Shown piece by piece: positions 1 to 64,000 of a stretch of 64,000 nucleotides of DNA. The notes under the pieces were generated by a model, which did not search any database, had not been told where the DNA came from, and saw only the letters and a program-made list of their open reading frames with translations. This DNA is from Wenjunlia tyrosinilytica. GTDB taxonomy: Bacteria; Actinomycetota; Actinomycetes; Streptomycetales; Streptomycetaceae. Both the position numbers and the translations under genes were made by a program. Position 1 is the stretch's first letter. Every line of letters starts with the position of its first letter. The DNA lies in the NCBI RefSeq assembly GCF_014646055.1, contig NZ_BMMS01000015.1, positions 124,001 through 188,000 on the forward strand, in the 5' to 3' direction.

Positions 1-9
1 CGGCCCGGG

Positions 10-894
10 CTACTTGGCCAGGGAGTCGTGGTCGCCCATCACGATCACCGGATGGTCGTGGGGGGAGAGGGTGCGCAGCAGTTCGGCCATCTGGCGCTCC
101 GGCAGGGTGACGCAGCCGTGCGTGGGGCCGCCGTGGTCGACGTGGAGCCAGATGCCGCCGCCGCGCCAAGGGCCCATGGGCTGCCGGGGATCCAGGGGCG
201 AGGAGCCGGGAACGCGGTTGTAGTCGATCGCCACGACGTAGTCGAAGGAACCGCGCAGCGCCTCGCCGCGGAAGCCGGTGCCCCCGATGGTGAATCCGGT
301 CGAACGGTGGTACGGCAGTGCGCTGCCCGGGTCGGCCCTGTAGCCTCCGGCGTCACTGAGGGTGAATACCCCGATCGGGCTGCGCAGATCGTTGACGTGG
401 TGGTGCCTGGTCCAGCCCCGAAGGGCGTTGTGCGCCGACCAGACCTCGCCGGGCCTCCAGCGGCCGTCGTCCGTGCGGGTCCATAACGCCGCGGTTGTCT
501 GCGAGGAGTCCTTGCTCCTGCCCCGGGCCACCAGCACCTGGCGGGAGGATGCGGGGACGGCTGCCCGAGTGGCCGGGCCCAACCCGGGGATCTCGGTGAA
601 GGTCCTGGTGAGGGCGTGGGACCTGGAGCGCGCGGCGGTGTCGGGGCCCGCCGGGGCACCGGCGGCGTCCGGGGTGGAGGAGCTGTGCGGCGAGCTCCGG
701 CTGTCGGCCGAGGCCGGGCCGCCCGGCGAGGCCAGGGTGAGGTATCCGGCGGCGGAGGCGACGATCAGCGCGGCCGTCCCTCCGGCGAGCGCGGCCGGTC
801 TGCGGCGGCGTGGGCGGCGGCGGCCGCGGTGGCGGCCCTGGCCGGGCTCGGATGCGGGTCCTGGGGTGGAACCTGACGCGGCGGCAGCGGTCAT
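10..894 (-). CDS. L,D-transpeptidase family protein (YkuD-like), membrane-anchored
   Basis: A 294-residue protein that probably acts outside the membrane on peptidoglycan stem peptides. Seen: a very basic N-terminus (residues 19-33), one hydrophobic segment at about 34-55 that looks like a signal anchor, a low-complexity Ser/Ala/Pro linker to about residue 100, then a globular domain. Near the C-terminus is HVDHGGPTHGCVTL, which fits the YkuD pattern in which the Cys (residue 261) of an S/T-HGC motif is the nucleophile. The rest of the domain is divergent, so it may be a YkuD relative rather than a proven cross-linking enzyme. The ATG at 894 leaves a full signal region. It is transcribed towards the window edge and its stop is at 10-12. 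Confidence 0.75.
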   Translation of the reverse strand: MTAAAASGSTPGPASEPGQGRHRGRRRPRRRRPAALAGGTAALIVASAAGYLTLASPGGPASADSRSSPHSSSTPDAAGAPAGPDTAARSRSHALTRTFTEIPGLGPATRAAVPASSRQVLVARGRSKDSSQTTAALWTRTDDGRWRPGEVWSAHNALRGWTRHHHVNDLRSPIGVFTLSDAGGYRADPGSALPYHRSTGFTIGGTGFRGEALRGSFDYVVAIDYNRVPGSSPLDPRQPMGPWRGGGIWLHVDHGGPTHGCVTLPERQMAELLRTLSPHDHPVIVMGDHDSLAK

Positions 895-1074
895 GCGGTC
901 GATACTGGCAAAGGGCCGATCGCCGAAGGAACGCGGGGTGGGCGCACATGTGTCTTGTTGACGCCAGGAGTTGACATCGGAGGCCGCTCGGTCCGGGCCA
1001 GCCAGGGATCATCGGACAGGACGACGTGTCGGACAGGACGATGTACGGCATGCCCCGTATTGCCGGGTGTACGG

Positions 1075-1338
1075 GGCCAGGTGCGCGGGGCGGGAGGCGG
1101 GGCCGCCTCCGGGGCGGTGGCGGCCCCGGCGCGATTCGAGGCCGTCGTCCGGCCGGTGGAGTGCGCCCAGTCGTGGCCGCGCCGCTCCTCGATGTGGTCG
1201 GGGCCCGGGCCGGGGCCGAGATGCCCGTAGGTCCGCGCCCGGCCGGGACGGTGCGGCCGATGTCGCCGAGGGCCCCGAGATCTCGCTGATGGCGTGGTGC
1301 GCGCCGTCCTCGTTCCCGGTGACGACCACACCGGCCAC
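1075..1338 (-). pseudogene. Decayed NADPH-dependent FMN reductase/flavodoxin-family fragment
   Basis: No intact frame is present. In one minus-strand frame I read GVVVTGNEDGAHHAISEI, starting just inside 1338. In another frame, slightly downstream, I read GPGPGPDHIEERRGHDWAHS. Both are hallmark pieces of the C-terminal half of bacterial NAD(P)H-dependent FMN reductases and occur there in this order, so a frameshift separates them. The N-terminal half with the flavin-binding loop is missing and the tail dissolves into Pro/Arg-rich noise near 1075. The family match is from memory of conserved motifs. I infer a remnant, not a functional gene. Confidence 0.55.
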
Positions 1339-1401
1339 CGCTTGTGCTCGAGCGCCCGGCCCGCTCAGGCGCCCGGCGGGGGCGCCCGTCCCGCCGCGGC
1401 G

Positions 1402-2508
1402 TCAGGCGAGGGTGCGGGCGACCGCCTCGGCCACGACATCGCGCAGAGATCCGCCGCGGCGGATCGCCTCACGCTGCGCATGAGCCCCGTTGCCGCGTTC
1501 CAGCACCCGCTGCAACTGATGCTCGACCAGATCGAGGTCGCCCGACTCCTTCAGGGCGGGGCCCACATGGTCGGCGAGAGCCCGCAGCACGACGGCGGCC
1601 GGGGCCGGGCGCCGGCTGAGCGGATGCACCAGCTCGCCCGCGAGACCGGACCGGGCGGCGCGCCAGGAGGCCAGGCGCAGCAGATGCGTGGGCACCTGGT
1701 CCGGGGCCTCGCCCGCCCGCCAGGCCCGGGCGGAGGTCTCGACCAAGCCCCTGACCAGCGCGGCCACCAGGACGGTGTCGTCCGCGTCCAGGCAGACATC
1801 CGCGATCCGGATCTCCACGGTCGGATACTTGCGGGACATCCGGGCGTCGAAGTAGACCATGCCCTCGTCCAGCAGTGTGGCCGAGTCGAGCATGGTGCGG
1901 ATCATGGACCGGTACCCCTCCGGCGAGCCGAACAGCTCGGTGGGACCCGCCGACGGCCAGCGGCTCCACACCAGGCTCCGGTAGCTGGCGTAGCAGGTGT
2001 CCTCGCCCTGCCAGAACGGCGAGTTGGCACTGAGTGCCAGCAGAGGTGCGAGCCAGGGGCGCATCCGGTCCAGGACCGCCACGCCCTCCTTGTCCGACTC
2101 CACTTCCACATGCACATGGCATCCGCAGCTGAGCTGCTCGTGGGCGAGGAGCCCGAAGGCCTCGAGCATCCGCCGGTAGCGGGGCTTGGGGGTCAGCGAC
2201 GGATCGACGGGCAGCGGCGACGTGGCGAGCGCCGCCACCTCCGCCCCGGCCTGCCGGGCCCGCCCGGAGGCGTCCCGGCGCCAGCGCCGGACCTCCCGGG
2301 CGACATCCGCCATCGACGCGCACGGCCTGGTGCCGGTCTCGAGCTGCTCGCGCTGGAGCTCGGCCTCGAGCGCCTGGCCCCCGGCGGTGTCCATCGCCGG
2401 GGCCGCGCTCAGCATGGCTTCGGCGAAGGCGCGGGGTACCCCCCCGACGGGGTCGACGATCAGTAGCTCTTCCTCGACCCCGACCGTCCGTGCGTGCGAG
2501 TTTGTCAC
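1402..2508 (-). CDS. Carboxylate-amine ligase, YbdK/GCS2 (glutamate-cysteine ligase 2) family
   Basis: A 368-residue ATP-dependent enzyme of the type that joins glutamate-like carboxylates to an amine such as cysteine. Motifs in order: VGVEEELLIVDP at the N-terminus, ELQREQLETGT, CGCHVHVEVES (metal/substrate-binding His region), SANSPFWQGEDTCYASYR, and VEIRIADVCLDADD, all characteristic of the GCS2/YbdK family. The length matches the family (about 370). I chose the GTG at 2508 because the motif-bearing domain begins right after it and an AGGG-type ribosome site lies about 12 bases upstream. The open frame continues upstream only through a tandem repeat array. The substrate is not predictable. 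It could supply gamma-glutamylcysteine-like thiols, but nothing nearby supports that. Confidence 0.85.
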   Translation of the reverse strand: MTNSHARTVGVEEELLIVDPVGGVPRAFAEAMLSAAPAMDTAGGQALEAELQREQLETGTRPCASMADVAREVRRWRRDASGRARQAGAEVAALATSPLPVDPSLTPKPRYRRMLEAFGLLAHEQLSCGCHVHVEVESDKEGVAVLDRMRPWLAPLLALSANSPFWQGEDTCYASYRSLVWSRWPSAGPTELFGSPEGYRSMIRTMLDSATLLDEGMVYFDARMSRKYPTVEIRIADVCLDADDTVLVAALVRGLVETSARAWRAGEAPDQVPTHLLRLASWRAARSGLAGELVHPLSRRPAPAAVVLRALADHVGPALKESGDLDLVEHQLQRVLERGNGAHAQREAIRRGGSLRDVVAEAVARTLA

Positions 2509-2660
2509 ATCAGATAGGAATTTCCCTTTTCGCGCCGCGGAAACTTCGCCGCTCACCCGGGTGGCCCCCGGCCCCGATGCCGACCGGATCCGAGGGTGGC
2601 CCCGGTCCGCTCCGAACGGCCCTTTCCCCCCGCCCGTGACACCCCGTGCCAGGTCCATGG

Positions 2661-2915
2661 GCGCACACGACGAAAGGCCCACACGAAAGGCCCACACGAC
2701 GAAAGGGCCCACACGACGAAAGGGCCCACACGACGGATGGCCAACACGACGGATGGCCCACACGGCGGATGGCGCGCACGGGGAATGGGCGCGCACGGGG
2801 AATGGGCGCGCACGGCGAATGGGCGCGCACGGCGAATGGGCCCACACGGCGAATGGGCCCACACGACGAAAGGGCACACGACGGATGGCGCGCACGGCGA
2901 ATGGGCGCGCACGAC
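2661..2915. repeat. Intergenic tandem array, 16 units of about 16-17 bp
   Basis: Units begin with ACACG or GCACG at 2665, 2681, 2694, 2711, 2728, 2744, 2760, 2776, 2793, 2810, 2827, 2844, 2861, 2876, 2892 and 2909. Typical units are cacacgacgaaagggcc, acacgacggatggcca and gcgcacggcgaatgggc. The 17 bp period is not a multiple of three, so any reading frame through it is incidental. It separates two divergent genes (1402-2508 minus, 3201-3974 plus). Variant types cluster (gaaaggg, ggatgg, gaatggg), as expected from local duplication. Confidence 0.9.
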
Positions 2916-3069
2916 AGCGCCGAGGGAAGCCGAGACGCTGTCGCCGTGCGCGTGCGCGCGTGGTGGCGCGGCGGTGACGGCTGGGAGGCGAGCCGCCGCC
3001 GCGTCCGGCGCCCACCCTCGCCCCCAACCGCTTCGTCCCACACCACCAGGGATTGCTCCCTCATCCCTG

Positions 3070-3102
3070 TTCTCTCCTGCTTCTCTCCTGCTTCTCTCCT
3101 GT
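3070..3102. repeat. Three copies of an 11 bp pyrimidine-rich unit
   Basis: ttctctcctgc occurs at 3070-3080 and 3081-3091, with a one-base variant at 3092-3102. The tract lies about 100 bp upstream of the arylamine N-acetyltransferase start and continues the repeat-rich character of this spacer. No function is evident. Confidence 0.8.
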
Positions 3103-3200
3103 CTCCCGCCTCCTCGGGCGCGGCCCCCCTTGCTGGAGGGGCCCCGGCACCATGTGGCTCAATGGAGTCGGGAGCAGGCGGGCAACAGGAGGAGGCGGGG

Positions 3201-3974
3201 ATGGACGACACCGAGGTGGATGCCTATCTGGCACGCATCGGGGCCGCGCGGCCCGAGCGGGCAGGGTCCGACGGGCTTCGGGACCTGTCGCTGCGGCACC
3301 TGACGACGGTGCCGTTCGAGAACCTGAGCATCCACCTGGGCGAGGACATCGTCCTCGAGGAGAAGGCACTGCTGGACAAGGTGGTCCACCGGCGGCGCGG
3401 AGGCTTCTGCTACGAGCTCAATGGTCTCTTCGGCGCACTGCTGTCCGCCCTCGGCTACCGCGTCACGCTCATGTCGGCCCGGGTCTTCAACGGCACCGAG
3501 GCCGGTCCGCCCTTCGACCACCTCGCACTGCGCGTGGAGACCCCGGCGCCCTGGCTCGTCGACGTCGGCTTCGGCGACCACAGCCACTTTCCGCTGCGGC
3601 TGGGAACGAGCACGGAGCAGGACGACCCCGCGGGCACCTTCACGATCCTCGAGACGGCCGACGGCGACCTCGACGTCCTCAAGGACGGTGAGCCGCAGTA
3701 CCGGCTCGAGCAGCGCCCGCGCGAGCTGGCCGATTTCGTCCCCGCCTGCTGGTGGCAGCGCACCTCGCCGGACTCGCACTTCACCCGGGGGCCGATCTGC
3801 TCGCGGCTGACCGAGGACGGGCGGATCTCCATCGGCGGCCGCACTCTGATCCGCACGGTCGACCGGCAGCGGTACGAGACGGCGTTGGAGTCCGACACCG
3901 AACTGCTCGCCGCCTACCGCACCCACTTCGGCATCACCCTGGACCGGGTACGGGGGGCGGCCGCCACCGAGTGA
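3201..3974 (+). CDS. nat: Arylamine N-acetyltransferase
   Basis: A 257-residue cytosolic enzyme that moves an acetyl or acyl group from CoA to arylamines or hydrazines through a cysteine thioester. The catalytic triad is visible and correctly spaced: Cys70 in RRRGGFCYELNG, His107 in PFDHLALRV and Asp121 in WLVDVGFGDH. The N-terminal motif TVPFENLSIHLG is also diagnostic. The start at 3201 follows a GGAGG-rich ribosome site and gives the family's usual length. The gene faces away from the ligase at 1402-2508 and converges on the gene ending at 4041, with a GC hairpin between them. Confidence 0.95.
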   Translation: MDDTEVDAYLARIGAARPERAGSDGLRDLSLRHLTTVPFENLSIHLGEDIVLEEKALLDKVVHRRRGGFCYELNGLFGALLSALGYRVTLMSARVFNGTEAGPPFDHLALRVETPAPWLVDVGFGDHSHFPLRLGTSTEQDDPAGTFTILETADGDLDVLKDGEPQYRLEQRPRELADFVPACWWQRTSPDSHFTRGPICSRLTEDGRISIGGRTLIRTVDRQRYETALESDTELLAAYRTHFGITLDRVRGAAATE

Positions 3975-3998
3975 CCAGGACCGCCCGGCTGCCCGGCC

Positions 3999-4022
3999 GG
4001 GCGGCCGTTCGACGGGCCGCCC
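3999..4022. terminator. GC hairpin between convergent genes
   Basis: gggcggcc (3999-4006) pairs with ggccgccc (4015-4022) around an 8-base loop. It lies in the 66-base gap between convergent stops at 3974 and 4041 and could end transcription from both sides. There is no U-tract, as is usual in this type of genome. Confidence 0.55.
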
Positions 4023-4040
4023 CAGAGGCCGGCCGACCGG

Positions 4041-5291
4041 CTAGGGGTACTCGTCGCTGGAGAAGATCCCGATCGCGTTGGGCACCGGGCGCTCGAATCC
4101 GCCCGACGGGTGGTTGCGCACGGTCACCCCGTCGGCGCCGGGGTCGCGGGTGGCCAGGGTGGACGAGCCCCCGCCGTCGAGGTTGACGGCCGAGTCGGCG
4201 CCGATGTCCTCCATCAGCCCGGCCAGTTCACTGATCGTCAGCCCGGCGCTGGTCTCGGCCGCGCCGTCCAGCGCGAGCACGTAGAAGCGGTGGCCTTGCG
4301 AGCCGGTGCCCGCCGAGGTGCGGGTGGCGGCGACGACGTTGTCCAGCCCCGGCAGCGCACTGCCGTCACGCAGGATGGGCGCGCCGCCGACCGCGAACGT
4401 CAGCTTGCCGCTGCCCTGGGCGACCAGGCGGTGGGCGAGCTGCACCGGGTCGCCCGGCTCCAGCTCGCGCAGGGCTTGCGCACCCGCCTCACGTCCCACC
4501 AGCACCACGGCGTCGGGAGCGATGGCGCCGCGCCCCGGGGCCGTGGAGACCTGCGAGACGATGCCCTTGGTCACCGTGACCTCGTAGGTGTCGGTGGTGC
4601 AGGGGGCCCCGCGCACGGTGTCGGTGCCGCAGGTGGCGCGCACCCGTGAGGGAGTGCCCCACAGCGAGGTGTAGGCGCCGATCCCGCCCACGGGCAGGGC
4701 GTACTGGTTGAACCCGCGCAGCGGCAGCGTTCCGTCGCGGGTGAGCACCGCTCCCTCGAGGGTGAGGCGGTCCAGGCGAGCGGTGCGGCCGGGGCCCAGC
4801 CCGATGACGTCCTCGGTGGTGGTGCCGGGCGCGAGTGCTGGGCCGAACCGCTGACCGTTGGGCACCGCCGCCTTGAGCTCCTTGCCCGCGGCGACCGCCG
4901 GGCCGACGGCGGCCCCCGTGGCCTCGACACCGGGGTGCTGGGTCTCGCTGATGTTGAAGAAGTCCCCGTTGACCGCCGCCACCGCTCCCCGGGCGTCCGC
5001 CAGTTCCGAGACCGGCGCGCGGGCGGCCACGGCGCCGGGGTGCAGCAGGTCCATGCTGACGTGCGGGTCGAGCAGGTCGGCGGAGACGACATGGCCCCGC
5101 ACCTCGCCGTGCGACGCGGTGATGGTGAAGTCCTGGTACTCCACGCCGGGCGCGACCTCGACGGGTTCGGCGTACCGGACCTGCGGCGCCGCACCGCTGG
5201 CAGGACCGGCGCCGATCAGCCCGCCGCCCAGGAACGCCCCCCAGGCGGCCAGAACCGTCACCGCTGCACGCGCATGTCCGAAACGCCGCAC
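4041..5291 (-). CDS. Secreted phosphodiester glycosidase family protein (NAGPA/DUF2233)
   Basis: A 416-residue exported protein. The N-terminus MRRFGHARAAVTVLAAWG runs into a hydrophobic stretch ending near ASG-A at about residue 33, a good Sec signal. The mature part shows the NAGPA fold markers: AAVNGDFFNI (substrate/metal loop, about residue 115) and NLDGGGSSTL plus PNAIGIF at the C-terminus. The family includes the uncovering enzyme that removes GlcNAc from phosphodiesters and bacterial relatives acting on cell-wall or exopolysaccharide phosphodiesters. The exact substrate here is unknown. It is a single gene, divergent from the unknown secreted gene at 5708. Confidence 0.85.
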   Translation of the reverse strand: MRRFGHARAAVTVLAAWGAFLGGGLIGAGPASGAAPQVRYAEPVEVAPGVEYQDFTITASHGEVRGHVVSADLLDPHVSMDLLHPGAVAARAPVSELADARGAVAAVNGDFFNISETQHPGVEATGAAVGPAVAAGKELKAAVPNGQRFGPALAPGTTTEDVIGLGPGRTARLDRLTLEGAVLTRDGTLPLRGFNQYALPVGGIGAYTSLWGTPSRVRATCGTDTVRGAPCTTDTYEVTVTKGIVSQVSTAPGRGAIAPDAVVLVGREAGAQALRELEPGDPVQLAHRLVAQGSGKLTFAVGGAPILRDGSALPGLDNVVAATRTSAGTGSQGHRFYVLALDGAAETSAGLTISELAGLMEDIGADSAVNLDGGGSSTLATRDPGADGVTVRNHPSGGFERPVPNAIGIFSSDEYP

Positions 5292-5707
5292 GACCGGGCT
5301 CCTGACGTAGGGTCAGCCGACTGCCGCAGCATAGGTCGGGGCGATGCCCGACGGCAGTGAACTGTCGGCCGACCCGAGCAGAACACCTCGATCGGATGAA
5401 CGCTTGCTTCACCTGCGGCTACCGAGTGTTCAACCGCCCTGCGGACGCGGTCTGTTCGGCGTTGGCGAGCCCCCGGTAGCTTCACGTCGGCGCGCCGGGA
5501 GCGAACGGGACCGGACGGCGAGCCCGGACAGAGGGGCCGAACGGAGGGGCCGCACAGCGGGGGCCGGATGACGGTCCGTCAGCGGCGGCACGGGTCAGGG
5601 CGGGGAGGTCAGTCAGCGATCGGACGGCGAGGCCGGACGGCCGGCTCGGACAGCGAGGTCGGACAGCGAGGTCAGGCGGAGAGCCGACGGCTGAGAGGCG
5701 GGGCACA
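5292..5707. other. Divergent spacer without a recognisable gene
   Basis: These 416 bases separate two divergent secreted-protein genes. Short reading frames here have no credible motif. From about 5615 to 5690 there are imperfect direct repeats of the type cggacagcgaggtc, including two near-identical copies at about 5648-5675. I find no confident promoter pair or hairpin. Confidence 0.5.
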
Positions 5708-7159
5708 GTGGTGACCAGGCGGGGCACGGCGGCCAGCGGGAGCGGCTTCGGAGCGGGGAGAGCGGGAACGGTCGCGGTGCTCGCGGCCGCCGCGGTGGCC
5801 GCGGCGGTACTGCCCGCCGCCGCACAGCCCTTCTCCGGCAGCGGCGGGCACCACGGCCGGGCCGTCACCGTCGAGCGGGGCGGCCCCGACCGCACGGTCG
5901 CCTTCCGCACCCGGCACACCGGAGAGGCGGTCCTCACACTCGATTCCCTGGCGCCCGGTGTCTCCTGGGGCACCGAGGGCAGCGAGTCCGCCGTCGTGTC
6001 GGTGCGTGTGGACGGACGGTACGTCACCGACCTCGTGATCCCGTCGGACCGGCCGATCGAGCGCTCCTTCTCAGTGGGCCGGTTGCGGGAGGGGCACCAC
6101 CGGCTCAGGTTCGGCTTCGCACAGGACCGCTCCCCGGCCGGGGCCACCCGCGCGCGCGTCGCCGGCATCGCCGTCCACGTCGCACGCGCGGACAGGCCCG
6201 AGGCGCTGGTCCTTCGGCACGCCCCGGTGCTGTACGGGCGCAATGTCGCCGCGCTGGGCGACCGCTTCCAGAGCGCCACCACCGACACACCGCTGCTCGC
6301 CTACCACGAGGTGCTGCCCGCGCGGATCCCCGGCCACAAGGTGCTGCAGTACTCGGTGATCTGGAGCAACGAGGACGGCGGCACCGACTCGCCCGCGCTC
6401 ATGGCCCGCTGGGGCCGCACCACCGACATCGAGTGGGCCTACCGCGTCGAGGTGGACGAGCACGGAGACCGGGTGCCGGGCACCGGCGTGTACCAGGCGG
6501 CGAACCACCGGACCCTGCCGTTCACCGGCACCTACGAGGGCGACCGCCCGCTGCTGGAGACCTGCACCTCCAACAACAACCTGTGCGACCGGGTCGACGA
6601 CCCCATGCGCTTCTCGCTCGCGCCCGACCAGTCCCTGCCCACCGGGCAGCCCCGTGAGCACCTCATGGACACCAACCCCTGGACCTATCCGGTGATGGGC
6701 CAGGAGATGCTGCGCGAGGGCAAGGTGGAGTCACCGCCCGACCCGCGGACACCCGCCCTCGGCGACCAGCGCGCCTACCTCTACCTCGCCGTCGCCCACA
6801 CCGCCACGCCTTCCGACCAGACCGGCAGCGTCGGCCTCGCGGTCGCAGTGCGGCTCAAGGGCGACGACAAGCTCTACACCTCCCACCACTGGATCGCGGG
6901 CCACTCCATCACCCGTGACGGCACGGCGGCCACGACGGTGGAGCTGCCCGCGGGCACCGGGGCCGCCGACATCACCGAGGTGGTGGGGCTGCGCACCCCG
7001 GTCCGGGAGAGCGAGGCCACCGTGCGGGTCACCCGTATCACCCGGGCGTTCCTGCTGCGGCAGGACTATCTGCCGGACGCCTCCTTCATCGACTGGACGG
7101 GCGGGATGACGCTGACCCCGCAGGCACCGGCAGCCGTCCTGTGGCAGCCGGGCGGCTGA
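5708..7159 (+). CDS. Secreted protein of unknown function, 483 aa
   Basis: I do not recognise the family. Seen: an N-terminal signal with basic residues, then TVAVLAAAAVAAAVLPAAAQ (about residues 24-43). The mature protein of about 440 residues is Thr/Asp/Gly-rich and beta-like. Notable segments are LLAYHEVLPARIPGHKVLQY, IWSNEDGGTDSPALMARWGR, CTSNNNLCDR (a possible disulfide pair), SHHWIAGHSITRDG and the C-terminal DASFIDWTGGMTLTP. Two GTG codons (5708 and 5711) are equally plausible starts. There are no membrane spans after the signal. It stands alone, converging on the LysR gene ending at 7247. Codon use looks native. Confidence 0.75.
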   Translation: MVTRRGTAASGSGFGAGRAGTVAVLAAAAVAAAVLPAAAQPFSGSGGHHGRAVTVERGGPDRTVAFRTRHTGEAVLTLDSLAPGVSWGTEGSESAVVSVRVDGRYVTDLVIPSDRPIERSFSVGRLREGHHRLRFGFAQDRSPAGATRARVAGIAVHVARADRPEALVLRHAPVLYGRNVAALGDRFQSATTDTPLLAYHEVLPARIPGHKVLQYSVIWSNEDGGTDSPALMARWGRTTDIEWAYRVEVDEHGDRVPGTGVYQAANHRTLPFTGTYEGDRPLLETCTSNNNLCDRVDDPMRFSLAPDQSLPTGQPREHLMDTNPWTYPVMGQEMLREGKVESPPDPRTPALGDQRAYLYLAVAHTATPSDQTGSVGLAVAVRLKGDDKLYTSHHWIAGHSITRDGTAATTVELPAGTGAADITEVVGLRTPVRESEATVRVTRITRAFLLRQDYLPDASFIDWTGGMTLTPQAPAAVLWQPGG

Positions 7160-7246
7160 CCCGCCCGCATGTGAACGGACCCCGCCGCGCTCACGATGCC
7201 GCCTGCGCCGGCCGCTCTCTCCACCACGCCTGCGCCCGGCCCGCTC

Positions 7247-8176
7247 TCACCACGCCGGTTCCGTCCCGCTCGGCAGGGTCCCCCGATCCGCCGCGTCACG
7301 CAGATGCGCCAGCAGCACCCGGCGCAGCTCCCGTGCCGCGCGGGGCGGGGCCACGTCCTTGCGGTGCGCCAGTGCGATCGTCCGGCGCAGGCCCGGTGGA
7401 GCGAACGCGGCGCCGACCAGTCCCGCCCGTTCGGCGACCATGCTCGGCAGGACCGCCAGCCCGAGGCCCGCGCGGACGAACGCCAGCACCGCGTCCAGCT
7501 CCCCGCCCTCCACGGTGAACGTCGGCTCGAACCCGGCCGCCCGGCACGCGGCGACGGTCAGCTCCCGCAGGTCGTAGCCGTGCCGGAACATCACCAGGGG
7601 CTGGTCCCGCAGGTCCTCGGGCACCACGGCACGCCCTCCTCCCGGCAGCCCCTCGGCCGAGGACGAGGCGGCGACGAGCTCCTCGCTCAGCAGCTCGGTG
7701 GTGACGAGTGCCGGGGACTGGCTGGGCAGCGGCAGGGTGACCAACGCCAGGTCCAGACTGCCCCGGGCCAGCTCACGCACCAGGTCGTAGGAGCCGTTCT
7801 CCTCCACGAGCAGCTGGATTCCCGGGTGCAGATCGTGGAAGGCCCTGAGCACATCGGGTACCAGCCCGGTGCACAGGCTCGGTGTCGCCCCGAGCCTGAC
7901 CCGGCCGCGCCGCAACCGGGCGAGCTCCTGCACCTCGAGGCGGGCCGTGTCGGTGTCCGCGAGGATCCGGCGGGCCAGCGGCAGCAGTGCCTCGCCCGCG
8001 TCGGTCAGCGCCACATTGCCGCGCGCCCGGCTGAACAGCTCCGCTCCCAGTTCCCGCTCCAGGGCCCTGATCTGCTGCGACAGTGACGGCTGGGCGACAT
8101 GGACCCGCTCCGCCGCCCTGGTGAAGTGCCGGGTCTCCGCGACGGTGACGAAGTACAGGAGCTGCTGGAGCTGCAT
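7247..8176 (-). CDS. LysR-family transcriptional regulator of the adjacent sdh operon
   Basis: A 309-residue protein. The N-terminal winged helix-turn-helix is classical: LQQLLYFVTVAETRHFTRAA, then HVAQPSLSQQIRALERELG. The effector domain follows from about residue 90. It is transcribed divergently from the succinate dehydrogenase genes, and a textbook LysR box (ATAG-N7-CTAT) lies in the gap of about 90 bases, so it very likely controls both itself and sdhCAB. The effector is unknown; a C4-dicarboxylate or redox signal would fit but is only inference. Confidence 0.92.
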   Translation of the reverse strand: MQLQQLLYFVTVAETRHFTRAAERVHVAQPSLSQQIRALERELGAELFSRARGNVALTDAGEALLPLARRILADTDTARLEVQELARLRRGRVRLGATPSLCTGLVPDVLRAFHDLHPGIQLLVEENGSYDLVRELARGSLDLALVTLPLPSQSPALVTTELLSEELVAASSSAEGLPGGGRAVVPEDLRDQPLVMFRHGYDLRELTVAACRAAGFEPTFTVEGGELDAVLAFVRAGLGLAVLPSMVAERAGLVGAAFAPPGLRRTIALAHRKDVAPPRAARELRRVLLAHLRDAADRGTLPSGTEPAW

Positions 8177-8193
8177 GGCCCCACGATAGACGA

Positions 8194-8212
8194 CGATAGG
8201 CGATGACTATCG
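8194..8212. promoter_or_regulatory. LysR-type operator between lysR and sdhC
   Basis: cgatag-gcgatga-ctatcg is a perfect inverted repeat with 6 bp arms. Its core ATAG-N7-CTAT satisfies the T-N11-A rule (T at 8197, A at 8209). It lies 18 bases from the lysR start and about 55 bases from sdhC. A further half-site (gatag) at about 8184 may be the second binding position. Confidence 0.75.
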
Positions 8213-8270
8213 ACATCAGCCGCACCATGTCTTGGACCTCTGTGCGGCATCGGTCCTACCGTCGATGACC

Positions 8271-8972
8271 ATGGCACTCGCGACCAGGACGGCCAGTCCG
8301 TCCGCCCTCCGCACGCTCTGGGGGTCGACCGTCGGCAAGAAGGCGGTCATGGCCACCACCGGCGTGCTCATGCTGCTGTACCTGGTCGCCCACATGCTGG
8401 GCAACCTCAAGGTCTTCTTCGGGCCCGACGACCTGAACGGCTACGCCGCCTGGCTGCGCACCCTCGGGCAGCCGGTGCTGCACCACGAGTGGTTCCTGTG
8501 GACGGCGCGCTCGGTCCTGCTCGCCGCGGTCGTCCTGCACGGCGTCTGCGCCTATCAGCTCAGCCGCCGCGACATCGCCGCCCGCCCCACCGGCTACGCG
8601 CACAAGCGGCACCGGGCGAGCTACGCCACCCGCACCATGCGCTGGGGCGGAGTGATCCTGGGCCTGTTCATCGTGTGGCACATACTCGACCTGACGACGC
8701 TGACGGTGAATCCCCGGGCGCAGCAGGGCCACCCCTACGAGAACCTCGTCGCCTCCTTCAGCACCTGGTACGGCGGCGGGGTCTACATCGTGGCGATGCT
8801 CGCCCTGTGCCTTCATGTGCACCACGGCTTCTGGAGCGCGGCCCAGACCCTCGGCGCCAACAGTGCCCGCCGCGACCGGGCGTTGAAGATCACCGCCACC
8901 GTGCTGGCCGCCGCGCTGACCATCGGATTCCTGTCCGTTCCGGTCGCGGTGATGACGGGGCTGGTGCGCTGA
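8271..8972 (+). CDS. sdhC: Succinate dehydrogenase cytochrome b subunit
   Basis: A membrane anchor of about 233 residues for a three-subunit succinate:menaquinone oxidoreductase (b558 type, as in Bacillus). Five hydrophobic spans are evident, for example around [62 protein letters not shown] and the C-terminal [14 protein letters not shown]. Heme-ligand histidines are expected in AHMLG, VVLHG, VWHIL and LHVHHG. Start choice is uncertain: ATG codons at 8265 and 8271 are both possible and neither has a strong ribosome site. It overlaps or nearly abuts sdhA. Confidence 0.92.
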
Positions 8973-8973
8973 C

Positions 8974-10995
8974 ATGACGGGAAGCGACATGAAACACCGC
9001 ACCGCGCACACCCCCTCCCGCACCGCCCCCCAGACCGCTGCCCGCACAGCGCCCCGCACCCCCCGGTACTCCGTCGGCTCTCCGATCGCCGACACCAAGG
9101 CACCGGACGGCCCGGTCGAGCGGCGCTGGGACCAGCGGCGGTTCGAGGCCCGGCTGGTCAACCCCGCCAACCGCCGCAAGCACACCGTGATCGTCGTCGG
9201 CACCGGCCTCGCGGGCGCCTCCGCAGGCGCCACCCTCGCCGAACAGGGCTACCGCGTCACGCAGTTCTGCTACCAGGACTCCCCGCGCCGCGCCCACTCC
9301 ATCGCCGCCCAGGGCGGTATCAACGCGGCCAAGAACTACCGCAACGACGGCGACAGCGTCCGCCGTCTGTTCTACGACACCGTCAAGGGCGGCGACTTCC
9401 GCGCCCGGGAGTCCAATGTCCACCGGCTCGCCGAGATCTCGGTGGAGATCATCGACCAGTGCGTGGCGCAGGGAGTGCCCTTCGCCCGCGAGTACGGCGG
9501 ACTGCTCGACACCCGCTCGTTCGGCGGCGTCCAGGTCTCCCGCACCTTCTACGCCCGCGGCCAGACCGGGCAGCAACTGCTGCTCGGCGCCTACCAGGCC
9601 CTGTCCCGGCAGATCGCCGCCGGCGCCGTGGAGATGCACGCGCGCACCGAGATGCTCGACCTGGTCGTGGCCGACGGCCGGGCCCGCGGCATCGTCGCCC
9701 GTGACCTCGTCACCGGCCGGATCTCCACCCATCTCGCCGATGCCGTCGTCCTGGCCACGGGCGGCTACGGCAATGTCTTCCATCTGTCGACCAACGCCAA
9801 GAACTCCAACGCCACCGCCGTCTGGAGGGCCCACCGCCGCGGCGCGTACTTCGCCAACCCCTGCTTCACCCAGATCCACCCCACCTGCATCCCGCGCTCG
9901 GGCGACCACCAGTCCAAGCTCACCCTGATGAGCGAGTCCCTGCGCAACGACGGGCGGATCTGGGTGCCCAAGGCCAGGGGGGACACCCGTCCGCCGGAGC
10001 GGATCCCCGAGGACGAGCGCGACTACTACCTCGAGCGGATCTACCCCTCCTTCGGCAACCTCGTCCCGCGCGACATCGCCTCCCGTGCCGCCAAGAACGT
10101 CTGCGACGCGGGCCAAGGCGTCGGACCCGGCGGCCAGGGCGTCTACCTCGACTTCGCCGACGCCGTCGCCCGTATGGGCCGCGAGGCGGTCGAGGCCAAG
10201 TACGGCAACCTCTTCGAGATGTACGAGCGCATCACGGCCGAGGACCCCTACCGGGCGCCGATGCGCATCTACCCGGCCATCCACTACACGATGGGCGGGC
10301 TGTGGGTCGACTACGACCTTCAGACCACCGTGCCGGGCCTGTTCGCCATCGGGGAGGCGAACTTCTCCGACCACGGCGCCAACCGCCTCGGCGCCAGCGC
10401 GCTCATGCAGGGCCTCGCCGACGGCTACTTCGTGCTGCCCGCGACCCTCAACGACTACCTGGCCCGAGCCCCGCACCAGCCGGTGGCCGACGACCACCCC
10501 GCCGTCGCCGAGGCCGTGGCCGGCACCGAGGACCGGCTCAACCTCCTGCTCGCCGTGGGCGGCGACCGCACCCCCGACTCCTTCCACCGCGAACTCGGCG
10601 CCCTGCTGTGGGACGAGTGCGGTATGTCCCGCACCGAGGCCGGTCTGCGCAAGGCACTGGAGCGCATCCCCGAGCTGCGGGAGGAGTTCTGGCGCCGCGT
10701 CAGGGTCCCCGGCGGCGGAGCGCAGCTCAACCAGTCGCTGGAGAAGGCCAACCGCATCGCCGACCACCTGGAGCTGGCAGAGCTGATGTGCCTGGACGCC
10801 CTGCACCGCGAGGAGTCGTGCGGCGGCCACTTCCGGGAGGAGAGCCGCACCGAGGACGGCGAGGCCAGGCGCGACGACGACCGCTTCCAGTACGTCGCCG
10901 CCTGGGAGTTCACCGGCCCCGCGTCCGCCCCCGTCCTGCACCGGGAGCAGCTCGCCTTCGACCACGTCCACCCCACCCAGCGGAGCTACGCATGA
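8974..10995 (+). CDS. sdhA: Succinate dehydrogenase/fumarate reductase flavoprotein subunit
   Basis: A 673-residue catalytic subunit that oxidises succinate to fumarate with covalently bound FAD. Seen: the Rossmann motif [14 protein letters not shown], the covalent-FAD region [18 protein letters not shown], the active-site stretch [26 protein letters not shown] and the late FAD loop [21 protein letters not shown]. The first 40 residues are a Thr/Pro/Arg-rich extension. It starts one base after the sdhC stop and its stop overlaps the sdhB start (ATGA), so the three genes are translationally coupled. Its electrons pass to SdhB and the membrane quinone pool. Confidence 0.96.
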
Positions 10996-11738
10996 GGCTC
11001 ACCCTGCGCGTCTGGCGCCAGACCGGCCCCGGGGAACCCGGTGCGATGACCGAGTACCAGGTCTCGGGGATCGTCCCCGAGATGTCGTTCCTCGAGATGC
11101 TCGACGTCCTCAACGAGGAGCTGATCCTGCGCGGTGAGGACCCGGTCGCCTTCGACCACGACTGCCGCGAGGGGATCTGCGGGGCCTGCGGGATGGTCAT
11201 CAACGGGCAGGCGCACGGCCCGGAGCGCACCACGACCTGCCAGTTGCACATGCGGGAGTTCGGGGACGGCGACACCATCGACGTCGAACCCTGGCGTGCC
11301 GCGGCGTTCCCCGTGGTCAAGGACCTCGTGGTGGACCGCTCGGCCTTCGACCGGATCATCGGCGCGGGCGGCTACATCACCGCCCCGACCGGAAGCGCCC
11401 CCGACGCCCATGCCGTACCGGTGCCGAAGGAAGCCGCCGAGACGGCGTTCGAGAACGCGGAGTGCATCGGCTGCGGCGCCTGTGTCGCCGCCTGCCCCAA
11501 TGGCTCGGCGATGCTGTTCACTTCGGCGAAGGTCGTGCACCTCAATACCCTGCCGCAGGGCGCGCCGGAGCGGGAGAGCCGGGTGCTGGGCATGGTCGGG
11601 GCGATGGACGCCGAGGGGTTCGGGGGCTGCACCAACGCCGGGGAGTGCGCGACCGCCTGCCCGAAGGGCATCCCGCTGCCGAGCATCGCCGCCATGAACA
11701 GGGAGTACCTGCGGGCGGCCCGCAGGGCACCGCGGTGA
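10992..11738 (+). CDS. sdhB: Succinate dehydrogenase iron-sulfur subunit
   Basis: A 248-residue electron-transfer subunit. All three clusters are visible: the [2Fe-2S] ligands in [10 protein letters not shown] plus a later Cys (TTTCQLH), the [4Fe-4S] motif [12 protein letters not shown], and the [3Fe-4S] set in [15 protein letters not shown]. The ATG at 10992 overlaps the sdhA stop by the ATGA arrangement, which fixes the start inside a much longer open frame. With sdhC and sdhA it forms the complete three-gene operon. A three-gene CAB set of this type often coexists with a separate four-subunit housekeeping enzyme in streptomycetes, so this may be the secondary, regulated copy; that is inference. 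Confidence 0.96.
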
Positions 11739-11793
11739 ACGCGGGACCCAGGGGCCGCCCGGCCGCATCGGTTCATCGGGCCCGATACAGCCG

Positions 11794-12753
11794 TCAGGGC
11801 CTGTCCACGGCGACCGCGGTGTAGGTCGTCGTCGGCTGCGGCTCCACATCGAAGCGGGCATTGGGCAGATACAGGCGCCGGCCGTGCACGGCCACCGTCG
11901 TGGGGATCTGGAACCGCGGATCGGTGATACGGGTGGTCCTGCGGCCCGACGTCCCGGCCTCGTCCAGCTCGAAGACGTCGATGGCGTTCTGCTGTTGCTG
12001 CACCACGTACAGCGTGCGGCCGAGCAGGAGCATCCCGTCGCCGTTGGGCAGGGTCGCCCGGCCGAGGTCCACCACCCGCGTGCGGCCGGTGCCCGGGTCG
12101 ACGCGGTGCAGCAGGCCCGCGCTCGTCGCCTGGACGACGAGCAGGGCCCGGTGGTCCGGTGTGCGCGTGATCCCATTGGCGTTGAAGTCCGGCCGCTGGT
12201 GCCAGTCACCGGTCAGTGGAAGGCGCACCACTTGTCCGGGGCCGGGCAGAGCGCCGCCGGGACCGAGCGGCAGGGCGTACAGCACCGCGTTGTAGGAGTC
12301 GGTGAACCAGGCCGCGTCGGGGGTGAGCACCACATCGTTGACGAACGCGGTCCCGGTGGCGAACGCGTAGGACGCGAGGATCTTCCCGCTGCACGCGTCC
12401 ACCACCCTGGCGTCGCCGGCACCTCCGCCCGCGAGGAACAGCCGCCCGCGGTGGTCGATCCTCAGGCCCACCGTCGCGGTGCCCGGTCCCTTGCTGATGA
12501 CCGCGCCCTCGCCGGTCGCCAGCGACGCCCGGTAGACATCGCCCGTGGCGAGCGAGCCGAAGTAGGCGTACGGCGTGCTTCCGATGGTTATGCCCTCCGG
12601 CTGGAAGCCGTCGGGAAGCGCGATGGTCGTGGGGAACGAGCGGGCGGGTGCGGCATGGGCGGCCGCGGCCCCCAGCGCCGAACCCGCCACCAGCGCCGCA
12701 GGAACGGCCGCGCCCAGACGCACAACCGCGCGCCGTGGTATGGATGCTGTCAT
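11794..12753 (-). CDS. Secreted SMP-30/NHL-like beta-propeller protein
   Basis: A 319-residue protein with a twin-arginine-like start (IPRRAVVRLG) and a signal ending near AAAHAAPA at about residue 36. The mature part has propeller repeats of the kind GLRIDHRGRLFLAGGGAGDARVVD, NDVVLTPDAAWFTDS and GDGMLLLGRTLYVVQ, which resemble SMP-30/gluconolactonase or NHL-like six-bladed propellers. The substrate is unknown; some relatives are lactonases and others are binding proteins. Its ATG overlaps the stop of the GH3 gene upstream (12750-12753), so the two are translationally coupled and probably serve the same saccharide pathway. Confidence 0.8.
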   Translation of the reverse strand: MTASIPRRAVVRLGAAVPAALVAGSALGAAAAHAAPARSFPTTIALPDGFQPEGITIGSTPYAYFGSLATGDVYRASLATGEGAVISKGPGTATVGLRIDHRGRLFLAGGGAGDARVVDACSGKILASYAFATGTAFVNDVVLTPDAAWFTDSYNAVLYALPLGPGGALPGPGQVVRLPLTGDWHQRPDFNANGITRTPDHRALLVVQATSAGLLHRVDPGTGRTRVVDLGRATLPNGDGMLLLGRTLYVVQQQQNAIDVFELDEAGTSGRRTTRITDPRFQIPTTVAVHGRRLYLPNARFDVEPQPTTTYTAVAVDRP

Positions 12754-14714
12754 CGAGTGCCCCCGTCGTTGGCAACAGCGGTCACGTGCGTGCCAACCCC
12801 ACCACGGGCCCGCCCGTAGCTCAACCCGTAGCCGTACGGGAACAGTGACGGCTTGCCGTCCCCGTCGTTGATCGGCTGCTGGTCCGCGCTGCGCATCCAT
12901 GTCACCGGCAGCTTCCCGGTGGGGGAGTAGTCGCCGTAGAGGACATCGGCCACACCGCCGCCCTCGGTGCCCGGCAGCCACGCGGCCAGCAGGGCCTTCC
13001 AGTCGCTCAGCCGGGCGGAGACATCCAGTGGCCGCCCGGACACGAGCACCACGACGACGGGCACACCCGAGGCCTTCAGCCGTGCCAGCGTGGCCAGATC
13101 CTCCGCGTCCAGGCCCATCCCGTCCTGGCGGTCGCCCTCGAACTCGGCGTAGGGACGCTCGCCGACGACGGCCACCGCGGCGTCGTAGCTGCCGTCGATG
13201 CCCACGCCGTAGCGGTCGTACACGACCCTCGACGGGTCGGAGGCCGCCGCCCGCATGCCCTGCAGAACGGTCGTGCCCTCGGTGATGGCGCCGCCGGCCC
13301 CCTGCCAGGTGATGCTCCAGCCGCCGCTCTGATTGCCGATGTCCGAGGCGGACTTGCCTGCCACGAAGACCTTCGCCGACTTGCGCAGCGGCAAGGCGGC
13401 CGAGGCGTTCTTCAGCAGCACCTGGGACTTGCGCACGGCCTCGCGGGCGAGTTGCCGATGGGCGGCCGAGCCGACCGTCGAGGTCCAGGAGCGGTCGGTG
13501 AAGGGGTGCTCGAAGAGGCCGAGTTCGAACTTCTTGGTCAGGATGCGGCGGTTGGCGTCGTCGATGCGCGACATGGGAATGCGCCCGGCCGCCACCTCTT
13601 CGCGCAGCAGGCCGATGAACCTCGGGTACTCGTACGGCACCATCGCCATGTCGATCCCGGCGTTGATCGCGGTGCTGATCTCGGCGCCGGTGAAGTCCTT
13701 CTGCCCGTCGAGCTGGTCGATGGCCGCCCAGTCCGAGACCACGAAGCCCTTGAAGCCGAGCTCCTTCTTGAGGACATCGGTGATCAGGTAGTGGCTGCCG
13801 TGCATCCTGGCGCCGTTCCAGCTGCTGTACGACACCATCACCGAGCCGACGCCCTTGGCGACCGCGTCCTTGAACGGCGGCAGGTGCAGCGCGCGCAGCC
13901 GCGCCTCCGACAGCCGGGTGTCGCCCTGGTCCTTGCCGCCCGTGGTGCCGCCGTCGCCGACGTAGTGCTTGGCGGTGGCGAGCACGGAGGCGGAGCCGCC
14001 GAGCGACTGTCCCTGCAGTCCCGTGATCATCGTGGTCATCGCGGTGGCCAGTTCGGGCTTCTCGCCGAACGACTCGTAGGTGCGGCCCCACCGGTCGTTG
14101 CGCGCCACGCACAGGCAGGGCGCGAAGTCCCAGTCCACGCCGGTGCCGGAGACCTCTTCGGCGGTGGCGCGGCCGATCCTGCGCACCAGGGCGGGATCCC
14201 TGGTCGCGCCGAGTCCGATGTTGTGGGGGAACAGCGTGGCGCCGCGCACGTTGTTGTGGCCGTGGACGGCGTCGGCCCCGTAGATCATCGGGATGCCGAG
14301 CGGGGTGGACAGGGCCGCGCTCTGGAAGGAGTCGTACATGTCGGCCCAGGACGAGGCCGTGTTGGGTGTGGGCGCCGAGCCGCCGCCGGACAGGACCGAG
14401 CCGATGCGGTACTGGGCCAGGTCGGCGGGCGAGGCGGGCTCGGTGCGCTCGACCTGGGTCATCTGGCCGATCTTGTCGTCCACCGTCATCCGGGCGAGCA
14501 GATCCTCGACGCGCTGGGCGACGGGAAGCGAGGCGTCGCGGTAGGCGGGTTTGCCGGTGCCCCCGGCCGTCGCGGTGGCGGGGGAGGGCGCGAGGGCGCA
14601 GCCGGACACGATGGTCGCGAGCAGGATGCTCACGCGCACCCGCCCACGTGATGTCCGCCGGGATACCTGCCGGGATGTCTGCCGGGATTGAGTGATATGC
14701 GTCATTCGCCCCAT
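12750..14714 (-). CDS. Glycoside hydrolase family 3 lipoprotein (beta-glucosidase-like)
   Basis: A 654-residue exported GH3 enzyme that releases terminal beta-linked sugars, probably glucose from cello- or xylo-oligosaccharides. Seen: a signal ending in the lipobox IVSGC (Cys39), the GH3 N-terminal barrel with GIPMIYGADAVHGHNN and KHYVGDGGT, and the nucleophile Asp328 in GFVVSDWAAID. The second domain follows, with AVAVVGERPYAEFEGDRQD and a C-terminal YGYGLSYG. The start ATG at 14714 gives a twin-Arg-free basic leader. It lies 60 bases downstream of the GH12 cellulase gene on the same strand, so the products of the cellulase may be its substrate. Confidence 0.93.
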   Translation of the reverse strand: MGRMTHITQSRQTSRQVSRRTSRGRVRVSILLATIVSGCALAPSPATATAGGTGKPAYRDASLPVAQRVEDLLARMTVDDKIGQMTQVERTEPASPADLAQYRIGSVLSGGGSAPTPNTASSWADMYDSFQSAALSTPLGIPMIYGADAVHGHNNVRGATLFPHNIGLGATRDPALVRRIGRATAEEVSGTGVDWDFAPCLCVARNDRWGRTYESFGEKPELATAMTTMITGLQGQSLGGSASVLATAKHYVGDGGTTGGKDQGDTRLSEARLRALHLPPFKDAVAKGVGSVMVSYSSWNGARMHGSHYLITDVLKKELGFKGFVVSDWAAIDQLDGQKDFTGAEISTAINAGIDMAMVPYEYPRFIGLLREEVAAGRIPMSRIDDANRRILTKKFELGLFEHPFTDRSWTSTVGSAAHRQLAREAVRKSQVLLKNASAALPLRKSAKVFVAGKSASDIGNQSGGWSITWQGAGGAITEGTTVLQGMRAAASDPSRVVYDRYGVGIDGSYDAAVAVVGERPYAEFEGDRQDGMGLDAEDLATLARLKASGVPVVVVLVSGRPLDVSARLSDWKALLAAWLPGTEGGGVADVLYGDYSPTGKLPVTWMRSADQQPINDGDGKPSLFPYGYGLSYGRARGGVGTHVTAVANDGGTR

Positions 14715-14773
14715 CTTTCGTCATCCGCGGCGGACAGTCGCTCAACCTGCCCCCGACGCGCCGTGAACGGGCG

Positions 14774-16099
14774 TCAGCCGGCGGTGCAGACCGGCGTCGG
14801 GGCGGCGTTGGTCCCGCGGGAGAGACCCGAGAGTCCGAAGGTGACCTTGCCGCCCGCCGCAACGGTGCCGTTGGAGGGTGTGTTGGTCACCGTCTGGGTG
14901 CTGCCGCCGCCGTGGTCCACGGCCTCCCACAGGGAGCCGAGGGACTGGCTGCCCGGCCAGGTCCAGTTGACCTTCCATGAGTTCAGCGGTGTGGAGCCGG
15001 TGTTGGTCACCGTGACCGAGGCGGTGAAGCCGTCGGACCACTGGCTCTCCACCCGGTAGACCGCCGAGCAGCTCTTCGCGCTGCTCGCACTGCTGGAACT
15101 GCTCGCGCTCGCGGAACCGCCGACGCCGGCGGCGCCACTGGCCGATGCGCTGCCGCTCGGCCCGGGAACGGCCGACTGCGGGGCGGCCTCGGGGCTCGCC
15201 TGGACCCCGGCCGCCGCGGTCGTGTCGAACGAGAAGCTCTTCGTGGCCAGCCCCTTGCCGCCCTGCCAGATCTCGAACCCGGCCTCGGCGCTGATGAAGT
15301 AGTGCGAACGGTTGATCGAGCCGCGCATGGTGGCGTCGTCGATGAGGGCCTTGACGTCCAGGTCGCTGACGGAGGCGACCCCGGTGGGCAGGACGTAGGA
15401 GATCACGTTCCACGACACCTGGCGTCCGGTCCACACGTCCCAGGTGCGGCCGTCGAGGAAGGCGGTCCCGGTCTTGGAGCCGTACGGCCGCACATCGCCG
15501 TTCTTGTCCAGCCAGATCATCAGCTCCGTGCCGTCGGGCTGTCCGCTGGTCGTGGGGGTGGAGTTGAACCACAGGTCGTAGGCGGTGTTGAACACGCCCG
15601 TGGCCGTGGGCTCGGTGTCCCAGGAGGTCGTGGCCGTCTCCAGATCGGCGACCTGCGCGGGAAGCCCGCTCTTCGCGGTGCAGGCACCCCAGTGGCAGCC
15701 CTTGTACAGCGACGGGTAGGCCGCGGGCGGCCCGGCCGTGGAGAGGTTGTAGTCCGCCTGGGACACCCTCCAGGCGGTGTCGCCGTCATAGGCCACGCAC
15801 CCCTGGCCGGCGGAGTTCCAGCTGTTGTTCTGCAGCGTGTGCTCGCCCTTCGCGATCCGGATCGTGCCCGACGGCTCGCAGGTCGAGACCAGCGGGGCGG
15901 GAGCGCCGGCGACCGGCGTGCCGGTGGCTCCGGGCGGAGGCGCCTGCGGTACGGACGGTGCGCTGTGCGCCTGGGGGGTCCGGTGGTCCCTGTCCGGCAG
16001 CGCGTCGGCGATGGGCACGATCACCGCCGCGCTGATCGCCGCCGCCGCGGCCATTCCGCACAGACGACGCTTGGTGAGCGTTCCCAGCCTGGCGCGCAT
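14774..16099 (-). CDS. Secreted GH12 endoglucanase with CBM2
   Basis: A 441-residue secreted beta-1,4-glucanase. Domains in order: a signal peptide (about residues 1-35), a Pro/Ala-rich spacer, and a GH12 domain (about 75-300) with the catalytic nucleophile Glu in GTELMIWLDKNG and the acid/base Glu in SAEAGFEIWQGG. A Ser/Ala linker follows. The C-terminal CBM2 (about 345-441) is bounded by Cys and carries typical segments such as SQWSDGFTASVTVTNTGS and WTWPGSQ, with cellulose-binding aromatics. I chose the ATG at 16099, which has a GGAGGG site very close upstream; a GTG at 16129 in the same frame is an alternative. It leads the GH12-GH3-propeller series. Confidence 0.92.
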   Translation of the reverse strand: MRARLGTLTKRRLCGMAAAAAISAAVIVPIADALPDRDHRTPQAHSAPSVPQAPPPGATGTPVAGAPAPLVSTCEPSGTIRIAKGEHTLQNNSWNSAGQGCVAYDGDTAWRVSQADYNLSTAGPPAAYPSLYKGCHWGACTAKSGLPAQVADLETATTSWDTEPTATGVFNTAYDLWFNSTPTTSGQPDGTELMIWLDKNGDVRPYGSKTGTAFLDGRTWDVWTGRQVSWNVISYVLPTGVASVSDLDVKALIDDATMRGSINRSHYFISAEAGFEIWQGGKGLATKSFSFDTTAAAGVQASPEAAPQSAVPGPSGSASASGAAGVGGSASASSSSSASSAKSCSAVYRVESQWSDGFTASVTVTNTGSTPLNSWKVNWTWPGSQSLGSLWEAVDHGGGSTQTVTNTPSNGTVAAGGKVTFGLSGLSRGTNAAPTPVCTAG

Positions 16100-16156
16100 C
16101 GACCCTCCGAGGGTAAGTGGAATGATCACCTTTCAGTTGTTGTCGTATCACACGAT

Positions 16157-16173
16157 CGAAACATCCCGTTTCA
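16157..16173. promoter_or_regulatory. Inverted repeat upstream of the GH12 cellulase
   Basis: gaaac-atccc-gtttc is a perfect 5 bp inverted repeat (arms at 16158-16162 and 16168-16172), 58 bases upstream of the chosen GH12 start, in the divergent spacer with the NDH-2 gene. It does not match the CebR box that controls many cellulase genes in streptomycetes, so a different regulator would be involved. The arms are short and chance occurrence is possible. Confidence 0.35.
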
Positions 16174-16302
16174 CGCCGCGTCGCATAGGTCCGGAAGAGT
16201 GATGTGCAGTCACCGTTTCCGGTGTGCGCACATGTGTGGCTCCTGGTAGACCGGGCAGGAGAGGCCGCGTCCGCGACCCCGGGTCACAGTGAGGGATGCC
16301 CC

Positions 16303-17661
16303 ATGGAACCGTCCAGGATCCTCGTCGTCGGAGGCGGCTTCGCCGGTGTCGAATGCGCCCGCCGACTGGAGCGGAAGCTGGCGGCCACCGAAGCCGAGAT
16401 CACGCTCGTCTCCCCGTTCGGCTACCAGCTCTACCTGCCGCTTCTGCCGCACGTGGCCTCGGGAGTGGTCACACCGCAATCGGTCGCGGTGTCCCTGCGC
16501 CGGATCCTGCGCCGGACGACGATCGTTCCCGGCGGAGCCATCGGCGTGGACACCCGAGCGAAGGTCTGCGTCGTCCGCAAGATCAACGACGAGATCGTCG
16601 ATGTGCGGTACGACCAGATCGTGCTGGCGCCCGGAAGCGTCACCCGCACCTTCGACATCCCCGGTCTGGACGAGTACGCGTACGGCATGAAGACCCTCGC
16701 CGAGGCCGCCTATGTGCGTGACCACGTGATCGAGCAGCTCGACCTCGCGGCGGCCGGCAACGACGAGGCCGAGCGTGCCTGCCGCCTGCAGTTCGTCGTG
16801 GTCGGCGGCGGATACGCGGGCACCGAGACGGCGGCCTGCCTGCAACGCCTCACCACCGCGGCCACGCGGCGCTACCCGCGCCTTGACCCGCGCCTGGTCA
16901 AATGGCACGTGGTCGACATCGCGCCGAAGCTCATGCCGGAGCTCGGCGACCGGCTCGGCCGCAAGGCCCTGGAGGTCCTGCGCGACCGCGGTATCGAGGT
17001 CTCCCTCGGAGTCTCCGTGGCCGAGGTCGGCGCGGACTCCGTCAAGCTCACCGACGGCCGGGTCCTGCCCTCGCACACGCTGATCTGGACCGCCGGTGTC
17101 GCGGCCAGCCCACTGGTCGGCACGCTCGGGGCCGAGACGGTCAAGGGCCGACTGGCCGTCACCCCGTACATGTCCGTGCCCGGCGCCGACGGAGTCTTCG
17201 CCCTCGGGGACGCCGCCGCCGTCCCCGACCTGGCCGTCGGCGGGGGAGCGGTCTGCCCGCCCACCGCCCAGCACGCCCAGCGCCAGGGCAAGGCCGTCGC
17301 GGAGAACATCATCGCGTCGCTGCGGGGCACGCCCATGCAGCCGTACCGGCACCGGGACCTCGGACTCGTGGTCGACCTCGGAGGGGCGGACGCCGTCTCC
17401 AAGCCACTCGGTGTGGAGATGTCCGGACTGCCGGCGCAGGCCGTCGCCCGCGGCTACCACCTGATGGCGCTGCGGACGAATGTGGCGAAGATCAGGGTCG
17501 GCACCAACTGGACGCTCAACGCCATCGCGGGCGACGACTTCGTCCGCACGGGCTTCCAGGCCCGGCGCCCCGCCCGCCTGCGCGACTTCGAGTTCACCGA
17601 CTCGTATCTGACGCAGGAGCAGGTGCGCGAGCACACCGCGTCGCCGGCGGCCGGGCGGTGA
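16303..17661 (+). CDS. NAD(P)/FAD-dependent oxidoreductase, NDH-2 type
   Basis: A 452-residue flavoprotein of the single-subunit NADH dehydrogenase type, which passes electrons from NADH to quinone without pumping protons. Seen: the FAD Rossmann motif ILVVGGGFAGVECARRLE at the very start, VVSPFGYQLYLP-like sugar-loop residues, the second nucleotide motif FVVVGGGYAGTETAACL (about residue 163), and the FAD motif GVFALGDAAAVPD (about 305) followed by PPTAQHAQRQG, typical of NDH-2. No clear membrane span is present; the C-terminal amphipathic region would anchor it peripherally. The ATG at 16303 follows GAGGGA and was chosen over an in-frame upstream start. Confidence 0.9.
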   Translation: MEPSRILVVGGGFAGVECARRLERKLAATEAEITLVSPFGYQLYLPLLPHVASGVVTPQSVAVSLRRILRRTTIVPGGAIGVDTRAKVCVVRKINDEIVDVRYDQIVLAPGSVTRTFDIPGLDEYAYGMKTLAEAAYVRDHVIEQLDLAAAGNDEAERACRLQFVVVGGGYAGTETAACLQRLTTAATRRYPRLDPRLVKWHVVDIAPKLMPELGDRLGRKALEVLRDRGIEVSLGVSVAEVGADSVKLTDGRVLPSHTLIWTAGVAASPLVGTLGAETVKGRLAVTPYMSVPGADGVFALGDAAAVPDLAVGGGAVCPPTAQHAQRQGKAVAENIIASLRGTPMQPYRHRDLGLVVDLGGADAVSKPLGVEMSGLPAQAVARGYHLMALRTNVAKIRVGTNWTLNAIAGDDFVRTGFQARRPARLRDFEFTDSYLTQEQVREHTASPAAGR

Positions 17662-17883
17662 GCCGTCCGGCGGCACGCTGCCGCGCGCCCTGAGACGTGC
17701 CGGGTGAAGGGGGTGGGGGCGCGGATCGGGAGGCGGTCCCCGCCCACCCGGGAGTCATTCATGACGCCCGCGTGATCAGGGCCCCACTTGCCGCCGCACG
17801 CGGCTTCGAACGTGTATGCCCACTACGGCCGTGGGCATGCCAACTGTGATCGTCACACGCAGACACCCCAGGGGGAGGCGTCC

Positions 17884-18102
17884 ATGCCGCTGATCAACTA
17901 CTCCGTGCTGGCGAGCCTGGTCCACGAGCACCAGCAACTCGTGGACCACGCTTACCCGCTCGAGCCGTCCCAGCAGAGCCGGCTCGAGGACCTGCTGTAC
18001 ACCCTCGGTGTCTACACCGGCTTCCGGGAGCCCCAGGAGGCGGTGACGGAGGCGCACCGCCTCCTCAATCTGCGCCTGGGCGTCGAGCCCGCCTCGGCGT
18101 GA
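17884..18102 (+). CDS. Small DUF5133-like protein, 72 aa
   Basis: A 72-residue cytosolic protein starting at an ATG behind GGGGGAGG. The motif LEDLLYTLGVYTGFREPQEAVTEAHRLL resembles the C-terminal pattern of the DUF5133 small proteins widespread in streptomycetes. That assignment is from memory and only moderately sure. It appears alpha-helical, with an N-terminal helix (LASLVHEHQQLVDHA). The function of the family is unknown. An in-frame upstream start at 17788 would add a non-conserved His-rich extension and is less likely. Confidence 0.7.
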   Translation: MPLINYSVLASLVHEHQQLVDHAYPLEPSQQSRLEDLLYTLGVYTGFREPQEAVTEAHRLLNLRLGVEPASA

Positions 18103-18124
18103 CCCGGCGCGGGCCCGGCGTCCC

Positions 18125-18165
18125 GGGCTCGGTGTCTGGGCTCGGTGTCCTGGGCTCGGCGTCCC
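18125..18165. repeat. Three short direct repeats (about 13-14 bp)
   Basis: gggctcggtgtct, gggctcggtgtcct and gggctcggcgtccc occur head to tail in the gap between convergent genes ending at 18102 and 18217. The arrangement resembles slippage-generated sequence. No function is seen. Confidence 0.7.
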
Positions 18166-18216
18166 GGACCCCGGCCCCGGCCGCACTGGCCCGGCGTCCC
18201 CGTCGGCCGCCGGTTG

Positions 18217-19377
18217 TCACGGTGTGCGGGTGATCCCCAGCCTGGCGATCCGGCCCTTCTCGCCCGCCGCCCAGCAGGCGAGGTCGCGGGTGCAGGAGAC
18301 GGTGTCGAACGAGCCGGCGTCGAAGGTGCGCCACTGGTGGCCGCCGTCCGTGGTGAGGTCGCTGCCCGTGGGGCCCACGGCGATCGCGACCGAGCCGAAC
18401 GGGGCAACCCATGCCGCGCCGGAACGGTAGGCCACCGGGGGCCGCTCGGACGGGTGCCAGTTCCTGCCCCCGTCACGGGTGACCGCCGAGGCGTTCGGGG
18501 AGGCCTGGTCCGGGCGGTAGTCCCCGCCCACGGCGATCCCGTGCCGGGCGTCCCTGAACGCCAGGGCGAAGACGCCCTTGGCGGGGTCCCCGGCCGGAAC
18601 GGACGAGGCGGCCGCCGTCCAGGTCAGCCCCCGGTCCCCGGAGTGCAGGACCCGGGCCGTCGCCGCCCCGCCGGTGGCCAGCCACACATCCTTCGGCCCC
18701 GAGGTCACCAGGCACTGCCCGCTCGCCGCGAACGACGCCTCGCCCTCGAGGGCGGGCGGCATGCCCGCCGAGGGAAGGACCCTCCAACTGCGCCCGCCGT
18801 CGCCCGTGGACAGGACGCGGTACTTGCCGTCGACCGGGTCGCCGACCGCGAGCCCGTGGCGGTCGTCGAAGAAGGCGACGCAGTCGTAGAACGCCTTGGG
18901 GTCGGTGTTGCGGAAGCTCTCGGTCCAGGTCCTTCCGCCGTCGCCGGTGCGGTAGACCCGTGAGGCCTCGCCCTCACCGATCGCCAGCACCACGGCCCGC
19001 CGGGCGTCGAACGCCTCGACATCGCGGAACTGGAGTTCGCCCGCGCCCGGCGGGGAGACGTTCTCCCAGGTGCTTCCGCCGTCGGTGGTGCGCAGGACGG
19101 TGCCCGCCGAGCCCGCCGCCCAGGCGGTGTTGCGGCTGACCGGGGCCAGACCGCGAAAGCGCGCGGTGCTGCCCGTCTCCTTCGGCTCCCACACCGGCTT
19201 CCAGGAGTGCGCCCCGGATCCGGGCGCCCCGGCGGCCCCGTTGGTCCCGCTCGCCCCGGCCGCGCCCGCCTCGGACGTCCCCGCTTCCGCCCGCGCCGGC
19301 AGCGTCACCGCCGCCAAGAGCGCGGCCCCCGCCAGTCCCACCGATACCAGACGCCTCATCAACCCCACGGCTCTCAT
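18217..19377 (-). CDS. Secreted YCF48/BNR-like beta-propeller protein
   Basis: A 386-residue exported protein. After a signal peptide (MRRLVSVGLAGAALLAAV within the first 25 residues) and a Gly/Ala linker comes a propeller with repeated Asp-box-like motifs: VLRTTDGGSTWENV, VYRTGDGGRTWTES, VLSTGDGGRSWRVL, VLHSGDRGLTWTAA, AVTRDGGRNWHPS and LTTDGGHQWRTF. These S/T-x-D-x-G-x-x-W blocks define BNR/sialidase-type and YCF48-like propellers. Catalytic residues of sialidases are not evident, so a binding or assembly role is as likely as hydrolysis. The start is ATG at 19377 or, six codons later, 19359. Confidence 0.85.
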   Translation of the reverse strand: MRAVGLMRRLVSVGLAGAALLAAVTLPARAEAGTSEAGAAGASGTNGAAGAPGSGAHSWKPVWEPKETGSTARFRGLAPVSRNTAWAAGSAGTVLRTTDGGSTWENVSPPGAGELQFRDVEAFDARRAVVLAIGEGEASRVYRTGDGGRTWTESFRNTDPKAFYDCVAFFDDRHGLAVGDPVDGKYRVLSTGDGGRSWRVLPSAGMPPALEGEASFAASGQCLVTSGPKDVWLATGGAATARVLHSGDRGLTWTAAASSVPAGDPAKGVFALAFRDARHGIAVGGDYRPDQASPNASAVTRDGGRNWHPSERPPVAYRSGAAWVAPFGSVAIAVGPTGSDLTTDGGHQWRTFDAGSFDTVSCTRDLACWAAGEKGRIARLGITRTP

Positions 19378-19474
19378 GGCGGCCGAAACTAGCCCAGCCC
19401 CTGGGGCCCGTCCAGGGTGCCTACGCGGCCGGGGCGCGGGTGAGCTGCGTCTCAGTGGGCCCGGGCGGCGTTGC

Positions 19475-19494
19475 CTATGCAACTGAGTGCATAG
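19475..19494. promoter_or_regulatory. PadR operator (inverted repeat)
   Basis: ctatgca-actgag-tgcatag is a perfect 7 bp inverted repeat with a 6-base spacer, ending 13 bases before the padR start codon. PadR-family proteins bind palindromes with ATGCA/TGCAT-like arms, so this is probably the autoregulatory site and also controls the co-directional acyl-CoA dehydrogenase. Confidence 0.75.
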
Positions 19495-19507
19495 CAGAGT
19501 GTCCGGT

Positions 19508-20056
19508 ATGGCCCTCGAGCACGCGATCCTCGTCTCCCTCCTGGAGCAGCCGGGGTCGGGATATGAGCTGGCCCGGCGCTTCGACCGGTCCATCGGGTAC
19601 TTCTGGACCGCCACCCACCAGCAGATCTACCGCGTGCTCAAACGCATGGAGAACGACGGCTGGGTCGACGTCCGCGAGGTCGCCCAGGACGGCCGGCCGG
19701 ACAAGAAGGAGTACTCCGTCGCCGAGGCGGGCCGCTCGGCGCTGTCCGGATGGCTGCGCGACCCCGTGGAGCCGGAGACCATCCGCCACGACCTGGCGGT
19801 CAAGATCCGCGCAGTGGCGTTCGACGACCCGTCGGCCCTGATCGCCGAGGTCGTACGCCACCGCGAGATCCACGTCGCCCGGCTGGAGCACTTCCTCGAG
19901 GGCGAGAAGCGCGACTTCCCGGACCCCGGTGCCCTCGGCACCAGGCAGACCCTCCAACACGCCGTCCTCCGCGGCGGTATCGCCTTCCAGCGGATGCACA
20001 TCGAGTGGCTGGACGACGTCCTCGCCACGCTGCACCGGCTGCGGCCGGACAACTGA
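19508..20056 (+). CDS. PadR-family transcriptional regulator
   Basis: A 182-residue regulator. The N-terminal winged helix is typical of PadR: ALEHAILVSLLEQPGSGYEL, followed by TATHQQIYRVLKRMENDGWV and the beta-wing KKEYSVAEAGRSAL. The C-terminal half (about residues 95-180) is the helical dimerisation arm of the PadR-s2/Vir type. I chose the ATG at 19508; an in-frame start at 19487 would sit inside the operator. It is 26 bases upstream of the acyl-CoA dehydrogenase gene, which is its likely target. PadR proteins usually respond to small aromatic or lipophilic ligands; the ligand here is unknown. Confidence 0.92.
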   Translation: MALEHAILVSLLEQPGSGYELARRFDRSIGYFWTATHQQIYRVLKRMENDGWVDVREVAQDGRPDKKEYSVAEAGRSALSGWLRDPVEPETIRHDLAVKIRAVAFDDPSALIAEVVRHREIHVARLEHFLEGEKRDFPDPGALGTRQTLQHAVLRGGIAFQRMHIEWLDDVLATLHRLRPDN

Positions 20057-20082
20057 CCACACCACCCCCAGGAGACCCCCAG

Positions 20083-21804
20083 ATGGCGGACCCGCTGCTG
20101 TTCAATCCGCGCACCTACGACCCGGCCCACTTCGACGACGAGACCCGCCGCATCCTGCGGGCCACCGTGGAGTGGTTCGAAAGCCGCGGCAAGAAGGCAC
20201 TGGTCGACAGCTACATCGAGCGCGAGTGGTACGCCGACTTCCTGGAGTTCATCGCCAAGGAGGGCGTCTTCGCCTCCCTGCTGACCCCCGCCGCCGAGGC
20301 CGGGGGCGACCCCGGCAAGCGCTGGGACACCAGCCGGGTCGCCGCCTTCAGCGAACTGCTCGGCTTCTACGGTCTCGGCTACTGGTACACCTGGCAGGTC
20401 ACCATCCTCGGCCTCGGCCCGGTCTGGCAGAGCGGCAACGAGGCCGCCCGAGCCCGCGCCGCCGAACTGCTGCGCCAGGGCGACGTCTTCGCGTTCGGCC
20501 TGTCGGAGAAGACCCACGGCGCCGACATCTACTCGACCGACATGGTCCTGACCCCGGACGGTGAGGGCGGGTTCCTCGCCAATGGCGCCAAGTACTACAT
20601 CGGCAACGGCAATGTCGCGGGCATGGTCTCCGTCTTCGGCCGCCGGGCCGGCATCGAGGGCCCCGACGGGTACGTCTTCTTCGCGGCCGACAGCCGCCAC
20701 CCGCACTACCGGCTGGTCAAGAACGTCGTGAACTCGCAGATGTTCGTCAGCGAGTTCCACCTCGACGACTACCCGGTCCGCGCCGAGGACGTCCTGCACA
20801 CCGGGCAGGCCGCGTTCGACGCCGCCCTCAACACCGTCAACGTGGGCAAGTTCAACCTGTGCTTCGCCTCCATCGGCATCTGCGAGCACGCGATGTACGA
20901 GGCGGTCACGCACGCGCACAACCGAGTGCTCTACGGCCGTCGCGTCACCGACTTCCCGCATGTGCGGCGGGAGTTGGCCGACGCCTACGCTCGGCTCACC
21001 GCGATGAAGCTGTTCAGCGACCGGGCCGTGGACTACTTCCGCACCGCCGGTCCCGAGGACCGCCGCTACCTGCTGTTCAACCCGATGACCAAGATGAAGG
21101 TCACCACCGAGGGCGAGAAGGTCATCGACCTCATGTGGGACGTGATCGCGGCCAAGGGCTTCGAGAAGGACACGTACTTCGACAAGGCCGCCCGCGACAT
21201 CCGCGGCCTGCCCAAGCTCGAGGGCACGGTCCACGTCAATCTCGCCCTGATCCTGAAGTTCATGGGCAACTACCTCTTCCAGCCCGCCGAGTACCCGCCC
21301 GTGCCCACGCGCCACGACCCGGCCGACGACACCTTCCTCTTCCGCCAGGGCCCGGCCCGCGGGCTCGGCTCCATCCGCTTCCACGACTGGCGGGCGGCGT
21401 ACGAGGAGTTCGCCGACGTGCCGAACGTGGCCCGGTTCCGCGAGCAGGCCGAGGGCCTGTGCGAGCTGCTGGCCAAGGCGGCCCCCGACGAGACCCAGAA
21501 GAAGGACCTCGACTTCCTCCTGGCCCTCGGCCAGCTGTTCGCCCTCGTCGTCTACGGTCAGCTCATCCTGGAGCAGGCGCGGATCACCGATGTCGAGCGC
21601 GACGTCGTGGACGAGATCTTCGACGTGTTCGTCCGGGACTTCTCCGCGCACGCCACCGAGCTGCACGGCAAGGCGTCCTCGACCGGGGCGCAGCAGGAGT
21701 GGGCGCTGGCCCATGTGCGCAAGCCGGTCGTGGACACCGAGCGGTCGGCGCGGGTGTGGGCGCGGGTGGAGGCGCTGTCCGGCGTCTACGAGATGCGTCC
21801 CTGA
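20083..21804 (+). CDS. Acyl-CoA dehydrogenase family protein, 573 aa
   Basis: A flavoenzyme-like protein of 573 residues. The middle contains GLSEKTHGADIYSTDMVL and AKYYIGNGNVAGMVSVFGRR, which match the flavin/substrate region of acyl-CoA dehydrogenases, then a helical domain with RVLYGRRVTDFPHVRRELADAYAR typical of the C-terminal bundle. It is about 190 residues longer than short-chain members and has an extra helical C-terminus, as in very-long-chain types or acyl-CoA oxidases. I did not locate the catalytic Glu with confidence. The start follows AGGAG. It forms an apparent two-gene unit with padR, so it may detoxify or degrade whatever PadR senses. Confidence 0.88.
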   Translation: MADPLLFNPRTYDPAHFDDETRRILRATVEWFESRGKKALVDSYIEREWYADFLEFIAKEGVFASLLTPAAEAGGDPGKRWDTSRVAAFSELLGFYGLGYWYTWQVTILGLGPVWQSGNEAARARAAELLRQGDVFAFGLSEKTHGADIYSTDMVLTPDGEGGFLANGAKYYIGNGNVAGMVSVFGRRAGIEGPDGYVFFAADSRHPHYRLVKNVVNSQMFVSEFHLDDYPVRAEDVLHTGQAAFDAALNTVNVGKFNLCFASIGICEHAMYEAVTHAHNRVLYGRRVTDFPHVRRELADAYARLTAMKLFSDRAVDYFRTAGPEDRRYLLFNPMTKMKVTTEGEKVIDLMWDVIAAKGFEKDTYFDKAARDIRGLPKLEGTVHVNLALILKFMGNYLFQPAEYPPVPTRHDPADDTFLFRQGPARGLGSIRFHDWRAAYEEFADVPNVARFREQAEGLCELLAKAAPDETQKKDLDFLLALGQLFALVVYGQLILEQARITDVERDVVDEIFDVFVRDFSAHATELHGKASSTGAQQEWALAHVRKPVVDTERSARVWARVEALSGVYEMRP

Positions 21805-21833
21805 GCGCCCGCCCGGGCGGCGGCGAAGACCGA

Positions 21834-21870
21834 GGCGGCGGCGGGCCTGCCGCGTAAGCCCGCCGCCGCC
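21834..21870. terminator. Strong GC hairpin between convergent genes
   Basis: ggcggcggcgggc (21834-21846) pairs perfectly with gcccgccgccgcc (21858-21870), a 13 bp stem with an 11-base loop. It fills the 75-base gap between the acyl-CoA dehydrogenase (ends 21804) and the GH64 gene (ends 21880), and probably works in both directions. Confidence 0.75.
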
Positions 21871-21879
21871 GTCCGGGGG

Positions 21880-23094
21880 CTACCCCACGGAGACCGTGAA
21901 ACGACGGGGGTTGCCGTCGTTCGCGGCGCCCGAGACATCGGGCGCCCCGTCGGGGCGCACGTCGTCGTACGGGAAGGCGTAGCCGATGGGTGTGTTGGCG
22001 TGGACGATCCGCGCCCAGTGGTTGGTCCTGGCGTCCTGGTAGTAGGCGCTGGACGGTGCGGAGTTCGGCTGGTCCGGGTAGGTCAGCAGCGTGCTGCGGT
22101 TGAATCCCGCGGCCAGCCGGGCGAGCAGGGCCTTCTTGATGTCGGAGTCGCCCGGGTTGTTGGTGAACGGGCCGTGGTCGCAGGTGAAGATGTCCTTGGA
22201 CACCGGCTTGGCGAAGGTGTGGCCGCCATTGAAGGTCAGCACGCCCCCGCTGACCCGGCCGGTGTAGATCCCGCGGCCGTCCTGGGCGTCGATGCGCAGG
22301 TTGGTGGTGCTGTACTTCTGCCACACCGCGTCGATGTACGACGTCCAGTGCGTGCGGAACGGCATCTGGTCGGGGCGGTCGAAGTACGGCGCCATGTAGA
22401 CCTGCGGTGCGATGGCCCGCAGCACATTGCCGCCCGACCGGATGACCAGCTTGTCCCAGGGCTGGCCGTCCTTGGCCGCCTGCGCGGTCAGGGCATTGGC
22501 GATGGAGCCGACGGCGCCGGACGGCAGCGGGGCGACCGTGTGGGTGGTGTTGCCCTCGAGGGTGAGCCCGATGGGCAGATTGGTGACCAGGTCGACGTAG
22601 CTGATGTTCGCGAAGAGCTGGGTCGTGTCGAAGGTGAACTCGCAGAACGACCAGGTCTTGGCGTAGTTGGGATCGGACGGGTTGGCGAACGACGGCTCGA
22701 TGAGCGCGGGTCCCGGATTGACGAAGAACTGCAGAGTGCTGTCGCGCACGAAGTAGACACGGGCGCCGAACATCTGAGGCAGGGTCAGCACGGTGGCACC
22801 GCCGCCCGCGCTCTTGAGCGGTATGGAGCAGTCGACGGGCAGCGGGGTCTGCGGCGAGCCGGGGGACTGCAGGTAGTACTTGCTGCTGTCGGCACGGATC
22901 AGTATCCATTTGCCGGTGCCCTGCTCGTGGCCCGTCACATACGCGCGGACGGTGCCCGGCAGGCTCTTGTTCACCAGCGCGAGCTGACAGGTGGCCGGGG
23001 CCGCGGAGGCGCGGCTGTTCAGGAACGCGCCCGCCAGCGGGGTGGCGACGGCCGCTGCGCCGGCCGCGGCCAGGAAGGATCTGCGGGAAACCAA
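21880..23094 (-). CDS. Secreted GH64 beta-1,3-glucanase-like protein
   Basis: A 404-residue exported enzyme that would attack beta-1,3-glucan such as fungal wall laminarin. The N-terminus is twin-arginine-like (SRRSFLAAAGAAAV) with cleavage near ASAAPA. The mature domain matches GH64/thaumatin-like glucanases: YVTGHEQGTGKWILIRADS, FVNPGPALIEPSFANPSDPN, FCEFTFD, NISYVDLVTNLPIGLTL, and a C-terminal YQDARTNHWARIVHANTPIGYAFPYDDV. I chose the TTG at 23094 because GGAGG lies seven bases upstream and the domain begins directly after it; the longer upstream frame has no motif. A LacI-type operator is about 100 bases upstream. Confidence 0.9.
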   Translation of the reverse strand: MVSRRSFLAAAGAAAVATPLAGAFLNSRASAAPATCQLALVNKSLPGTVRAYVTGHEQGTGKWILIRADSSKYYLQSPGSPQTPLPVDCSIPLKSAGGGATVLTLPQMFGARVYFVRDSTLQFFVNPGPALIEPSFANPSDPNYAKTWSFCEFTFDTTQLFANISYVDLVTNLPIGLTLEGNTTHTVAPLPSGAVGSIANALTAQAAKDGQPWDKLVIRSGGNVLRAIAPQVYMAPYFDRPDQMPFRTHWTSYIDAVWQKYSTTNLRIDAQDGRGIYTGRVSGGVLTFNGGHTFAKPVSKDIFTCDHGPFTNNPGDSDIKKALLARLAAGFNRSTLLTYPDQPNSAPSSAYYQDARTNHWARIVHANTPIGYAFPYDDVRPDGAPDVSGAANDGNPRRFTVSVG

Positions 23095-23192
23095 GGGGGG
23101 ACCTCCGTGTAAGGGCGTGTGGGGGGAAGGGAATGGCGGGGAGGCGCGTCCCACACTGTGGCCAGAGCCTTGCGTTGCGTCAAGACTTTTTG

Positions 23193-23208
23193 CTGAGAAC
23201 GCTCTCAG
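23193..23208. promoter_or_regulatory. LacI-type operator upstream of the GH64 gene
   Basis: ctgaga-acgc-tctcag is a perfect 6 bp inverted repeat whose core TGAGAACGCTCTCA has the central CG and T/G-rich arms typical of LacI-family sites in actinomycetes. It sits 99-114 bases upstream of the GH64 start. No LacI-family gene lies in this window, so the repressor would be encoded elsewhere. Confidence 0.65.
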
Positions 23209-23317
23209 ATCAAGGGAATCCTTCACTTCATGAACGCATTCCTGGGGGATAGCCTGCTGGGCAGCCACAACGCGGGGTCGGGAGGGGGCCATCGGTGGGG
23301 CACGGTGATGAGGGGCG

Positions 23318-23932
23318 ATGAGTGAGGGCGGTGCGGCCGGGCCCGTGCTGGCGGCGAATCTGAAGGCACTGCGGGCCGAGCGGTCGCTCTCGCTCTCCGA
23401 GCTCGCGCGCAGGTCCGGGATCGCCAAGGGCACGCTGTCCCAGCTGGAGTCGGGGTCGGGGAACCCCACGATCGAGACGGTGTTCAGCTTGTCGAACGCC
23501 CTCCGGATCCCGGTCTCCAGCCTCCTGACCGAGCGCGTGCTGCCGGACGTGGTGGTCGTCCGGTCGGCGGGACTCGACGTGCTCAGCAGCAACGCCGTCG
23601 ATCTGCGGATGCTGCGCCGCCTCGACGTTGCCTCGTCCGTGGTGGAGGTCTACGACCAGCGGGTGCGGCCGGGGCAGGTGCAGCACTCGGGCGGACATCC
23701 GGGGCTGGAGCACGTCGTGGTGGTGTCAGGTGTGCTCAGGGTCGGCCCCGAGGGGCACACGCACGAGCTAGGACCCGGCGACTATGTGTGCTTTCCGGCG
23801 CAGGGCCCGCACACCTACGAGACCGTCGGCGGCCCGGTGGCCTCGGTTCTGATCCTGGAGTACCCGGCGGATCCGGACGCGCCGAGGGCGGCCGCGCCCT
23901 GTGCCCTTGACCCGCACGTCGACTCGCCCTAG
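23318..23932 (+). CDS. XRE-family regulator with C-terminal cupin
   Basis: A 204-residue regulator. Residues 10-65 form the helix-turn-helix: LKALRAERSLSLSELARRSGIAKGTL then SQLESGSGNPTIETVF. Residues about 105-185 are a cupin with VVEVYDQRVRPGQVQHSGGH, LEHVVVVSGVLRVG and HELGPGDYVCFPAQGPHTYE, where the His/Glu pattern suggests a small-molecule or metal pocket. It lies just upstream of and in the same direction as the hydroxyproline-type dehydrogenase genes. A perfect inverted repeat fills the gap between them, so it is the likely pathway regulator. The start is behind GAGGGGCG. Confidence 0.9.
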   Translation: MSEGGAAGPVLAANLKALRAERSLSLSELARRSGIAKGTLSQLESGSGNPTIETVFSLSNALRIPVSSLLTERVLPDVVVVRSAGLDVLSSNAVDLRMLRRLDVASSVVEVYDQRVRPGQVQHSGGHPGLEHVVVVSGVLRVGPEGHTHELGPGDYVCFPAQGPHTYETVGGPVASVLILEYPADPDAPRAAAPCALDPHVDSP

Positions 23933-23941
23933 CGTCACCAG

Positions 23942-23959
23942 CGTTCATTTCGCTGAACG
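23942..23959. promoter_or_regulatory. Inverted repeat at the head of the dehydrogenase operon
   Basis: cgttca-tttcgc-tgaacg is a perfect 6 bp inverted repeat immediately before the GTG start at 23960. Related half-sites (ttcatgaacg) occur at about 23229-23238 upstream of the XRE-cupin gene. A common operator for autoregulation and operon control is the simplest reading. Confidence 0.6.
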
Positions 23960-25168
23960 GTGGTGGTGGTGTTGAGCCCAGGTTCCACCCATGCCGACGT
24001 CGTGGTCGTCGGCGCCGGGGTCATCGGCGCCGCCTGCGCCGAGGCGCTCAGCGGACGGGGACTGCGTGTCACCGTGGTGGACCGGGGTGCGCCCGCCTCC
24101 GGCACCACCGCCTGCGGTGAGGGCAATGTCCTGGTCTCCGACAAGGCGGTGGGGCCGGAGCTGACGCTCGCTCAGGCATCCCGGCGTCTGTGGCCGGAGC
24201 TGCTCGACCGGCTCCGTGAGGAGGCCGGCCCCTCGCTCGCCGACGCCGAGTGGGACGAGAAGGGCGGGCTGGTCGTCGCCACGAGCGGCGCGGCGGCGCG
24301 GGCGCTCACCGGGTTCGCGGCGGGGCAGCGGGCGGCCGGGATCGACGCCCGGGAACTGCCGGAGGGCGGCGCCGCCGAACTCGAACCCCTGCTGACCCCG
24401 AAGGTGACCGCGGCGGTGCACTACCCCGAGGACGCCCAGCTCCAACCGGTGCTGGCCACGGCGGCGCTGCTCGCCGCGGTGACGCGGCGGGGCGGGTGTG
24501 TCGTGTCCGGGACGCCCGCGCTGGGCGTCGAGTCCGGCCGCGGGGGGCGGGTCACGGCGGTCACCACGCGGGACGGTGCGCTGCCGTGCGGGGCGGTGGT
24601 CAACGCGTGCGGGCCCTGGGCGGGCCACTTCGCCGCTGCCGCCGGCGCGCCGCTGACGGTCCTGCCGCGCCGGGGCATGGTGCTGGTGACCGGCCCACTG
24701 CCGGAGGCCACCGTGCGCCACAAGGTCTACGACGCCGACTACGTGGGCGCGGTGGCGGGCGACGACGCGGACCTGATGACGTCCACGGTGGTGGAGTCCA
24801 CCAGGTCCGGCACGGTGCTCATCGGCTCCAGCCGCCAGCGGATCGGCTTCGAGGACTCCCTCCAGGTCCATGTGCTGCGCACCCTCGCCGCGAAGGCGGT
24901 CGCTCTCTTCCCGGCCCTGGGGCGGGTCCCGGTGATGCGCGCCTACGGCGGCTTCCGCCCCTACACACCGGACCATCTGCCGGTGATCGGCGAGGACCCC
25001 AGGTGCCCGGGCCTGTGGCACGCGACGGGACACGAGGGCGCGGGCATCGGCCTGGCCCCGGCCACGGGGAGGCTGCTCGCCGAACTGATGGTGGGCCTCC
25101 CGCCGCACGTGGACCCCTGGTCCTTCCGAGCGGACCGCCCGGCACTGACGAAGGGGCAGGCCCAGTGA
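23960..25168 (+). CDS. FAD-dependent D-amino-acid/hydroxyproline dehydrogenase, catalytic (DAO-like) subunit
   Basis: A 402-residue flavoprotein of the DadA/DAO family. The FAD motif ADVVVVGAGVIGAACAEAL begins at about residue 13, and GTTACGEGNVLVSDKAVG is the flavin loop. The C-terminal RAYGGFRPYTPDHLPVIGED and GLWHATGHEGAGIGLAPATG are characteristic of amine-oxidising subunits. The next two genes encode a [2Fe-2S] protein and an FAD/BFD protein, overlapping by GTGA; this alpha-beta-gamma set is known for D-hydroxyproline dehydrogenases and related opine oxidases. The substrate is inferred from the racemase/epimerase at the operon end. Several in-frame GTG codons (23960-23969) make the exact start uncertain. 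Confidence 0.88.
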   Translation: MVVVLSPGSTHADVVVVGAGVIGAACAEALSGRGLRVTVVDRGAPASGTTACGEGNVLVSDKAVGPELTLAQASRRLWPELLDRLREEAGPSLADAEWDEKGGLVVATSGAAARALTGFAAGQRAAGIDARELPEGGAAELEPLLTPKVTAAVHYPEDAQLQPVLATAALLAAVTRRGGCVVSGTPALGVESGRGGRVTAVTTRDGALPCGAVVNACGPWAGHFAAAAGAPLTVLPRRGMVLVTGPLPEATVRHKVYDADYVGAVAGDDADLMTSTVVESTRSGTVLIGSSRQRIGFEDSLQVHVLRTLAAKAVALFPALGRVPVMRAYGGFRPYTPDHLPVIGEDPRCPGLWHATGHEGAGIGLAPATGRLLAELMVGLPPHVDPWSFRADRPALTKGQAQ

Positions 25169-25596
25169 TCGCCACGGTGAACGGAGACCCGGTCCCCGTC
25201 CAATCGGGCCAGACGGTGGCCGCGGTCCTCCTGTCGCTGGGCCATGCCTCTTGGCGAAGCACGCGCAGGGGCGGTCGCCCCCGAGGAGTCTTCTGCGGCA
25301 TGGGCGTGTGCTTCGACTGCCTGGTGGTCGTGAACGGTGTCCCCGACATCCGCGCCTGCCAACGCGTGGTGGAACCGGGCGACACCATCCGCTTCCAGTG
25401 GGGCGCTGAACTCCCGGCGGCGCAGCCGCAAAAGCGCGAGGCGGCGGGCGCCGACCACCCTGGCGCCGACCACCCGGGCGGTGAACGCCCGGATCCGGCA
25501 GGCCCCGACCCGGCGCGGCCGGAGCCCCACGCTCGGCCCCCCCGTTCTGACGAACAGTCAGGCGGCAGCCGGTCGGCCGAGGGGGAGGCGTGGTGA
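25165..25596 (+). CDS. (2Fe-2S)-binding small subunit with a Pro-rich tail
   Basis: A 143-residue electron-transfer subunit. Residues 1-85 form a BFD-partner ferredoxin-like domain: NGDPVPVQSGQTVAAVLLSLG, then the cluster ligands in GVFCGMGVCFDCLVVVNG and a final Cys in IRACQRVV. The order matches the gamma subunit of three-component hydroxyproline/opine dehydrogenases (family about 90-110 residues). The extra 45-residue tail is disordered and repetitive (GADHPGADHPGGERPDPAG), which is unusual. GTG at 25165 overlaps the previous stop as GTGA. The tail itself runs through to the overlap with the next gene. Confidence 0.88.
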   Translation: MIATVNGDPVPVQSGQTVAAVLLSLGHASWRSTRRGGRPRGVFCGMGVCFDCLVVVNGVPDIRACQRVVEPGDTIRFQWGAELPAAQPQKREAAGADHPGADHPGGERPDPAGPDPARPEPHARPPRSDEQSGGSRSAEGEAW

Positions 25597-27002
25597 AGGT
25601 CGTCGTTGTCGGGGCGGGGCCGGCCGGGATGCATGCCGCGGTGGCGGCGGCTCGGGGCGGGGCCCGCGTCGTGCTCGTCGATTCCGCTCCGCAGGCCGGT
25701 GGGCAGTATTACCGGCGGCCTCCGGGGGGCACCGCAGCGCTGCCGCACGTGTTCGAGGAGCTGCGGCGCCAGCCGCGCATCGAGCATCTCCCGGACGCCA
25801 CCGTGTGGGCCATGGAAGCCGTGCCCGGCGGCCTTCACCGCCTCCATGTGCAGCAAGGGCCCGCCGACGCGCCCGGACGGCGCTCCATGACCATCGAGGC
25901 CGCCGCCCTCGTGCTCGCCACCGGTGCCTACGACCGTGTGGTGCCGTTTCCCGGCTGGGATCTGCCGGGCGTCTACACCGCCGGTGCCGCACAAGCCCTC
26001 GCCAAGAGCCAGCGCGTCGCGGTCGGCCGCCGCGTCCTGGTCTGCGGAACCGGACCGTTCCTCCTCCCCGTCGCCCGGTCCCTGCTGGCAGTCGGAGCCG
26101 AAGTGGCCGGCGTTCTCGAAGCCAACGCCCCGGCAACCTGCCTGCGCGGCTGGCTGCGCCGCCCGGCGCACCCATGGCACCACCGCGCCAAGGCCGCCGA
26201 ACTGGCCGGATACGCGGCCCTTCTCGCCCGCCACCGCGTCCCCTACCGGCCCCGCACGGCCGTGATCGCGGCCCATGGCACGGACCACGTCGAGGCCGTC
26301 ACCACCGCGCGGCTCGACCCCGACTGGAACCCCGTCCCCGGCAGCGAACGCCGCTTCGCCGTGGACGCCGTGTGCGTCGGCCATGGCTTCACCCCCCAAC
26401 TGGAGCCCGTGATCGCGGCCGGCTGCCGCACTCGCGGCGGCTTCGCCGAGGTCGACGACCGGCAGGCCACCTCCGTACCCGGGGTGTTCGCCGCGGGGGA
26501 GCTCACGGGGATCGGCGGCGCCGACCTCTCCGCCGCCGAAGGCACCGTCGCCGGATGCGCCGCCGCCCGCCATCTCGGCCATGCCCCCGACCCCGCCCGG
26601 GAAGCGGCCGCCCGCCGCCGTGTGCGCCATTGGCGCGACTTCGCCGCAGCCCTCGCCGCCGCACACCCGGTCCGCCCCGGCTGGCAGACGTGGGCGGCCG
26701 ACGACACGCTCGTCTGCCGTTGCGAGGAAGTCACCGTCCGCGAGCTGCGGGACGCTGTCGAGCACCACCGCGCCCGCGGCGCACGCTCGTTGAAGCTGCT
26801 CTGCCGGGTCGGCCTCGGCCCGTGCCAGGGAAGGATCTGCGGCCGCAACGCCACCGAACTCGCCGACGCGTTCCTGCGCGAGCGCGGGGCACCGCCCCTG
26901 CTCGACCCGGACGCCGCGGCCAAACGCCCCCTGGCCGCCCCCGTCCGGCTGGCCGACCTCGCCACCCCGCCCACCGCGTACGAAGCCCAGGAGGGGACAT
27001 GA
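25590..27002 (+). CDS. FAD/NAD(P)-dependent subunit with C-terminal BFD-like [2Fe-2S] domain
   Basis: A 470-residue flavoprotein. It opens with VKVVVVGAGPAGMHAAVAAA (FAD), has RVLVCGTGPFLLPVARSLL (second nucleotide motif) and GVFAAGELTGIGGADLSAAEG (FAD closing motif). A C-terminal BFD-like domain follows, with TLVCRCEEVTVRELRDAV and VGLGPCQGRICG, giving the four Cys of a [2Fe-2S] cluster. This architecture is the alpha subunit (HcnB/OoxA-like) of heteromeric D-hydroxyproline and opine/nopaline-type dehydrogenases. It takes electrons from the DAO-like subunit. GTG codons at 25590 and 25593 overlap the previous stop. It is followed by a 24-codon ORF and the racemase. Confidence 0.9.
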   Translation: MVKVVVVGAGPAGMHAAVAAARGGARVVLVDSAPQAGGQYYRRPPGGTAALPHVFEELRRQPRIEHLPDATVWAMEAVPGGLHRLHVQQGPADAPGRRSMTIEAAALVLATGAYDRVVPFPGWDLPGVYTAGAAQALAKSQRVAVGRRVLVCGTGPFLLPVARSLLAVGAEVAGVLEANAPATCLRGWLRRPAHPWHHRAKAAELAGYAALLARHRVPYRPRTAVIAAHGTDHVEAVTTARLDPDWNPVPGSERRFAVDAVCVGHGFTPQLEPVIAAGCRTRGGFAEVDDRQATSVPGVFAAGELTGIGGADLSAAEGTVAGCAAARHLGHAPDPAREAAARRRVRHWRDFAAALAAAHPVRPGWQTWAADDTLVCRCEEVTVRELRDAVEHHRARGARSLKLLCRVGLGPCQGRICGRNATELADAFLRERGAPPLLDPDAAAKRPLAAPVRLADLATPPTAYEAQEGT

Positions 27003-27073
27003 CCCACACGCCCGGCGCGGCGAGCGGCACGACCGCGCGGCCCCGCGCCCCGTACCCCGGACAGGTGGCCTGA
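26999..27073 (+). CDS. 24-codon linker ORF between two operon genes
   Basis: ATG at 26999 overlaps the stop of the flavoprotein gene (ATGA), and its own TGA at 27071-27073 overlaps the ATG of the racemase (TGATG). The predicted peptide begins MTHTPGAASGTTARPR and ends YPGQVA. It has no motif. It keeps ribosomes moving between the two flanking genes and a GAGGGG ribosome site precedes it. It could be a scar of a lost gene (a deaminase is often found in hydroxyproline operons) or a coupling leader. Confidence 0.45.
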   Translation: MTHTPGAASGTTARPRAPYPGQVA

Positions 27074-28074
27074 TGCGTGCCGCGCGGTGCTTCAGCGCCG
27101 TCGACTCGCACACCGAGGGCATGCCGACGCGCGTCGTCACGGGCGGCATCGGTGCCGTCCCCGGCGCGACCATGGCCGAGCGGCGCGAGTACTTCGCCGA
27201 ACACCTCGACCACGTCCGTGAACTGCTCGTCAATGAGCCGAGGGGCCACGGAGCCATGAGCGGGGCCGTCCTCCAGCCGCCCACCCGACCGGACGCGGAC
27301 TGGGGAGTGCTGTACATCGAGGTCTCCGGCCTGCTGCCCATGTGCGGGCACGGCACCATCGGCGTGGCCACCGTCCTCGTGGAGACCGGCATGGTCGAGG
27401 TGACCGAGCCGGTGACCACCGTCCGCCTCGACACTCCCGCCGGACTGGTCGAGGTCGAGGTCGCCGTCCGCGAAGGGCGCGCCGAGTCGGCCACGTTCCG
27501 CAATGTCCCCGCCTATGTCCACGCGCTCGACGAGGTGGTGGACGTGCCCGGCCACGGCAAGGTCCGCTACGACATGGCCTACGGCGGCAACTTCTACGCC
27601 ATCCTCCCCCTCGCCGACCTCGGGATCCCGTTCGACAAGGCCGAGAAGGACCGGATCCTGGCCGCGGGCCTGGCCGTCATGGCGGCCGTCAACGAGCAAC
27701 GACGGCCCCAGCACGCGCTCGACCCGGCCATCGGCGGCTGCAAGCACGTCCAGTTCACCGCCCCGGGCTCGGACGGAAGCCATGCCCGCAACGCCATGGC
27801 CATCCACCCCGGCTGGTTCGACCGTTCGCCGTGCGGCACCGGGACCAGCGCCCGCATGGCGCAGCTGCACGCCCGCGGTGAGCTGGCGCTGGGGGAGGAC
27901 TTCGTCAACGAGGCCCTGCTCGGCGGCCGGTTCACCGGCCGCCTCGTGGAGACCGCCCACGTGGGGGACCGGGAGGCCGTCGTCCCCACCGTCACCGGCC
28001 GCGCCTGGATCACCGGCATGGGGCAGTACCTGCTGGACCCGTCCGACCCCTTCCCGAGGGGCTTCACGCTGTAG
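27073..28074 (+). CDS. Proline racemase family protein, probable 4-hydroxyproline 2-epimerase
   Basis: A 333-residue cytosolic enzyme that inverts the alpha-carbon of proline or hydroxyproline with two acid/base cysteines. Both are present: Cys91 in LPMCGHGTIG and Cys254 in SPCGTGTSARMA. This excludes the Cys/Thr trans-3-hydroxyproline dehydratase subtype. The N-terminal DSHTEGMPTRVV and NEPRGHGAMSG motifs are typical. In the operon it would turn L-trans-4-hydroxyproline into the D-cis form, the substrate of the upstream three-subunit dehydrogenase. Specificity for hydroxyproline over proline is inferred from that context. Translation starts inside the stop of the linker ORF. Confidence 0.9.
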   Translation: MRAARCFSAVDSHTEGMPTRVVTGGIGAVPGATMAERREYFAEHLDHVRELLVNEPRGHGAMSGAVLQPPTRPDADWGVLYIEVSGLLPMCGHGTIGVATVLVETGMVEVTEPVTTVRLDTPAGLVEVEVAVREGRAESATFRNVPAYVHALDEVVDVPGHGKVRYDMAYGGNFYAILPLADLGIPFDKAEKDRILAAGLAVMAAVNEQRRPQHALDPAIGGCKHVQFTAPGSDGSHARNAMAIHPGWFDRSPCGTGTSARMAQLHARGELALGEDFVNEALLGGRFTGRLVETAHVGDREAVVPTVTGRAWITGMGQYLLDPSDPFPRGFTL

Positions 28075-28103
28075 CGCCGCACACGGTCCAGGGCCGGGGC
28101 GGC

Positions 28104-29288
28104 TCAGGGCTGGAGGAGCACCTTGATGACGCCGTCCTCCTTGGTCTGGAACTTCTTGTAGCCCAGCGGGGCGTCCTCCAGCGGCATCTTGTGGGTGGCG
28201 AAGCCCTGGACACCCAAGGGGTCCTTGTCGGTGAGCAGCGGCAGGATGTCGTCCACCCAGCGCTTCACATTGGCCTGCCCCATCCGCAGATGCACCTGCT
28301 TGTCGAACAGCTTCAGCATCGGCAGCGGGTCCGCCATCCCTCCGTACACCCCGGTCAGCGAGATGGTGCCGCCGCGCCGCACGATCTCGATCGCCGTGTA
28401 GAAGGCCTGGAGGCGGTCGACCCCCGCGTGCTCCATCAGCTTCTGCGCCACGGTGGGCGGCAGCAGGCCGGTGACCTGCTGGGCCAGCTTGGCGGTGGGG
28501 GCTCCGTGCGCCTCCATCCCGACCGCGTCGATCACGGAGTCCGGTCCGCGCCCGTCGGTCAGGTCCCGGACCGTGTCCACCAGGTCCTTGGAGTGGTCGC
28601 TGAGGTCGATCGTGGTCACACCCCGGGCGCGTGCCCTCGCCAGCCGCTCCGGCACCAGGTCCACACCGATGACCTTCTCCGCCCCGCGATGCAGGGCCAT
28701 CCGTGACGCCATGTCTCCGATGGGCCCGAGTCCCAGCACGGCCACGCTGCCGCCGGGCGGGATCTCCGCGTACTCCACCGCCTGCCACGCCGTGGGCAGG
28801 AGGTCGGACAGGTAGACGAACCGCTCGTCCGGCGGGCCCTGGGGCACCGTGATCGGGAGTGTGTTGCCGAACGGCACCCGCAGGTACTCGGCCTGGCCAC
28901 CGGGCATCTGGCCGTACAGCTTGGTGTAGCCGAACTGCGCCGCGCCCATGCCGCGGTCGCGCACCTGGGTGGTCTCGCACTGCGAGTGCAGGCCCTTGGC
29001 GCACATGTAGCACGTTCCGCAGGAGACATTGAAGGGAATGACGACGCGGTCTCCCACCTTGACCCCCGTCACCTCCGCGCCCACTTCCTCGACGATGCCC
29101 ATCGGCTCATGGCCGAGGATGTCGCCGGGGTCGATGAACGGGCCGAGCACCTCGTACAGGTGGAGGTCCGAGCCGCAGATCCCCGTCGATGTGATCTTCA
29201 CGATGACGTCGGTCTGCCGGTGCAGCCGCGGGTCGGGGACCGTGTCCACCCGGACGTCGCGCTTTCCGTGCCAGGTCAGAGCCCTCAT
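28104..29288 (-). CDS. Zinc-dependent alcohol dehydrogenase (MDR family)
   Basis: A 394-residue medium-chain dehydrogenase. Catalytic zinc ligands are seen as Cys38 in STGICGSDLHLYE and His60-Glu61 in DILGHEPMG. The structural-zinc lobe is SCGTCYMCAKGLHSQCE. The nucleotide motif VLGLGPIGDMASRMAL with VIGVDLVPERLAR indicates NAD(H). The long insertions and overall pattern resemble glutathione-independent formaldehyde/threonine-type dehydrogenases. The substrate is not predictable. It converges on the racemase with a gap of under 30 bases and is read in the same direction as the SDR upstream of it, but with 120 bases between. Confidence 0.92.
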   Translation of the reverse strand: MRALTWHGKRDVRVDTVPDPRLHRQTDVIVKITSTGICGSDLHLYEVLGPFIDPGDILGHEPMGIVEEVGAEVTGVKVGDRVVIPFNVSCGTCYMCAKGLHSQCETTQVRDRGMGAAQFGYTKLYGQMPGGQAEYLRVPFGNTLPITVPQGPPDERFVYLSDLLPTAWQAVEYAEIPPGGSVAVLGLGPIGDMASRMALHRGAEKVIGVDLVPERLARARARGVTTIDLSDHSKDLVDTVRDLTDGRGPDSVIDAVGMEAHGAPTAKLAQQVTGLLPPTVAQKLMEHAGVDRLQAFYTAIEIVRRGGTISLTGVYGGMADPLPMLKLFDKQVHLRMGQANVKRWVDDILPLLTDKDPLGVQGFATHKMPLEDAPLGYKKFQTKEDGVIKVLLQP

Positions 29289-29411
29289 CGGTGCCTCCTT
29301 CCGTCCGCGCTGGTCCGCGGTCGGTGTTCGGGCGCGTCCGTCCGGGTAGCCAGCCTGCGGCCGTCCAAACGCGGGCCGGGGACCGTCCGATCGCCGGCGC
29401 CGCTCGCGGGC

Positions 29412-30386
29412 CTAGCCGGAGGCGGCCCGGCCGCGCTGGTTGAACCTGTCCGCCGCCCTCTCGTTGAGCACGCCCGCCAGACGGCGCAGCCGGGAGCGGG
29501 CGGTACGGGCGGGACCCGCCAGGTCCTGGCCCTCGACCAGGCCGGAGGGGGCTCCGCCCTCCGGCAGGAACCGGGCGACCAGGGTGCTCAGCCGGGTCGT
29601 CAGCACGGGGGCCAGGCCGTGGAACTTCGCCCCGGCGCGGGCCACCGGAGTCAGGACGATGCGGGTACGGCGGCGCTCGACGGCGTTGACGATGCGGGCC
29701 GCGGCCCGTTCCGCGTCCATCGACAGCAGCGGCAGTCCGGCGATGGCCGAGAACCAGGCGAACTCACGTTCGGCGTCGCCGCCGAACAGCGCGTGCACGG
29801 GCGCCGAGCCGGTCCGCATCAGCCCCGGGTGCACGGCGGTGACGGTGATGCCGTAGCGGGCCTGCTCCTCGTGCAGCCCCTCGGCCAGGGCGGCGACGGC
29901 GGCCTTGGCGCAGGAGTACGGCAGCAGGTGCGGCACCGCCAGCAGGCCGCCGATGGAGCCGATCAGCGCCAGTCGCCCGCCCGTGGAGCTGCGGCGCAGA
30001 TGGGGCAGGGCCTCGAGGGAGGTGTTGAGGGCGCCGAAGAAGATCGAGTCCATGGCGCTGCGGAACTCGTCCGCTCCCACGGCGCCGACCGGCCCGACCT
30101 GGATGATGCCGGCGTTGCCGATGACGACGTCCACGCTGCCGGTGTCCCGCGCGGCATCGGCCATGAGCTTGCGCACGGCCTCGCGGTCCCTGACGTCGCA
30201 GACGGCGGTGCGGACCTCCACACCGGCCCGGGTGCGCAGCAGCTCGGCGGCCTCGTCCAGCTCGTGCGGGTCCCGGGCGGCCGCCGTCACCCGGCAGCCC
30301 CGGTCGGCAAGCTCTCGGGCGATCAGCAGTCCCAGGCCGCGTGAACCGCCGGTGACGACGGCGGACAGCCCCTCCAGGTCCGACAT
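29412..30386 (-). CDS. Short-chain dehydrogenase/reductase
   Basis: A 324-residue SDR. Seen: the cofactor motif VVTGGSRGLGLLIARELA, NAGIIQVGPVG, the Ser of LALIGSIGGLL, and the catalytic YSCAKAA (Y-x-x-x-K). Arg after the first beta strand suggests NADP(H). A 70-residue basic C-terminal extension after the fold is unusual for a classical SDR and may contact membrane or nucleic acid. The start at 30386 follows an AGGAGGT site 4 bases upstream. A five-copy 13 bp repeat lies 39-103 bases upstream of the start. No partner gene suggests a pathway. Confidence 0.9.
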   Translation of the reverse strand: MSDLEGLSAVVTGGSRGLGLLIARELADRGCRVTAAARDPHELDEAAELLRTRAGVEVRTAVCDVRDREAVRKLMADAARDTGSVDVVIGNAGIIQVGPVGAVGADEFRSAMDSIFFGALNTSLEALPHLRRSSTGGRLALIGSIGGLLAVPHLLPYSCAKAAVAALAEGLHEEQARYGITVTAVHPGLMRTGSAPVHALFGGDAEREFAWFSAIAGLPLLSMDAERAAARIVNAVERRRTRIVLTPVARAGAKFHGLAPVLTTRLSTLVARFLPEGGAPSGLVEGQDLAGPARTARSRLRRLAGVLNERAADRFNQRGRAASG

Positions 30387-30424
30387 GGCGACCTCCTGGT
30401 CAATGGGTCGATGGGCGGATGCTT

Positions 30425-30489
30425 TGACAGGTTGCGGTGACAGGTTGCGGTGACAGGTTGGAGTGACAGGTTGAGTTGACAGGTTGAAC
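30425..30489. repeat. Five tandem 13 bp repeats upstream of the SDR gene
   Basis: Units starting tgacaggttg occur at exactly 13 bp spacing: 30425, 30438, 30451, 30464 and 30477. The first two are identical (tgacaggttgcgg) and the last three vary in the final three bases. The array lies in the divergent spacer between the SDR (start 30386) and the small acidic protein (start 30566). Regular iterons at a promoter may bind a regulator. TTGACA also appears at the first and last units. Confidence 0.9.
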
Positions 30490-30565
30490 GGTCGATCGCG
30501 GCCGACCGTGATCGATTGCGGTTGTCCGCACCTGGGTACCCGTCGTGCCCCCGAAGGAGTCACAG

Positions 30566-30832
30566 ATGCCGCGGAAGGGTGAGCGCATGACCGAGCGACA
30601 CGGTGACAAACCCGCTTCACGTCCCTCCCCCGTCCCCCGCGACCCCCAGGACCAGCAGGTGGGCGGCTTCGAGGGCCCCGACCCCTGGGATCCCGAGCAC
30701 CCCCCGCAGGCGGGGGCCGCAACGGAGGACGAGGCCGCAACGGACGGCGAGGCTGCAACGGACGGCGAGGCCGCAGAGGGCGGCGAGAGCGTCACCGAGG
30801 AGAACCACACACCCGAGGAACCCACCGCCTGA
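30566..30832 (+). CDS. Small acidic hypothetical protein, 88 aa
   Basis: An 88-residue protein with no recognised domain. The N-terminus is basic and the middle has QDQQVGGFEGPDPWDPEHPP. The C-terminal third is acidic with near-repeats AATEDEAATDGEAATDGEA. It looks intrinsically disordered. The ATG at 30566 is supported by AAGGAG six bases upstream; a second ATG at 30587 also has a GGAAGGG site. It is divergent from the SDR across the 13 bp repeat array and followed by a strong hairpin. Confidence 0.65.
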   Translation: MPRKGERMTERHGDKPASRPSPVPRDPQDQQVGGFEGPDPWDPEHPPQAGAATEDEAATDGEAATDGEAAEGGESVTEENHTPEEPTA

Positions 30833-30860
30833 CCCCGGACGGCCCCCGGACGGCCCCCGC

Positions 30861-30906
30861 CCCCTAGGGCGCCCGGCGGGGGCTCGCCGCCGGGCGCCCA
30901 GGGGGC
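30861..30906 (+). terminator. Long GC hairpin downstream of the small acidic gene
   Basis: gggcgcccggcgg (30867-30879) pairs perfectly with ccgccgggcgccc (30887-30899) around a 7-base loop. The stem extends outward through an A-A mismatch into a C-run/G-run. It lies 29 bases after the stop at 30832 and just ahead of the glucosaminidase promoter, insulating it. Confidence 0.75.
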
Positions 30907-30911
30907 AGGCG

Positions 30912-30940
30912 TTGACATGACTGGTTCAGCTCCCTAGCGT
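30912..30940 (+). promoter_or_regulatory. Promoter of the exo-beta-glucosaminidase gene
   Basis: A -35 hexamer TTGACA (30912-30917) and a -10-like TAGCGT (30935-30940) are separated by 17 bases. A CsnR-like operator begins 10 bases after the -10, so a bound repressor would block initiation or clearance. Transcription would start near 30947. Confidence 0.6.
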
Positions 30941-30950
30941 TCGCGGGAAG

Positions 30951-30971
30951 AGTTAGTAAAGTTTCTTAACT
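30951..30971. promoter_or_regulatory. CsnR-like operator in front of the glucosaminidase gene
   Basis: The site agttagtaaagtttcttaac (30951-30970) continues with t at 30971 and is an imperfect palindrome with GTTA-N11-TAAC ends. The ROK repressor CsnR of streptomycete chitosan utilisation recognises an AT-rich palindrome of this kind (TTAGGAAA/TTTCCTAA-like; known from the literature, recalled). A second copy with 16 of 20 identical bases lies between the ROK gene and the permease at about 35947-35966. Confidence 0.7.
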
Positions 30972-30996
30972 TACCCGGCCACCTGGGAGACACGCC

Positions 30997-33729
30997 GTGT
31001 TCCTCCGCCTGGCACGACCACGCCGACGGGCCCACCTCGCTTCGCTCGCGACCGTAGGCCTCCTGGCCTTCGCCCTCCCCGCGGGCGCCGACTCTCCGCA
31101 TCCGCACTCCCATCAGCGCCCCGCCGCCACCGCCGTCGCCTCGGCGCCGGGCGCGACGACACCGCTGGCGGGCTACGCCATCCAGTCCTCGGCCAAGGTC
31201 GACGACCCGCCCTCCGCCATCTCCGAACCGGGCTACCCGGCGAGCGGCTGGTACCCCGCGAGCCCCCGCTCGACCGTGCTCGCCGCGCTGCTGGCCAGCG
31301 GCAAGTACGCGGACCCGTTCTACTCGACCAACCTCAAGAACATCCCGGCGTCCGAGTTCTCCGTGCCGTGGTGGTACCGCTCCGACTTCACGGTCACCGA
31401 CACCAGCGAGCGCACCTACCTCGACTTCAGCGGGGTGCTGTCCGCCGCCGACGTATTCGTCAACGGCAGCCAGGTCGCCGCCAAGGACCAGGTCGCGGGC
31501 GCCTACACCCACCATGAGCTCGATGTCACCGACCTCGTCAAGGGCGGCACCAACACGGTCGCCTTCCGGATCCAGCCCAATGACCCCAGGAAGAACCTGA
31601 CCATGGGCTGGATCGACTGGCTGCAGCCGCCGCCCGACGAGAACATGGGCATCGTCCGCGACGTCCTGGTCCGCCGCGGGGGACCGGTGGCCCTGCGCGA
31701 CGCCCATGTGACGACCCGGCTCGCCGTGCCCGCGCTGGACACCGCCGACCTCACCGTCAAGGCCAAGGCGCGCAACGACTCCGCGTCCCCCGTCACCGCG
31801 ACGGTCTCCGGCACGATCGGCTCGGAGGCGTTCAGCCAGCAGGTGAGCCTGGCCGCGCACGAGACGAAGACCGTGACCTTCACGCCCGCCACCACCCCCC
31901 AGCTCCACCTGACCGACCCCAAGGTCTGGTGGCCCGCCGGGATGGGCGACCAGCCGCTGTACGACCTCGACCTGACCGCGACCGTCTCCGGCAGGAGCTC
32001 CGACACCGCTCATGAGAGCTTCGGCATCAGGGACGTCAAGGCGCCGCTCAACAGCGACGGGGCGCGCCAGTACTCCGTCAACGGCCGGCGGCTGCTGATC
32101 AAGGGCGGCGGCTGGTCCCCGGACGAGTTCCTGCGCTGGGACCGCACCTATGTCGAGGACCGCCTCAAGTACGCGCTCGACCTCGGCCTGAACACCATCC
32201 GGCTCGAGGGCCACATCGAGCCCGACGAGTTCTTCGACCTCACCGACCGCTACGGCATCCTCACCCTCCCGGGGTGGGAGTGCTGCGACAAGTGGGAGGG
32301 CAACAACAACGGCGGTGAGCCCGGCGACAAGTGGACCTCCGCCGACTTCCCCGTCGCCAAGGCGTCCATGGCCGCCGAGGCAGCCCGGCTGCGCGACCAC
32401 CCCAGCGTCATCTCGTTCCTCATCGGCAGTGACTTCGCCCCCGACGCCACGGTCGAGAAGACCTATGTCGACGCGCTCAAGGCCGCCGACTGGCCCACCC
32501 CCGTGGTCTCCGCCGCCTCCGACAAGTCCTCGCCGATCACGGGTCGTTCGGGCATGAAGATGACAGGGCCCTATGACTGGGTGCCACCCAACTACTGGTA
32601 CGCCAAACGCGAGGGCGGAGCCACCGGCTTCAACTCCGAGACCAGCGCGGGCCCCGACATCCCCACGCTCGACACCTTGAAGCGGATGATGTCGCCGAGC
32701 GAGCTCGAGACCCTGTGGAAGAACCCCTCGGCCAAGCAGTACCACCGCTCGCCGTCCGGGACCTTCAGCGATCTCAAGATCTTCGGCAACGCGCTGGGCG
32801 GCCGCTACGGCCCACCGTCAGGGCTCGAGGACTACGTGCGCAAGGCGCAGCTCGCCCAGTACGAGGCGGTCCGCGCCCAGTTCGAGTCCTACGGGCGCAA
32901 TGCCACCGACGGCTCGAAGCCGGCGACCGGCGTCGTGTACTGGATGTTCAACAGCGGCTGGACCTCGCTGCACTGGCAGCTCTTCGACCGCTACATGGAC
33001 CAGGGCGGCGCCTACTTCGGCGCCAAGAAGGCCAATGAGCCGCTGCACATCCAGTACTCCTACGACTCCCGCTCGGTGGTCGTGGTCAACAACCGGCACG
33101 GCTCGGCGTCCGGACTCACCGCCCGGGTGAGCCTGTACAACACCGACGGGACAAGGAAGTTCGACCAGAGCGCCACGGGAGTGAGCGTCCCCGGCGACGG
33201 CGGCAAGGCCAAGGCTCTGACCGTCCCCTCCGACGTCGGCGGCCTGTCCACCACCTACCTCGCCAAACTCGTGCTCACCGACAGCTCCGGCAAGGAGGTC
33301 TCCCGCAACGTCTACTGGCTCTCCACCAAGCCCGACGTCCTCGACTGGGACAACACCGACTGGTACTACACCCCGACCACCAGCTACGGCGACCTCAAGG
33401 GCCTGAACAGCATGGCGAAGGCGACCGTGACCGCGGGCGCCCGGACCACGGCCAACGGGGACGGGACGGCGACGACCACCGTCACCCTGCGCAACACCGG
33501 CACCGGCCGGACGCCCGCCCTGCTGACGGACGCCCATGTCGTCGGCGCCGACGGCACCCCAGTGCTGCCGGTGGAGTGGAACGACAACGAGGTGAGCCTG
33601 TGGCCCGGTGAGTCGGCCACCCTCACCGCCACGTACCGCACCTCGGACCTCCATGGGTCCCGGCCGTCGGTGCGGATCTCCGGGTGGAACACGGCGACCT
33701 CGACCGTGCCCGCGGCCAGTCGCCGGTGA
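30997..33729 (+). CDS. Secreted GH2 exo-beta-D-glucosaminidase
   Basis: A 910-residue exported enzyme that removes glucosamine from the non-reducing end of chitosan and its oligomers. Seen: a signal peptide (about residues 1-32), a GH2 sugar-binding domain with VPWWYRSDFTV and YLDFSGVLSAADVFVNG, immunoglobulin-like domains, and a barrel with LLIKGGGWSPDEFLRWD. The acid/base is Asp479 in SFLIGSDFAPD and the nucleophile is Glu548 in GFNSETSAGPD. The Ser-Asp at the acid/base position, in place of the usual Asn-Glu of GH2, is the signature of CsxA-type glucosaminidases. GTG at 30997 is preceded by GGGAG. A promoter with a ROK-type operator lies directly upstream. Confidence 0.93.
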   Translation: MFLRLARPRRRAHLASLATVGLLAFALPAGADSPHPHSHQRPAATAVASAPGATTPLAGYAIQSSAKVDDPPSAISEPGYPASGWYPASPRSTVLAALLASGKYADPFYSTNLKNIPASEFSVPWWYRSDFTVTDTSERTYLDFSGVLSAADVFVNGSQVAAKDQVAGAYTHHELDVTDLVKGGTNTVAFRIQPNDPRKNLTMGWIDWLQPPPDENMGIVRDVLVRRGGPVALRDAHVTTRLAVPALDTADLTVKAKARNDSASPVTATVSGTIGSEAFSQQVSLAAHETKTVTFTPATTPQLHLTDPKVWWPAGMGDQPLYDLDLTATVSGRSSDTAHESFGIRDVKAPLNSDGARQYSVNGRRLLIKGGGWSPDEFLRWDRTYVEDRLKYALDLGLNTIRLEGHIEPDEFFDLTDRYGILTLPGWECCDKWEGNNNGGEPGDKWTSADFPVAKASMAAEAARLRDHPSVISFLIGSDFAPDATVEKTYVDALKAADWPTPVVSAASDKSSPITGRSGMKMTGPYDWVPPNYWYAKREGGATGFNSETSAGPDIPTLDTLKRMMSPSELETLWKNPSAKQYHRSPSGTFSDLKIFGNALGGRYGPPSGLEDYVRKAQLAQYEAVRAQFESYGRNATDGSKPATGVVYWMFNSGWTSLHWQLFDRYMDQGGAYFGAKKANEPLHIQYSYDSRSVVVVNNRHGSASGLTARVSLYNTDGTRKFDQSATGVSVPGDGGKAKALTVPSDVGGLSTTYLAKLVLTDSSGKEVSRNVYWLSTKPDVLDWDNTDWYYTPTTSYGDLKGLNSMAKATVTAGARTTANGDGTATTTVTLRNTGTGRTPALLTDAHVVGADGTPVLPVEWNDNEVSLWPGESATLTATYRTSDLHGSRPSVRISGWNTATSTVPAASRR

Positions 33730-33832
33730 CCGAATCGCGGGTGACCAGCCGTCGGTGACCGAACCGTCGGTGACGAACCGACGGTGACCATGTCGCCCGC
33801 CACCGAGTAGGGAAGGGCCGGGACACCGGACC

Positions 33833-33863
33833 GCCCCCTCGCCCCTCGCCGGGGCGAGGGGGC
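33833..33863. terminator. Perfect 13 bp hairpin between convergent genes
   Basis: gccccctcgcccc (33833-33845) pairs with ggggcgagggggc (33851-33863) around a 5-base loop. It separates the glucosaminidase (ends 33729) from the GNAT gene (ends 33976). Several further G-rich partial copies of gcgaggggg follow up to about 33912. Just before it, near 33740-33790, ggtgacc/cggtga motifs recur. Confidence 0.75.
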
Positions 33864-33975
33864 TCCGCCCCGCGAGGGAGCCCCGCCGCGAGGGGGATCA
33901 GGTGCGAGGGGGCTCGGCCGAGAGGGCCCGCTCTGCCGCGGAGGCGAGGCGGGGCCGCCGGGCGCGGCGGGGGGC

Positions 33976-34530
33976 TCAGGGCGTCCAGTCGCCGCGGTCC
34001 AGCGCGTACTCGACGTCCCCGTGCTCCGCGCCCTCGATGTACTCCGGCCATGTCTCGTGAAGGGTGCGCACGTACGTCAGTCCGGCCTTCTCCATCACCC
34101 GGCGGGACCCGGTGTTGACGCTCATCGTGGTGGCGACCACCCGCCGGACCCCGAGCTCGGTGAAGCCCTTGCGCACCAGCGCCCGTGCCCCCTCGGTGGC
34201 ACAGCCCCTGCCCCAGGCGCGGGTGCGCAGCCGGTAGCCGAGTTCGACCACCTCGCCGCTGCCCGCCTCCACGGGCCGGAACTCGAACCAGCCCAGGAAG
34301 CCCCCTGCGGCCCTGTCCACCGCCGCCCAGAAGCCCAGCCCCGGGGAGCGCTCGTAGAGGGCCATGATCCCCGGCAGGATCTCGTTCCGGACCGCCTCCC
34401 GGGTGGGCGGCTCCCCGGTCCCGATGAAGCGCAGGACACCGGGGTCGCGGTCCAGGGCCGTCAGATCGTCCGCATCGGCCTCGGTGAACCGGCGCAGCAC
34501 CAGCCTCTCGGTCTCCAGAAAGATCTCCAC
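33976..34530 (-). CDS. GNAT family N-acetyltransferase
   Basis: A 184-residue acetyl-CoA-dependent transferase of the RimJ/RimL-like branch. It begins FLETERLVLRRFTEADADDL, which is diagnostic for that branch. It contains the acetyl-CoA loop YRLRTRAWGRGCATEGARALV and the conserved VNTGSRRVMEKAGLTYV near the C-terminus. The substrate could be an amino group on a protein, antibiotic or small amine; nothing here decides. It reads in the same direction as the ROK gene, 84 bases after it. An amino-sugar role is possible given the neighbours but is only inference. Confidence 0.88.
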   Translation of the reverse strand: MEIFLETERLVLRRFTEADADDLTALDRDPGVLRFIGTGEPPTREAVRNEILPGIMALYERSPGLGFWAAVDRAAGGFLGWFEFRPVEAGSGEVVELGYRLRTRAWGRGCATEGARALVRKGFTELGVRRVVATTMSVNTGSRRVMEKAGLTYVRTLHETWPEYIEGAEHGDVEYALDRGDWTP

Positions 34531-34614
34531 AGGGCGATCCTCGCCCGGCGGGCGGCCCCGGCCAACCGGATTTCGCCGCCGCCAGGACAGGGGCCGGCGG
34601 CTCTACCGGCGGCT

Positions 34615-35817
34615 CTAGGGGGTGCGCTGCTCGAAGACGCGGTCCCTCGCCTCGCCGAGCGCCGTGGCCACGGCCCCGAGCAGGACCGCGTCCTCGCCCA
34701 GCGCGCTGGCGGCCACCTTGGGCCGCAGCGGGCTCAGTCCGTGCAGGGTCTGTTCCACCGTGCGCAGCAGCAGGTCCGCGCTGTGGCCCACGCCGCCGCC
34801 GAGCACCACGAGGTCGGGGTCGAGCACCGCGGCCACGGCCGCCACGACATGGGCGAGCCGCTCACCCTCCTGGCGCACCGCGGCGACCGCCGCCGGCACA
34901 CCCTGACGGGCCGCCTCGAAGACACCCTTGGCGGTCAGCGGGCCGGTCATCCCCAGATCCCTCGCGGCCCGCACCACCGCGTCCGCCGCGACCGCGTTCT
35001 CCAGGCTGTGCCGGTCCCCGCTCTTGGGGTCGACGACCGCCGAGGAGGGGCGCGGGAGCAGGGGCAGGAACCCGATCTCGCCCGCCGCGCCGTGCGCCCC
35101 GGTGAACAGCCGCCCGTCGGCGACGACACCCATGCCGAGGCCGGTGCCGATCATGACGTAGACGAACAGCCGGCTGTTCTTGCCCGCGCCGAAGGTGTAC
35201 TCGCCGAGCGCTGCCAGGTTGGCGTCGTTGTGCACCGACAGCGGTGTGCCCAGTTCCTCCCGCATCCGGTCCAGCAGACCGCTGCGCCCCCAGCCGGGCA
35301 GGTTCACGGCGTAGCGCACCCGCCGCTGTCCCGGGTCGTACACGCCGGGTGTGCCCACGACGGCATGGGCGATCTTGGCCGGGTCGACGCCGGCGTCGGC
35401 GACCACCTGCCGGGCGGCGCCGACCACCAGGTCCGCCATGGCGGCGGCACTGCGCCCGCGGTTGCGCACGTCGGAGCGGGCGATGACCGTCCCGTCGAGG
35501 TCGGCGGCCGCCACCCGCAGCCAGGCCCGGCCGATGTCCAGGCCCAGTACGTATCCGGCCGCGGGGTCGGGCTCGTAGAGCACGGCGACCCTGCCGCGCT
35601 CGGGGGTGTGGCGGCCGGCCTCACGGACGAGCCCGGCCTGTTCGAGGGAGGCGAGGGCGCTGGAGACCGTCGGCTTGGACAGGCCGGTCTCACGGGCGAG
35701 CTGGGCGCGGGAGGAGGGTCCGTCGGCGCGCAGGCGCTCCAGCAGCATCCGTTCGTTGTTGCTGCGCAGCCGCTGCCGGTTCCAGGGCTGCTCCTCGCCG
35801 CGGTCGCTGTTGGTCAT
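34615..35817 (-). CDS. ROK family transcriptional repressor (CsnR-like)
   Basis: A 400-residue regulator. Residues about 15-75 form a winged helix: RLRSNNERMLLERLRADGPSSRAQLARETGLSKPTVSSALASL. The ROK sugar-kinase-like domain follows with YVLGLDIGRAWLRVAAADLDG, GTPGVYD, MIGTGLGMGVVADGRLFTGAHGAAGEIG and VLGGGVG. The C-x-C zinc motif of canonical ROK kinases is not evident. It is divergent from the APC permease, and the gap carries an operator copy that also precedes the exo-glucosaminidase 5 kb away. It therefore probably represses itself, the permease and the glucosaminidase in response to a chitosan-derived sugar. Confidence 0.9.
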   Translation of the reverse strand: MTNSDRGEEQPWNRQRLRSNNERMLLERLRADGPSSRAQLARETGLSKPTVSSALASLEQAGLVREAGRHTPERGRVAVLYEPDPAAGYVLGLDIGRAWLRVAAADLDGTVIARSDVRNRGRSAAAMADLVVGAARQVVADAGVDPAKIAHAVVGTPGVYDPGQRRVRYAVNLPGWGRSGLLDRMREELGTPLSVHNDANLAALGEYTFGAGKNSRLFVYVMIGTGLGMGVVADGRLFTGAHGAAGEIGFLPLLPRPSSAVVDPKSGDRHSLENAVAADAVVRAARDLGMTGPLTAKGVFEAARQGVPAAVAAVRQEGERLAHVVAAVAAVLDPDLVVLGGGVGHSADLLLRTVEQTLHGLSPLRPKVAASALGEDAVLLGAVATALGEARDRVFEQRTP

Positions 35818-35947
35818 CGCACCCTTCGGGCGGTTCGGGGCGGCCGGAGGGCACCGGACGCGCGGGGATGGACGGCGTCACTGTACGTGGCGCGGGGCGA
35901 GCGTTGGAACGCGTTGATTTTCAGCCGTTCGAAACCCTTGACGCACA

Positions 35948-35966
35948 AAGTAAAGCTACTTAACTT
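35948..35966. promoter_or_regulatory. Second CsnR-like operator between ROK gene and permease
   Basis: aagta-aagc-tactt is a perfect inverted repeat (35948-35961), extended by aactt. Aligned with 30953-30972, 16 of 20 bases are identical, including AGTAAAG and CTTAACTT. It lies in the 208-base divergent spacer between the ROK repressor and the permease. Confidence 0.7.
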
Positions 35967-36025
35967 AATCACGCCCTGCTAGGGGCTCCTGATCCACGCA
36001 CACCTTTGAGCCAGGGAGGCCCCCG

Positions 36026-37531
36026 GTGTCCGGCACCCCGCCCGCAAGCCCGCCCGCAAACCCGTCGGCGAAGGAGCCGAACGGCGGATTCGTCCGCCGT
36101 ATCGGCCTGTTCCAGGCCACCGCCATCAACATGAGCCAGATGTGCGGAATCGGACCGTTCGTCACCATCCCGCTCATGGTCGCCGCCTTCGGCGGGCCGC
36201 AGGCTGTCGTGGGGTTCATCGCCGGCGCCGTACTCGCCCTCGCCGACGGACTCATCTGGGCCGAGCTCGGCGCCTCCCTTCCCGGCGCCGGAGGCTCGTA
36301 CGTCTACCTGCGCCAGGCCTTCCAGTACCGCAGCGGCAAGCTCATGCCGTTCCTGTTCGTCTGGACGGCGATGCTGTTCATCCCGCTGATCATGTCGACG
36401 GGCGTGGTCGGCTTCGTGCAGTACCTCGGGTACCTGTGGCCCGACATGAGCGACACTCAGGGCGACTTGATCGGCATCGGCATGATCGTCCTGGTCATCG
36501 CCCTGCTCTGGCGCGGTGTCGAGCACATCGCCCGCATCACCGCGGTGATGTGGGGCGTGATGATCGCCTCGGTCGTGCTGGTCATCACCGCGGCGTTCAC
36601 CAACTTCGACGCCGACAAGGCGTTCACCTACCCTTCGCACGCGTTCGACCTGAACACCAGCGGCTTCTGGGTCGGCTTCGCGGCGGGCCTGACCATCGGC
36701 ATCTACGACTACCTCGGCTACAACACCGCCGCGTACATGGGCGCCGAGATCAAGGAGCCCGGCCGCACCCTGCCGCGCGCCATCGTCTACTCCATCCTCG
36801 GCATCATGGGGATCTACCTGCTCCTGCAGATCGGCACCCTCGGCGTCGTCGACTGGCACCGGATGCTCGACTCCGACTCCATCGCCTCCAAGTCCGTCGC
36901 CTCGGCGGTCCTCGAGGAGACCTGGGGCAAGGGCTGGGCGGACTTCGTCACCGTCCTGATCCTCATCACCGCCTTCGCCTCCGTCTTCGCCGGGCTGCTC
37001 GGCGGCTCCCGGGTGCCCTACGACGCGGCCCGCGACCGGGTCTTCTTCCGCCCCTACGGCAAACTCCACCCTCGCCACCGCTTCCCCGTCCTGGGGCTGG
37101 CCACCATGGGCGTCGTCACCGCCGGAGGCTTCCTCATAGGCCGGCACACCGACCTCGCCACGCTCATCCAGCTCCTGACGACCGTCATGGTGATCGTCCA
37201 GGCGCTCGCCCAGGTCATCGCGGTCACGGTGCTGCGCCGCCGCCAGCCCTCGCTGAGGCGGCCGTACCGGATGTGGCTGTACCCGCTGCCGAGCGTCGTG
37301 GCGCTCGTCGGCTGGCTGGTGATCTACGGCTACGCGGACAAGAACTCACCCGGGCGGCACCCCATCGAGTGGTCGCTGGCCTGGGTGCTCGCGGGCTGCG
37401 TGGCCTTCCTGCTGTGGGCGCGCTTCGAGAAGGTCTGGCCCTACGGACCCAAGGATGTCAGCGAGGAGTACCTGCACGGCGCCGACCCCGACACCGTCCC
37501 GGCCCCGGTCGCCTCGGCGGACCAGGCGTAG
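36026..37531 (+). CDS. APC family permease
   Basis: A 501-residue integral membrane transporter of the amino acid-polyamine-organocation superfamily. The first span carries the conserved unwound motif region NMSQMCGIGPFVTIPLMV. About 12 hydrophobic spans follow, for example AMLFIPLIMSTGVVGF, IGMIVLVIALLW, GIMGIYLLLQIGTLG and VALVGWLVIYGYA. GSYVYLRQAF and DYLGYNTAAYMG are typical substrate-side motifs. GTG at 36026 follows GGGAGG. It is divergent from a ROK sugar-responsive repressor and shares its operator with an exo-glucosaminidase, so an amino sugar or a derived amine/amino acid is a candidate substrate; this is inference. Confidence 0.92.
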   Translation: MSGTPPASPPANPSAKEPNGGFVRRIGLFQATAINMSQMCGIGPFVTIPLMVAAFGGPQAVVGFIAGAVLALADGLIWAELGASLPGAGGSYVYLRQAFQYRSGKLMPFLFVWTAMLFIPLIMSTGVVGFVQYLGYLWPDMSDTQGDLIGIGMIVLVIALLWRGVEHIARITAVMWGVMIASVVLVITAAFTNFDADKAFTYPSHAFDLNTSGFWVGFAAGLTIGIYDYLGYNTAAYMGAEIKEPGRTLPRAIVYSILGIMGIYLLLQIGTLGVVDWHRMLDSDSIASKSVASAVLEETWGKGWADFVTVLILITAFASVFAGLLGGSRVPYDAARDRVFFRPYGKLHPRHRFPVLGLATMGVVTAGGFLIGRHTDLATLIQLLTTVMVIVQALAQVIAVTVLRRRQPSLRRPYRMWLYPLPSVVALVGWLVIYGYADKNSPGRHPIEWSLAWVLAGCVAFLLWARFEKVWPYGPKDVSEEYLHGADPDTVPAPVASADQA

Positions 37532-37540
37532 CCCCGGGCC

Positions 37541-37607
37541 GAGTACCGGGGGAGGGCCAGGCTGAGGACCGGGGGAGGGCCAGGCTGCGGACTGGGGAGG
37601 GCCGGTC
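37541..37607. repeat. Three tandem 23 bp repeats after the permease gene
   Basis: Units start at 37541, 37564 and 37587, the first two reading gagtaccgggggagggccag and gaggaccgggggagggccag plus gct. The third is degenerate. They lie directly downstream of the permease stop and ahead of a very strong terminator. Confidence 0.85.
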
Positions 37608-37656
37608 GAAGGGTGGCCGGTGAGAGGATCAGAGGCCGCAGCAGGGCCGAACACGG

Positions 37657-37693
37657 GCGGGGCCCGGCCGTCACTCGGACGGCCGGGCCCCGC
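37657..37693. terminator. Perfect 16 bp hairpin between convergent genes
   Basis: gcggggcccggccgtc (37657-37672) pairs without mismatch with gacggccgggccccgc (37678-37693) around a 5-base loop. It sits between the permease (ends 37531) and the peptidase (ends 37717), and is probably bidirectional. Confidence 0.85.
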
Positions 37694-37716
37694 TCGGCGT
37701 TGCGCGGAACAGTCCG

Positions 37717-39282
37717 TCAGTTCCGGTGGCTCACCAGGGTGTGCAGGTCGACACCCTCACCGGTCGCCTTCCGCGTGGCGGACGGCTTCGGGTCGGGCAG
37801 CGCCTTGCACGTGGCGTCGGGACCTGGCCGGGAGGCCGGCAGCGCCCCGGTGTCCAGGTACTTGGCCAGCCACTTGTCGAGGCAGGCGTTGCCGCTCAGC
37901 GTGATGCCGTGGTTGCCGCCGCCCTCCTCGACCACCAGGCGCGACTTCTTCAGCAGCTTGTGCACCGCGACACCGCCGCTGTACGGGGTGGCGGCGTCGT
38001 CGGTCGCCTGGAAGAGCAGCGCCGCCGGGATGCGGTTGTTCGAGACATTGGTGGGCTTGAGCGACGTGGTCGGCCAGAAGGCGCACGGAGCGTTGTACCA
38101 GGCGTTGTTCCAGGCCATGAACGGCGCCTTGGCGTACACCTTCTCGGTGTCCTTGTGCCAGGTCTTCCAGTCGCGCGGCCAGGCGGCGTCACGGCACTGC
38201 ACCGAGGTGTAGATGCTGTAGCCGTTGGTGTCGTCCGTCGCACCGAAGTTGTCGTACAGGTCCACCAGCGCCTGCTGGTCGCCGTGCCGGACGTAGGCGG
38301 AGAAGCCCGCGGCCAGTGCGGGCCAGTAGCCGTTGTAGTACCCGCCCGGGATGAACGAGTCCTCCAGCTCGGCCGGGCCGACCTTGCCCTTGGCCGGGTT
38401 CGTGCGCATCTTCTCGCGCATCGCGTACCACTTCTTCAGCACGTCCTTGCCGTGTGTGCCGAGGTGGTAGGTCGTGTTGTTCTTGGCGACCCAGGACGCG
38501 AACGCCCGGTGGCGGGCGTCGAAGGCGTAGTCCTGGCTGATGTTGTCCTCGTACCACACGCCGTTGGGGTCGACGATGCTGTCGAGGACCAGACGGCGCA
38601 CGCGCTGCGGGAAGAGCTTGGCGTAGACGGCGCCGAGGTAGGTGCCGTACGAGTAGCCGAAGTAGTTGATCCTGGCCGCCCCGAGCGCGGCCCGGATGCG
38701 GTCCATGTCCCTGACGGCGTCGCGCGTGTGAATGTGCTTCAGCAGGCTGCCGTACTTGGTGCCGCACGCCTTGGCGAACGAGGCGGCACGCTGGATGTTC
38801 TTCGACTCCTCGGCCTTGCTGTGGGGCACCGAGTCGGGACGGATCGGCTTGAAGTACCCCGGCTTGCAGTCCAGGGCGGGCTCACTCGATCCGACACCGC
38901 GCGGGTCGAAGCCGACGATGTCGTACTGGGCGGCGACCTTCTTCGGCAGCGAGCGGGCCACGAAGCCCGCCAGGCCCAGACCGCTGCCACCGGGGCCCCC
39001 GGGGTTCACCAGCAGCGGGCCCTGGGAATGGGCCGCGGTGTGAGGGACGCGCGACAGCGCGAGTCTGATCTTCTTCCCGCTCGGCTTGGCGTAGTCCAGG
39101 GGGACGCTGATCTTGGCGCACTCCATGGTCGGGTTGTTCGTATCGCCGCAGTTCTTCCAGGCGATGGACGCCGAACCCGCGGGCGCCGAGGGAGACCGGC
39201 CGACTGCTGTCGACGGAACAGCCGAGACAAGGCCTGATGCCATCGCCGTCAAGGCGATGGCCACCGCTGCGGTTCGTCTCAC
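37717..39282 (-). CDS. Secreted alpha/beta hydrolase, tripeptidyl aminopeptidase (SlpD/E, TAP) type
   Basis: A 521-residue exported serine peptidase that removes tripeptides from N-termini of short peptides. The GTG at 39282, behind GGAGG, gives a proper signal (VRRTAAVAIALTAMASGLVSA). The fold shows the oxyanion region LLVNPGGPGGSGLGLA, DIVGFDPRGVGSSEPALDC, the nucleophile Ser in YFGYSYGTYLGAVY, the catalytic Asp region LFQATDDAATPYSGG and the His in EGGGNHGITLSGNACLDKWL within the C-terminal TAP-like domain. Such enzymes support peptide use during mycelial lysis. A dense GC hairpin follows the gene. Confidence 0.93.
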   Translation of the reverse strand: MRRTAAVAIALTAMASGLVSAVPSTAVGRSPSAPAGSASIAWKNCGDTNNPTMECAKISVPLDYAKPSGKKIRLALSRVPHTAAHSQGPLLVNPGGPGGSGLGLAGFVARSLPKKVAAQYDIVGFDPRGVGSSEPALDCKPGYFKPIRPDSVPHSKAEESKNIQRAASFAKACGTKYGSLLKHIHTRDAVRDMDRIRAALGAARINYFGYSYGTYLGAVYAKLFPQRVRRLVLDSIVDPNGVWYEDNISQDYAFDARHRAFASWVAKNNTTYHLGTHGKDVLKKWYAMREKMRTNPAKGKVGPAELEDSFIPGGYYNGYWPALAAGFSAYVRHGDQQALVDLYDNFGATDDTNGYSIYTSVQCRDAAWPRDWKTWHKDTEKVYAKAPFMAWNNAWYNAPCAFWPTTSLKPTNVSNNRIPAALLFQATDDAATPYSGGVAVHKLLKKSRLVVEEGGGNHGITLSGNACLDKWLAKYLDTGALPASRPGPDATCKALPDPKPSATRKATGEGVDLHTLVSHRN

Positions 39283-39548
39283 GTGACCTCCAGACACGAG
39301 GGATGCGTCGGCACGGGCAGCACCGACCTCGCAGATGCTGTCGTGCCCGGGGCGCCCGGGGCTAGGGTTCGAGGGCGCGCAATATTGAATGGATGGCGTG
39401 ACTTTGCCGGAATGTGAGGCCCCGTCGGGAGTGCGACACCCCCTTGTGGGCCGCCTGGCGGCGGTATGCGCCCCAGGTATCTGCACTGGTGGCACGGCCG
39501 GGAAGGTGATTGTCTGGACAGGTCGGGGACAGTCGCACGTGAAAAGCG

Positions 39549-40265
39549 GTGAGCGTGGTGAACGATCCCGGGATGTCCCTGGCGAAGACCCTGGCCGGCA
39601 TCGCCCAGGACCTGCACTCCTTCGAGAGCTGGGAGGAGACCCTGCAGGGCATCGTCGAAGCCGCCCGTCTCACGATCGACGGCGCCGACGGCGCGGGGAT
39701 CATGCTGCTGCGGCGCAAGGGCGCGGTGGAGAGCCCCGCCTACACCGGCGATCCGGTGCTGGCCTGCGACCGCGTCCAGGCGGAACTGGGCGAGGGCCCC
39801 TGCGTCGAGGCCCTGTGGGACGCCCCGGTGGTCCGCATCGACGACATGGCCCGTGAGGAACGGTGGCCGAACTTCGCCCGGTGCGCCGTCGAGCTCGGTG
39901 TCCAGAGCATGCTGGCGTGCCGCCTGTCCACCCAGGCCGAGGTGCTGGGTTCGCTGAATCTGCACTCCCGCCGCCCCAAGGCGTTCGACGAGGACGCCGA
40001 CCAGATGACCGAGGTCTTCGCCGCGCATGCCTCGATCGCGCTGGCGGACGCGCACCTGAGCACCACGCTGCGGTCGGCCGTCACCTCCCGGCAGGTCATC
40101 GGGGAGGCGACCGGCATCCTCATGGAGCGCTACGGGATCTCGTCCCGGCAGGCGTTCGGCATGCTGGTCACGGCGTCGCAGCACATGAATGTGAAGCTGC
40201 GGATCGTGGCCGAGGACGTGGTGCGCACACGGCGCGACCCCGGGGGCGCCGTGCCCGGTCGCTGA
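39549..40265 (+). CDS. GAF and ANTAR domain RNA-binding regulator
   Basis: A 238-residue two-domain signalling protein. Residues about 30-160 form a GAF sensor: ARLTIDGADGAGIMLLRRKG, ACDRVQAELGEGPCVEALWD and VQSMLACRLSTQAEVLGSLNLHS. Residues about 170-225 form an ANTAR domain (TSRQVIGEATGILMERYGIS then AFGMLVTASQHMNVKLR), which binds RNA hairpins to cause antitermination. The GTG start is at 39549; a downstream ATG at 39573 is also possible. It stands alone, converging on the sigma factor gene, and is followed by a 10 bp stem hairpin. The ligand is unknown. Confidence 0.92.
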   Translation: MSVVNDPGMSLAKTLAGIAQDLHSFESWEETLQGIVEAARLTIDGADGAGIMLLRRKGAVESPAYTGDPVLACDRVQAELGEGPCVEALWDAPVVRIDDMAREERWPNFARCAVELGVQSMLACRLSTQAEVLGSLNLHSRRPKAFDEDADQMTEVFAAHASIALADAHLSTTLRSAVTSRQVIGEATGILMERYGISSRQAFGMLVTASQHMNVKLRIVAEDVVRTRRDPGGAVPGR

Positions 40266-40307
40266 GGCGGCGCGGGAGCCGTGCGGGTGGCAGGAGGGGC
40301 AAAGCAC

Positions 40308-40344
40308 GCGTGGAGGTCACGGCCGCGGCCCGAAACCTCCACGC
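40308..40344. terminator. Hairpin downstream of the GAF-ANTAR gene
   Basis: gcgtggaggt (40308-40317) pairs perfectly with acctccacgc (40335-40344). The 17-base loop contains a second palindrome, ggccgcggcc. It lies 42 bases after the stop at 40265. The rest of the 333-base convergent gap up to 40598 holds no gene-like sequence that I can see. Confidence 0.7.
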
Positions 40345-40598
40345 TCCCCCGAGGAGCGCCCAGTCAGGACTCCCCAGGATCCACCCCGGCTACCCCCCGA
40401 AGCGGCTGTTGAATCGCGCGTTCACACAATGGGCACCGGTATCGGCCGACCCCGACGCGTGGGGCCGCGCGAGCAATCGGCGAGGCGCGGTGCCCGGGGG
40501 ATCACCGGGGCCGACGGCGCCGGGGCACGACGGGGCCCCGACCGGAACGGGGGCCCGGTCGGGGCCGGTCCTGCTGTCGCGCGCGTGGTGCGCGACGA

Positions 40599-41465
40599 TC
40601 ACGCTTCCGTCAGCAGGCCCGTCCGGAGCCGGGTCAGGGTGCGGGCCAGCAGTCTGGAGACATGCATCTGGGAGATTCCCAGCTCCTCGCCGATCTGCGC
40701 CTGCGTCATCTCCTCGCCGAACCTCATCCGGAGGATGAGCCGGTCCCGCTCACCGAGCTGGGCGAGCAGCGGCGCCAGAGCGTGGAAGTCCTCGACGAGT
40801 TCCATCGCGGGGTCGACCTCGCCCAGCCGGTCCGCCAGCGGGCTGGTGGTCTCGTCCTCCTCGATCTGGGCGTCCAGGGAGGAGGCGCTGTAGGAGTTGG
40901 CCGCGACCAGGCCCTCCATGATCTCTTCCTCGGAGAGGTCGAGGCACTCGGCGAACTCGGCCACCGTGGGAGAGCGGTCGAGCTCCTGGGACAGGACGTC
41001 CCTGGCCTTGGCCAGATCCAGGCGCAGCTCCTGGAGTCGGCGCGGCACACGGACCGCCCAGCTGGTGTCACGGAAGAAGCGCTTGATCTCACCGACGATG
41101 TAGGGCACCGCGAAGGTGGGGAACTCGACCTCGCGGGACAGCTCGAAGCGGTCGATCGCCTTGATCAGGCCGATCGTGCCGACCTGGACGATGTCCTCCA
41201 TCGACTCCGAGCGGCTGCGGAAGCGGGACGCGGCGAACTTCACCAACGAGATGTTGAGCTCGATCAGCGTGTTGCGCACGTACTGGTATTCGCGGGTGCC
41301 CTCCTCCAGCTCCGCCATGCGGTTGAAGAACACCTTCGACAGGGCGCGCGCGTCCGACGGCGAGACCCGTCCGGGGTCCTCGATCATCGGCAGCTCGGGG
41401 CTCACCTGCGGCTCCACCTCGGTGGTCGGCGAATCGGTGGTCACTCCCAGCAGCACGGCGTCCAT
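40599..41465 (-). CDS. RNA polymerase sigma factor, SigB/SigF/SigG subfamily
   Basis: A 288-residue alternative sigma factor. Region 2 contains LVKFAASRFRSRSESMEDIVQVGTIGLIKAIDRFE and PTFAVPYIVGEIKRFFRD. Region 3 includes VPRRLQELRLDLAKARDVLSQ and SPTVAEFAECLDLSEEEI. Region 4 has ERDRLILRMRFGEEMTQAQIGEELGISQMHVSRLLARTL. Streptomycetes carry several such sigmas for stress and development, usually held by anti-sigma/anti-anti-sigma partners, but none is adjacent here. The ATG at 41465 follows GGAGGGG and was chosen over a longer frame without similarity. Confidence 0.94.
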   Translation of the reverse strand: MDAVLLGVTTDSPTTEVEPQVSPELPMIEDPGRVSPSDARALSKVFFNRMAELEEGTREYQYVRNTLIELNISLVKFAASRFRSRSESMEDIVQVGTIGLIKAIDRFELSREVEFPTFAVPYIVGEIKRFFRDTSWAVRVPRRLQELRLDLAKARDVLSQELDRSPTVAEFAECLDLSEEEIMEGLVAANSYSASSLDAQIEEDETTSPLADRLGEVDPAMELVEDFHALAPLLAQLGERDRLILRMRFGEEMTQAQIGEELGISQMHVSRLLARTLTRLRTGLLTEA

Positions 41466-41616
41466 CTCGTCCCCTCCAGGTTCCGGGTTCCACTGCGAAC
41501 GTGGGGAGCGGTTACCCGGCATCACCGAACGCATGCCTGTGTACACGCCGGTTTTTTCTCCGGTTCTCGCTCCGGGGCCGGCTCCGGGACGCCTGCTAGC
41601 CGTCCGCGCGGGCACC

Positions 41617-42261
41617 TCAGACGCCGTTGACCAGGCGCAGGTACAGCGTCCAGTCCCAGTAGCGGCCGGGGTCGGTGTGATCGGCGCCGGGGACCTCCGA
41701 GTGCCCGATGATGTGGTCGCGGTCCTTGGGCAGGCCGTACCGGTCGCAGACCGCGGCCGTCAGGGCGGCGGAGGAGCGGTACATGGCATCGGTGAAGTAG
41801 CGCGGCTGATCCACCCACCCCTCGTGCTCGATGCCGATGCTGCGGGTGTTGTAGTTCCAGTTCCCGGCATGCCACGCGATGTCCCGCTCACGCACGCACT
41901 GCCCGATGTGGCCGTCCGCCGAGCGCACCACATAGTGCGTGGAAGCCTTGTGCGCCGGGTCCTGGAACAGCCGGATCGTGTCGTCGTACGTCTCCTGGGC
42001 CACATGCACGACGACGAACTGGACCGGATAGCTCGACGGCCGCTCGGAGACGGTGTAGTTCGCGGTGTCGGCCGGGGTCCAGTACGTGGGCGGATAGCCG
42101 TCGGGGGCCGAGGACGCGCGCCGCGCGCGCCCGGAACCAGTGCCGAACGACGAGGGCGCGGCCGCGGCCAGCCCCGCCGCGGCCGCGCCGAGGGTCACCC
42201 CGCCCCGCAGCAACGCACGCCTGGATGCCTTCGGGGCGGGGAGGTCTCTCACGTGTTCCAC
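41617..42261 (-). CDS. Secreted N-acetylmuramoyl-L-alanine amidase (PGRP/amidase_2)
   Basis: A 214-residue exported zinc amidase that cleaves the bond between muramic acid and the stem peptide. The N-terminus has twin arginines (KASRRALLRGGVTLGAAAAG) indicating Tat export. The catalytic domain shows the zinc His of VQFVVVHVAQET, STHYVVRSADGHIGQCVRERD, IAWHAGNWNYNTRSIGIEHEG and the late zinc motif HIIGHSEVPGADHTDPG. I chose GTG at 42261 because AGGAG lies 5 bases upstream, trimming a non-conserved His/Arg leader. It may act in hyphal wall remodelling or against competitors. Confidence 0.92.
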   Translation of the reverse strand: MEHVRDLPAPKASRRALLRGGVTLGAAAAGLAAAAPSSFGTGSGRARRASSAPDGYPPTYWTPADTANYTVSERPSSYPVQFVVVHVAQETYDDTIRLFQDPAHKASTHYVVRSADGHIGQCVRERDIAWHAGNWNYNTRSIGIEHEGWVDQPRYFTDAMYRSSAALTAAVCDRYGLPKDRDHIIGHSEVPGADHTDPGRYWDWTLYLRLVNGV

Positions 42262-42473
42262 AGGTTCTCCTTCGTGTGTGCGCATGCGTGTGCGCATGCG
42301 TGGGCCTGGACGGCATGTCTGCGGACGCAATGCATTTCGGACGCATGTGCCGGACGCATGTGCCGGACGCGGGTTCCGACGTGTCCGAACCTGTGTCCGG
42401 ACACGGCCTTCGGTGTGGTCGCCAATCCGTCCCGCCCTCGGCTGCGAAACACTTGTGGCATCGGCAGGCCGTC

Positions 42474-43232
42474 ATGGCCGCAGCGGGCGAGGAGTCGCGG
42501 GTGGAGCATCGGGCGTTGGTTCTACGGACTCGGCCCGCCGAGGTGCGGGCGGCGGTGCTCGTGCTGCACGGCGGGCGGGCGGACGGTCTCGGGGTGGTCA
42601 AGCCCTGGCATCCGGCGGCCGTCCGCATGAGGCCGTTCCGCAGGGCGATCGAGCGGGCCGTGCAAGGGCGCGCAGTGGCCGTGGGGGAGGTGCGCTACCG
42701 GCATCGCGGGTGGAACGGCTCGCGGGCCGACGCCGCACAGGACGCCGCCGCCGCGCTGGAGGAGCTGGAGGCCGCGCTCGGCCCCGTGCCGGTCGTGCTC
42801 GTGGGGCACTCCATGGGCGGCCGGGCCGCGCTGCGTGTCGCCGGGCACCCCGCGGTGGACTCCGTCGTGGCCCTCGCCCCGTGGTGCCCCGAGGGGGAGC
42901 CGGTGGCTCATCTCGCGGGCCGCCGTGTCGTCGTCCTGCACTCCGACCGGGACGGTGTGACCGACCCGGAGGGCTCGTGGGAGTTCGCCCTGCGCGCCCG
43001 AGCCCGCGGCGCCCGGGTGTGCAGGCTGGTGGTCGCCGGGAGCGACCACGCGATGCTGCGCCGGGCCGGGGACTGGCACAAGGCCACCACCCGTCTGGTC
43101 CGGGGCCTGCTGGGTCTGGCCGATCTGCCGCAGGACGTGGCCGACGCGCTGGACGAGGGCGACCGGGGAGCGGGCGGGCTCAAGCTCGCTCTCGGCCCGG
43201 CCCGCGAGCCCGGGCCCGTTCCCGCCCCCTGA
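42474..43232 (+). CDS. Alpha/beta hydrolase, dienelactone hydrolase-like
   Basis: A 252-residue cytosolic hydrolase. Seen: the oxyanion segment VLVLHGGRADGLGVVKPW, the nucleophile elbow VVLVGHSMGGRAALRV, the Asp region VVVLHSDRDGVTDPEGS and the catalytic His in VAGSDHAMLRRAGDWH. There is no signal peptide. Start choice is weak: ATG at 42474 has no strong ribosome site, and an in-frame upstream region (42225 onward) is Cys/His-rich without motif. It is divergent from the amidase and converges on the two-domain SDR. The substrate is unknown. Confidence 0.87.
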   Translation: MAAAGEESRVEHRALVLRTRPAEVRAAVLVLHGGRADGLGVVKPWHPAAVRMRPFRRAIERAVQGRAVAVGEVRYRHRGWNGSRADAAQDAAAALEELEAALGPVPVVLVGHSMGGRAALRVAGHPAVDSVVALAPWCPEGEPVAHLAGRRVVVLHSDRDGVTDPEGSWEFALRARARGARVCRLVVAGSDHAMLRRAGDWHKATTRLVRGLLGLADLPQDVADALDEGDRGAGGLKLALGPAREPGPVPAP

Positions 43233-43328
43233 CCGGTCCGCGAACCCGCCTGACGGCAGACCGGAGGGCCGACCCGCGAACCCGACCCCCGCGCCGTGAC
43301 CGCCGGGCGGACGCACTTCGCCGACGCC

Positions 43329-44852
43329 CTAACGGGCCGGGCCGGGGAGCGTCCGCCCCGGGCCCCGTCGCGCCGTCTCCGCCGCGGCGGCGATATTGCG
43401 GGCCATCCCGCCGAAGACGGTGGAGTGGAAGGGGGAGACGCTCCACCAGTAGGCATGACCGGCCAGCCCTCGCGGATGGAACAGTGCCCGCTGCCGGTAG
43501 CGCGAGCGCCCGGGCCCGTCCTCCTCGACGGCCAGTTCCAGCCAAGCCAGCCCCGGCAGCCGCATCTCCGCCCGCAGCCGCAGCAGGCGCCCCGGCTCGA
43601 TCGCCTCCACCCGCCAGAAGTCCAGCGCTTCGCCGACCCTCAGCCGTGCCGCGTCCCTGCGGCCGCGCCGCAGCCCCACACCGCCGACCATCCGGTCCAG
43701 GCCGCCGCGAACCGCCCAGGCCAGGGGGAACGAGTACCAGCCGTTCTCGCCGCCGATACCCTCGACCACCCGCCACAGCGTCTCCGGCGGCGCGTCCACC
43801 GGCCGGGTCCGCACATCCGTGTAGAGGCTCCCGCCCGCCCAGTCGGGGTCGGTGGGCAAGGGGTCGCTGGGCGCTCCGGGCACGGACGCGGAGGACCAGC
43901 GGGTGGCCACATCCGCTTCGCGGACCCGCTTCAGCGCCAGGCGCAGCGCCTCGTCCACGGAGACCGGACCGCCGGGCGGGTCGGGCACGTAGGCCGCGAT
44001 GTCGTGCCCGGCGCACACGACCTCGTGCCGCAGCGACTCCGCGAGCGGCCGCGCGATGGAGCCGGGCACGGGCGTCACCAGGCCCACCCACAGGCTGGAC
44101 AGCCTCGGGGTGAGCACCGGCACGGGCAGGATCACTCGCCGCGGCAGGCCGGCGACGGCCGCGTAACGCTGCATCATGTCCCGGTAGGTGAGGACGTCGG
44201 GGCCGCCGATGTCGAAGGCCCGGTTGACCTCGGGCGGCAGCCGCGCCGCTCCCACCAGGTACCGCAGCACATCCCGGACGGCGATCGGCTGGATGCGCGT
44301 GCGCACCCAGCTCGGCGTGACCATCACGGGCAGCCGCTCGGTCAGGTAGCGCAGCATCTCGAACGACGCCGACCCCGATCCGATGATCACCGCGGCCCTC
44401 AGGACGGCCGTGGGCACCCCCGAGCCGAGAAGGACGCGGCCCACCTCGGCGCGCGAGCGCAGATGCGGTGACAGTTCCTCCTCCGGGACGCCGTCGGGGG
44501 TGAGCCCGCCCAGGTAGACGATGCGCCGCACTCCCGCCGCACGCGCCCGCTCGCCGAAGGTCCGGGCGGCGCGGCGGTCGGTCTCCTCGAAGCCGCTTCC
44601 GGTGCCGAGCGCGTGGACGAGGTAGTAGGCCACGTCCACGCCCTCCATGGCCGCGCCCAGCGAGTCCGCGTCGGTGACGTCCCCGCGGACGCTTCGCACC
44701 TGCCCGGCCCAGGGGTGGTCGCGCAGCTTCTCCGGGGAGCGGGCCAGGCAGCGCACGCGGTGCCCGGCCCGGAGGAGCTCGGGCACGAGCCGGCCGCCGA
44801 TGTAGCCGGTGGCCCCCGTGACGAGGCAGTTCAATGGCGCTTCGTGGGACAT
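43329..44852 (-). CDS. Two-domain NAD(P)-binding SDR with DUF2867
   Basis: A 507-residue protein. The N-terminal half is an atypical SDR (NmrA/YbjT-like): CLVTGATGYIGGRLVPELL, VDVAYYLVHALGTG, RRIVYLGGLTPDG and AFDIGGPDVLTYRDMMQRYA. The C-terminal third (about residues 330-490) matches DUF2867: DVRTRPVDAPPETLWRVV, WYSFPLAWAVRGGLDRMVGG, ALDFWRVEAIEPGRLLRLRAEM and RALFHPRGLAGHAYWW, a SRPBCC-like fold. Such fusions are common in actinomycetes but their reaction is unknown; a redox or lipid-modifying role is a guess. It is divergent from the GntR gene across about 300 bases. Confidence 0.88.
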   Translation of the reverse strand: MSHEAPLNCLVTGATGYIGGRLVPELLRAGHRVRCLARSPEKLRDHPWAGQVRSVRGDVTDADSLGAAMEGVDVAYYLVHALGTGSGFEETDRRAARTFGERARAAGVRRIVYLGGLTPDGVPEEELSPHLRSRAEVGRVLLGSGVPTAVLRAAVIIGSGSASFEMLRYLTERLPVMVTPSWVRTRIQPIAVRDVLRYLVGAARLPPEVNRAFDIGGPDVLTYRDMMQRYAAVAGLPRRVILPVPVLTPRLSSLWVGLVTPVPGSIARPLAESLRHEVVCAGHDIAAYVPDPPGGPVSVDEALRLALKRVREADVATRWSSASVPGAPSDPLPTDPDWAGGSLYTDVRTRPVDAPPETLWRVVEGIGGENGWYSFPLAWAVRGGLDRMVGGVGLRRGRRDAARLRVGEALDFWRVEAIEPGRLLRLRAEMRLPGLAWLELAVEEDGPGRSRYRQRALFHPRGLAGHAYWWSVSPFHSTVFGGMARNIAAAAETARRGPGRTLPGPAR

Positions 44853-45154
44853 GTCGGCACACCTACCCGATTTGGGCGCCCGGCCTTCCGATCATGGCCG
44901 ACCGTGCTCCGGAAGGGGGGTTTCGGACAACGAGGGGTGCGGCGAGGACCCGCCCGGTGGCGCAATCGACTCGCCACGAGTGGTGCTCGCGGGTCTCGAA
45001 TGCTTGTCTCGACGGCGGCACGGACATTCGGGGGAAACGTGTGCATCCGCACCGGGTGCGGCGGGCCCCTGGCTCGTTCGACCCCAACGATCTGTACACG
45101 TTCCGCATTCGTATGATTGCCTGAAGTCACCTTGGTCGAAGCTGGGGGAGGATC
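44853..45154. other. Divergent spacer, SDR to GntR regulator
   Basis: 302 bases without a credible gene. It holds a perfect inverted repeat ccgcacc-g-ggtgcgg (about 45050-45064) and a TATGAT hexamer at 45112-45117 that could be the -10 of the GntR gene, although no good -35 is present at the correct distance. Either could be part of the GntR autoregulatory region. Confidence 0.4.
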
Positions 45155-45916
45155 GTGTCCGGACTCGATGTGCGCCGTCCGCAAGCCGGTCAGCGTTACC
45201 GGGCCATTTCGGAATCGTTGTGGACGGAGATCCGCAACGGTCAGATCCCGCCAGGAGGGCGGCTGCCCTCGGAGCGGACTCTCGCGACGCGCTACGGGGT
45301 GCACCGGCTGACCGTGCGCCGGGCGCTCCAGGAGTTGAAGGGGCAGGGGCTCGTCTACGCGGACCGGCGCGGCACATTCGCCCGGGAGCGGACGGCGCTC
45401 GCCTCGGTGGACCGCATGGCCGAGGCCCCCGCGCAGGACGGCTTCCCCGGGGGTATCGCCCTCCGGGAATCGGACACCCCTCGAGTGGCCTGGTTCGGCT
45501 TCGCCCCGGCCGCCGAGGAGCACCGCACGCTCCTGGGGGTGGAGGCGGGAGCCCGGGTGCTCGCGCACCACCACGAGGTGGTCGAGGGCGACCGGGTCGT
45601 GCAGGTGGCGACGTCGGCGTTCGGCTCGGCCGTCGTGGCCGAGGTGCCGCACCTGCTGCGGGAGTCCATCGCCGCCGCGGCCGGGCGTGAGCCCGATGTG
45701 CGCGACGCCTACCGGTGGATGCGCGACGCGGGGCTTCGGCCCCGGCGCAGGGACTCGGTGACCGTGCGGAACGCCCGGTCGGAGGGGGAGGGCGGTGCCG
45801 GGGTGGAGGGCCCGGTGATGGTCGTCTACCGGGTCGTGCGCGACCAGTACGGGCGCTCCCTGGCGACCACCCGCTTCGAGATCGCCGCCGACCGCGCCGA
45901 GCTGGTCTACGGCTAG
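45155..45916 (+). CDS. GntR-family transcriptional regulator (HutC/UTRA type)
   Basis: A 253-residue regulator. Residues about 10-75 form the GntR winged helix: GQRYRAISESLWTEIRNGQI, PSERTLATRYGVHRLTVRRALQEL and GLVYADRRGTFARER. The C-terminal half (about 90-250) is a UTRA-like effector domain with RVLAHHHEVVEGDRVVQVATS and MVVYRVVRDQYGRSLATTRFEI. HutC-type members sense sugars, amino acids or phosphonates. GTG at 45155 follows GGGGGAG. It is upstream of the desaturase in the same direction but with about 300 bases and a separate operator set between, so they are probably not co-transcribed. Confidence 0.9.
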   Translation: MSGLDVRRPQAGQRYRAISESLWTEIRNGQIPPGGRLPSERTLATRYGVHRLTVRRALQELKGQGLVYADRRGTFARERTALASVDRMAEAPAQDGFPGGIALRESDTPRVAWFGFAPAAEEHRTLLGVEAGARVLAHHHEVVEGDRVVQVATSAFGSAVVAEVPHLLRESIAAAAGREPDVRDAYRWMRDAGLRPRRRDSVTVRNARSEGEGGAGVEGPVMVVYRVVRDQYGRSLATTRFEIAADRAELVYG

Positions 45917-46156
45917 CGGGCGCCCCATGGACGGCCGGCGGGCGGACCGGGCTCGGGGCGGCCGCCGGCATCGTGGCCGCTGCTGCCGTCGCTACCCAGG
46001 TGAATCGATTCTGCTTGAACGGGTCCGGTGGAACGGTCCGGGCTCATGGGGCCGACAGGGGATCTGACGCACCGTCGATCAGTATTATATCCGTATATGT
46101 CGAGAGAAAAGTAAGGGTCCCAGAGGGCGGATGTTGCCATATCCGGGGTACGCAAC

Positions 46157-46186
46157 TTACGTTTGCGTAACCTACGGACCCGTAGG
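46157..46186. promoter_or_regulatory. Twin palindromes upstream of the acyl-ACP desaturase
   Basis: Two adjacent inverted repeats abut each other: ttacg-tttg-cgtaa (46157-46170) and cctacg-gacc-cgtagg (46171-46186). Allowing one mismatch, the second extends to a 24-base palindrome GTAACCTACG/CGTAGGTGAC. TetR-family regulators of actinobacterial fatty-acid desaturation recognise very similar TACG/CGTA palindromes (recalled from the literature). The site ends 27 bases before the start codon. Confidence 0.75.
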
Positions 46187-46212
46187 TGACAGCCGACCTC
46201 CCAGGAGTCACC

Positions 46213-47184
46213 GTGACCATTGCCCCCTCCCTCCACAGCAGCTCGGCGGCCTGGACCGACGCGCGGTTGCTGTACGCCCTGGAGGAGGTGGTGGAGACGG
46301 AACTCAATCGCCACCTGAAGGTCGCCAAGGAGTGGATGCCCCACGAGTACGTCCCGTGGAGCGACGGGCGGAACTTCGACGGGATCATGGGCGGGGACGC
46401 GTGGGAGCCGGAGCAGTCCAAGGTCAGCGAGATCGGCCGGATCGCCCTGGTGGTCAACCTCCTCACCGAGGACAACCTGCCCAGCTACCACCACGAGATC
46501 GCGTCCCTCTTCGGCCGTGACGGCGCCTGGGGCACCTGGGTGCACCGCTGGACGGCCGAGGAGGGCCGGCACGGGATCGTGATGCGCGACTACCTGCTGA
46601 CCAGCCGGGCGGTCGACCCCGTGGAGCTCGAGCGCTTCCGGATGGAGCACATGTCGGCCGGGTTCGAGTCCGACAACCGGCACAGCATGCTCCACTCGGT
46701 GGCCTACGTGGCCTTCCAGGAGCTCGCCACCCGGGTCTCGCACCGCAACACCGGCCACCTGTCCGGCGACCCCGTGTGCGACCGCATGCTCGCCCGGATA
46801 GCGACGGACGAGAACCTCCACATGGTCTTCTACCGCAACCTGCTCGCGGCGGCGCTCGAGCTCGCCCCCGACGAGTCCCTGCGGGCCATCGCCGACGTGG
46901 TGACCGGCTTCCGGATGCCCGGCCACGGCATGCCCGGCTTCGAGCGCTCGGCCGCCCGGATGGCCATAGGCGGCGTGTACAACCTGCGTATCCACCACGA
47001 CGACGTGCTCCAGCCGGTCCTGCGCCATCTGAAGGTGCTCGAGATCACCGGCCTCGGCCCCGAGGGCCTGAAGGCCCAGGAGGAGCTCGGGCAGTTCATG
47101 GGCGGCCTCGACAGCCAGGCCACGAAGTTCGACGAGCGGCGTGAGGCGTTCCTGGCCCGCCGCCAGGCGCGTTCCGAGAAGTAG
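46213..47184 (+). CDS. Acyl-[acyl-carrier-protein] desaturase (soluble di-iron)
   Basis: A 323-residue cytosolic desaturase that inserts a double bond in acyl-ACP, like plant stearoyl-ACP desaturase and mycobacterial DesA proteins. Di-iron ligands are visible: Glu in LEEVVETELNRHLK, the E-E-x-x-H motif in WTAEEGRHGIV, and the second D-E-N-L-H motif in ARIATDENLHMVFY. Length and all-helical pattern fit the family. The GTG at 46213 has AGGAG upstream and lies just after two strong palindromes. It needs an electron donor (ferredoxin and reductase), not encoded nearby. Expression is probably repressed by a TetR protein encoded elsewhere. Confidence 0.93.
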   Translation: MTIAPSLHSSSAAWTDARLLYALEEVVETELNRHLKVAKEWMPHEYVPWSDGRNFDGIMGGDAWEPEQSKVSEIGRIALVVNLLTEDNLPSYHHEIASLFGRDGAWGTWVHRWTAEEGRHGIVMRDYLLTSRAVDPVELERFRMEHMSAGFESDNRHSMLHSVAYVAFQELATRVSHRNTGHLSGDPVCDRMLARIATDENLHMVFYRNLLAAALELAPDESLRAIADVVTGFRMPGHGMPGFERSAARMAIGGVYNLRIHHDDVLQPVLRHLKVLEITGLGPEGLKAQEELGQFMGGLDSQATKFDERREAFLARRQARSEK

Positions 47185-47345
47185 CCGCCACCGGACGCCG
47201 GACAGCCGTCTCCCGGGCCTCCTGAGGGGCCCGGCGCGCCCTCCAGGCCCATCCAAGGGCACACGGCGCCGATCCCGGGGCGCTGGATCCGGGGCGCAAG
47301 GCGCACATCAGCGGGCGACGGCCTCAACGGGGGGAGGCCGCACCC

Positions 47346-47380
47346 GGGACCCCTTCGCAACCAACGGGACCCCTTCGCAA
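47346..47380. repeat. Two direct repeats, 15 bp at 20 bp spacing
   Basis: gggaccccttcgcaa occurs at 47346-47360 and 47366-47380, in the 288-base gap between the convergent desaturase and DMT transporter genes. A short hairpin (cgggcc/ggcccg, about 47217-47236) follows the desaturase stop and may terminate it. Nothing else of note is visible in the gap. Confidence 0.65.
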
Positions 47381-47472
47381 GCCCGGACCCGGTCCCGCCT
47401 CGCCCGACCCGGTCCAACGCCCTCAGCCCGTCTCAGCCGGGCACCGTTGCCGCGCGCCCCGCTCCGGCCCCC

Positions 47473-48366
47473 TCAGCGGGGAGCGGTCGACTCCAGGACG
47501 CGGTCGTGCTCGCCGGAGCCCCCCGTCGGCATCGCCGGATGGCGTCCGATCACCACGATCCCGGCCACGATGCACACCAGCCCCGCCGCCTCCAACGCCA
47601 GCGCCCCCGGGGTGACCCGCAGCCGGTCGCCGAGGAAGCCGACGCCGCACGCGATGCCGGCCAGCGGCTGGGCGGCGGTCAGAGCGGGCAGGGACATCCG
47701 CAGTGGGGCTGTCTCGAAGGCACTTTGGACCAGCACAAGGCCGGCCACTCCCAGCGCCAGGACGGCGTAGAGCTGCCAGCCGACCACCAGCCTCCCCAGG
47801 CCGCCTTGCGTGAACAGCTCGCCGGAGACCCGCGTCATGGCGTCCTGGAGCCCGTACAGCAGCCCCGCGGCCAGGGCCAGGACCGTGGCCTCCTCGCACA
47901 GCGGCAGCCGCCGCGCGAAGGCCGCCAGCAGTATCGCCAGCCCCACGACCACACCGAAGACCAGCCAGTGCCTCAGCGGCCCCGCCGGACCGCTGCCCTC
48001 CGTGGGCTGGCCGCCGATGATGAACGAGGTCACCCCCAGCGCCAGCAGGCACACCCCCGCCCAGCCCGTGCGCCCGAGCGGCTGCCTGGTCAGCCATCTG
48101 GACAGTGCCATGGCGAACAGCAGATTCGTCGCGGTCAGCGGCTCCACCGCGGAGACCGAGCCCATGGAGAGCGCGATCGCGCCCAGCACCTGTCCGCCGA
48201 TCACGCACGCCATGCCGATCAGCCACTGCGGCATCCGGGCCAGGTCGAGGAGCAGCCGCAGCGAGAGGAAATCGGACAGCGGAGCCTTCTGGGCGGCGTG
48301 CTGTTGCAGCACAAACCCGAGTCCCAGCAGGCACGCAGCTCCCACACCCAGCAGGAACACCGCCAC
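47473..48366 (-). CDS. DMT/EamA-type transporter
   Basis: A 297-residue integral membrane protein with about ten hydrophobic spans in two repeats of five, as in the drug/metabolite transporter superfamily. Example spans are LLGVGAACLLGLGFVL, LIGMACVIGGQVLGAIAL, AGVCLLALGVTSFIIGG, LVFGVVVGLAILLAAF, AVLALGVAGLVLVQ and LEAAGLVCIVAGIVVIG. The segment SAVEPLTATNLLFAMALSRWL is typical of the EamA first repeat. The substrate is unknown; members export or import amino acids, nucleosides and small metabolites. It is a single gene converging on the desaturase. Confidence 0.88.
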   Translation of the reverse strand: MAVFLLGVGAACLLGLGFVLQQHAAQKAPLSDFLSLRLLLDLARMPQWLIGMACVIGGQVLGAIALSMGSVSAVEPLTATNLLFAMALSRWLTRQPLGRTGWAGVCLLALGVTSFIIGGQPTEGSGPAGPLRHWLVFGVVVGLAILLAAFARRLPLCEEATVLALAAGLLYGLQDAMTRVSGELFTQGGLGRLVVGWQLYAVLALGVAGLVLVQSAFETAPLRMSLPALTAAQPLAGIACGVGFLGDRLRVTPGALALEAAGLVCIVAGIVVIGRHPAMPTGGSGEHDRVLESTAPR

Positions 48367-48517
48367 GTCTCACACCTCACATCACCGGCGCACCGGACCG
48401 CTGGCATCGAGACTAACCGGCGCGGCCGGGTCGCGTAGTGCCCTCGCCGCGGCCGGGCCGAACGCGACAGCCGCTCCGGGTCCGTTCCGGGTACCCCGCC
48501 CGGCGGTCGGCAGACGC

Positions 48518-48931
48518 TCAGCCCGGGAAGGCGTAGACCGTGCCCGCGCGGGCCGCCGGGTCGTCGGCGCCCTGCGCCGTCAGGGTGATGTCGATGAACG
48601 CGAGCTTGCGCCCGAGCTTGGTCACCCTGGCCGTGACCAGCACGTCCGCACCGACTACCGCCCGTTCGAACGTCGTGGACTGCTGGACCGTGGTCATGGG
48701 GCCGAAGCCGCCGAGCGCCGCGCTCACGGCGATCACCGACGCCGTGTCCGCCGCCGCCATCAGCGCCTGCCCCGACAGCGCCCCGCCCTCGCGGGCCAGC
48801 CGGTCCGACCAGGGCAGCCGAAGCACCGCGTGGCGCTCACCGGTCTCGACCGTGTACAGCCCCAGATCGCGCACCCACGGGGCGAAGTTCTCCTCGAGGA
48901 CCTTGTCGGCGTCGTCCGGCGTGAACGTCAT
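48518..48931 (-). CDS. PaaI-family (hotdog) thioesterase
   Basis: A 137-residue hotdog-fold protein that would hydrolyse acyl- or arylacetyl-CoA. Seen: the core EGGALSGQALMAAADTASVIAVSAAL, where the usual His-Gly-Gly entry is replaced by Glu-Gly-Gly, followed by the acidic helix (Asp in AAADTAS), then TTVQQSTTFERAVVGADVLVTARVTKLGRKLAFIDI. ATG at 48931 removes a non-conserved N-terminal leader present in a longer frame. A P450 remnant begins 56 bases away on the opposite strand. Confidence 0.87.
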   Translation of the reverse strand: MTFTPDDADKVLEENFAPWVRDLGLYTVETGERHAVLRLPWSDRLAREGGALSGQALMAAADTASVIAVSAALGGFGPMTTVQQSTTFERAVVGADVLVTARVTKLGRKLAFIDITLTAQGADDPAARAGTVYAFPG

Positions 48932-48986
48932 CCCGCCATTGTGTCCGGGCCTTGACGCGGCCACCAGGGCGCATACGTTCGCCCGG

Positions 48987-49240
48987 GTGAGCGCGTACGG
49001 CGACCTCGACGACGCGTTCCGGCCGCAGAGCTCTGACAAGGCGGTGCCCTACGGGCTCTTCCGCGAGCTGCGCGCCACCGGGCCCGTCCGCGGATCGGCG
49101 AGCCCGCGGTGGGAGCGTGGCCGCCCGGCCCCGGCCACTGGGCGGTCTTCCGCCACGCCGACGTCAAACACGTGCTGCGCGGCCCGGCGGAGTTCTCCTC
49201 CCACCTCGGCGCACATCCGGCCAGGACGCGAGTGAGGGCC
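48987..49240 (+). pseudogene. N-terminal remnant of a cytochrome P450, frameshifted
   Basis: From the GTG at 48987 the frame reads SAYGDLDDAFRPQSSDKAVP then YGLFRELRATGPVR. This continues, after a shift of frame near 49105-49112, as PGPGHWAVFRHADVKHVLRG and PAEFSSHLGAHPAR. Both parts are hallmarks of the first 80 residues of streptomycete P450s (YxxFxxLRxxGPV, WxVxRHADVxxVLR, FSSHLGA). Everything beyond that point (I-helix, ExxR, heme Cys) is absent; the following sequence to 49400 is unrelated. I infer a truncated and frameshifted relic. Confidence 0.7.
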
Positions 49241-49438
49241 GTGATCGGCCGGGCCGTCCGCCGTCCGAACGGCATCGAGCGGGCCGCCGAACCGGTCCGG
49301 ATGACGTCGAACCTCCAGAACGGCCTCGAGGGCCTGACGGTCCGCCGGCGTTCGGTGTCCAGGGCGTGAAGGCCGGGTTTCAACGCTTGTTGAACTGCGG
49401 TGGTCCACTCAGGGGTGCCGCACGGTTACTCTCTACTG

Positions 49439-50278
49439 GTGTCTCAGCGAAAACTGTTGGCGATCAGTGATCTGCATGTGGCGTTCCCGGAGAACCGGCA
49501 GATCGTCGAGGAACTGCGCCCGGAGTCCGACGAGGACTGGCTGATCGTCGCCGGTGACGTCGGCGAGATGGTCGAGAATGTCGACTGGGCGCTGGGTCTG
49601 CTGACCAAACGATTCGCCAAAGTCGTGTGGACGCCGGGCAACCACGAGCTGTGGACACCCCGCCGCGACCCTGTGCAGCTCAGGGGCGACGAGCGCTACC
49701 GCCATCTCGTCGAGGTGGCCCGCGGGCACGGCGCGCTGACGCCGGAGGACCCCTACGCCGTCTGGGACGGGCCCGGCGGCCCGGCCGTCATCGCCCCGCT
49801 GTTCGTGCTGTACGACTACACCTTCCGCACGGACACCGCCGCCGACAAGACGGAGTCGCTCGCCCAGGCCTACAAGGCCGGGGTGGTGTGCAGCGACGAG
49901 TTCCTGCTGCACCCGGACCCCTACCCGTCCAGGGACGCCTGGTGCAAGGCGCGGCTGAAGGAGACCGAGCAGCGCCTCGACGAGGCCTGCGGCAGCGGCA
50001 TCCCGTCCATCCTGGTCAACCACTACCCGCTGGTGCGCGAGCCCACGAGGATCCTGCACCACCCGGAGTTCGCCCAGTGGTGCGGCACCGTCCGGACGGC
50101 CGACTGGCATGTGCGCTACCACGCCAAGACCGTCGTCTACGGGCATCTGCACATCCCCCGCACGACCTGGTACGACGGTGTGCGCTTCGAGGAGGTGTCG
50201 GTCGGCTACCCGCGCGAGTGGAAGCGGCCGAGCCACCCGCGGACGGGGCTGCGCCAGATCCTGCCGATGCCGGGCTGA
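49439..50278 (+). CDS. Metallophosphoesterase
   Basis: A 279-residue calcineurin-type phosphoesterase. Metal-binding motifs are in order: LLAISDLHVAFPEN (D-x-H), DDWLIVAGDVGEMVEN-like GD motif (WLIVAGDVGE), VVWTPGNHELWTP (G-N-H-E), SILVNHYPLVREPTR (single His) and VVYGHLHIPRTTWYDG (G-H-x-H). All five are intact, so it should be active. In many streptomycetes a homologue sits beside a phosphopantetheinyl transferase; here the downstream neighbours are an ACP and FkbH on the opposite strand. GTG at 49439 begins directly at the conserved domain. The substrate is unknown. Confidence 0.9.
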   Translation: MSQRKLLAISDLHVAFPENRQIVEELRPESDEDWLIVAGDVGEMVENVDWALGLLTKRFAKVVWTPGNHELWTPRRDPVQLRGDERYRHLVEVARGHGALTPEDPYAVWDGPGGPAVIAPLFVLYDYTFRTDTAADKTESLAQAYKAGVVCSDEFLLHPDPYPSRDAWCKARLKETEQRLDEACGSGIPSILVNHYPLVREPTRILHHPEFAQWCGTVRTADWHVRYHAKTVVYGHLHIPRTTWYDGVRFEEVSVGYPREWKRPSHPRTGLRQILPMPG

Positions 50279-50361
50279 GACGCGGGGGTTCCGCACCGTC
50301 CCGGCCCGTGGGGGACCGGCCCGGCGCAAGATCATCCGGCGCGGATTGCCCGGCGTCCGGG

Positions 50362-50586
50362 TCAGGCCGCGGCCAGCCTGTACACGTGTTCGAGGCTTGT
50401 CGCCTCGAACAGCTCCGGCATGGGCAGCATCCGCCCGGTCTCGCGCTCCAGCAGCGCCACCAGGGAGAGCAGGTGGACGGAGTCCCAGCCGGGCAGGTCG
50501 TCCAGGGCGGCCGCGATGTTCTCGCGGGTCACCGGCAGCCCCAGCTCGTCGCGGACGAGGGCCACGAAGTCGTCGATGGTGTTCAC
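50362..50586 (-). CDS. Discrete acyl carrier protein
   Basis: A 74-residue free-standing ACP. The phosphopantetheine attachment serine is Ser36 in LPGWDSVHLLSLVALLER, where the usual D-S-L is D-S-V. The helix-two sequence, MLPMPELFEATSLEHVYRL and length are typical. GTG at 50586 overlaps the stop of the FkbH gene (GTGA), so the two are translationally coupled. This pairing fits the known role of FkbH: moving a phosphoglyceryl unit from 1,3-bisphosphoglycerate to an ACP to give glyceryl-ACP. No polyketide synthase or ketosynthase is in the window. Confidence 0.92.
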   Translation of the reverse strand: MNTIDDFVALVRDELGLPVTRENIAAALDDLPGWDSVHLLSLVALLERETGRMLPMPELFEATSLEHVYRLAAA

Positions 50587-52709
50587 GGGGCGGTCCCTTC
50601 CAGGGGCTGGGCCGGGGCGCCGGCCGACGTCGGCGGACTCTGCGTCAGATGCACGTGCCGCGGCGGCTCGAGGATGTCCGCCAGGTCGTGGCTGAACGTC
50701 CTCTCGCCCCCGGGTGGCGGGTGCGCGGCGGGTCCCGGCGCGGCCTCGACCGGCTCGAACCCCGCCTCCGGGTAGAAGCGCGCCACCTTCCCGTTCTTCG
50801 CCGAGGGCCGGTGGACGCCGAGCACCCTCGACGCCCCCGTCTCCCGGGCGTGGCGCAGCACCGCCGACAGGCAGGCCCGCTCGATGCCGCGGGAGAAGAC
50901 ACGGCAGCTGAGCAGGAAGTTCTCGATCCGTGCCGTGCCGCCCTCGCGCCGGACGAAGACGGCGCCGACCAGCCCGTTGTCCCCGAAGCGGTCGGCGGAG
51001 TGGATGGCGAGCACCCGTGCGGAGGGGTCCTCGGCCAGCGCGCGGACCTGCTCCGGCCCGAGGCGCTCGGTGGTGAGGTTGAACTGGTTGGTGCGCAGGG
51101 TCAGCTGGGAGATCCGGCCGAAGTCGGCCGGCCGCGCCTCGGCCAGCCGCACCCGGACGTCGAGCTCGGCCAGGTACTCCTCCAGCGAGTCGAATCCGTG
51201 CAGGAAGTCCCTGCGGACCAGCTCGTCGCGGTAGCGCTCCGGGCGCCGCACGTCCTCGGAGGTCAGCTCCCTGACGGTGAACCATCCGTCGGCGAGGAGC
51301 CGCCGGGCATGCAGCGCGGGCTCGCTGTCCAGGCCCACCACGGCCACGCCGGGCAGTTCCTTGCGCACCAGCCCGCACTCGTAGGGGCTGTCGTCGGCGA
51401 ACACCAGGCTGTCCGTACCGATGTTCAGGTCCTCCGCCAGCCCGGTGAGGTGCCCGTGCTTGGGTGCCCAGTCGGCGACGACCCGGACGAAGTCCTCCTC
51501 GCGCAGCGTCATACGGGGGTGGCCGCGCAGTACCTCGCGGACCGGCTCGATGTCGTTCTTGCTGACGGCGGCGAGCAGCACGCCCTGGGACGCCATCTGC
51601 TTGGCCGTGCGCTGGAAGGCGCGGAAGGCCTCTCCGCGGTAGCTGTCGGCGACCTCGATCCCCTCCGCGCCGACCTCGCCCAGCACGCCGCCCCACACCG
51701 TCCCGTCGAGGTCGAGTACCAGGCACTTGCTGGTGCGGCCGGTCAGATGGCGGGCCAGGTGCCCCGCCTCACGCGCGTAATCGATCAGAAGTTCTGTGGA
51801 CAGGTGTGCTTTGGCGTAGGCGCTCATCCTGGGGTCCGTGGCGGGGTGTGCGGATTCGGCCAGATGCGGGTCGAGGTCCAGGACGACGACCCGCGGATGA
51901 CGGTCCATGAGCCGCAGCAGGCGCGCGTTGGCCTCCCGCCAGGCCGCCCCGAGGCGTGCGCGTGAGCGCAGGTCGACCAGCTCGGCGGCGCGGCCGGGGG
52001 CCGGGGGAAGGGTGTTGAGGACCAGGGTGCCGCGCGCCGCTCCGTGGAAGGCCTCCGTGAGCCGCTCCAGCAGCGCCAGCTTCTCCTCCAGCACCCGTTC
52101 CACGTCCGAGGGCCGCCAGGGCGTGGGTACCTCGTCCCAGACCGCCTGGGCGTCGAGCACGCACAGCGTCAGATCGGGGTCGGCCGCGTACAGCCCGCTG
52201 CCGGGGTCGGACAGCTCGAAGACGTAGGAGCCGAAGTCGGTCGTGTGCAGGCGCGGCAGCAGGCCGTGGCGGGCGAACTGGGCCGCCAGGGCGGGCAGTA
52301 GCGCCGACAGCGTGCCATGGCCCGTGACCGCCACCGTGACGGCCTGGACCCGCGGGTGCTCTCTGAGGACCTCGTCGGGATCCAGACGCGACAGCAGCCG
52401 CCCCGCGCGCAGCAGGTCGGCGCCGCCGGCCCCGGCCAGCAGGGCACGCAGCTCGGGGTAGCGGGCAGCGAGCAGGCCGTCCCGGTGCAGCCGCGCGAGG
52501 CGCTCGGCGTGGCTCTCTGCCTGGCTTTCGGCGTGACTGTCTGCCTGGCTTTCGGCGTGGCTGACGGTGTGACTGTCTGCCTGGCTTTCGGCGCGACTGG
52601 CGGCGTGGCTGACGGCGCGACTGGCGGCGTGGCTGACGGCGCGACTGGCGGCGTGGCTGACGGGGTGGCTGTCGGCGGCCGACTCCCCGGTGCGGCCGGT
52701 GGCGTTCAT
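50583..52709 (-). CDS. FkbH-like HAD-IIIC enzyme (glyceryl-ACP formation)
   Basis: A 708-residue enzyme. Residues 14-69 are 14 tetrapeptide repeats (SHAA, SRAV, SQAD, SHAE types). Residues about 90-320 form an SGNH-like N-terminal domain with VAVTGHGTLSALLPALAAQF and VVVLDLDPHLA. From about 325 comes the HAD-IIIC domain with Asp333 and Asp335 in LVLDLDGTVWGGVLGEVG, AVSKNDIEPVREVLRGHP, WAPKHGHL and LVFADDSPYECGLVRKELP. A C-terminal GNAT-like part (about 530-680) has LRTNQFNLTTERL and GVHRPSAKNGKVARFYPEAGF. It loads glycerate units on the overlapping ACP. The ATG is preceded by AGGGGAG, so the repeats should be translated. The pair is an orphan in this window. Confidence 0.93.
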   Translation of the reverse strand: MNATGRTGESAADSHPVSHAASRAVSHAASRAVSHAASRAESQADSHTVSHAESQADSHAESQAESHAERLARLHRDGLLAARYPELRALLAGAGGADLLRAGRLLSRLDPDEVLREHPRVQAVTVAVTGHGTLSALLPALAAQFARHGLLPRLHTTDFGSYVFELSDPGSGLYAADPDLTLCVLDAQAVWDEVPTPWRPSDVERVLEEKLALLERLTEAFHGAARGTLVLNTLPPAPGRAAELVDLRSRARLGAAWREANARLLRLMDRHPRVVVLDLDPHLAESAHPATDPRMSAYAKAHLSTELLIDYAREAGHLARHLTGRTSKCLVLDLDGTVWGGVLGEVGAEGIEVADSYRGEAFRAFQRTAKQMASQGVLLAAVSKNDIEPVREVLRGHPRMTLREEDFVRVVADWAPKHGHLTGLAEDLNIGTDSLVFADDSPYECGLVRKELPGVAVVGLDSEPALHARRLLADGWFTVRELTSEDVRRPERYRDELVRRDFLHGFDSLEEYLAELDVRVRLAEARPADFGRISQLTLRTNQFNLTTERLGPEQVRALAEDPSARVLAIHSADRFGDNGLVGAVFVRREGGTARIENFLLSCRVFSRGIERACLSAVLRHARETGASRVLGVHRPSAKNGKVARFYPEAGFEPVEAAPGPAAHPPPGGERTFSHDLADILEPPRHVHLTQSPPTSAGAPAQPLEGTAP
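52503..52670. repeat. 12 bp/24 bp coding minisatellite in the FkbH N-terminus
   Basis: Fourteen consecutive 12 bp units encode S-[HRQ]-[A/P/T]-x tetrapeptides. Three consecutive 24 bp blocks encoding VSHAASRA are identical at the DNA level, followed by degenerate SQAD/SHTV/SHAE units. Unit length is a multiple of three, so copy-number change keeps the frame. Confidence 0.92.
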
Positions 52710-53083
52710 GGCTGGGCTCCCCTGGCGCTCGGGGCCGGTTCCGGACCGGCTGTGGAGCCCTCAGGCTGGCCAGGAGCGGTGGAGGTGCGGTCGAGCAGCG
52801 GGGAGCGGTGTCCAGGGCGCTCCACCGTGCGCTGAGCCTCGGCGCGTACCGTGATGGTCGTCTCCTCCGCCCGGCGGCCCGGCGACCACGCAGGTCGTAA
52901 AATAGGTTTCAATACCTGCCCAAACGGCTTGCGGGGCACGGCTGGATGGTTCAACCAAGCTGGTCGATTCCGTTTCCCGAGCAGTGGAGATCGGACCGGA
53001 GGTAGCCTTCGCTCGTAGTGTGTAGCCGATATGCCAACGGCAAGGGTGGCTGGAAACGCGCCCACACGAATCGGGAGAGCTCG
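52710..53083. other. Divergent spacer, FkbH to methyltransferase
   Basis: 374 bases with no credible gene. Near 52905-52920 there is a local AT-rich island (taaaataggtttcaatacct) containing the inverted pair aggt...acct, the most promoter-like stretch of the spacer. It could serve the FkbH gene. Upstream of the methyltransferase a TAGTGT hexamer near 53016 is a weak -10 candidate. Confidence 0.35.
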
Positions 53084-53884
53084 ATGGAACGGCCTGTCTG
53101 GGCACCGCACGGCATCGATCTGACGCGGCCGAGTGTGGCCCGTATGTACGACTACTACCTCGGTGGCTCGCACAACTTCGAGGTGGACCGGGCGGCCGCT
53201 CGTACGGCGCTCGAGGTGTGGCCGGATCTTCCCATGATCATGAGGGCCAATCGCGCGTTCATGCGACGGGCCGTGCGCTTCGCCGTCGACTCGGGCATCA
53301 AGCAGTTCCTCGACATCGGCTCGGGGATACCCACCTTCGGCAACGTACACGAGGTGGCCCGGGCGGCGGCTCCCGACGCCAGGGTGGTCTACGTCGACCA
53401 CGACCCGGTGGCGATCGCCCACAGCGAGGCCATCGTCGCCGACGACGACCAGACCTCGGTCCTGCAGGCCGACCTGCTCAAGCCCGACGACATCATCGGC
53501 TCCGAGGCGGTGCAAAGACTCATCGACGGGGGCGAGCCGGTCGCCCTGATGCTCGTGGCGCTCCTGCACTTCGTCGGAGACCAGGACAGCCCCCGCGACA
53601 TCGTGGCCAGGCTGCGCGACGCGCTGCCGCCCGGTAGCTGCCTGATCCTCACTCACGCGACCAACGAGGGCTACGCCGACCCGGCCGACGAGGAGCGGGA
53701 CGTCTACAAGCGCATGGGCAGCCCGCTGATCATGCGGACCCGCCAGGAGGTCCTGAGCTTCTTCGACGGGTTCGAGGTCGTGGACCCGGGGGTCGTCTTC
53801 TACAGCCAGTGGCGGCCGGACGCGGCCGACGAGGAGGACCCGGCACGGTACAGCGGTTATGCGGGCTTCGGACTGAAGCGGTGA
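53084..53884 (+). CDS. SAM-dependent methyltransferase, DUF574 (Methyltransf_19) family
   Basis: A 266-residue protein of the large streptomycete DUF574 family. The N-terminal signature IDLTRPSVARMYDYYLGGSHNFEVDR... is seen in short as RPSVARMYDYYLGGSHNFEV. The SAM motif region is FLDIGSGIPTFGNVHEVA with VVYVDHDPVAIAHS. LVALLHFVGDQDSPRDIVARL and the C-terminal VVFYSQWRPD are also typical. The substrate is unknown for the family. ATG at 53084 follows GGGAGAG. Its stop overlaps the start of the c-di-GMP protein (GTGA), so the pair is translationally coupled and may share a signalling role. Confidence 0.92.
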   Translation: MERPVWAPHGIDLTRPSVARMYDYYLGGSHNFEVDRAAARTALEVWPDLPMIMRANRAFMRRAVRFAVDSGIKQFLDIGSGIPTFGNVHEVARAAAPDARVVYVDHDPVAIAHSEAIVADDDQTSVLQADLLKPDDIIGSEAVQRLIDGGEPVALMLVALLHFVGDQDSPRDIVARLRDALPPGSCLILTHATNEGYADPADEERDVYKRMGSPLIMRTRQEVLSFFDGFEVVDPGVVFYSQWRPDAADEEDPARYSGYAGFGLKR

Positions 53885-56088
53885 GCCAAGTGCCTCCAGG
53901 GCCTTGGGCGGCGAGCGCCGCGCGCACCGACGACGGATCGGCGGACGACGGCATCCGCCGCTTCGCCGCGATCTGGAGCCGGGTCATCGACCCGTACACC
54001 GCCACCTCGATGACTCGTGCCGAGCTCGAGGAGCATCTGCTTCCGCTCACCAGGAGGCTCGCGGCCATCCTGGAGAGCGTCCCCTTCGATGTGAGGCCGG
54101 CCAAGGACATCGGCCGGGCGATGGTGCAGGCGCACTGCACCGACCCCCAGGTGCTCTCGCAGAGCCTGACGGTGATAGACGCCTATCTGCTGCTGTACCG
54201 GCCGCCGGCCGAGAGCCTGCCGCCGGAGGCGGCCAGGGGCCATCTCGCCCGTCTCCAGCACGCGTTCGCCGCGGGCTTCGCCGAGGCGCTGCGCGACCGC
54301 ACCCTCGCCGAGCAGGAGGCGATCGCGCATGCCTCCCTGGCCGCGCAGGCCAGGGCCGAGCGGGCGCTGCACGCCAGCGAGGCGCGCTTCCGCGCGCTGT
54401 TCGAGGGCGCCGCCATCGGCATCGGCATCAGCGACCTCGAGGGCAACATCCTCGACGTCAACGAGACGCTCGCCCGGATGTTCGGCGGCCGGGTGGAGGA
54501 GTTCCGCACCCGCAACGTCAATGAGTTCATGCACCCCGACGACGCTCCGCACGTGTGGAAGCAGTACCGGGAGCTGATCCGGGGCGAGCGCGACCACTAC
54601 CGGTTCGAGAAGCCGTACTTCACGCACAACGGCTCCGCCGTGTGGACGAATCTGACGGTCTCCCTCATCCGCGACCAGAACGGCACACCGCAGTACCAGG
54701 TCGCGATGATGGAGGACATCACCGAGCGCAAGCTGCTGACCGACCGGCTGCGCTACCAGGCGACCCACGACCCGCTGACCGGGCTGGGGAACCGTGCCCT
54801 GTTCTTCGAGCGGCTCGCCGAGGCGTTCGACAGCGGGGACGAGTCCACCCGGCTGGGCCTGTGCTATCTGGACCTCGACGGGTTCAAGGCCGTCAACGAC
54901 AGCCTGGGCCACGAGGCGGGGGACCGGCTCCTGGTGGCCGTGGCGGAACGGTTCACGGGTTGCCTGACGGGCCGCAACCAACTGGTGGCCAGGATGGGCG
55001 GCGACGAGTTCGTCGCCCTCGTCGTGGACCCCGACTGCCCCGAGGAGGTGGCCGGGCTCGCCCGCCGCTTCCTGGCCGCACTGGACGCGCCCGTGCGCAT
55101 CGACGGCCGCGAGCTGTCGGTCACGGTCAGCATCGGTCTGCTGGAGTGCACCGCCGCCTCCATGAAGGCGGCTCAGATGGTTCAGGCCGCCGACATCACG
55201 CTGTACCGGGCCAAGGCCCAGGGCGGCAACCGCCTCGCCGTCTTCGACGCCGAGGCCAACGCCCGTGAGATCACCCGCTACGGGCTGACGACCCGTCTGC
55301 CGGCGGCGCTGGAGGAGGGGGAGTTCTTCCTCGAGTACCAGCCGCTGGTCGCCCTCGGTGACGGCCGGGTGATGGGCGCCGAGGCCCTGGTGCGCTGGCG
55401 CCACCCGCAGCAGGGTGTGCTCGGTCCCGACCGCTTCGTCGCGCTCGCCGAGCAGACCGGCCTCATCGTGCCGCTGGGCTACTGGGTGCTGGAGCAGGCG
55501 TGCCGGCAGGCCCGTGCGTGGCAGCTCGAACTCGAGCAGGGCGCCCCGCGGATCAACGTCAACCTCTCGGTGCGCCAGGCGCGCAACCCCGGCCTGGTCA
55601 ACGATGTGGCGCGGATCCTGAAGGAGACCGAGCTGGACGCCTCGTCCCTGCACCTCGAGATCACCGAGAGCGCCCTGATCGGCGCCGAGGACCAGGCACT
55701 GGACGCGCTACGCGAGTTGACCGACATGGGCATCGGCCTGGCGCTGGACGACTTCGGCACCGGGTACTCCAACCTGTCCTACCTTCGGCGTATCCCGGTG
55801 CACACGCTGAAGATCGACCGCTCCTTCATCAGCGGCCTCCAGCATCCGGACGCCCCAGGCAACCCGCGGGACGAGAAGATCGTCGCGGGTCTGGTCTCGC
55901 TCGCCCACACTCTCGACCTCGCGGTCACGGTGGAAGGCGTGGAGACCGAGCTCCAGGCCGAGCGCATGCGCGCCCTGCAGTGCGAGACGGCACAGGGCTG
56001 GTACTTCGCCAGGCCCGGCCCGCCGGACCGCATCACCGCGCTGTGCGCCGCGGGGGCCGACCGCTGGACGGGCGGCGCCTGCGCGTAG
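53881..56088 (+). CDS. PAS-GGDEF-EAL bifunctional diguanylate cyclase/phosphodiesterase
   Basis: A 735-residue soluble c-di-GMP enzyme. Order: a helical N-terminal region (about 1-165), a PAS domain (about 165-290) with ALFEGAAIGIGISDLEGNI and a PAC tail MMEDITERKLL, a GGDEF domain (about 300-460) with an intact active site in ARMGGDEFVALV, and an EAL domain (about 475-720) with MGAEALVRWRHPQ, LHLEITESAL, ALDDFGTGYSNLSYL and VTVEGVETE. Key residues of both domains are present, so it could make and break c-di-GMP, the signal that binds BldD in streptomycetes. The layout resembles CdgA. GTG at 53881 overlaps the methyltransferase stop. Confidence 0.93.
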   Translation: MSQVPPGPWAASAARTDDGSADDGIRRFAAIWSRVIDPYTATSMTRAELEEHLLPLTRRLAAILESVPFDVRPAKDIGRAMVQAHCTDPQVLSQSLTVIDAYLLLYRPPAESLPPEAARGHLARLQHAFAAGFAEALRDRTLAEQEAIAHASLAAQARAERALHASEARFRALFEGAAIGIGISDLEGNILDVNETLARMFGGRVEEFRTRNVNEFMHPDDAPHVWKQYRELIRGERDHYRFEKPYFTHNGSAVWTNLTVSLIRDQNGTPQYQVAMMEDITERKLLTDRLRYQATHDPLTGLGNRALFFERLAEAFDSGDESTRLGLCYLDLDGFKAVNDSLGHEAGDRLLVAVAERFTGCLTGRNQLVARMGGDEFVALVVDPDCPEEVAGLARRFLAALDAPVRIDGRELSVTVSIGLLECTAASMKAAQMVQAADITLYRAKAQGGNRLAVFDAEANAREITRYGLTTRLPAALEEGEFFLEYQPLVALGDGRVMGAEALVRWRHPQQGVLGPDRFVALAEQTGLIVPLGYWVLEQACRQARAWQLELEQGAPRINVNLSVRQARNPGLVNDVARILKETELDASSLHLEITESALIGAEDQALDALRELTDMGIGLALDDFGTGYSNLSYLRRIPVHTLKIDRSFISGLQHPDAPGNPRDEKIVAGLVSLAHTLDLAVTVEGVETELQAERMRALQCETAQGWYFARPGPPDRITALCAAGADRWTGGACA

Positions 56089-56110
56089 GTTCAACCGCGT
56101 CGAAGGCCCG

Positions 56111-56159
56111 GAACGACCGGGCGCGCAGTCCCGGAAGGGGACGCGCGCCCCGGTCGTTC
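56111..56159. terminator. Long hairpin between convergent genes
   Basis: gaacgaccggg plus cgcgc (56111-56126) pairs with gcgcg plus cccggtcgttc (56143-56159), a 16 bp stem with one bulged C. It lies between the c-di-GMP gene (ends 56088) and the GH105 gene (ends 56206). Confidence 0.75.
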
Positions 56160-56205
56160 GGTGGGCCGGCCGGCCCGCGGGGGTGGGGCCCAGGGCCGCG
56201 GTGGC

Positions 56206-57453
56206 TCAACGCGGGTGCGCGAGCTGCTCGTTCATGATGAGGAACGCGCCCAGGCCGTGGAAGTCATTGGTGTTGCGCTTGCGGCCGTAGTAGTAGGCCA
56301 GGTCGCCCACGTTGGTGCCCTCGGAGATGTCCTCGATGTTCGTCAGCCCGTCCGAGCCCAGTGAGACCTTGCCCAGGACACCCGCGTACCCGCGGTCGGC
56401 GACGCCCTGGTAGGTGGCCGCGTCCACGTACCCCCGCTGCACCGCGCGCGAGACCATGAAGGTGTACATCGCCGACGCCGAGGTCTCCTGCCAGTTCCTG
56501 GAGTCCGACCCCTTGTCGACGACCTGGTACCAGCGTCCCGACGAGCTCTGGTGGCGCGCGTAGCCCTTCGCCAAGTGCCGGACGAAGCCGATCAGCTGCG
56601 GCCGCCTCGGGTGGCCCGCGGGCAGCACCTCGAGGATGTCGACGCACGCCATGCCGAACCAGCCGATGGCGCGCGCCCAGTGGTACTTCGAGTGGTGGCC
56701 CGTGCCCGAGGACCAGGACTCCGAGCCGTCCTCGTCGTAGGCGTGGTACAGCAGCCCGTTGGACGCCCGGAGGTGCTGGAAGTACACCGCCAGGTTCCTC
56801 GCCGACTCCTCGTACTCGTAGGCGCTGTCCACGTCGTTGTACGTCCTGCCGTACAGCGCCAGGAACGGCTGGGCCATGTAGACGCCGTCCGCCCACAGTT
56901 GGCCGGTCCTGCCCGTGGCGTGCCACATCCCGCCGTCGGAGGTGCGCGGGTAGTAGTCCGGGTCGGGCTTCTGGTTGAACCTCTTGCGCAGCTTGTCGGC
57001 CGCCTTCTTGTAGCGCGGGTCCCCGGTCTCCTTGTGCAGCAGGGGGAGCAGTTGCCCTGAGCGCATCGAGTCGAGGTTGCCGAAGCTGTTGCTGATACTG
57101 CCGTCGCTTTTGACGAACCGGTTTGCCCACCCGACGATGTAGTCGAGGTAGGCCCTGTTCCCCAGGCGCTTGTGGACCAGGTACTGGCCGTACAGGTACA
57201 GGCCCGTCGTGTAGCCCCAGCCGCCGAGGTCGGCCGGGGTGGGGTGCCGCTCGAGGGTCGAGTCCACGACGGCCTTGGACCAGTCGGTCGCCGCGGCCCG
57301 CGCCCCGGCGACCGCACCCGGCGGGGGAGTGCGCGGGGTGACGGAGGCCGCGATGGCGGCCGCGGAGGGCAGCGAGAGCGCGCCCAGCGCGCCGGCCGCG
57401 CCCAGAACGACGGACCGGCGCGCGGGACGGGATGTCTCGGACGGCGAGGACAT
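56206..57453 (-). CDS. Secreted GH105/GH88-like unsaturated rhamnogalacturonyl hydrolase
   Basis: A 415-residue exported hydrolase that would remove the unsaturated uronic acid left by pectin/rhamnogalacturonan lyases. The N-terminus is Tat-like (RPARRSVVLGAAGALGALS). The mature alpha/alpha barrel shows WGYTTGLYLYGQYLVHKRLG, DGGMWHATGRTGQLWADGVYMAQPFLA (the Asp of WADG matches the catalytic Asp of the family), GHHSKYHWARAIGWFGMACVDILEVLP and WYQVVDKGSDSRNWQETSASAMYTFM. ATG at 57453 separates it from the decayed GH28 frame upstream with which it is in-frame. Gene order suggests a former pectin-degradation pair. Confidence 0.9.
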   Translation of the reverse strand: MSSPSETSRPARRSVVLGAAGALGALSLPSAAAIAASVTPRTPPPGAVAGARAAATDWSKAVVDSTLERHPTPADLGGWGYTTGLYLYGQYLVHKRLGNRAYLDYIVGWANRFVKSDGSISNSFGNLDSMRSGQLLPLLHKETGDPRYKKAADKLRKRFNQKPDPDYYPRTSDGGMWHATGRTGQLWADGVYMAQPFLALYGRTYNDVDSAYEYEESARNLAVYFQHLRASNGLLYHAYDEDGSESWSSGTGHHSKYHWARAIGWFGMACVDILEVLPAGHPRRPQLIGFVRHLAKGYARHQSSSGRWYQVVDKGSDSRNWQETSASAMYTFMVSRAVQRGYVDAATYQGVADRGYAGVLGKVSLGSDGLTNIEDISEGTNVGDLAYYYGRKRNTNDFHGLGAFLIMNEQLAHPR

Positions 57454-57493
57454 GTGAGTGCGGCCCTTCTCTTCGCTTTGCTTGTCGCTGGAT

Positions 57494-58056
57494 TCAGACC
57501 TGGTTGACGTTGGCGCCGGCGTTCCTCGGCACGGTGTTGTCGCCGCACAGGGCGTGCTCGACGGGTAGCGGCCCGGGCGGTCGGGCGCGTTGACGAGGCG
57601 GTCGCGGGCGAAGATGTCGAGGATGCCTCCCGACATCCCACTGCCCACGGTGATCCCGCTCCAGCGGCCGGAGAGCCCGCGGCGCTCCACGGCCACATGG
57701 GTGGTCGGGATGCCGACCCGCCGTCCATCGGCATCCCGACCCGACTCGATGACGACGCGGTCGTCATGGGTGTTGAACCCGCTGTCCACGACAGGGGCGT
57801 CCGTGGTGGAGTCCGGATCCACCCCGTCGCCCTCGGCCGCACACACGAGGACGCTGAACACCCGGTCCGGGAACCGGGGCGCCCGGATCCGGTCGAGGGT
57901 GGCCGGTGCCCTCTCCCACGGGTCCGGGCCGGCCGCGACCGCGGGCCCCGTGCCCGCGAGCGCCGGGCGCCCGAGACCGCTCCCGGCGACGAGCGCACCA
58001 CCGGTCACCAGGGCCGCGGTCCTGGCGAACTCGCGCCGAGAGGGCGTGCTGGTCAC
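57494..58056 (-). pseudogene. GH28 (polygalacturonase-type) pseudogene, internally deleted
   Basis: From ATG 58056 the frame encodes a Tat signal (PSRREFARTAALVTGGALVA) and the GH28 start DRIRAPRFPDRVFSV. It then jumps directly to VDSGFNTHDDRVVIESGRDA, GRRVGIPTTHVAVERRGL and GRWSGITVGSGMSGGILDIF. In intact GH28 enzymes these blocks are separated by well over 100 residues, so a large internal deletion removed the middle. After RPGRYP a one-base shift gives VEHALCGDNTVPRNAGA to a TGA at 57494-57496, while the current frame runs on into the GH105 gene. HDD retains the catalytic Asp pair region, but the fold is incomplete. Confidence 0.75.
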
Positions 58057-58097
58057 TGGCGCTCCTTGTGATGCGCTGACGATGGAATGAAAGCGGT

Positions 58098-58111
58098 TGC
58101 ATGTACATGCA
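58098..58111. promoter_or_regulatory. Perfect 14 bp palindrome upstream of the GH28 remnant
   Basis: tgcatgtacatgca is fully palindromic, 42-55 bases upstream of the pseudogene start, preceded by gaaagcggttgc, which resembles a LacI-family half-site. It probably belonged to the control region of the pectin genes and may still drive the GH105 gene. Confidence 0.55.
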
Positions 58112-58148
58112 GAGCTCTACTCCTGCTGATCCCGCCGCGTCAAGAAGT

Positions 58149-58231
58149 GGTCAGACCTTTCTTTGTTCTTTTGTGTTGAGCCATGCCTTGATTCGATGGA
58201 ATCCAGTCAGGGTCATAGGATAGGTCAGACC
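58149..58231. promoter_or_regulatory. Two GGTCAGACC palindromes, 74 bp apart
   Basis: ggtcagacc occurs at 58149-58157 and 58223-58231, each followed by t. GGTC-N-GACC is the core of operators for FadR-type GntR repressors (TGGTCNGACCA). Both lie in the spacer between the GH28 remnant and the LysR gene. A 74 bp separation, close to seven helical turns, would allow looping. Confidence 0.5.
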
Positions 58232-58298
58232 TCATGGGAATATTGAAGGGCAGGTCGGCGCCCTCCGCGCCGCTGGCGAGAACTCGCCGGTGATCGCG

Positions 58299-59189
58299 TC
58301 AGGCGCCCGGGCCCCGCCCGGCGGCCTCCTCGACCATGCGCAGCAGCGCGCGGGCCGCCGTGCTCACCCTCTCCTCGCCCGGCGTCACCGCGGCGATCCG
58401 CCACGACGGAGCGTCCTCGATCGGGACGAAGCAGGCATGCGAGTTCTTGTGCTCGAAGTGCGCCGGAACGATGGCGACGCCCAGGCCCAGGCTCACCAGG
58501 TCGAGCACCGAGTGGGCGTCGTTGACCTCCAGCTCGACCCGGCGCTCCACTCCCGCGGCGGCCAGGATGCGATCGGCGAACTCACGCGTCCCCCAGGTCA
58601 CGCTGAAGTCGACGAAGGACTCCCCGGCCAGGTCGTCCGGCCGGATGCCCGCCTTCCCGACGAGCCGGTGCGTCGGTCCGCAGGCCAGGACCATCGGCTC
58701 GTCCGCCACCGGCAGCACCCCCAGCCCCTCGGTCGAGTGGATGCCCAGGGGGGTGAAGGCCACATCCAGCCGCCCGGCGCGGACCCCGTCGATCAGGTCG
58801 GCCGTCCCGTCGTGGCGCAACCGCAGCTCCACCCCGGGGTGCTTCTCGCGGAACCGCGCCAGCAGGGAGGGGACGTCGAGGACCCCCAGGCACTGAAGGC
58901 TCCCCACGGAGAGCGTCCCGCGCAGCAGCCCCTGAACGGCGGCGACCGCGTCCCGGGCGTCCGACGCCTTGGCCAGAGCCTGGCGGGCGACGGGCAGGAG
59001 CGCGCGGCCGGCGTCGGTCAGCTCGACCCTGCGGGTGCTGCGGATGAACAGGGGGGCGCCGAGCTCCTTCTCCAGCGAGCGGATGCCCGCCGACATGCCG
59101 GACTGCGCCACGAACAGGCGTCGGGCGGCCCTGGTGAAGTGCAGTTCCTCCGCGACCGCGACGAAGTACTCCAACTGGCGCAGTTCCAT
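58299..59189 (-). CDS. LysR-family transcriptional regulator
   Basis: A 296-residue regulator. The DNA-binding domain reads MELRQLEYFVAVAEELHFTRAA and FVAQSGMSAGIRSLEKELGAPLF. The effector domain follows with LRLRHDGTADLIDGVRAGRLDVAF and LGLGVAIVPAHFEH. ATG at 59189 was chosen over an in-frame GTG four codons upstream because LysR proteins usually start at M-x-L-R-x-L. It is divergent from the aldo/keto reductase, its probable target. The 200-base gap contains many CTGATCCG repeats and a ctgt-tgg-acag palindrome at 59311-59321. Confidence 0.9.
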   Translation of the reverse strand: MELRQLEYFVAVAEELHFTRAARRLFVAQSGMSAGIRSLEKELGAPLFIRSTRRVELTDAGRALLPVARQALAKASDARDAVAAVQGLLRGTLSVGSLQCLGVLDVPSLLARFREKHPGVELRLRHDGTADLIDGVRAGRLDVAFTPLGIHSTEGLGVLPVADEPMVLACGPTHRLVGKAGIRPDDLAGESFVDFSVTWGTREFADRILAAAGVERRVELEVNDAHSVLDLVSLGLGVAIVPAHFEHKNSHACFVPIEDAPSWRIAAVTPGEERVSTAARALLRMVEEAAGRGPGA

Positions 59190-59204
59190 GACCCTCTTCA
59201 CCCT

Positions 59205-59283
59205 CTGATCCGCTGATCGGACCGCTGATCCGACGCTGATCCGTCCGCGACCGGTCCGTGACTGGTCCGCCCGACTGATCCGT
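59205..59283. repeat. CTGATCCG-rich repeat stretch in the lysR/AKR spacer
   Basis: Copies or near-copies of ctgatccg occur at about 59206, 59213 (ctgatcgg), 59224, 59235 and 59275, mixed with ggtccg elements. Irregular spacing argues against a simple tandem array. They could be LysR subsites or slippage products. Confidence 0.55.
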
Positions 59284-59389
59284 CCCGGAGAACAGTGTCA
59301 TCCGATCCATCTGTTGGACAGAGTAGAGGTGGGACCGCAGGCTGGAGGTCCCGCCAACCGCGCAACCGCGACTCGAGGAGACCCGGACC

Positions 59390-60250
59390 ATGCAGACGCG
59401 CACCATCGGCGGACGTCAGGTGAGCGCGATCGGCCTCGGCGCCATGCCGCTGTCGATCGAGGGGCGCCCCGAGCGGACGCGGGCCATCGCCACCGTGCAC
59501 GCCGCCCTGAACGCCGGGATCACGCTCATCGACACCGCCGACGCCTACAGCCTCGGCCTCGACGACTTCGGCCACAACGAGGAGCTGATCGCCGAGGCGC
59601 TGACCTCGTACGGACGGGACACCTCGCACGTCCTGGTGGCCACCAAGGGCGGGCACACCCGCACCCCCGACGGCGGCTGGGAGCTCGACGGCCGGCCCGA
59701 ATACCTCAAGCGGGCGTGCGAGGGGTCGCTCAAGCGCCTCGGTGTCGAGGCGATCGACCTCTACCAGTTCCACCGGCCCGACCCGAAGGTGCCGTTCGGG
59801 GAGTCAGTCGGCGCCCTTCGGGACCTGCTGGACGAGGGCAAGATCCGCCTCGCGGGTGTCTCGAACGCCAACCCGGCGCAGATCGAGCAGGCCGCCGCCG
59901 TCCTCGGCGGGCGGGCGGCCTCGGTGCAGAACGAGTTCTCCCCGAGGTTCCGCTCGAGCGAGCCGGAGCTGCGCCTGTGCGACGAGCGCGGCATCGCGTT
60001 CCTGCCCTGGAGCCCGCTCGGCGGTATCTCAAAGGCGGGCGGGCTGGGCTCGGTCCACGCGGAGTTCGCGCGGATCGCGGAGAGCCGCGGGGTGAGCCCG
60101 CAGCGGGTGTGCCTGGCGTGGATGCTGGCGAAGTCCCCCGTGGTGGTGCCCATTCCGGGCTCGTCGCGGCCCGAGACGGTGACCGACAGTGCCGCGGCCG
60201 CCGATCTCGTGCTGACCCCGGAGGAGGTGGCGCGGCTCGACGCCGCGTGA
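59390..60250 (+). CDS. Aldo/keto reductase
   Basis: A 286-residue NADPH-dependent reductase of the AKR superfamily. The catalytic tetrad is present: Asp48 and Tyr53 in ITLIDTADAYSLG, Lys86 in VLVATKGGHT and His128 in IDLYQFHRPDP. The C-terminal PIPGSSRPETVTDSAAAADL binds the cofactor phosphate. The N-terminal hairpin TIGGRQVSAIGLGAMPL is typical. ATG at 59390 follows a GAGGAG site nine bases upstream. Gene position, divergent from a LysR regulator, suggests inducible detoxification of an aldehyde or ketone; the substrate is unknown. Confidence 0.93.
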   Translation: MQTRTIGGRQVSAIGLGAMPLSIEGRPERTRAIATVHAALNAGITLIDTADAYSLGLDDFGHNEELIAEALTSYGRDTSHVLVATKGGHTRTPDGGWELDGRPEYLKRACEGSLKRLGVEAIDLYQFHRPDPKVPFGESVGALRDLLDEGKIRLAGVSNANPAQIEQAAAVLGGRAASVQNEFSPRFRSSEPELRLCDERGIAFLPWSPLGGISKAGGLGSVHAEFARIAESRGVSPQRVCLAWMLAKSPVVVPIPGSSRPETVTDSAAAADLVLTPEEVARLDAA

Positions 60251-60337
60251 GGCCGCGCCGAGACGGGGCAGCGTGGTTCGGGAGGTCGCACCACGCTGTC
60301 CGCGGGCACCGGGTCAGGCGCGCAGCGGACCGACCGG

Positions 60338-61828
60338 TCACCTGGTCGGCGCGCCACCCGGTGCCTTCGCGTGTGCTGCCGCTGCCCCCGTGAGCGACGG
60401 CCGCAGGCCCGCCCAGGGGCGCGCCTGCTCCAGCTGCGCCGACACCTGGAGGAGAGTCGGCTCGTCGTGCGGCCGACCGACCAACTGCACCGCCAGCGGC
60501 AGCCCGTCGCGGGACAGGCCCGCGGGCACCGAGGCGGCGGGGTTGCCGGTCACGTTCCACAGCGCGGTGAACGCGATCGAGGGCCAGCTGCGCTTCGCCG
60601 CCCGTGCCGCGTTGGCGCCGTCCAGCGCCCCCACCCGGCGCGGCAGTTCGGGGATGGCCGGAGTCAGGAGGACATCCATGCGGGCGAACATCGTATTGAC
60701 CTCGTCGGCCAGGCGCTCCGCACGCCGAAGGGCCCACAGGTAGGCACCGGGCGGGAGCTGCCGGGCGGAGCGCAGATTCTCCCGCGTACGGCGCTCCAGC
60801 AGCGACTGCGCGATCTCGTCCGGGATCCCCGCCCTGGCGCACAGCCGCCTCGCCTCCTCCCGCATCCCGTGCATCGCCTGCGGGATCCACAGCGACACGG
60901 GGGTGACGAAGTCGGGATAGCGGGGCCGGATCTCGCGCACGTCGTGGCCGAGGTCGGAGAGCACCTCGGCCGTCGCCCGAAGCGCCGACAACTGCTCGGG
61001 ATCGACCTTGACGCCCGGCAGGGCCGGCCGGGCGGACACCCCGATCCTCAGACGTCCGGGCTCGGTCCGCGCGGCCTCGACGAACGGCAGCCGGGGCGGC
61101 TCGGCGCGCCAGCGGTCCGTGGGGCGGTTGCCCCTGATCGCGTCGTAGAGCACGGCCGTGTCACCGACGGAGCGGGTCAGCCCGCCGATCACCGCGAGCG
61201 CACCCCAGGCCTCGGGGCGCGGAGCGGTGCTCACGCGTCCCCGCTGGGCCTTGAGCCCGTACAGCCCGCAGCAGGCGGCGGGAATCCTGATCGACCCACC
61301 GCCGTCGCTGCCGGTGGCCACGGGTACCAGGCCCGCGGCCACGGCGGCCGCGCTGCCCCCGCTGGACCCGCCGGTGGTGCGGTCCGGGTCCCAGGGGTTG
61401 CGGGTGTACCCGCCGGAGGCCGTCTCGGTGAACGCCCACTGGCCGAACTCGGGCATCCGGGTCTTGCCGACCACGACCGCGCCGGCCTCCCTGAGCCGGG
61501 AGACCAGGTAGGAGTCCTCGACGGCGGGCGCTGGGCGCACAGCCGTGCCATGGGTGGTCGGCGCTCCCGCGAGGTCGGTGTCGTCCTTGATGGCGAGCGG
61601 GATCCCGAGCAGCGGCCGCCGGTCCCCACCGGCGCGCGCCTTGTCCGCCTCGTCGGCCTCGGCCAGCGCGGCCTCGGCGCGGATCAGCCGGAAGGCGTTC
61701 AACTCCCCCTCGGCGGCGGCGATCCGTCGCAGGGCCAGCTCGGTGAGCTCCCGCGAGGACACCTCCCCGTCGTCCAGGAGCGCCATCTGTCCAGCAACCC
61801 CGGCGAACGCGGTCTCCAACTCGTCCAT
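60338..61828 (-). CDS. Amidase (amidase signature family)
   Basis: A 496-residue amide hydrolase. The Ser-cisSer-Lys triad is intact: Lys81 in [14 protein letters not shown], cis-Ser155 in [16 protein letters not shown] and nucleophile Ser179 in [17 protein letters not shown]. The rest matches the family, including [10 protein letters not shown] and a helical C-terminus with LTPAIPELP and [14 protein letters not shown]. No signal peptide is seen. The ATG at 61828 gives the usual length. It is a single gene converging on the aldo/keto reductase. Its substrate could be any of many amides; no glutamyl-tRNA amidotransferase partners are present, so a GatA role is unlikely. Confidence 0.93.
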
Positions 61829-62074
61829 ACCAGCCCCCTGCCCGTGATCACGGCGACGGCCCCGACCTTACTCGCGAGTAGCAATCCCGTCGAGCCGTCG
61901 TCGGCGCGGCCGCGGCGGTGAGGGGGACCACGATGCCGCTTCGGATCACAGCCGATCGCCCCCGGCAGCGCCCATGAGGCCACTTCCGGCCCGCGGCGAG
62001 GCTGTGATCAATCGTTGCCCCCAGGGTGTCGGGGGTACGGTTCTTGGTGTCGAGTCAGGAACGGAGCCGGCAGT

Positions 62075-63270
62075 ATGCGTGACACCGCTGACGAACACTT
62101 CGGGGCGCGCATCGCCCGCCACCGCGTGCGACGGGGCTTGACCCAGCAGGGCCTGGCGATGCGCGCCAATGTCTCGAAGAGTCTCATCAGCAAGGTCGAA
62201 ACCGGTGGTGGGCAGGCCTCCCCGTCCCTGGTCGCGGCCTGCGCCCGGGCCCTCGCGGTGTCCACCTCCGACCTGCTCGGGCAGCCGTACATGGAGGAGC
62301 TGCGCCGAGACCGGCTCGACGCGGTGATACATCCCCTCCGCGCGAGCATGGAGAACTGGGACATCCCCCTGGGCTGGGAGGTGCCGCCGCGCCCGGTCGC
62401 CCTGATCCGGGACGACGTGCGGGAGGTGTTGGCGCAGCGACGCCAGGCCGAGTACATGCCGATGGCCCGCGATCTGCCCGCTCTCATCGATGAGTGTGTG
62501 CACGCCGTCCACACAGCACGGGGGGAAGAACAGCGGCAGGTGCACGAGTGCCTGGCATGGGTGTTCCGCTGTGTGTTCACCCTGGCCTGGAACTTCGGCT
62601 ATGCGGACCTCGGGTCGTCGCCCTCGACCGCCTCGCCTGGGCCGCGCCCCGAGCCGAGGAGCCGGGCCTGCCCGCCATGTACGGCTACCTGCGCGCGCAG
62701 ACCGCCCTGTCGTCGAGCCGGTACGACTTGGGCATGCGCGTCGTCGACACGACGCTGCGCGACCTGGACGGGCAGGAGTCGCGGCGCGGGGAGGGCTTGA
62801 GCGCCATGGCAGGGGTACTGCATCTGAGGGCCGCGGTCATCGCCGGCCGTGCAGGCGACGGCGACCACGCGGACGCCCGCCTGAACGAGGCCCGGGCCCT
62901 TGCCCGGCGGACCGGGGAGCTGTCCGACTACGGGGTGGGGTGGGGCCCGGCGAACGTCGGCGTTCACGCCGTGGCCATCGCCTCGGACCTGGACGAGTAC
63001 GGGCGGGCCGTCCAGCTCGCCGAGGAAGTGCGTTTCCCCCGCGGCTGGGACCGAGCCCGGGCCGGGCATCACCGGATCGACCTGGGCAGGGCGCACACGC
63101 TGGCCGGCCATCCGAACGACGCCTTGTCCTGCCCGCTCAAGGCCCGCCGTACCGCTGCGCAGCAGACCCGGTACCACCCCACCGCCAGAGAGACGACAGT
63201 GCTGCTGTGCAAGGGGCCGCTGGCGCGTCGTCAGGCGCTGCTGGAGTTCGCCGAGTGGATCGGTGTGTAG
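62075..63270 (+). pseudogene. XRE-TPR type regulator interrupted by one frameshift
   Basis: From ATG 62075 (behind GGAG) the first frame encodes an XRE helix-turn-helix (ARIARHRVRRGLTQQGLAMR, ANVSKSLISKVETGGGQAS) and a linker up to AWNFGYADLG. At about 62608-62618 the coding sense moves to the next frame, which continues as VVALDRLAWAAPRAEEPGL, MYGYLRAQTALSSSRYDLGM and TPR-like helices to FAEWIGV and the stop at 63268-63270. The total, 1196 bases, is one base short of a 398-codon gene, as a single-base deletion predicts. The combined protein matches the XRE-TPR regulators abundant in streptomycetes. A sequencing error is the alternative. Confidence 0.8.
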
Positions 63271-63372
63271 CACGCAACTCGCGTCGGCGGTTGTACAGTT
63301 CAGTGCGACTCGCGTCACCGCTGCGTAGGAACGCTTTCACTGACAGCAGTTGCCGCGCCCCAGGGAGCCGAC

Positions 63373-63625
63373 GTGAGAGCCGACCCACCCGATTTCGCGA
63401 CCCCTGCGAGCAGCTTGCGGTTACGCGTCTACGTCGTCGACGAGGCGGGTGTCGTCACCCGCCCGGAGACGACGAGCATTACGCGCGTGCGCAGACCGCT
63501 GTACCTGCCGCCCGTCCCTCCAGACCTGGCCGCCGTGCGAGTGCGCGCGCTGCCGAACGCTCATCGCCCGCGGCGGCCGCTTCAACCGCCATGGAGTCGC
63601 AGTGAACGATGCGTCGGAACCGTGA
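63373..63625 (+). pseudogene. Small Cys-rich protein gene with a probable frameshift
   Basis: GTG 63373 opens with ATPASSLRLRVYVVDEAGVV and TRPETTSITRVRRPLYLP. Near 63525, coding sense moves by one base to WPPCECARCRTLIARGG and RFNRHGVAVNDASEP with TGA at 63623-63625. The V-x-V-Y-V-V-D start and the P-P-C-x-C-x-x-C finish are parts of one small-protein family often found beside XRE regulators in streptomycetes (recalled, not searched). It lies 100 bases downstream of the frameshifted XRE-TPR gene. Either both are decayed or the assembly has indel errors here. Confidence 0.5.
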
Positions 63626-63668
63626 GCACACATGCGACGCTGCCGGGCCCGTGGTCAAGAACCCGCTG

Positions 63669-63738
63669 CACGGGTGGTAGGAGTCGAACCCACGCCACCG
63701 GGTTTGGAATCCGGTGTTCCATCCTTTGGCTCACCCGC
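63669..63738 (-). tRNA. tRNA-Trp(CCA)-like gene, atypical D arm
   Basis: Read on the minus strand, a 7 bp acceptor stem GCGGGTG/CACCCGT closes with one G-U pair. The anticodon arm CCGGA-TTCCAAA-CCCGG places CCA at positions 34-36, with an A-C mismatch at the top of the stem. The T arm GTGGG-TTCGACT-CCTAC is good. The D region (17 bases between acceptor and anticodon stem) is short and forms at most a 3 bp stem (CCA/TGG). No CCA end is encoded. It is tRNA-like beyond doubt but may be a divergent or decayed copy. Confidence 0.6.
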
Positions 63739-63741
63739 TCG

Positions 63742-64000
63742 GCCTCGCGGCCAGGGCTTCACCATGCCCGGGGCGCGGCGGGCGGCTCAACCGACTTTCC
63801 GCGCCGGGCTGCTCGGTGGCCGACCGGGTGAGGAAATCGCCGGACCGGTGAGTCGTGGGGGGCTGATGGTTCGTAACTCCTTTCAGAGAGGAGCGACGGA
63901 TGGTCTCGGGTTCGGCGTCGGGCCGGCCTTGGCCCCCGCCCTGGCTGTGAGTGCCACAGGAAGGTCCCGCCGGTTCGGCGGGGCGGTGCCCGCCAGGGCG
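63742..64000. other. Window-end region with a possible 16-codon ORF
   Basis: No recognisable gene. An ATG at 63900 with a strong AGAGAGGAG ribosome site 6 bases upstream opens a short frame ending at 63950 (MVSGSASGRPWPPPWL). A second frame from ATG 63865 stays open to the window edge and could be the start of a larger gene whose body lies outside. The final 30 bases hold a small hairpin (cccgcc...ggcggg, about 63967-63984). Confidence 0.3.

Follow-up and report, generated by a model that had tools for sequence, protein, structure and literature searches.

The window, a stretch of 64,000 nucleotides from Wenjunlia tyrosinilytica, encodes an FkbH-type enzyme and a discrete acyl carrier protein (ACP) that, judged from sequence, rather probably form a detached, xenologous tetronate glyceryl-ACP module serving in trans a cluster on another contig (C12) of the same genome. 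The C12 cluster lacks exactly FkbH and its ACP. All five genes of the tetronate glycerate-utilization operon are present in the genome (the window contributes FkbH and ACP, and C12 the KASIII, E2 acyltransferase and hydrolase), not in one cluster but on two contigs and at least ~133 kb apart. FkbH-family enzymes load a glyceryl group from 1,3-bisphosphoglycerate onto a co-encoded ACP, and the pair in the window has the following anatomy:

50583 to 52709, minus strand: FkbH-type glyceryl transferase/phosphatase (708 aa; TIGR01686)
50362 to 50586, minus strand: discrete acyl carrier protein (74 aa; PF00550)
50583 to 50586, minus strand: GTGA shared by the end of the FkbH gene and the start of the ACP gene, read from the sequence

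Both genes are intact, bearing out the earlier note's description of a complete FkbH and a discrete ACP overlapping by GTGA. In profile searches, TIGR01686 matched residues 326 to 652 of the FkbH (E 3.2e-81, 273 bits against a cut-off of 146.65), and the protein aligns over approximately residues 60 to 690, N-terminal domain included, with the FkbHs of KASIII-linked clusters at 48 to 65% identity. This full-length homology places it in the long tetronate-type class; the C-terminal-only FkbH class matches it at 30 to 37%. The ACP matched PF00550 (E 3.4e-6, 27.6 bits against a cut-off of 20.8) and retains the phosphopantetheine serine, Ser36 (codon 50479-50481), within a W-D-S motif invariant among 11 aligned ACPs. 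Of 222 columns with ≥90% conservation across 23 relatives, the FkbH deviates at 11 and the other rows at 3 to 26.

We surveyed the surroundings of related pairs in two overlapping sets, 71 family/order loci and the best 80 named loci among the matches listed, in stretches of mostly ~13 to 22 kb that were shorter at contig ends. The 4-nt overlap is the commonest FkbH/ACP spacing, found in 35 of 51 adjacent same-strand pairs from the 71 loci and in 50 of 64 from the best 80 named loci among the matches listed. KASIII occurred in 38 of the 71 loci (2 of these, L038 and L112, have a distant KASIII type), PKS in 54 and neither in 12. Corresponding counts for the best 80 named loci among the matches listed were 56, 50 and 13, and 46 of these loci carry KASIII, acyltransferase, hydrolase and ACP together. 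The expectation that the pair would lack a linked PKS in related genomes is contradicted for the family, since KASIII and/or PKS lies near 59 of the 71 family/order loci and 67 of the 80 best named loci listed. Because KASIII or PKS adjoins most surveyed loci, FkbH-ACP pairs of this type are mostly the glyceryl-loading part of tetronate cassettes, this FkbH type often occurring in FabH/KASIII–FkbH–ACP–acyltransferase–hydrolase sets with a PKS. The named loci include those of Streptomyces abyssomicinicus (L199), S. olivaceus (L240) and Actinomadura kijaniata (L232), such species presumably making abyssomicin-, lobophorin- and kijanimicin-type tetronates.

The genome of the window (G000) is a draft of 172 contigs, and its C12 cluster comprises FAAL, two acyl-CoA dehydrogenases (ACADs), ACP, KS-AT-ACP, KASIII, acyltransferase, PPTase, flavin monooxygenase (FMO), hydrolase and a divergently oriented P450. 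The earlier note had treated the pair as an orphan without a polyketide partner, which does not hold for the genome as a whole: this KASIII/KS-AT cluster lacks precisely the two genes found in the window. There is one strong tetronate-type KASIII in the genome (C12:145131-146177, 57%, E 8e-99; 65 of 65 candidates scored), the second-best match reaching 31% (E 3e-18), and one strong E2-type acyltransferase (C12:144088-144849, E 5e-65; 52 of 52 scored). Between these two C12 genes, where relatives hold FkbH and ACP, lies a gap of 257 bp in which we found low-complexity sequence and no FkbH or ACP remnant. Clusters of the C12 type in G008, G103, G292 and G067 (L041, L146, L148 and L149) have FkbH and ACP right after KASIII. 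The genome yielded no second FkbH at E ≤ 0.001 (26 of 26 candidates scored) and no second ACP of the window type at E ≤ 0.01 (13 of 13 scored). The C12 gap, made up of CAG/CGGCAGCAACGA-type sequence, is possibly a scar of FkbH-ACP loss.

At each of 56 columns with ≥95% conservation across 36 relatives, C119 among them, the C12 KASIII is unchanged, and the KS motif reads DTACSSS. The AT of the KS-AT protein (L086, G000:C12, 6184-9132) reads GHGCG in place of GHSxG, so that the active-site serine is gone and the domain may be dead; malonyl loading may therefore occur in trans, or the C12 cluster may be failing. The same serine is missing in L148 and L149, which are clusters with FkbH, and in L286, a pattern suggesting that FAAL-type tetronate clusters have lost AT activity more than once.

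We propose that the FkbH transfers the glyceryl group from 1,3-bisphosphoglycerate to the window ACP, and that the resulting glyceryl-ACP would act in trans as a substrate of the FabH-like KASIII of C12. After docking, this KASIII would join glyceryl-ACP to a β-ketoacyl chain with closure of a tetronate ring, and the C12 acyltransferase and hydrolase would then acetylate and eliminate to give an exocyclic methylene, making a tetronate the predicted product class. C12 has no FkbH-ACP of its own, and the replacement would be of canonical spirotetronate-type origin. Supply in trans is plausible given the published cross-compatibility of glyceryl-ACP components: one study describes Tmn16 loading both Tmn7a and ChlD2 and the in vivo interchange of ACP and acyltransferase homologs of two tetronate clusters (PMC3625739), so that foreign glyceryl-ACPs can evidently work. 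For a strain with two glyceryl-ACP pools, another paper treats their interchangeability as an open question (PMC7489565).

A foreign origin of the pair is suggested by the FkbH phylogeny. In a quick tree of 72 rows, the C12-type FkbHs (L041, L146, L148 and L149) form a clade with support of 100, apart from the 31-row set containing the window enzyme (98). An AU test over all 72 rows did not reject holding the window enzyme with the C12-type FkbHs (p 0.141); it was rejected (p 0.0025) with a careful search of 37 of the 72 rows, a set chosen after the first result had been seen and leaving out the long-branch row L041. In the 37-row tree, the window enzyme and the satellite FkbHs of G169 (L100) and G174 (L102) fall within a 23-row canonical clade (99/99), with the FAAL-type natives elsewhere. 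A simple relocation of C12's own FkbH-ACP was rejected on the trees and the 37-row AU test, the first AU test giving no rejection. The C12 KASIII falls in no well-supported clade; the phylogenetic case thus rests on FkbH, and the kinship of C12 to L041-type clusters rests on gene order and the best identities of PPTase, hydrolase and FMO. The window pair is likely a xenologous replacement from the canonical spirotetronate-type branch. The earlier note had left a choice between a stand-alone module working in trans and the last remains of a cluster; the former now has a specific candidate partner in the same genome, and both may hold, as the phylogeny is compatible with the pair being left over from a different, canonical tetronate cluster and now supplying C12.

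The immediate surroundings of the pair contain the following features:

49400 to 50278, plus strand: metallophosphoesterase (PF00149)
53018 to 53884, plus strand: SAM-dependent methyltransferase (PF04672)
53809 to 56088, plus strand: GGDEF-EAL protein (profile search)
50239 to 52957, no strand: block without a blastn match to the same-genus genome G001 (inserted here or deleted there)

Metallophosphoesterase, methyltransferase and c-di-GMP enzyme had been named as neighbors and are confirmed as such, and a supposed P450 remnant is weakly supported, amounting to one 29-aa match (55% identity, E 6e-6) and nothing in Pfam with E up to 1. The reported absence of a PKS holds within the window: neither a PKS nor a KASIII was apparent by eye among 49 called genes, part of which were profile-searched, and none of the whole-genome KASIII/ketosynthase matches lies inside it. 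Over C15:4001-225409, on the contig that carries the window, tblastn queries for tetronate KASIII, acyltransferase, hydrolase, FAAL and KS-AT gave nothing above the applied thresholds, the nearest FabF/FabH-like matches (C15:60-62 kb) being ~112 kb from the pair. In G001 the same three genes are adjacent and in the same order, with 72 to 81% protein identity, and FkbH and ACP are missing. Similarity by blastn stops at 50238 and restarts at 52958, the matching spacing in G001 being 333 bp, and no FkbH was found anywhere in the G001 genome (21 of 21 candidates scored). We found no tRNA at 44000-62000 and no convincing repeats flanking the pair. In this comparison of two genomes, gain in the window genome is favored, though not with certainty, over loss in G001 because the phylogeny of the pair is foreign and G001 is FkbH free.

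It is unlikely that the pair is a relic, left over from a lost canonical tetronate cluster or transferred as a lone piece and with no present role in a pathway. Such a relic would account for the grouping of the pair with canonical cassettes, for the lack of other cassette genes near it and for its absence from G001. However, both genes are intact with their translational overlap kept, the FkbH deviates no more than its relatives do, and the exact fit to the genes missing from C12 would have to be a coincidence.

Slightly less likely again is a different client within the genome, with glyceryl-ACP feeding another assembly line such as a modular PKS or NRPS. The genome has 77 matches to ketosynthase domains, and 3 of 10 tested genomes hold an FkbH-ACP pair of the subfamily without a KASIII at E 1e-40, which indicates that other uses of the pair exist; the pairs of G423 and G424 adjoin NRPS-like genes, and that of G425 is L224. 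No assembly-line gene adjoins the window pair, however, unlike those at L234, L249 and L224, and the enzyme is of the long tetronate type, not the C-terminal-only class. The FkbG-K methoxymalonyl-ACP subcluster likewise combines FkbH with a discrete ACP and is also a proposed former of glyceryl-ACP, but the two dehydrogenases and O-methyltransferase that adjoin FkbH-ACP there were not seen among the genes adjacent to the window pair, whose sole neighboring methyltransferase is kept in G001 without the pair. By eye, the pairs at L249 (Actinoplanes sp. KI2) and L234 (Actinomadura sp. NBRC 104425) lie among NRPS-like, glycosyltransferase-like or radical-SAM-like genes in genomes without a KASIII match, and a nontetronate use of glycerate is possible there. 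Sister named loci with neither KASIII nor PKS in their stretch were considered as truly KASIII-free cases and mostly discarded, 7 of the genomes of 10 loci checked having a KASIII. It is on FkbH's own contig in G418, G421, G422, G426 and G427 (= G397), G420 has a complete cassette elsewhere (L174), and only G419 is split.

An assembly or sampling artifact, with the pair truly beside C12 or a C12 FkbH lost from the draft, is very improbable: the draft has many contigs, but C12 reads without N across KASIII and acyltransferase, and the pair is embedded in sequence syntenic with G001, with 48.7 kb to the closer end of its contig and 84 kb between the KASIII and the end of C12; the minimum separation given above follows from these distances. 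We give equally little weight to a local partnership of the pair with the PptH-like metallophosphoesterase, the methyltransferase or the c-di-GMP enzyme, for which it speaks that the phosphoesterase gene is convergent with the ACP gene, 83 bp away, and has orthologs adjoining PPTase genes, and against which all three neighbors stand together in G001 without FkbH or ACP; on this empty site we rejected a local function with the phosphoesterase.

Supply of C12 in trans by a detached pair would not be a unique arrangement. Among 394 family genomes, FkbH (E ≤ 1e-60) occurs in at least 81, KASIII in at least 70 and both in at least 69 (Fisher p 4e-63), counts that are lower bounds with 2 FkbH and 5 KASIII candidates scored per genome. 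Of 81 KASIII places, 39 have an FkbH no more than 5 kb away and another 25 have one up to 60 kb away, and one first listed at 71 kb from the nearest FkbH proved on full scoring to have one beside it. The remaining 16 comprise G178, which has its own FkbH, five at or near contig edges or on short contigs, G006, and nine FkbH-less clusters in genomes with a tetronate-class FkbH elsewhere (G000, G169, G174, G065, G077, G085, G102, G117 and G078). G006 has a KASIII and no tetronate-class FkbH (25 of 25 candidates scored). Streptomyces oryzae (G169) has a main cluster without FkbH and E2 acyltransferase, both held by its satellite, and the main clusters of G065, G077 and G085 lack FkbH and FMO, the satellite being FMO-FkbH; the main-cluster ACP of G065 was found by blastp and missed by tblastn at E 1e-6. 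Some acyltransferase loci also matched the hydrolase query, whose set included a few acyltransferase rows, and were read as acyltransferase. In G174, FkbH and ACP are missing from the main cluster and present in a satellite within an AMP-ligase gene group; because the same kind of group occurs in G425 without a KASIII, G174 need not be a split and is counted as doubtful. In G102, G117 and G078, the FkbH belongs to another cluster of the genome, a complete one. Outside the family, the only FkbH of Actinomadura rayongensis (G419; 27 of 27 scored) lies at C1:749803, with 750 kb to the closer contig end, and its KASIII-hydrolase-PKS cluster on C11 has no FkbH, acyltransferase or ACP in 40 kb, an incomplete case in that the ACP was found at neither place.

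Where the only KASIII clusters of a genome lack FkbH, 6 of 7 genomes have an FkbH elsewhere, against 12 of 324 KASIII-free genomes (p 7e-8), or 4 of 5 if the G065 group is counted as one (p 2e-5); both p values are only indicative because the groups were drawn after the data had been seen. We tentatively suggest, at somewhat short of an even chance, that the native FkbH has disappeared from the FAAL-type tetronate clusters of several lineages, alone or together with ACP, acyltransferase or monooxygenase, and that these clusters depend on a distant, sometimes xenologous satellite, that in G102, G117 and G078 one FkbH may serve a second cluster, and that glyceryl-ACP supply is a detachable, exchangeable trans module. 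G178 was dropped as a fifth split, its KASIII at C1:7781030 having an FkbH alongside with all candidates scored, and G082, G398, G322, G382 and G161 were set aside as contig edges could explain the separation. In G102, G117 and G078 (L284 and L285 among them) the second cluster, with a KASIII and no FkbH, is of the FAAL type, so one FkbH may serve two pathways. Searches of the open PMC literature, which mostly leaves out subscription journals, gave no paper that we recognized as describing a split tetronate cluster, a weak negative.

The tetronate glycerate-utilization operons (abyA1-A5; mad7/8/16/17/18; the RK-682 and agglomerin genes) likewise combine an FkbH of ~620 aa or more, a discrete ACP, KASIII, an E2-like acyltransferase and an α/β hydrolase; in the window genome, FkbH and ACP differ in lying on another contig than the other three and in belonging to another FkbH branch. 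According to PMC3625739, AbyA2 has 622 aa and AbyA3 78 aa. Unclustered lanthipeptide proteases, as described in PMC8960859, also complete a pathway from elsewhere in the genome, the detached part here being instead a substrate-loading enzyme and its carrier protein. The tetronate pathway usually resides in one cluster and appears to be split in the window genome and a few others.

To our knowledge, FkbH, ACP and FabH have been described as a set common to every tetronate cluster, and genome mining equates one cluster with one pathway. Should the split be real, a cluster without FkbH would wrongly be taken for a broken one and a lone FkbH-ACP pair for junk, and heterologous expression of such clusters would not succeed unless the satellite were included. 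Loading modules swapped again and again would also be natural evidence that the KASIII step tolerates foreign carrier proteins, which is relevant to tetronate engineering.

Across the order, orthologs of the window metallophosphoesterase are 58 to 79% identical and have a PPTase gene next to them in 11 of 11 neighbors tested (picked by look from 18 other loci), one such PPTase resembling PptT/Npt at a profile score below the cut-off. By PF00149 and this pairing of its orthologs, the protein recalls Mycobacterium tuberculosis PptH, which strips phosphopantetheine from carrier proteins according to PMC8557913. Unlike its orthologs, the window gene has no PPTase beside it and faces the ACP gene. 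Other copies in the genome lie at C35:15505-16323 and C46:6396-6890, one intact at 63% and one in two pieces.

An AlphaFold model of the FkbH (mean pLDDT 79.6) comprises SGNH-like, HAD and GNAT domains, encoded as follows:

51738 to 52349, minus strand: N-terminal SGNH/GDSL-like fold, residues 121-324 (AlphaFold, pLDDT mostly 70-95)
51276 to 51728, minus strand: HAD phosphatase fold, residues 328-478, with D333-x-D335-x-T337 (TIGR01681 and structure match)
50676 to 51161, minus strand: GNAT fold, residues 517-678 (GNAT chains at Z about 14-16)
52504 to 52677, minus strand: 12/24/36-bp tandem repeat encoding a low-complexity N-terminal extension (TRF, repeat search, pLDDT)

In structure comparisons of the model, the SGNH-like domain matched EstL5 (8ik1_B: Z 15.0, rmsd 3.4, 189 aligned) and the HAD domain matched MDP-1 (1u7o: Z 15.0, rmsd 2.4, 134 aligned), and the nearest solved relative of the protein is a HAD-containing fragment from Bacteroides fragilis (3slr), matched by residues 95-479 at Z 22.7. 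As the GNAT domain accounts for most VIA-align rows, statements on the fold of the other parts rest on few rows; by profile the GNAT domain matched PF00583 at E 0.0055, under its curated cut-off. D333, D335 and T337 are invariant in both FkbH alignments (A1 and A3). Residues 1-63, encoded by the tandem repeat, have a pLDDT under 50 and are predicted to be disordered. This extension is built of S-H-A-x-S-R-A-type repeats and is missing in most aligned relatives.
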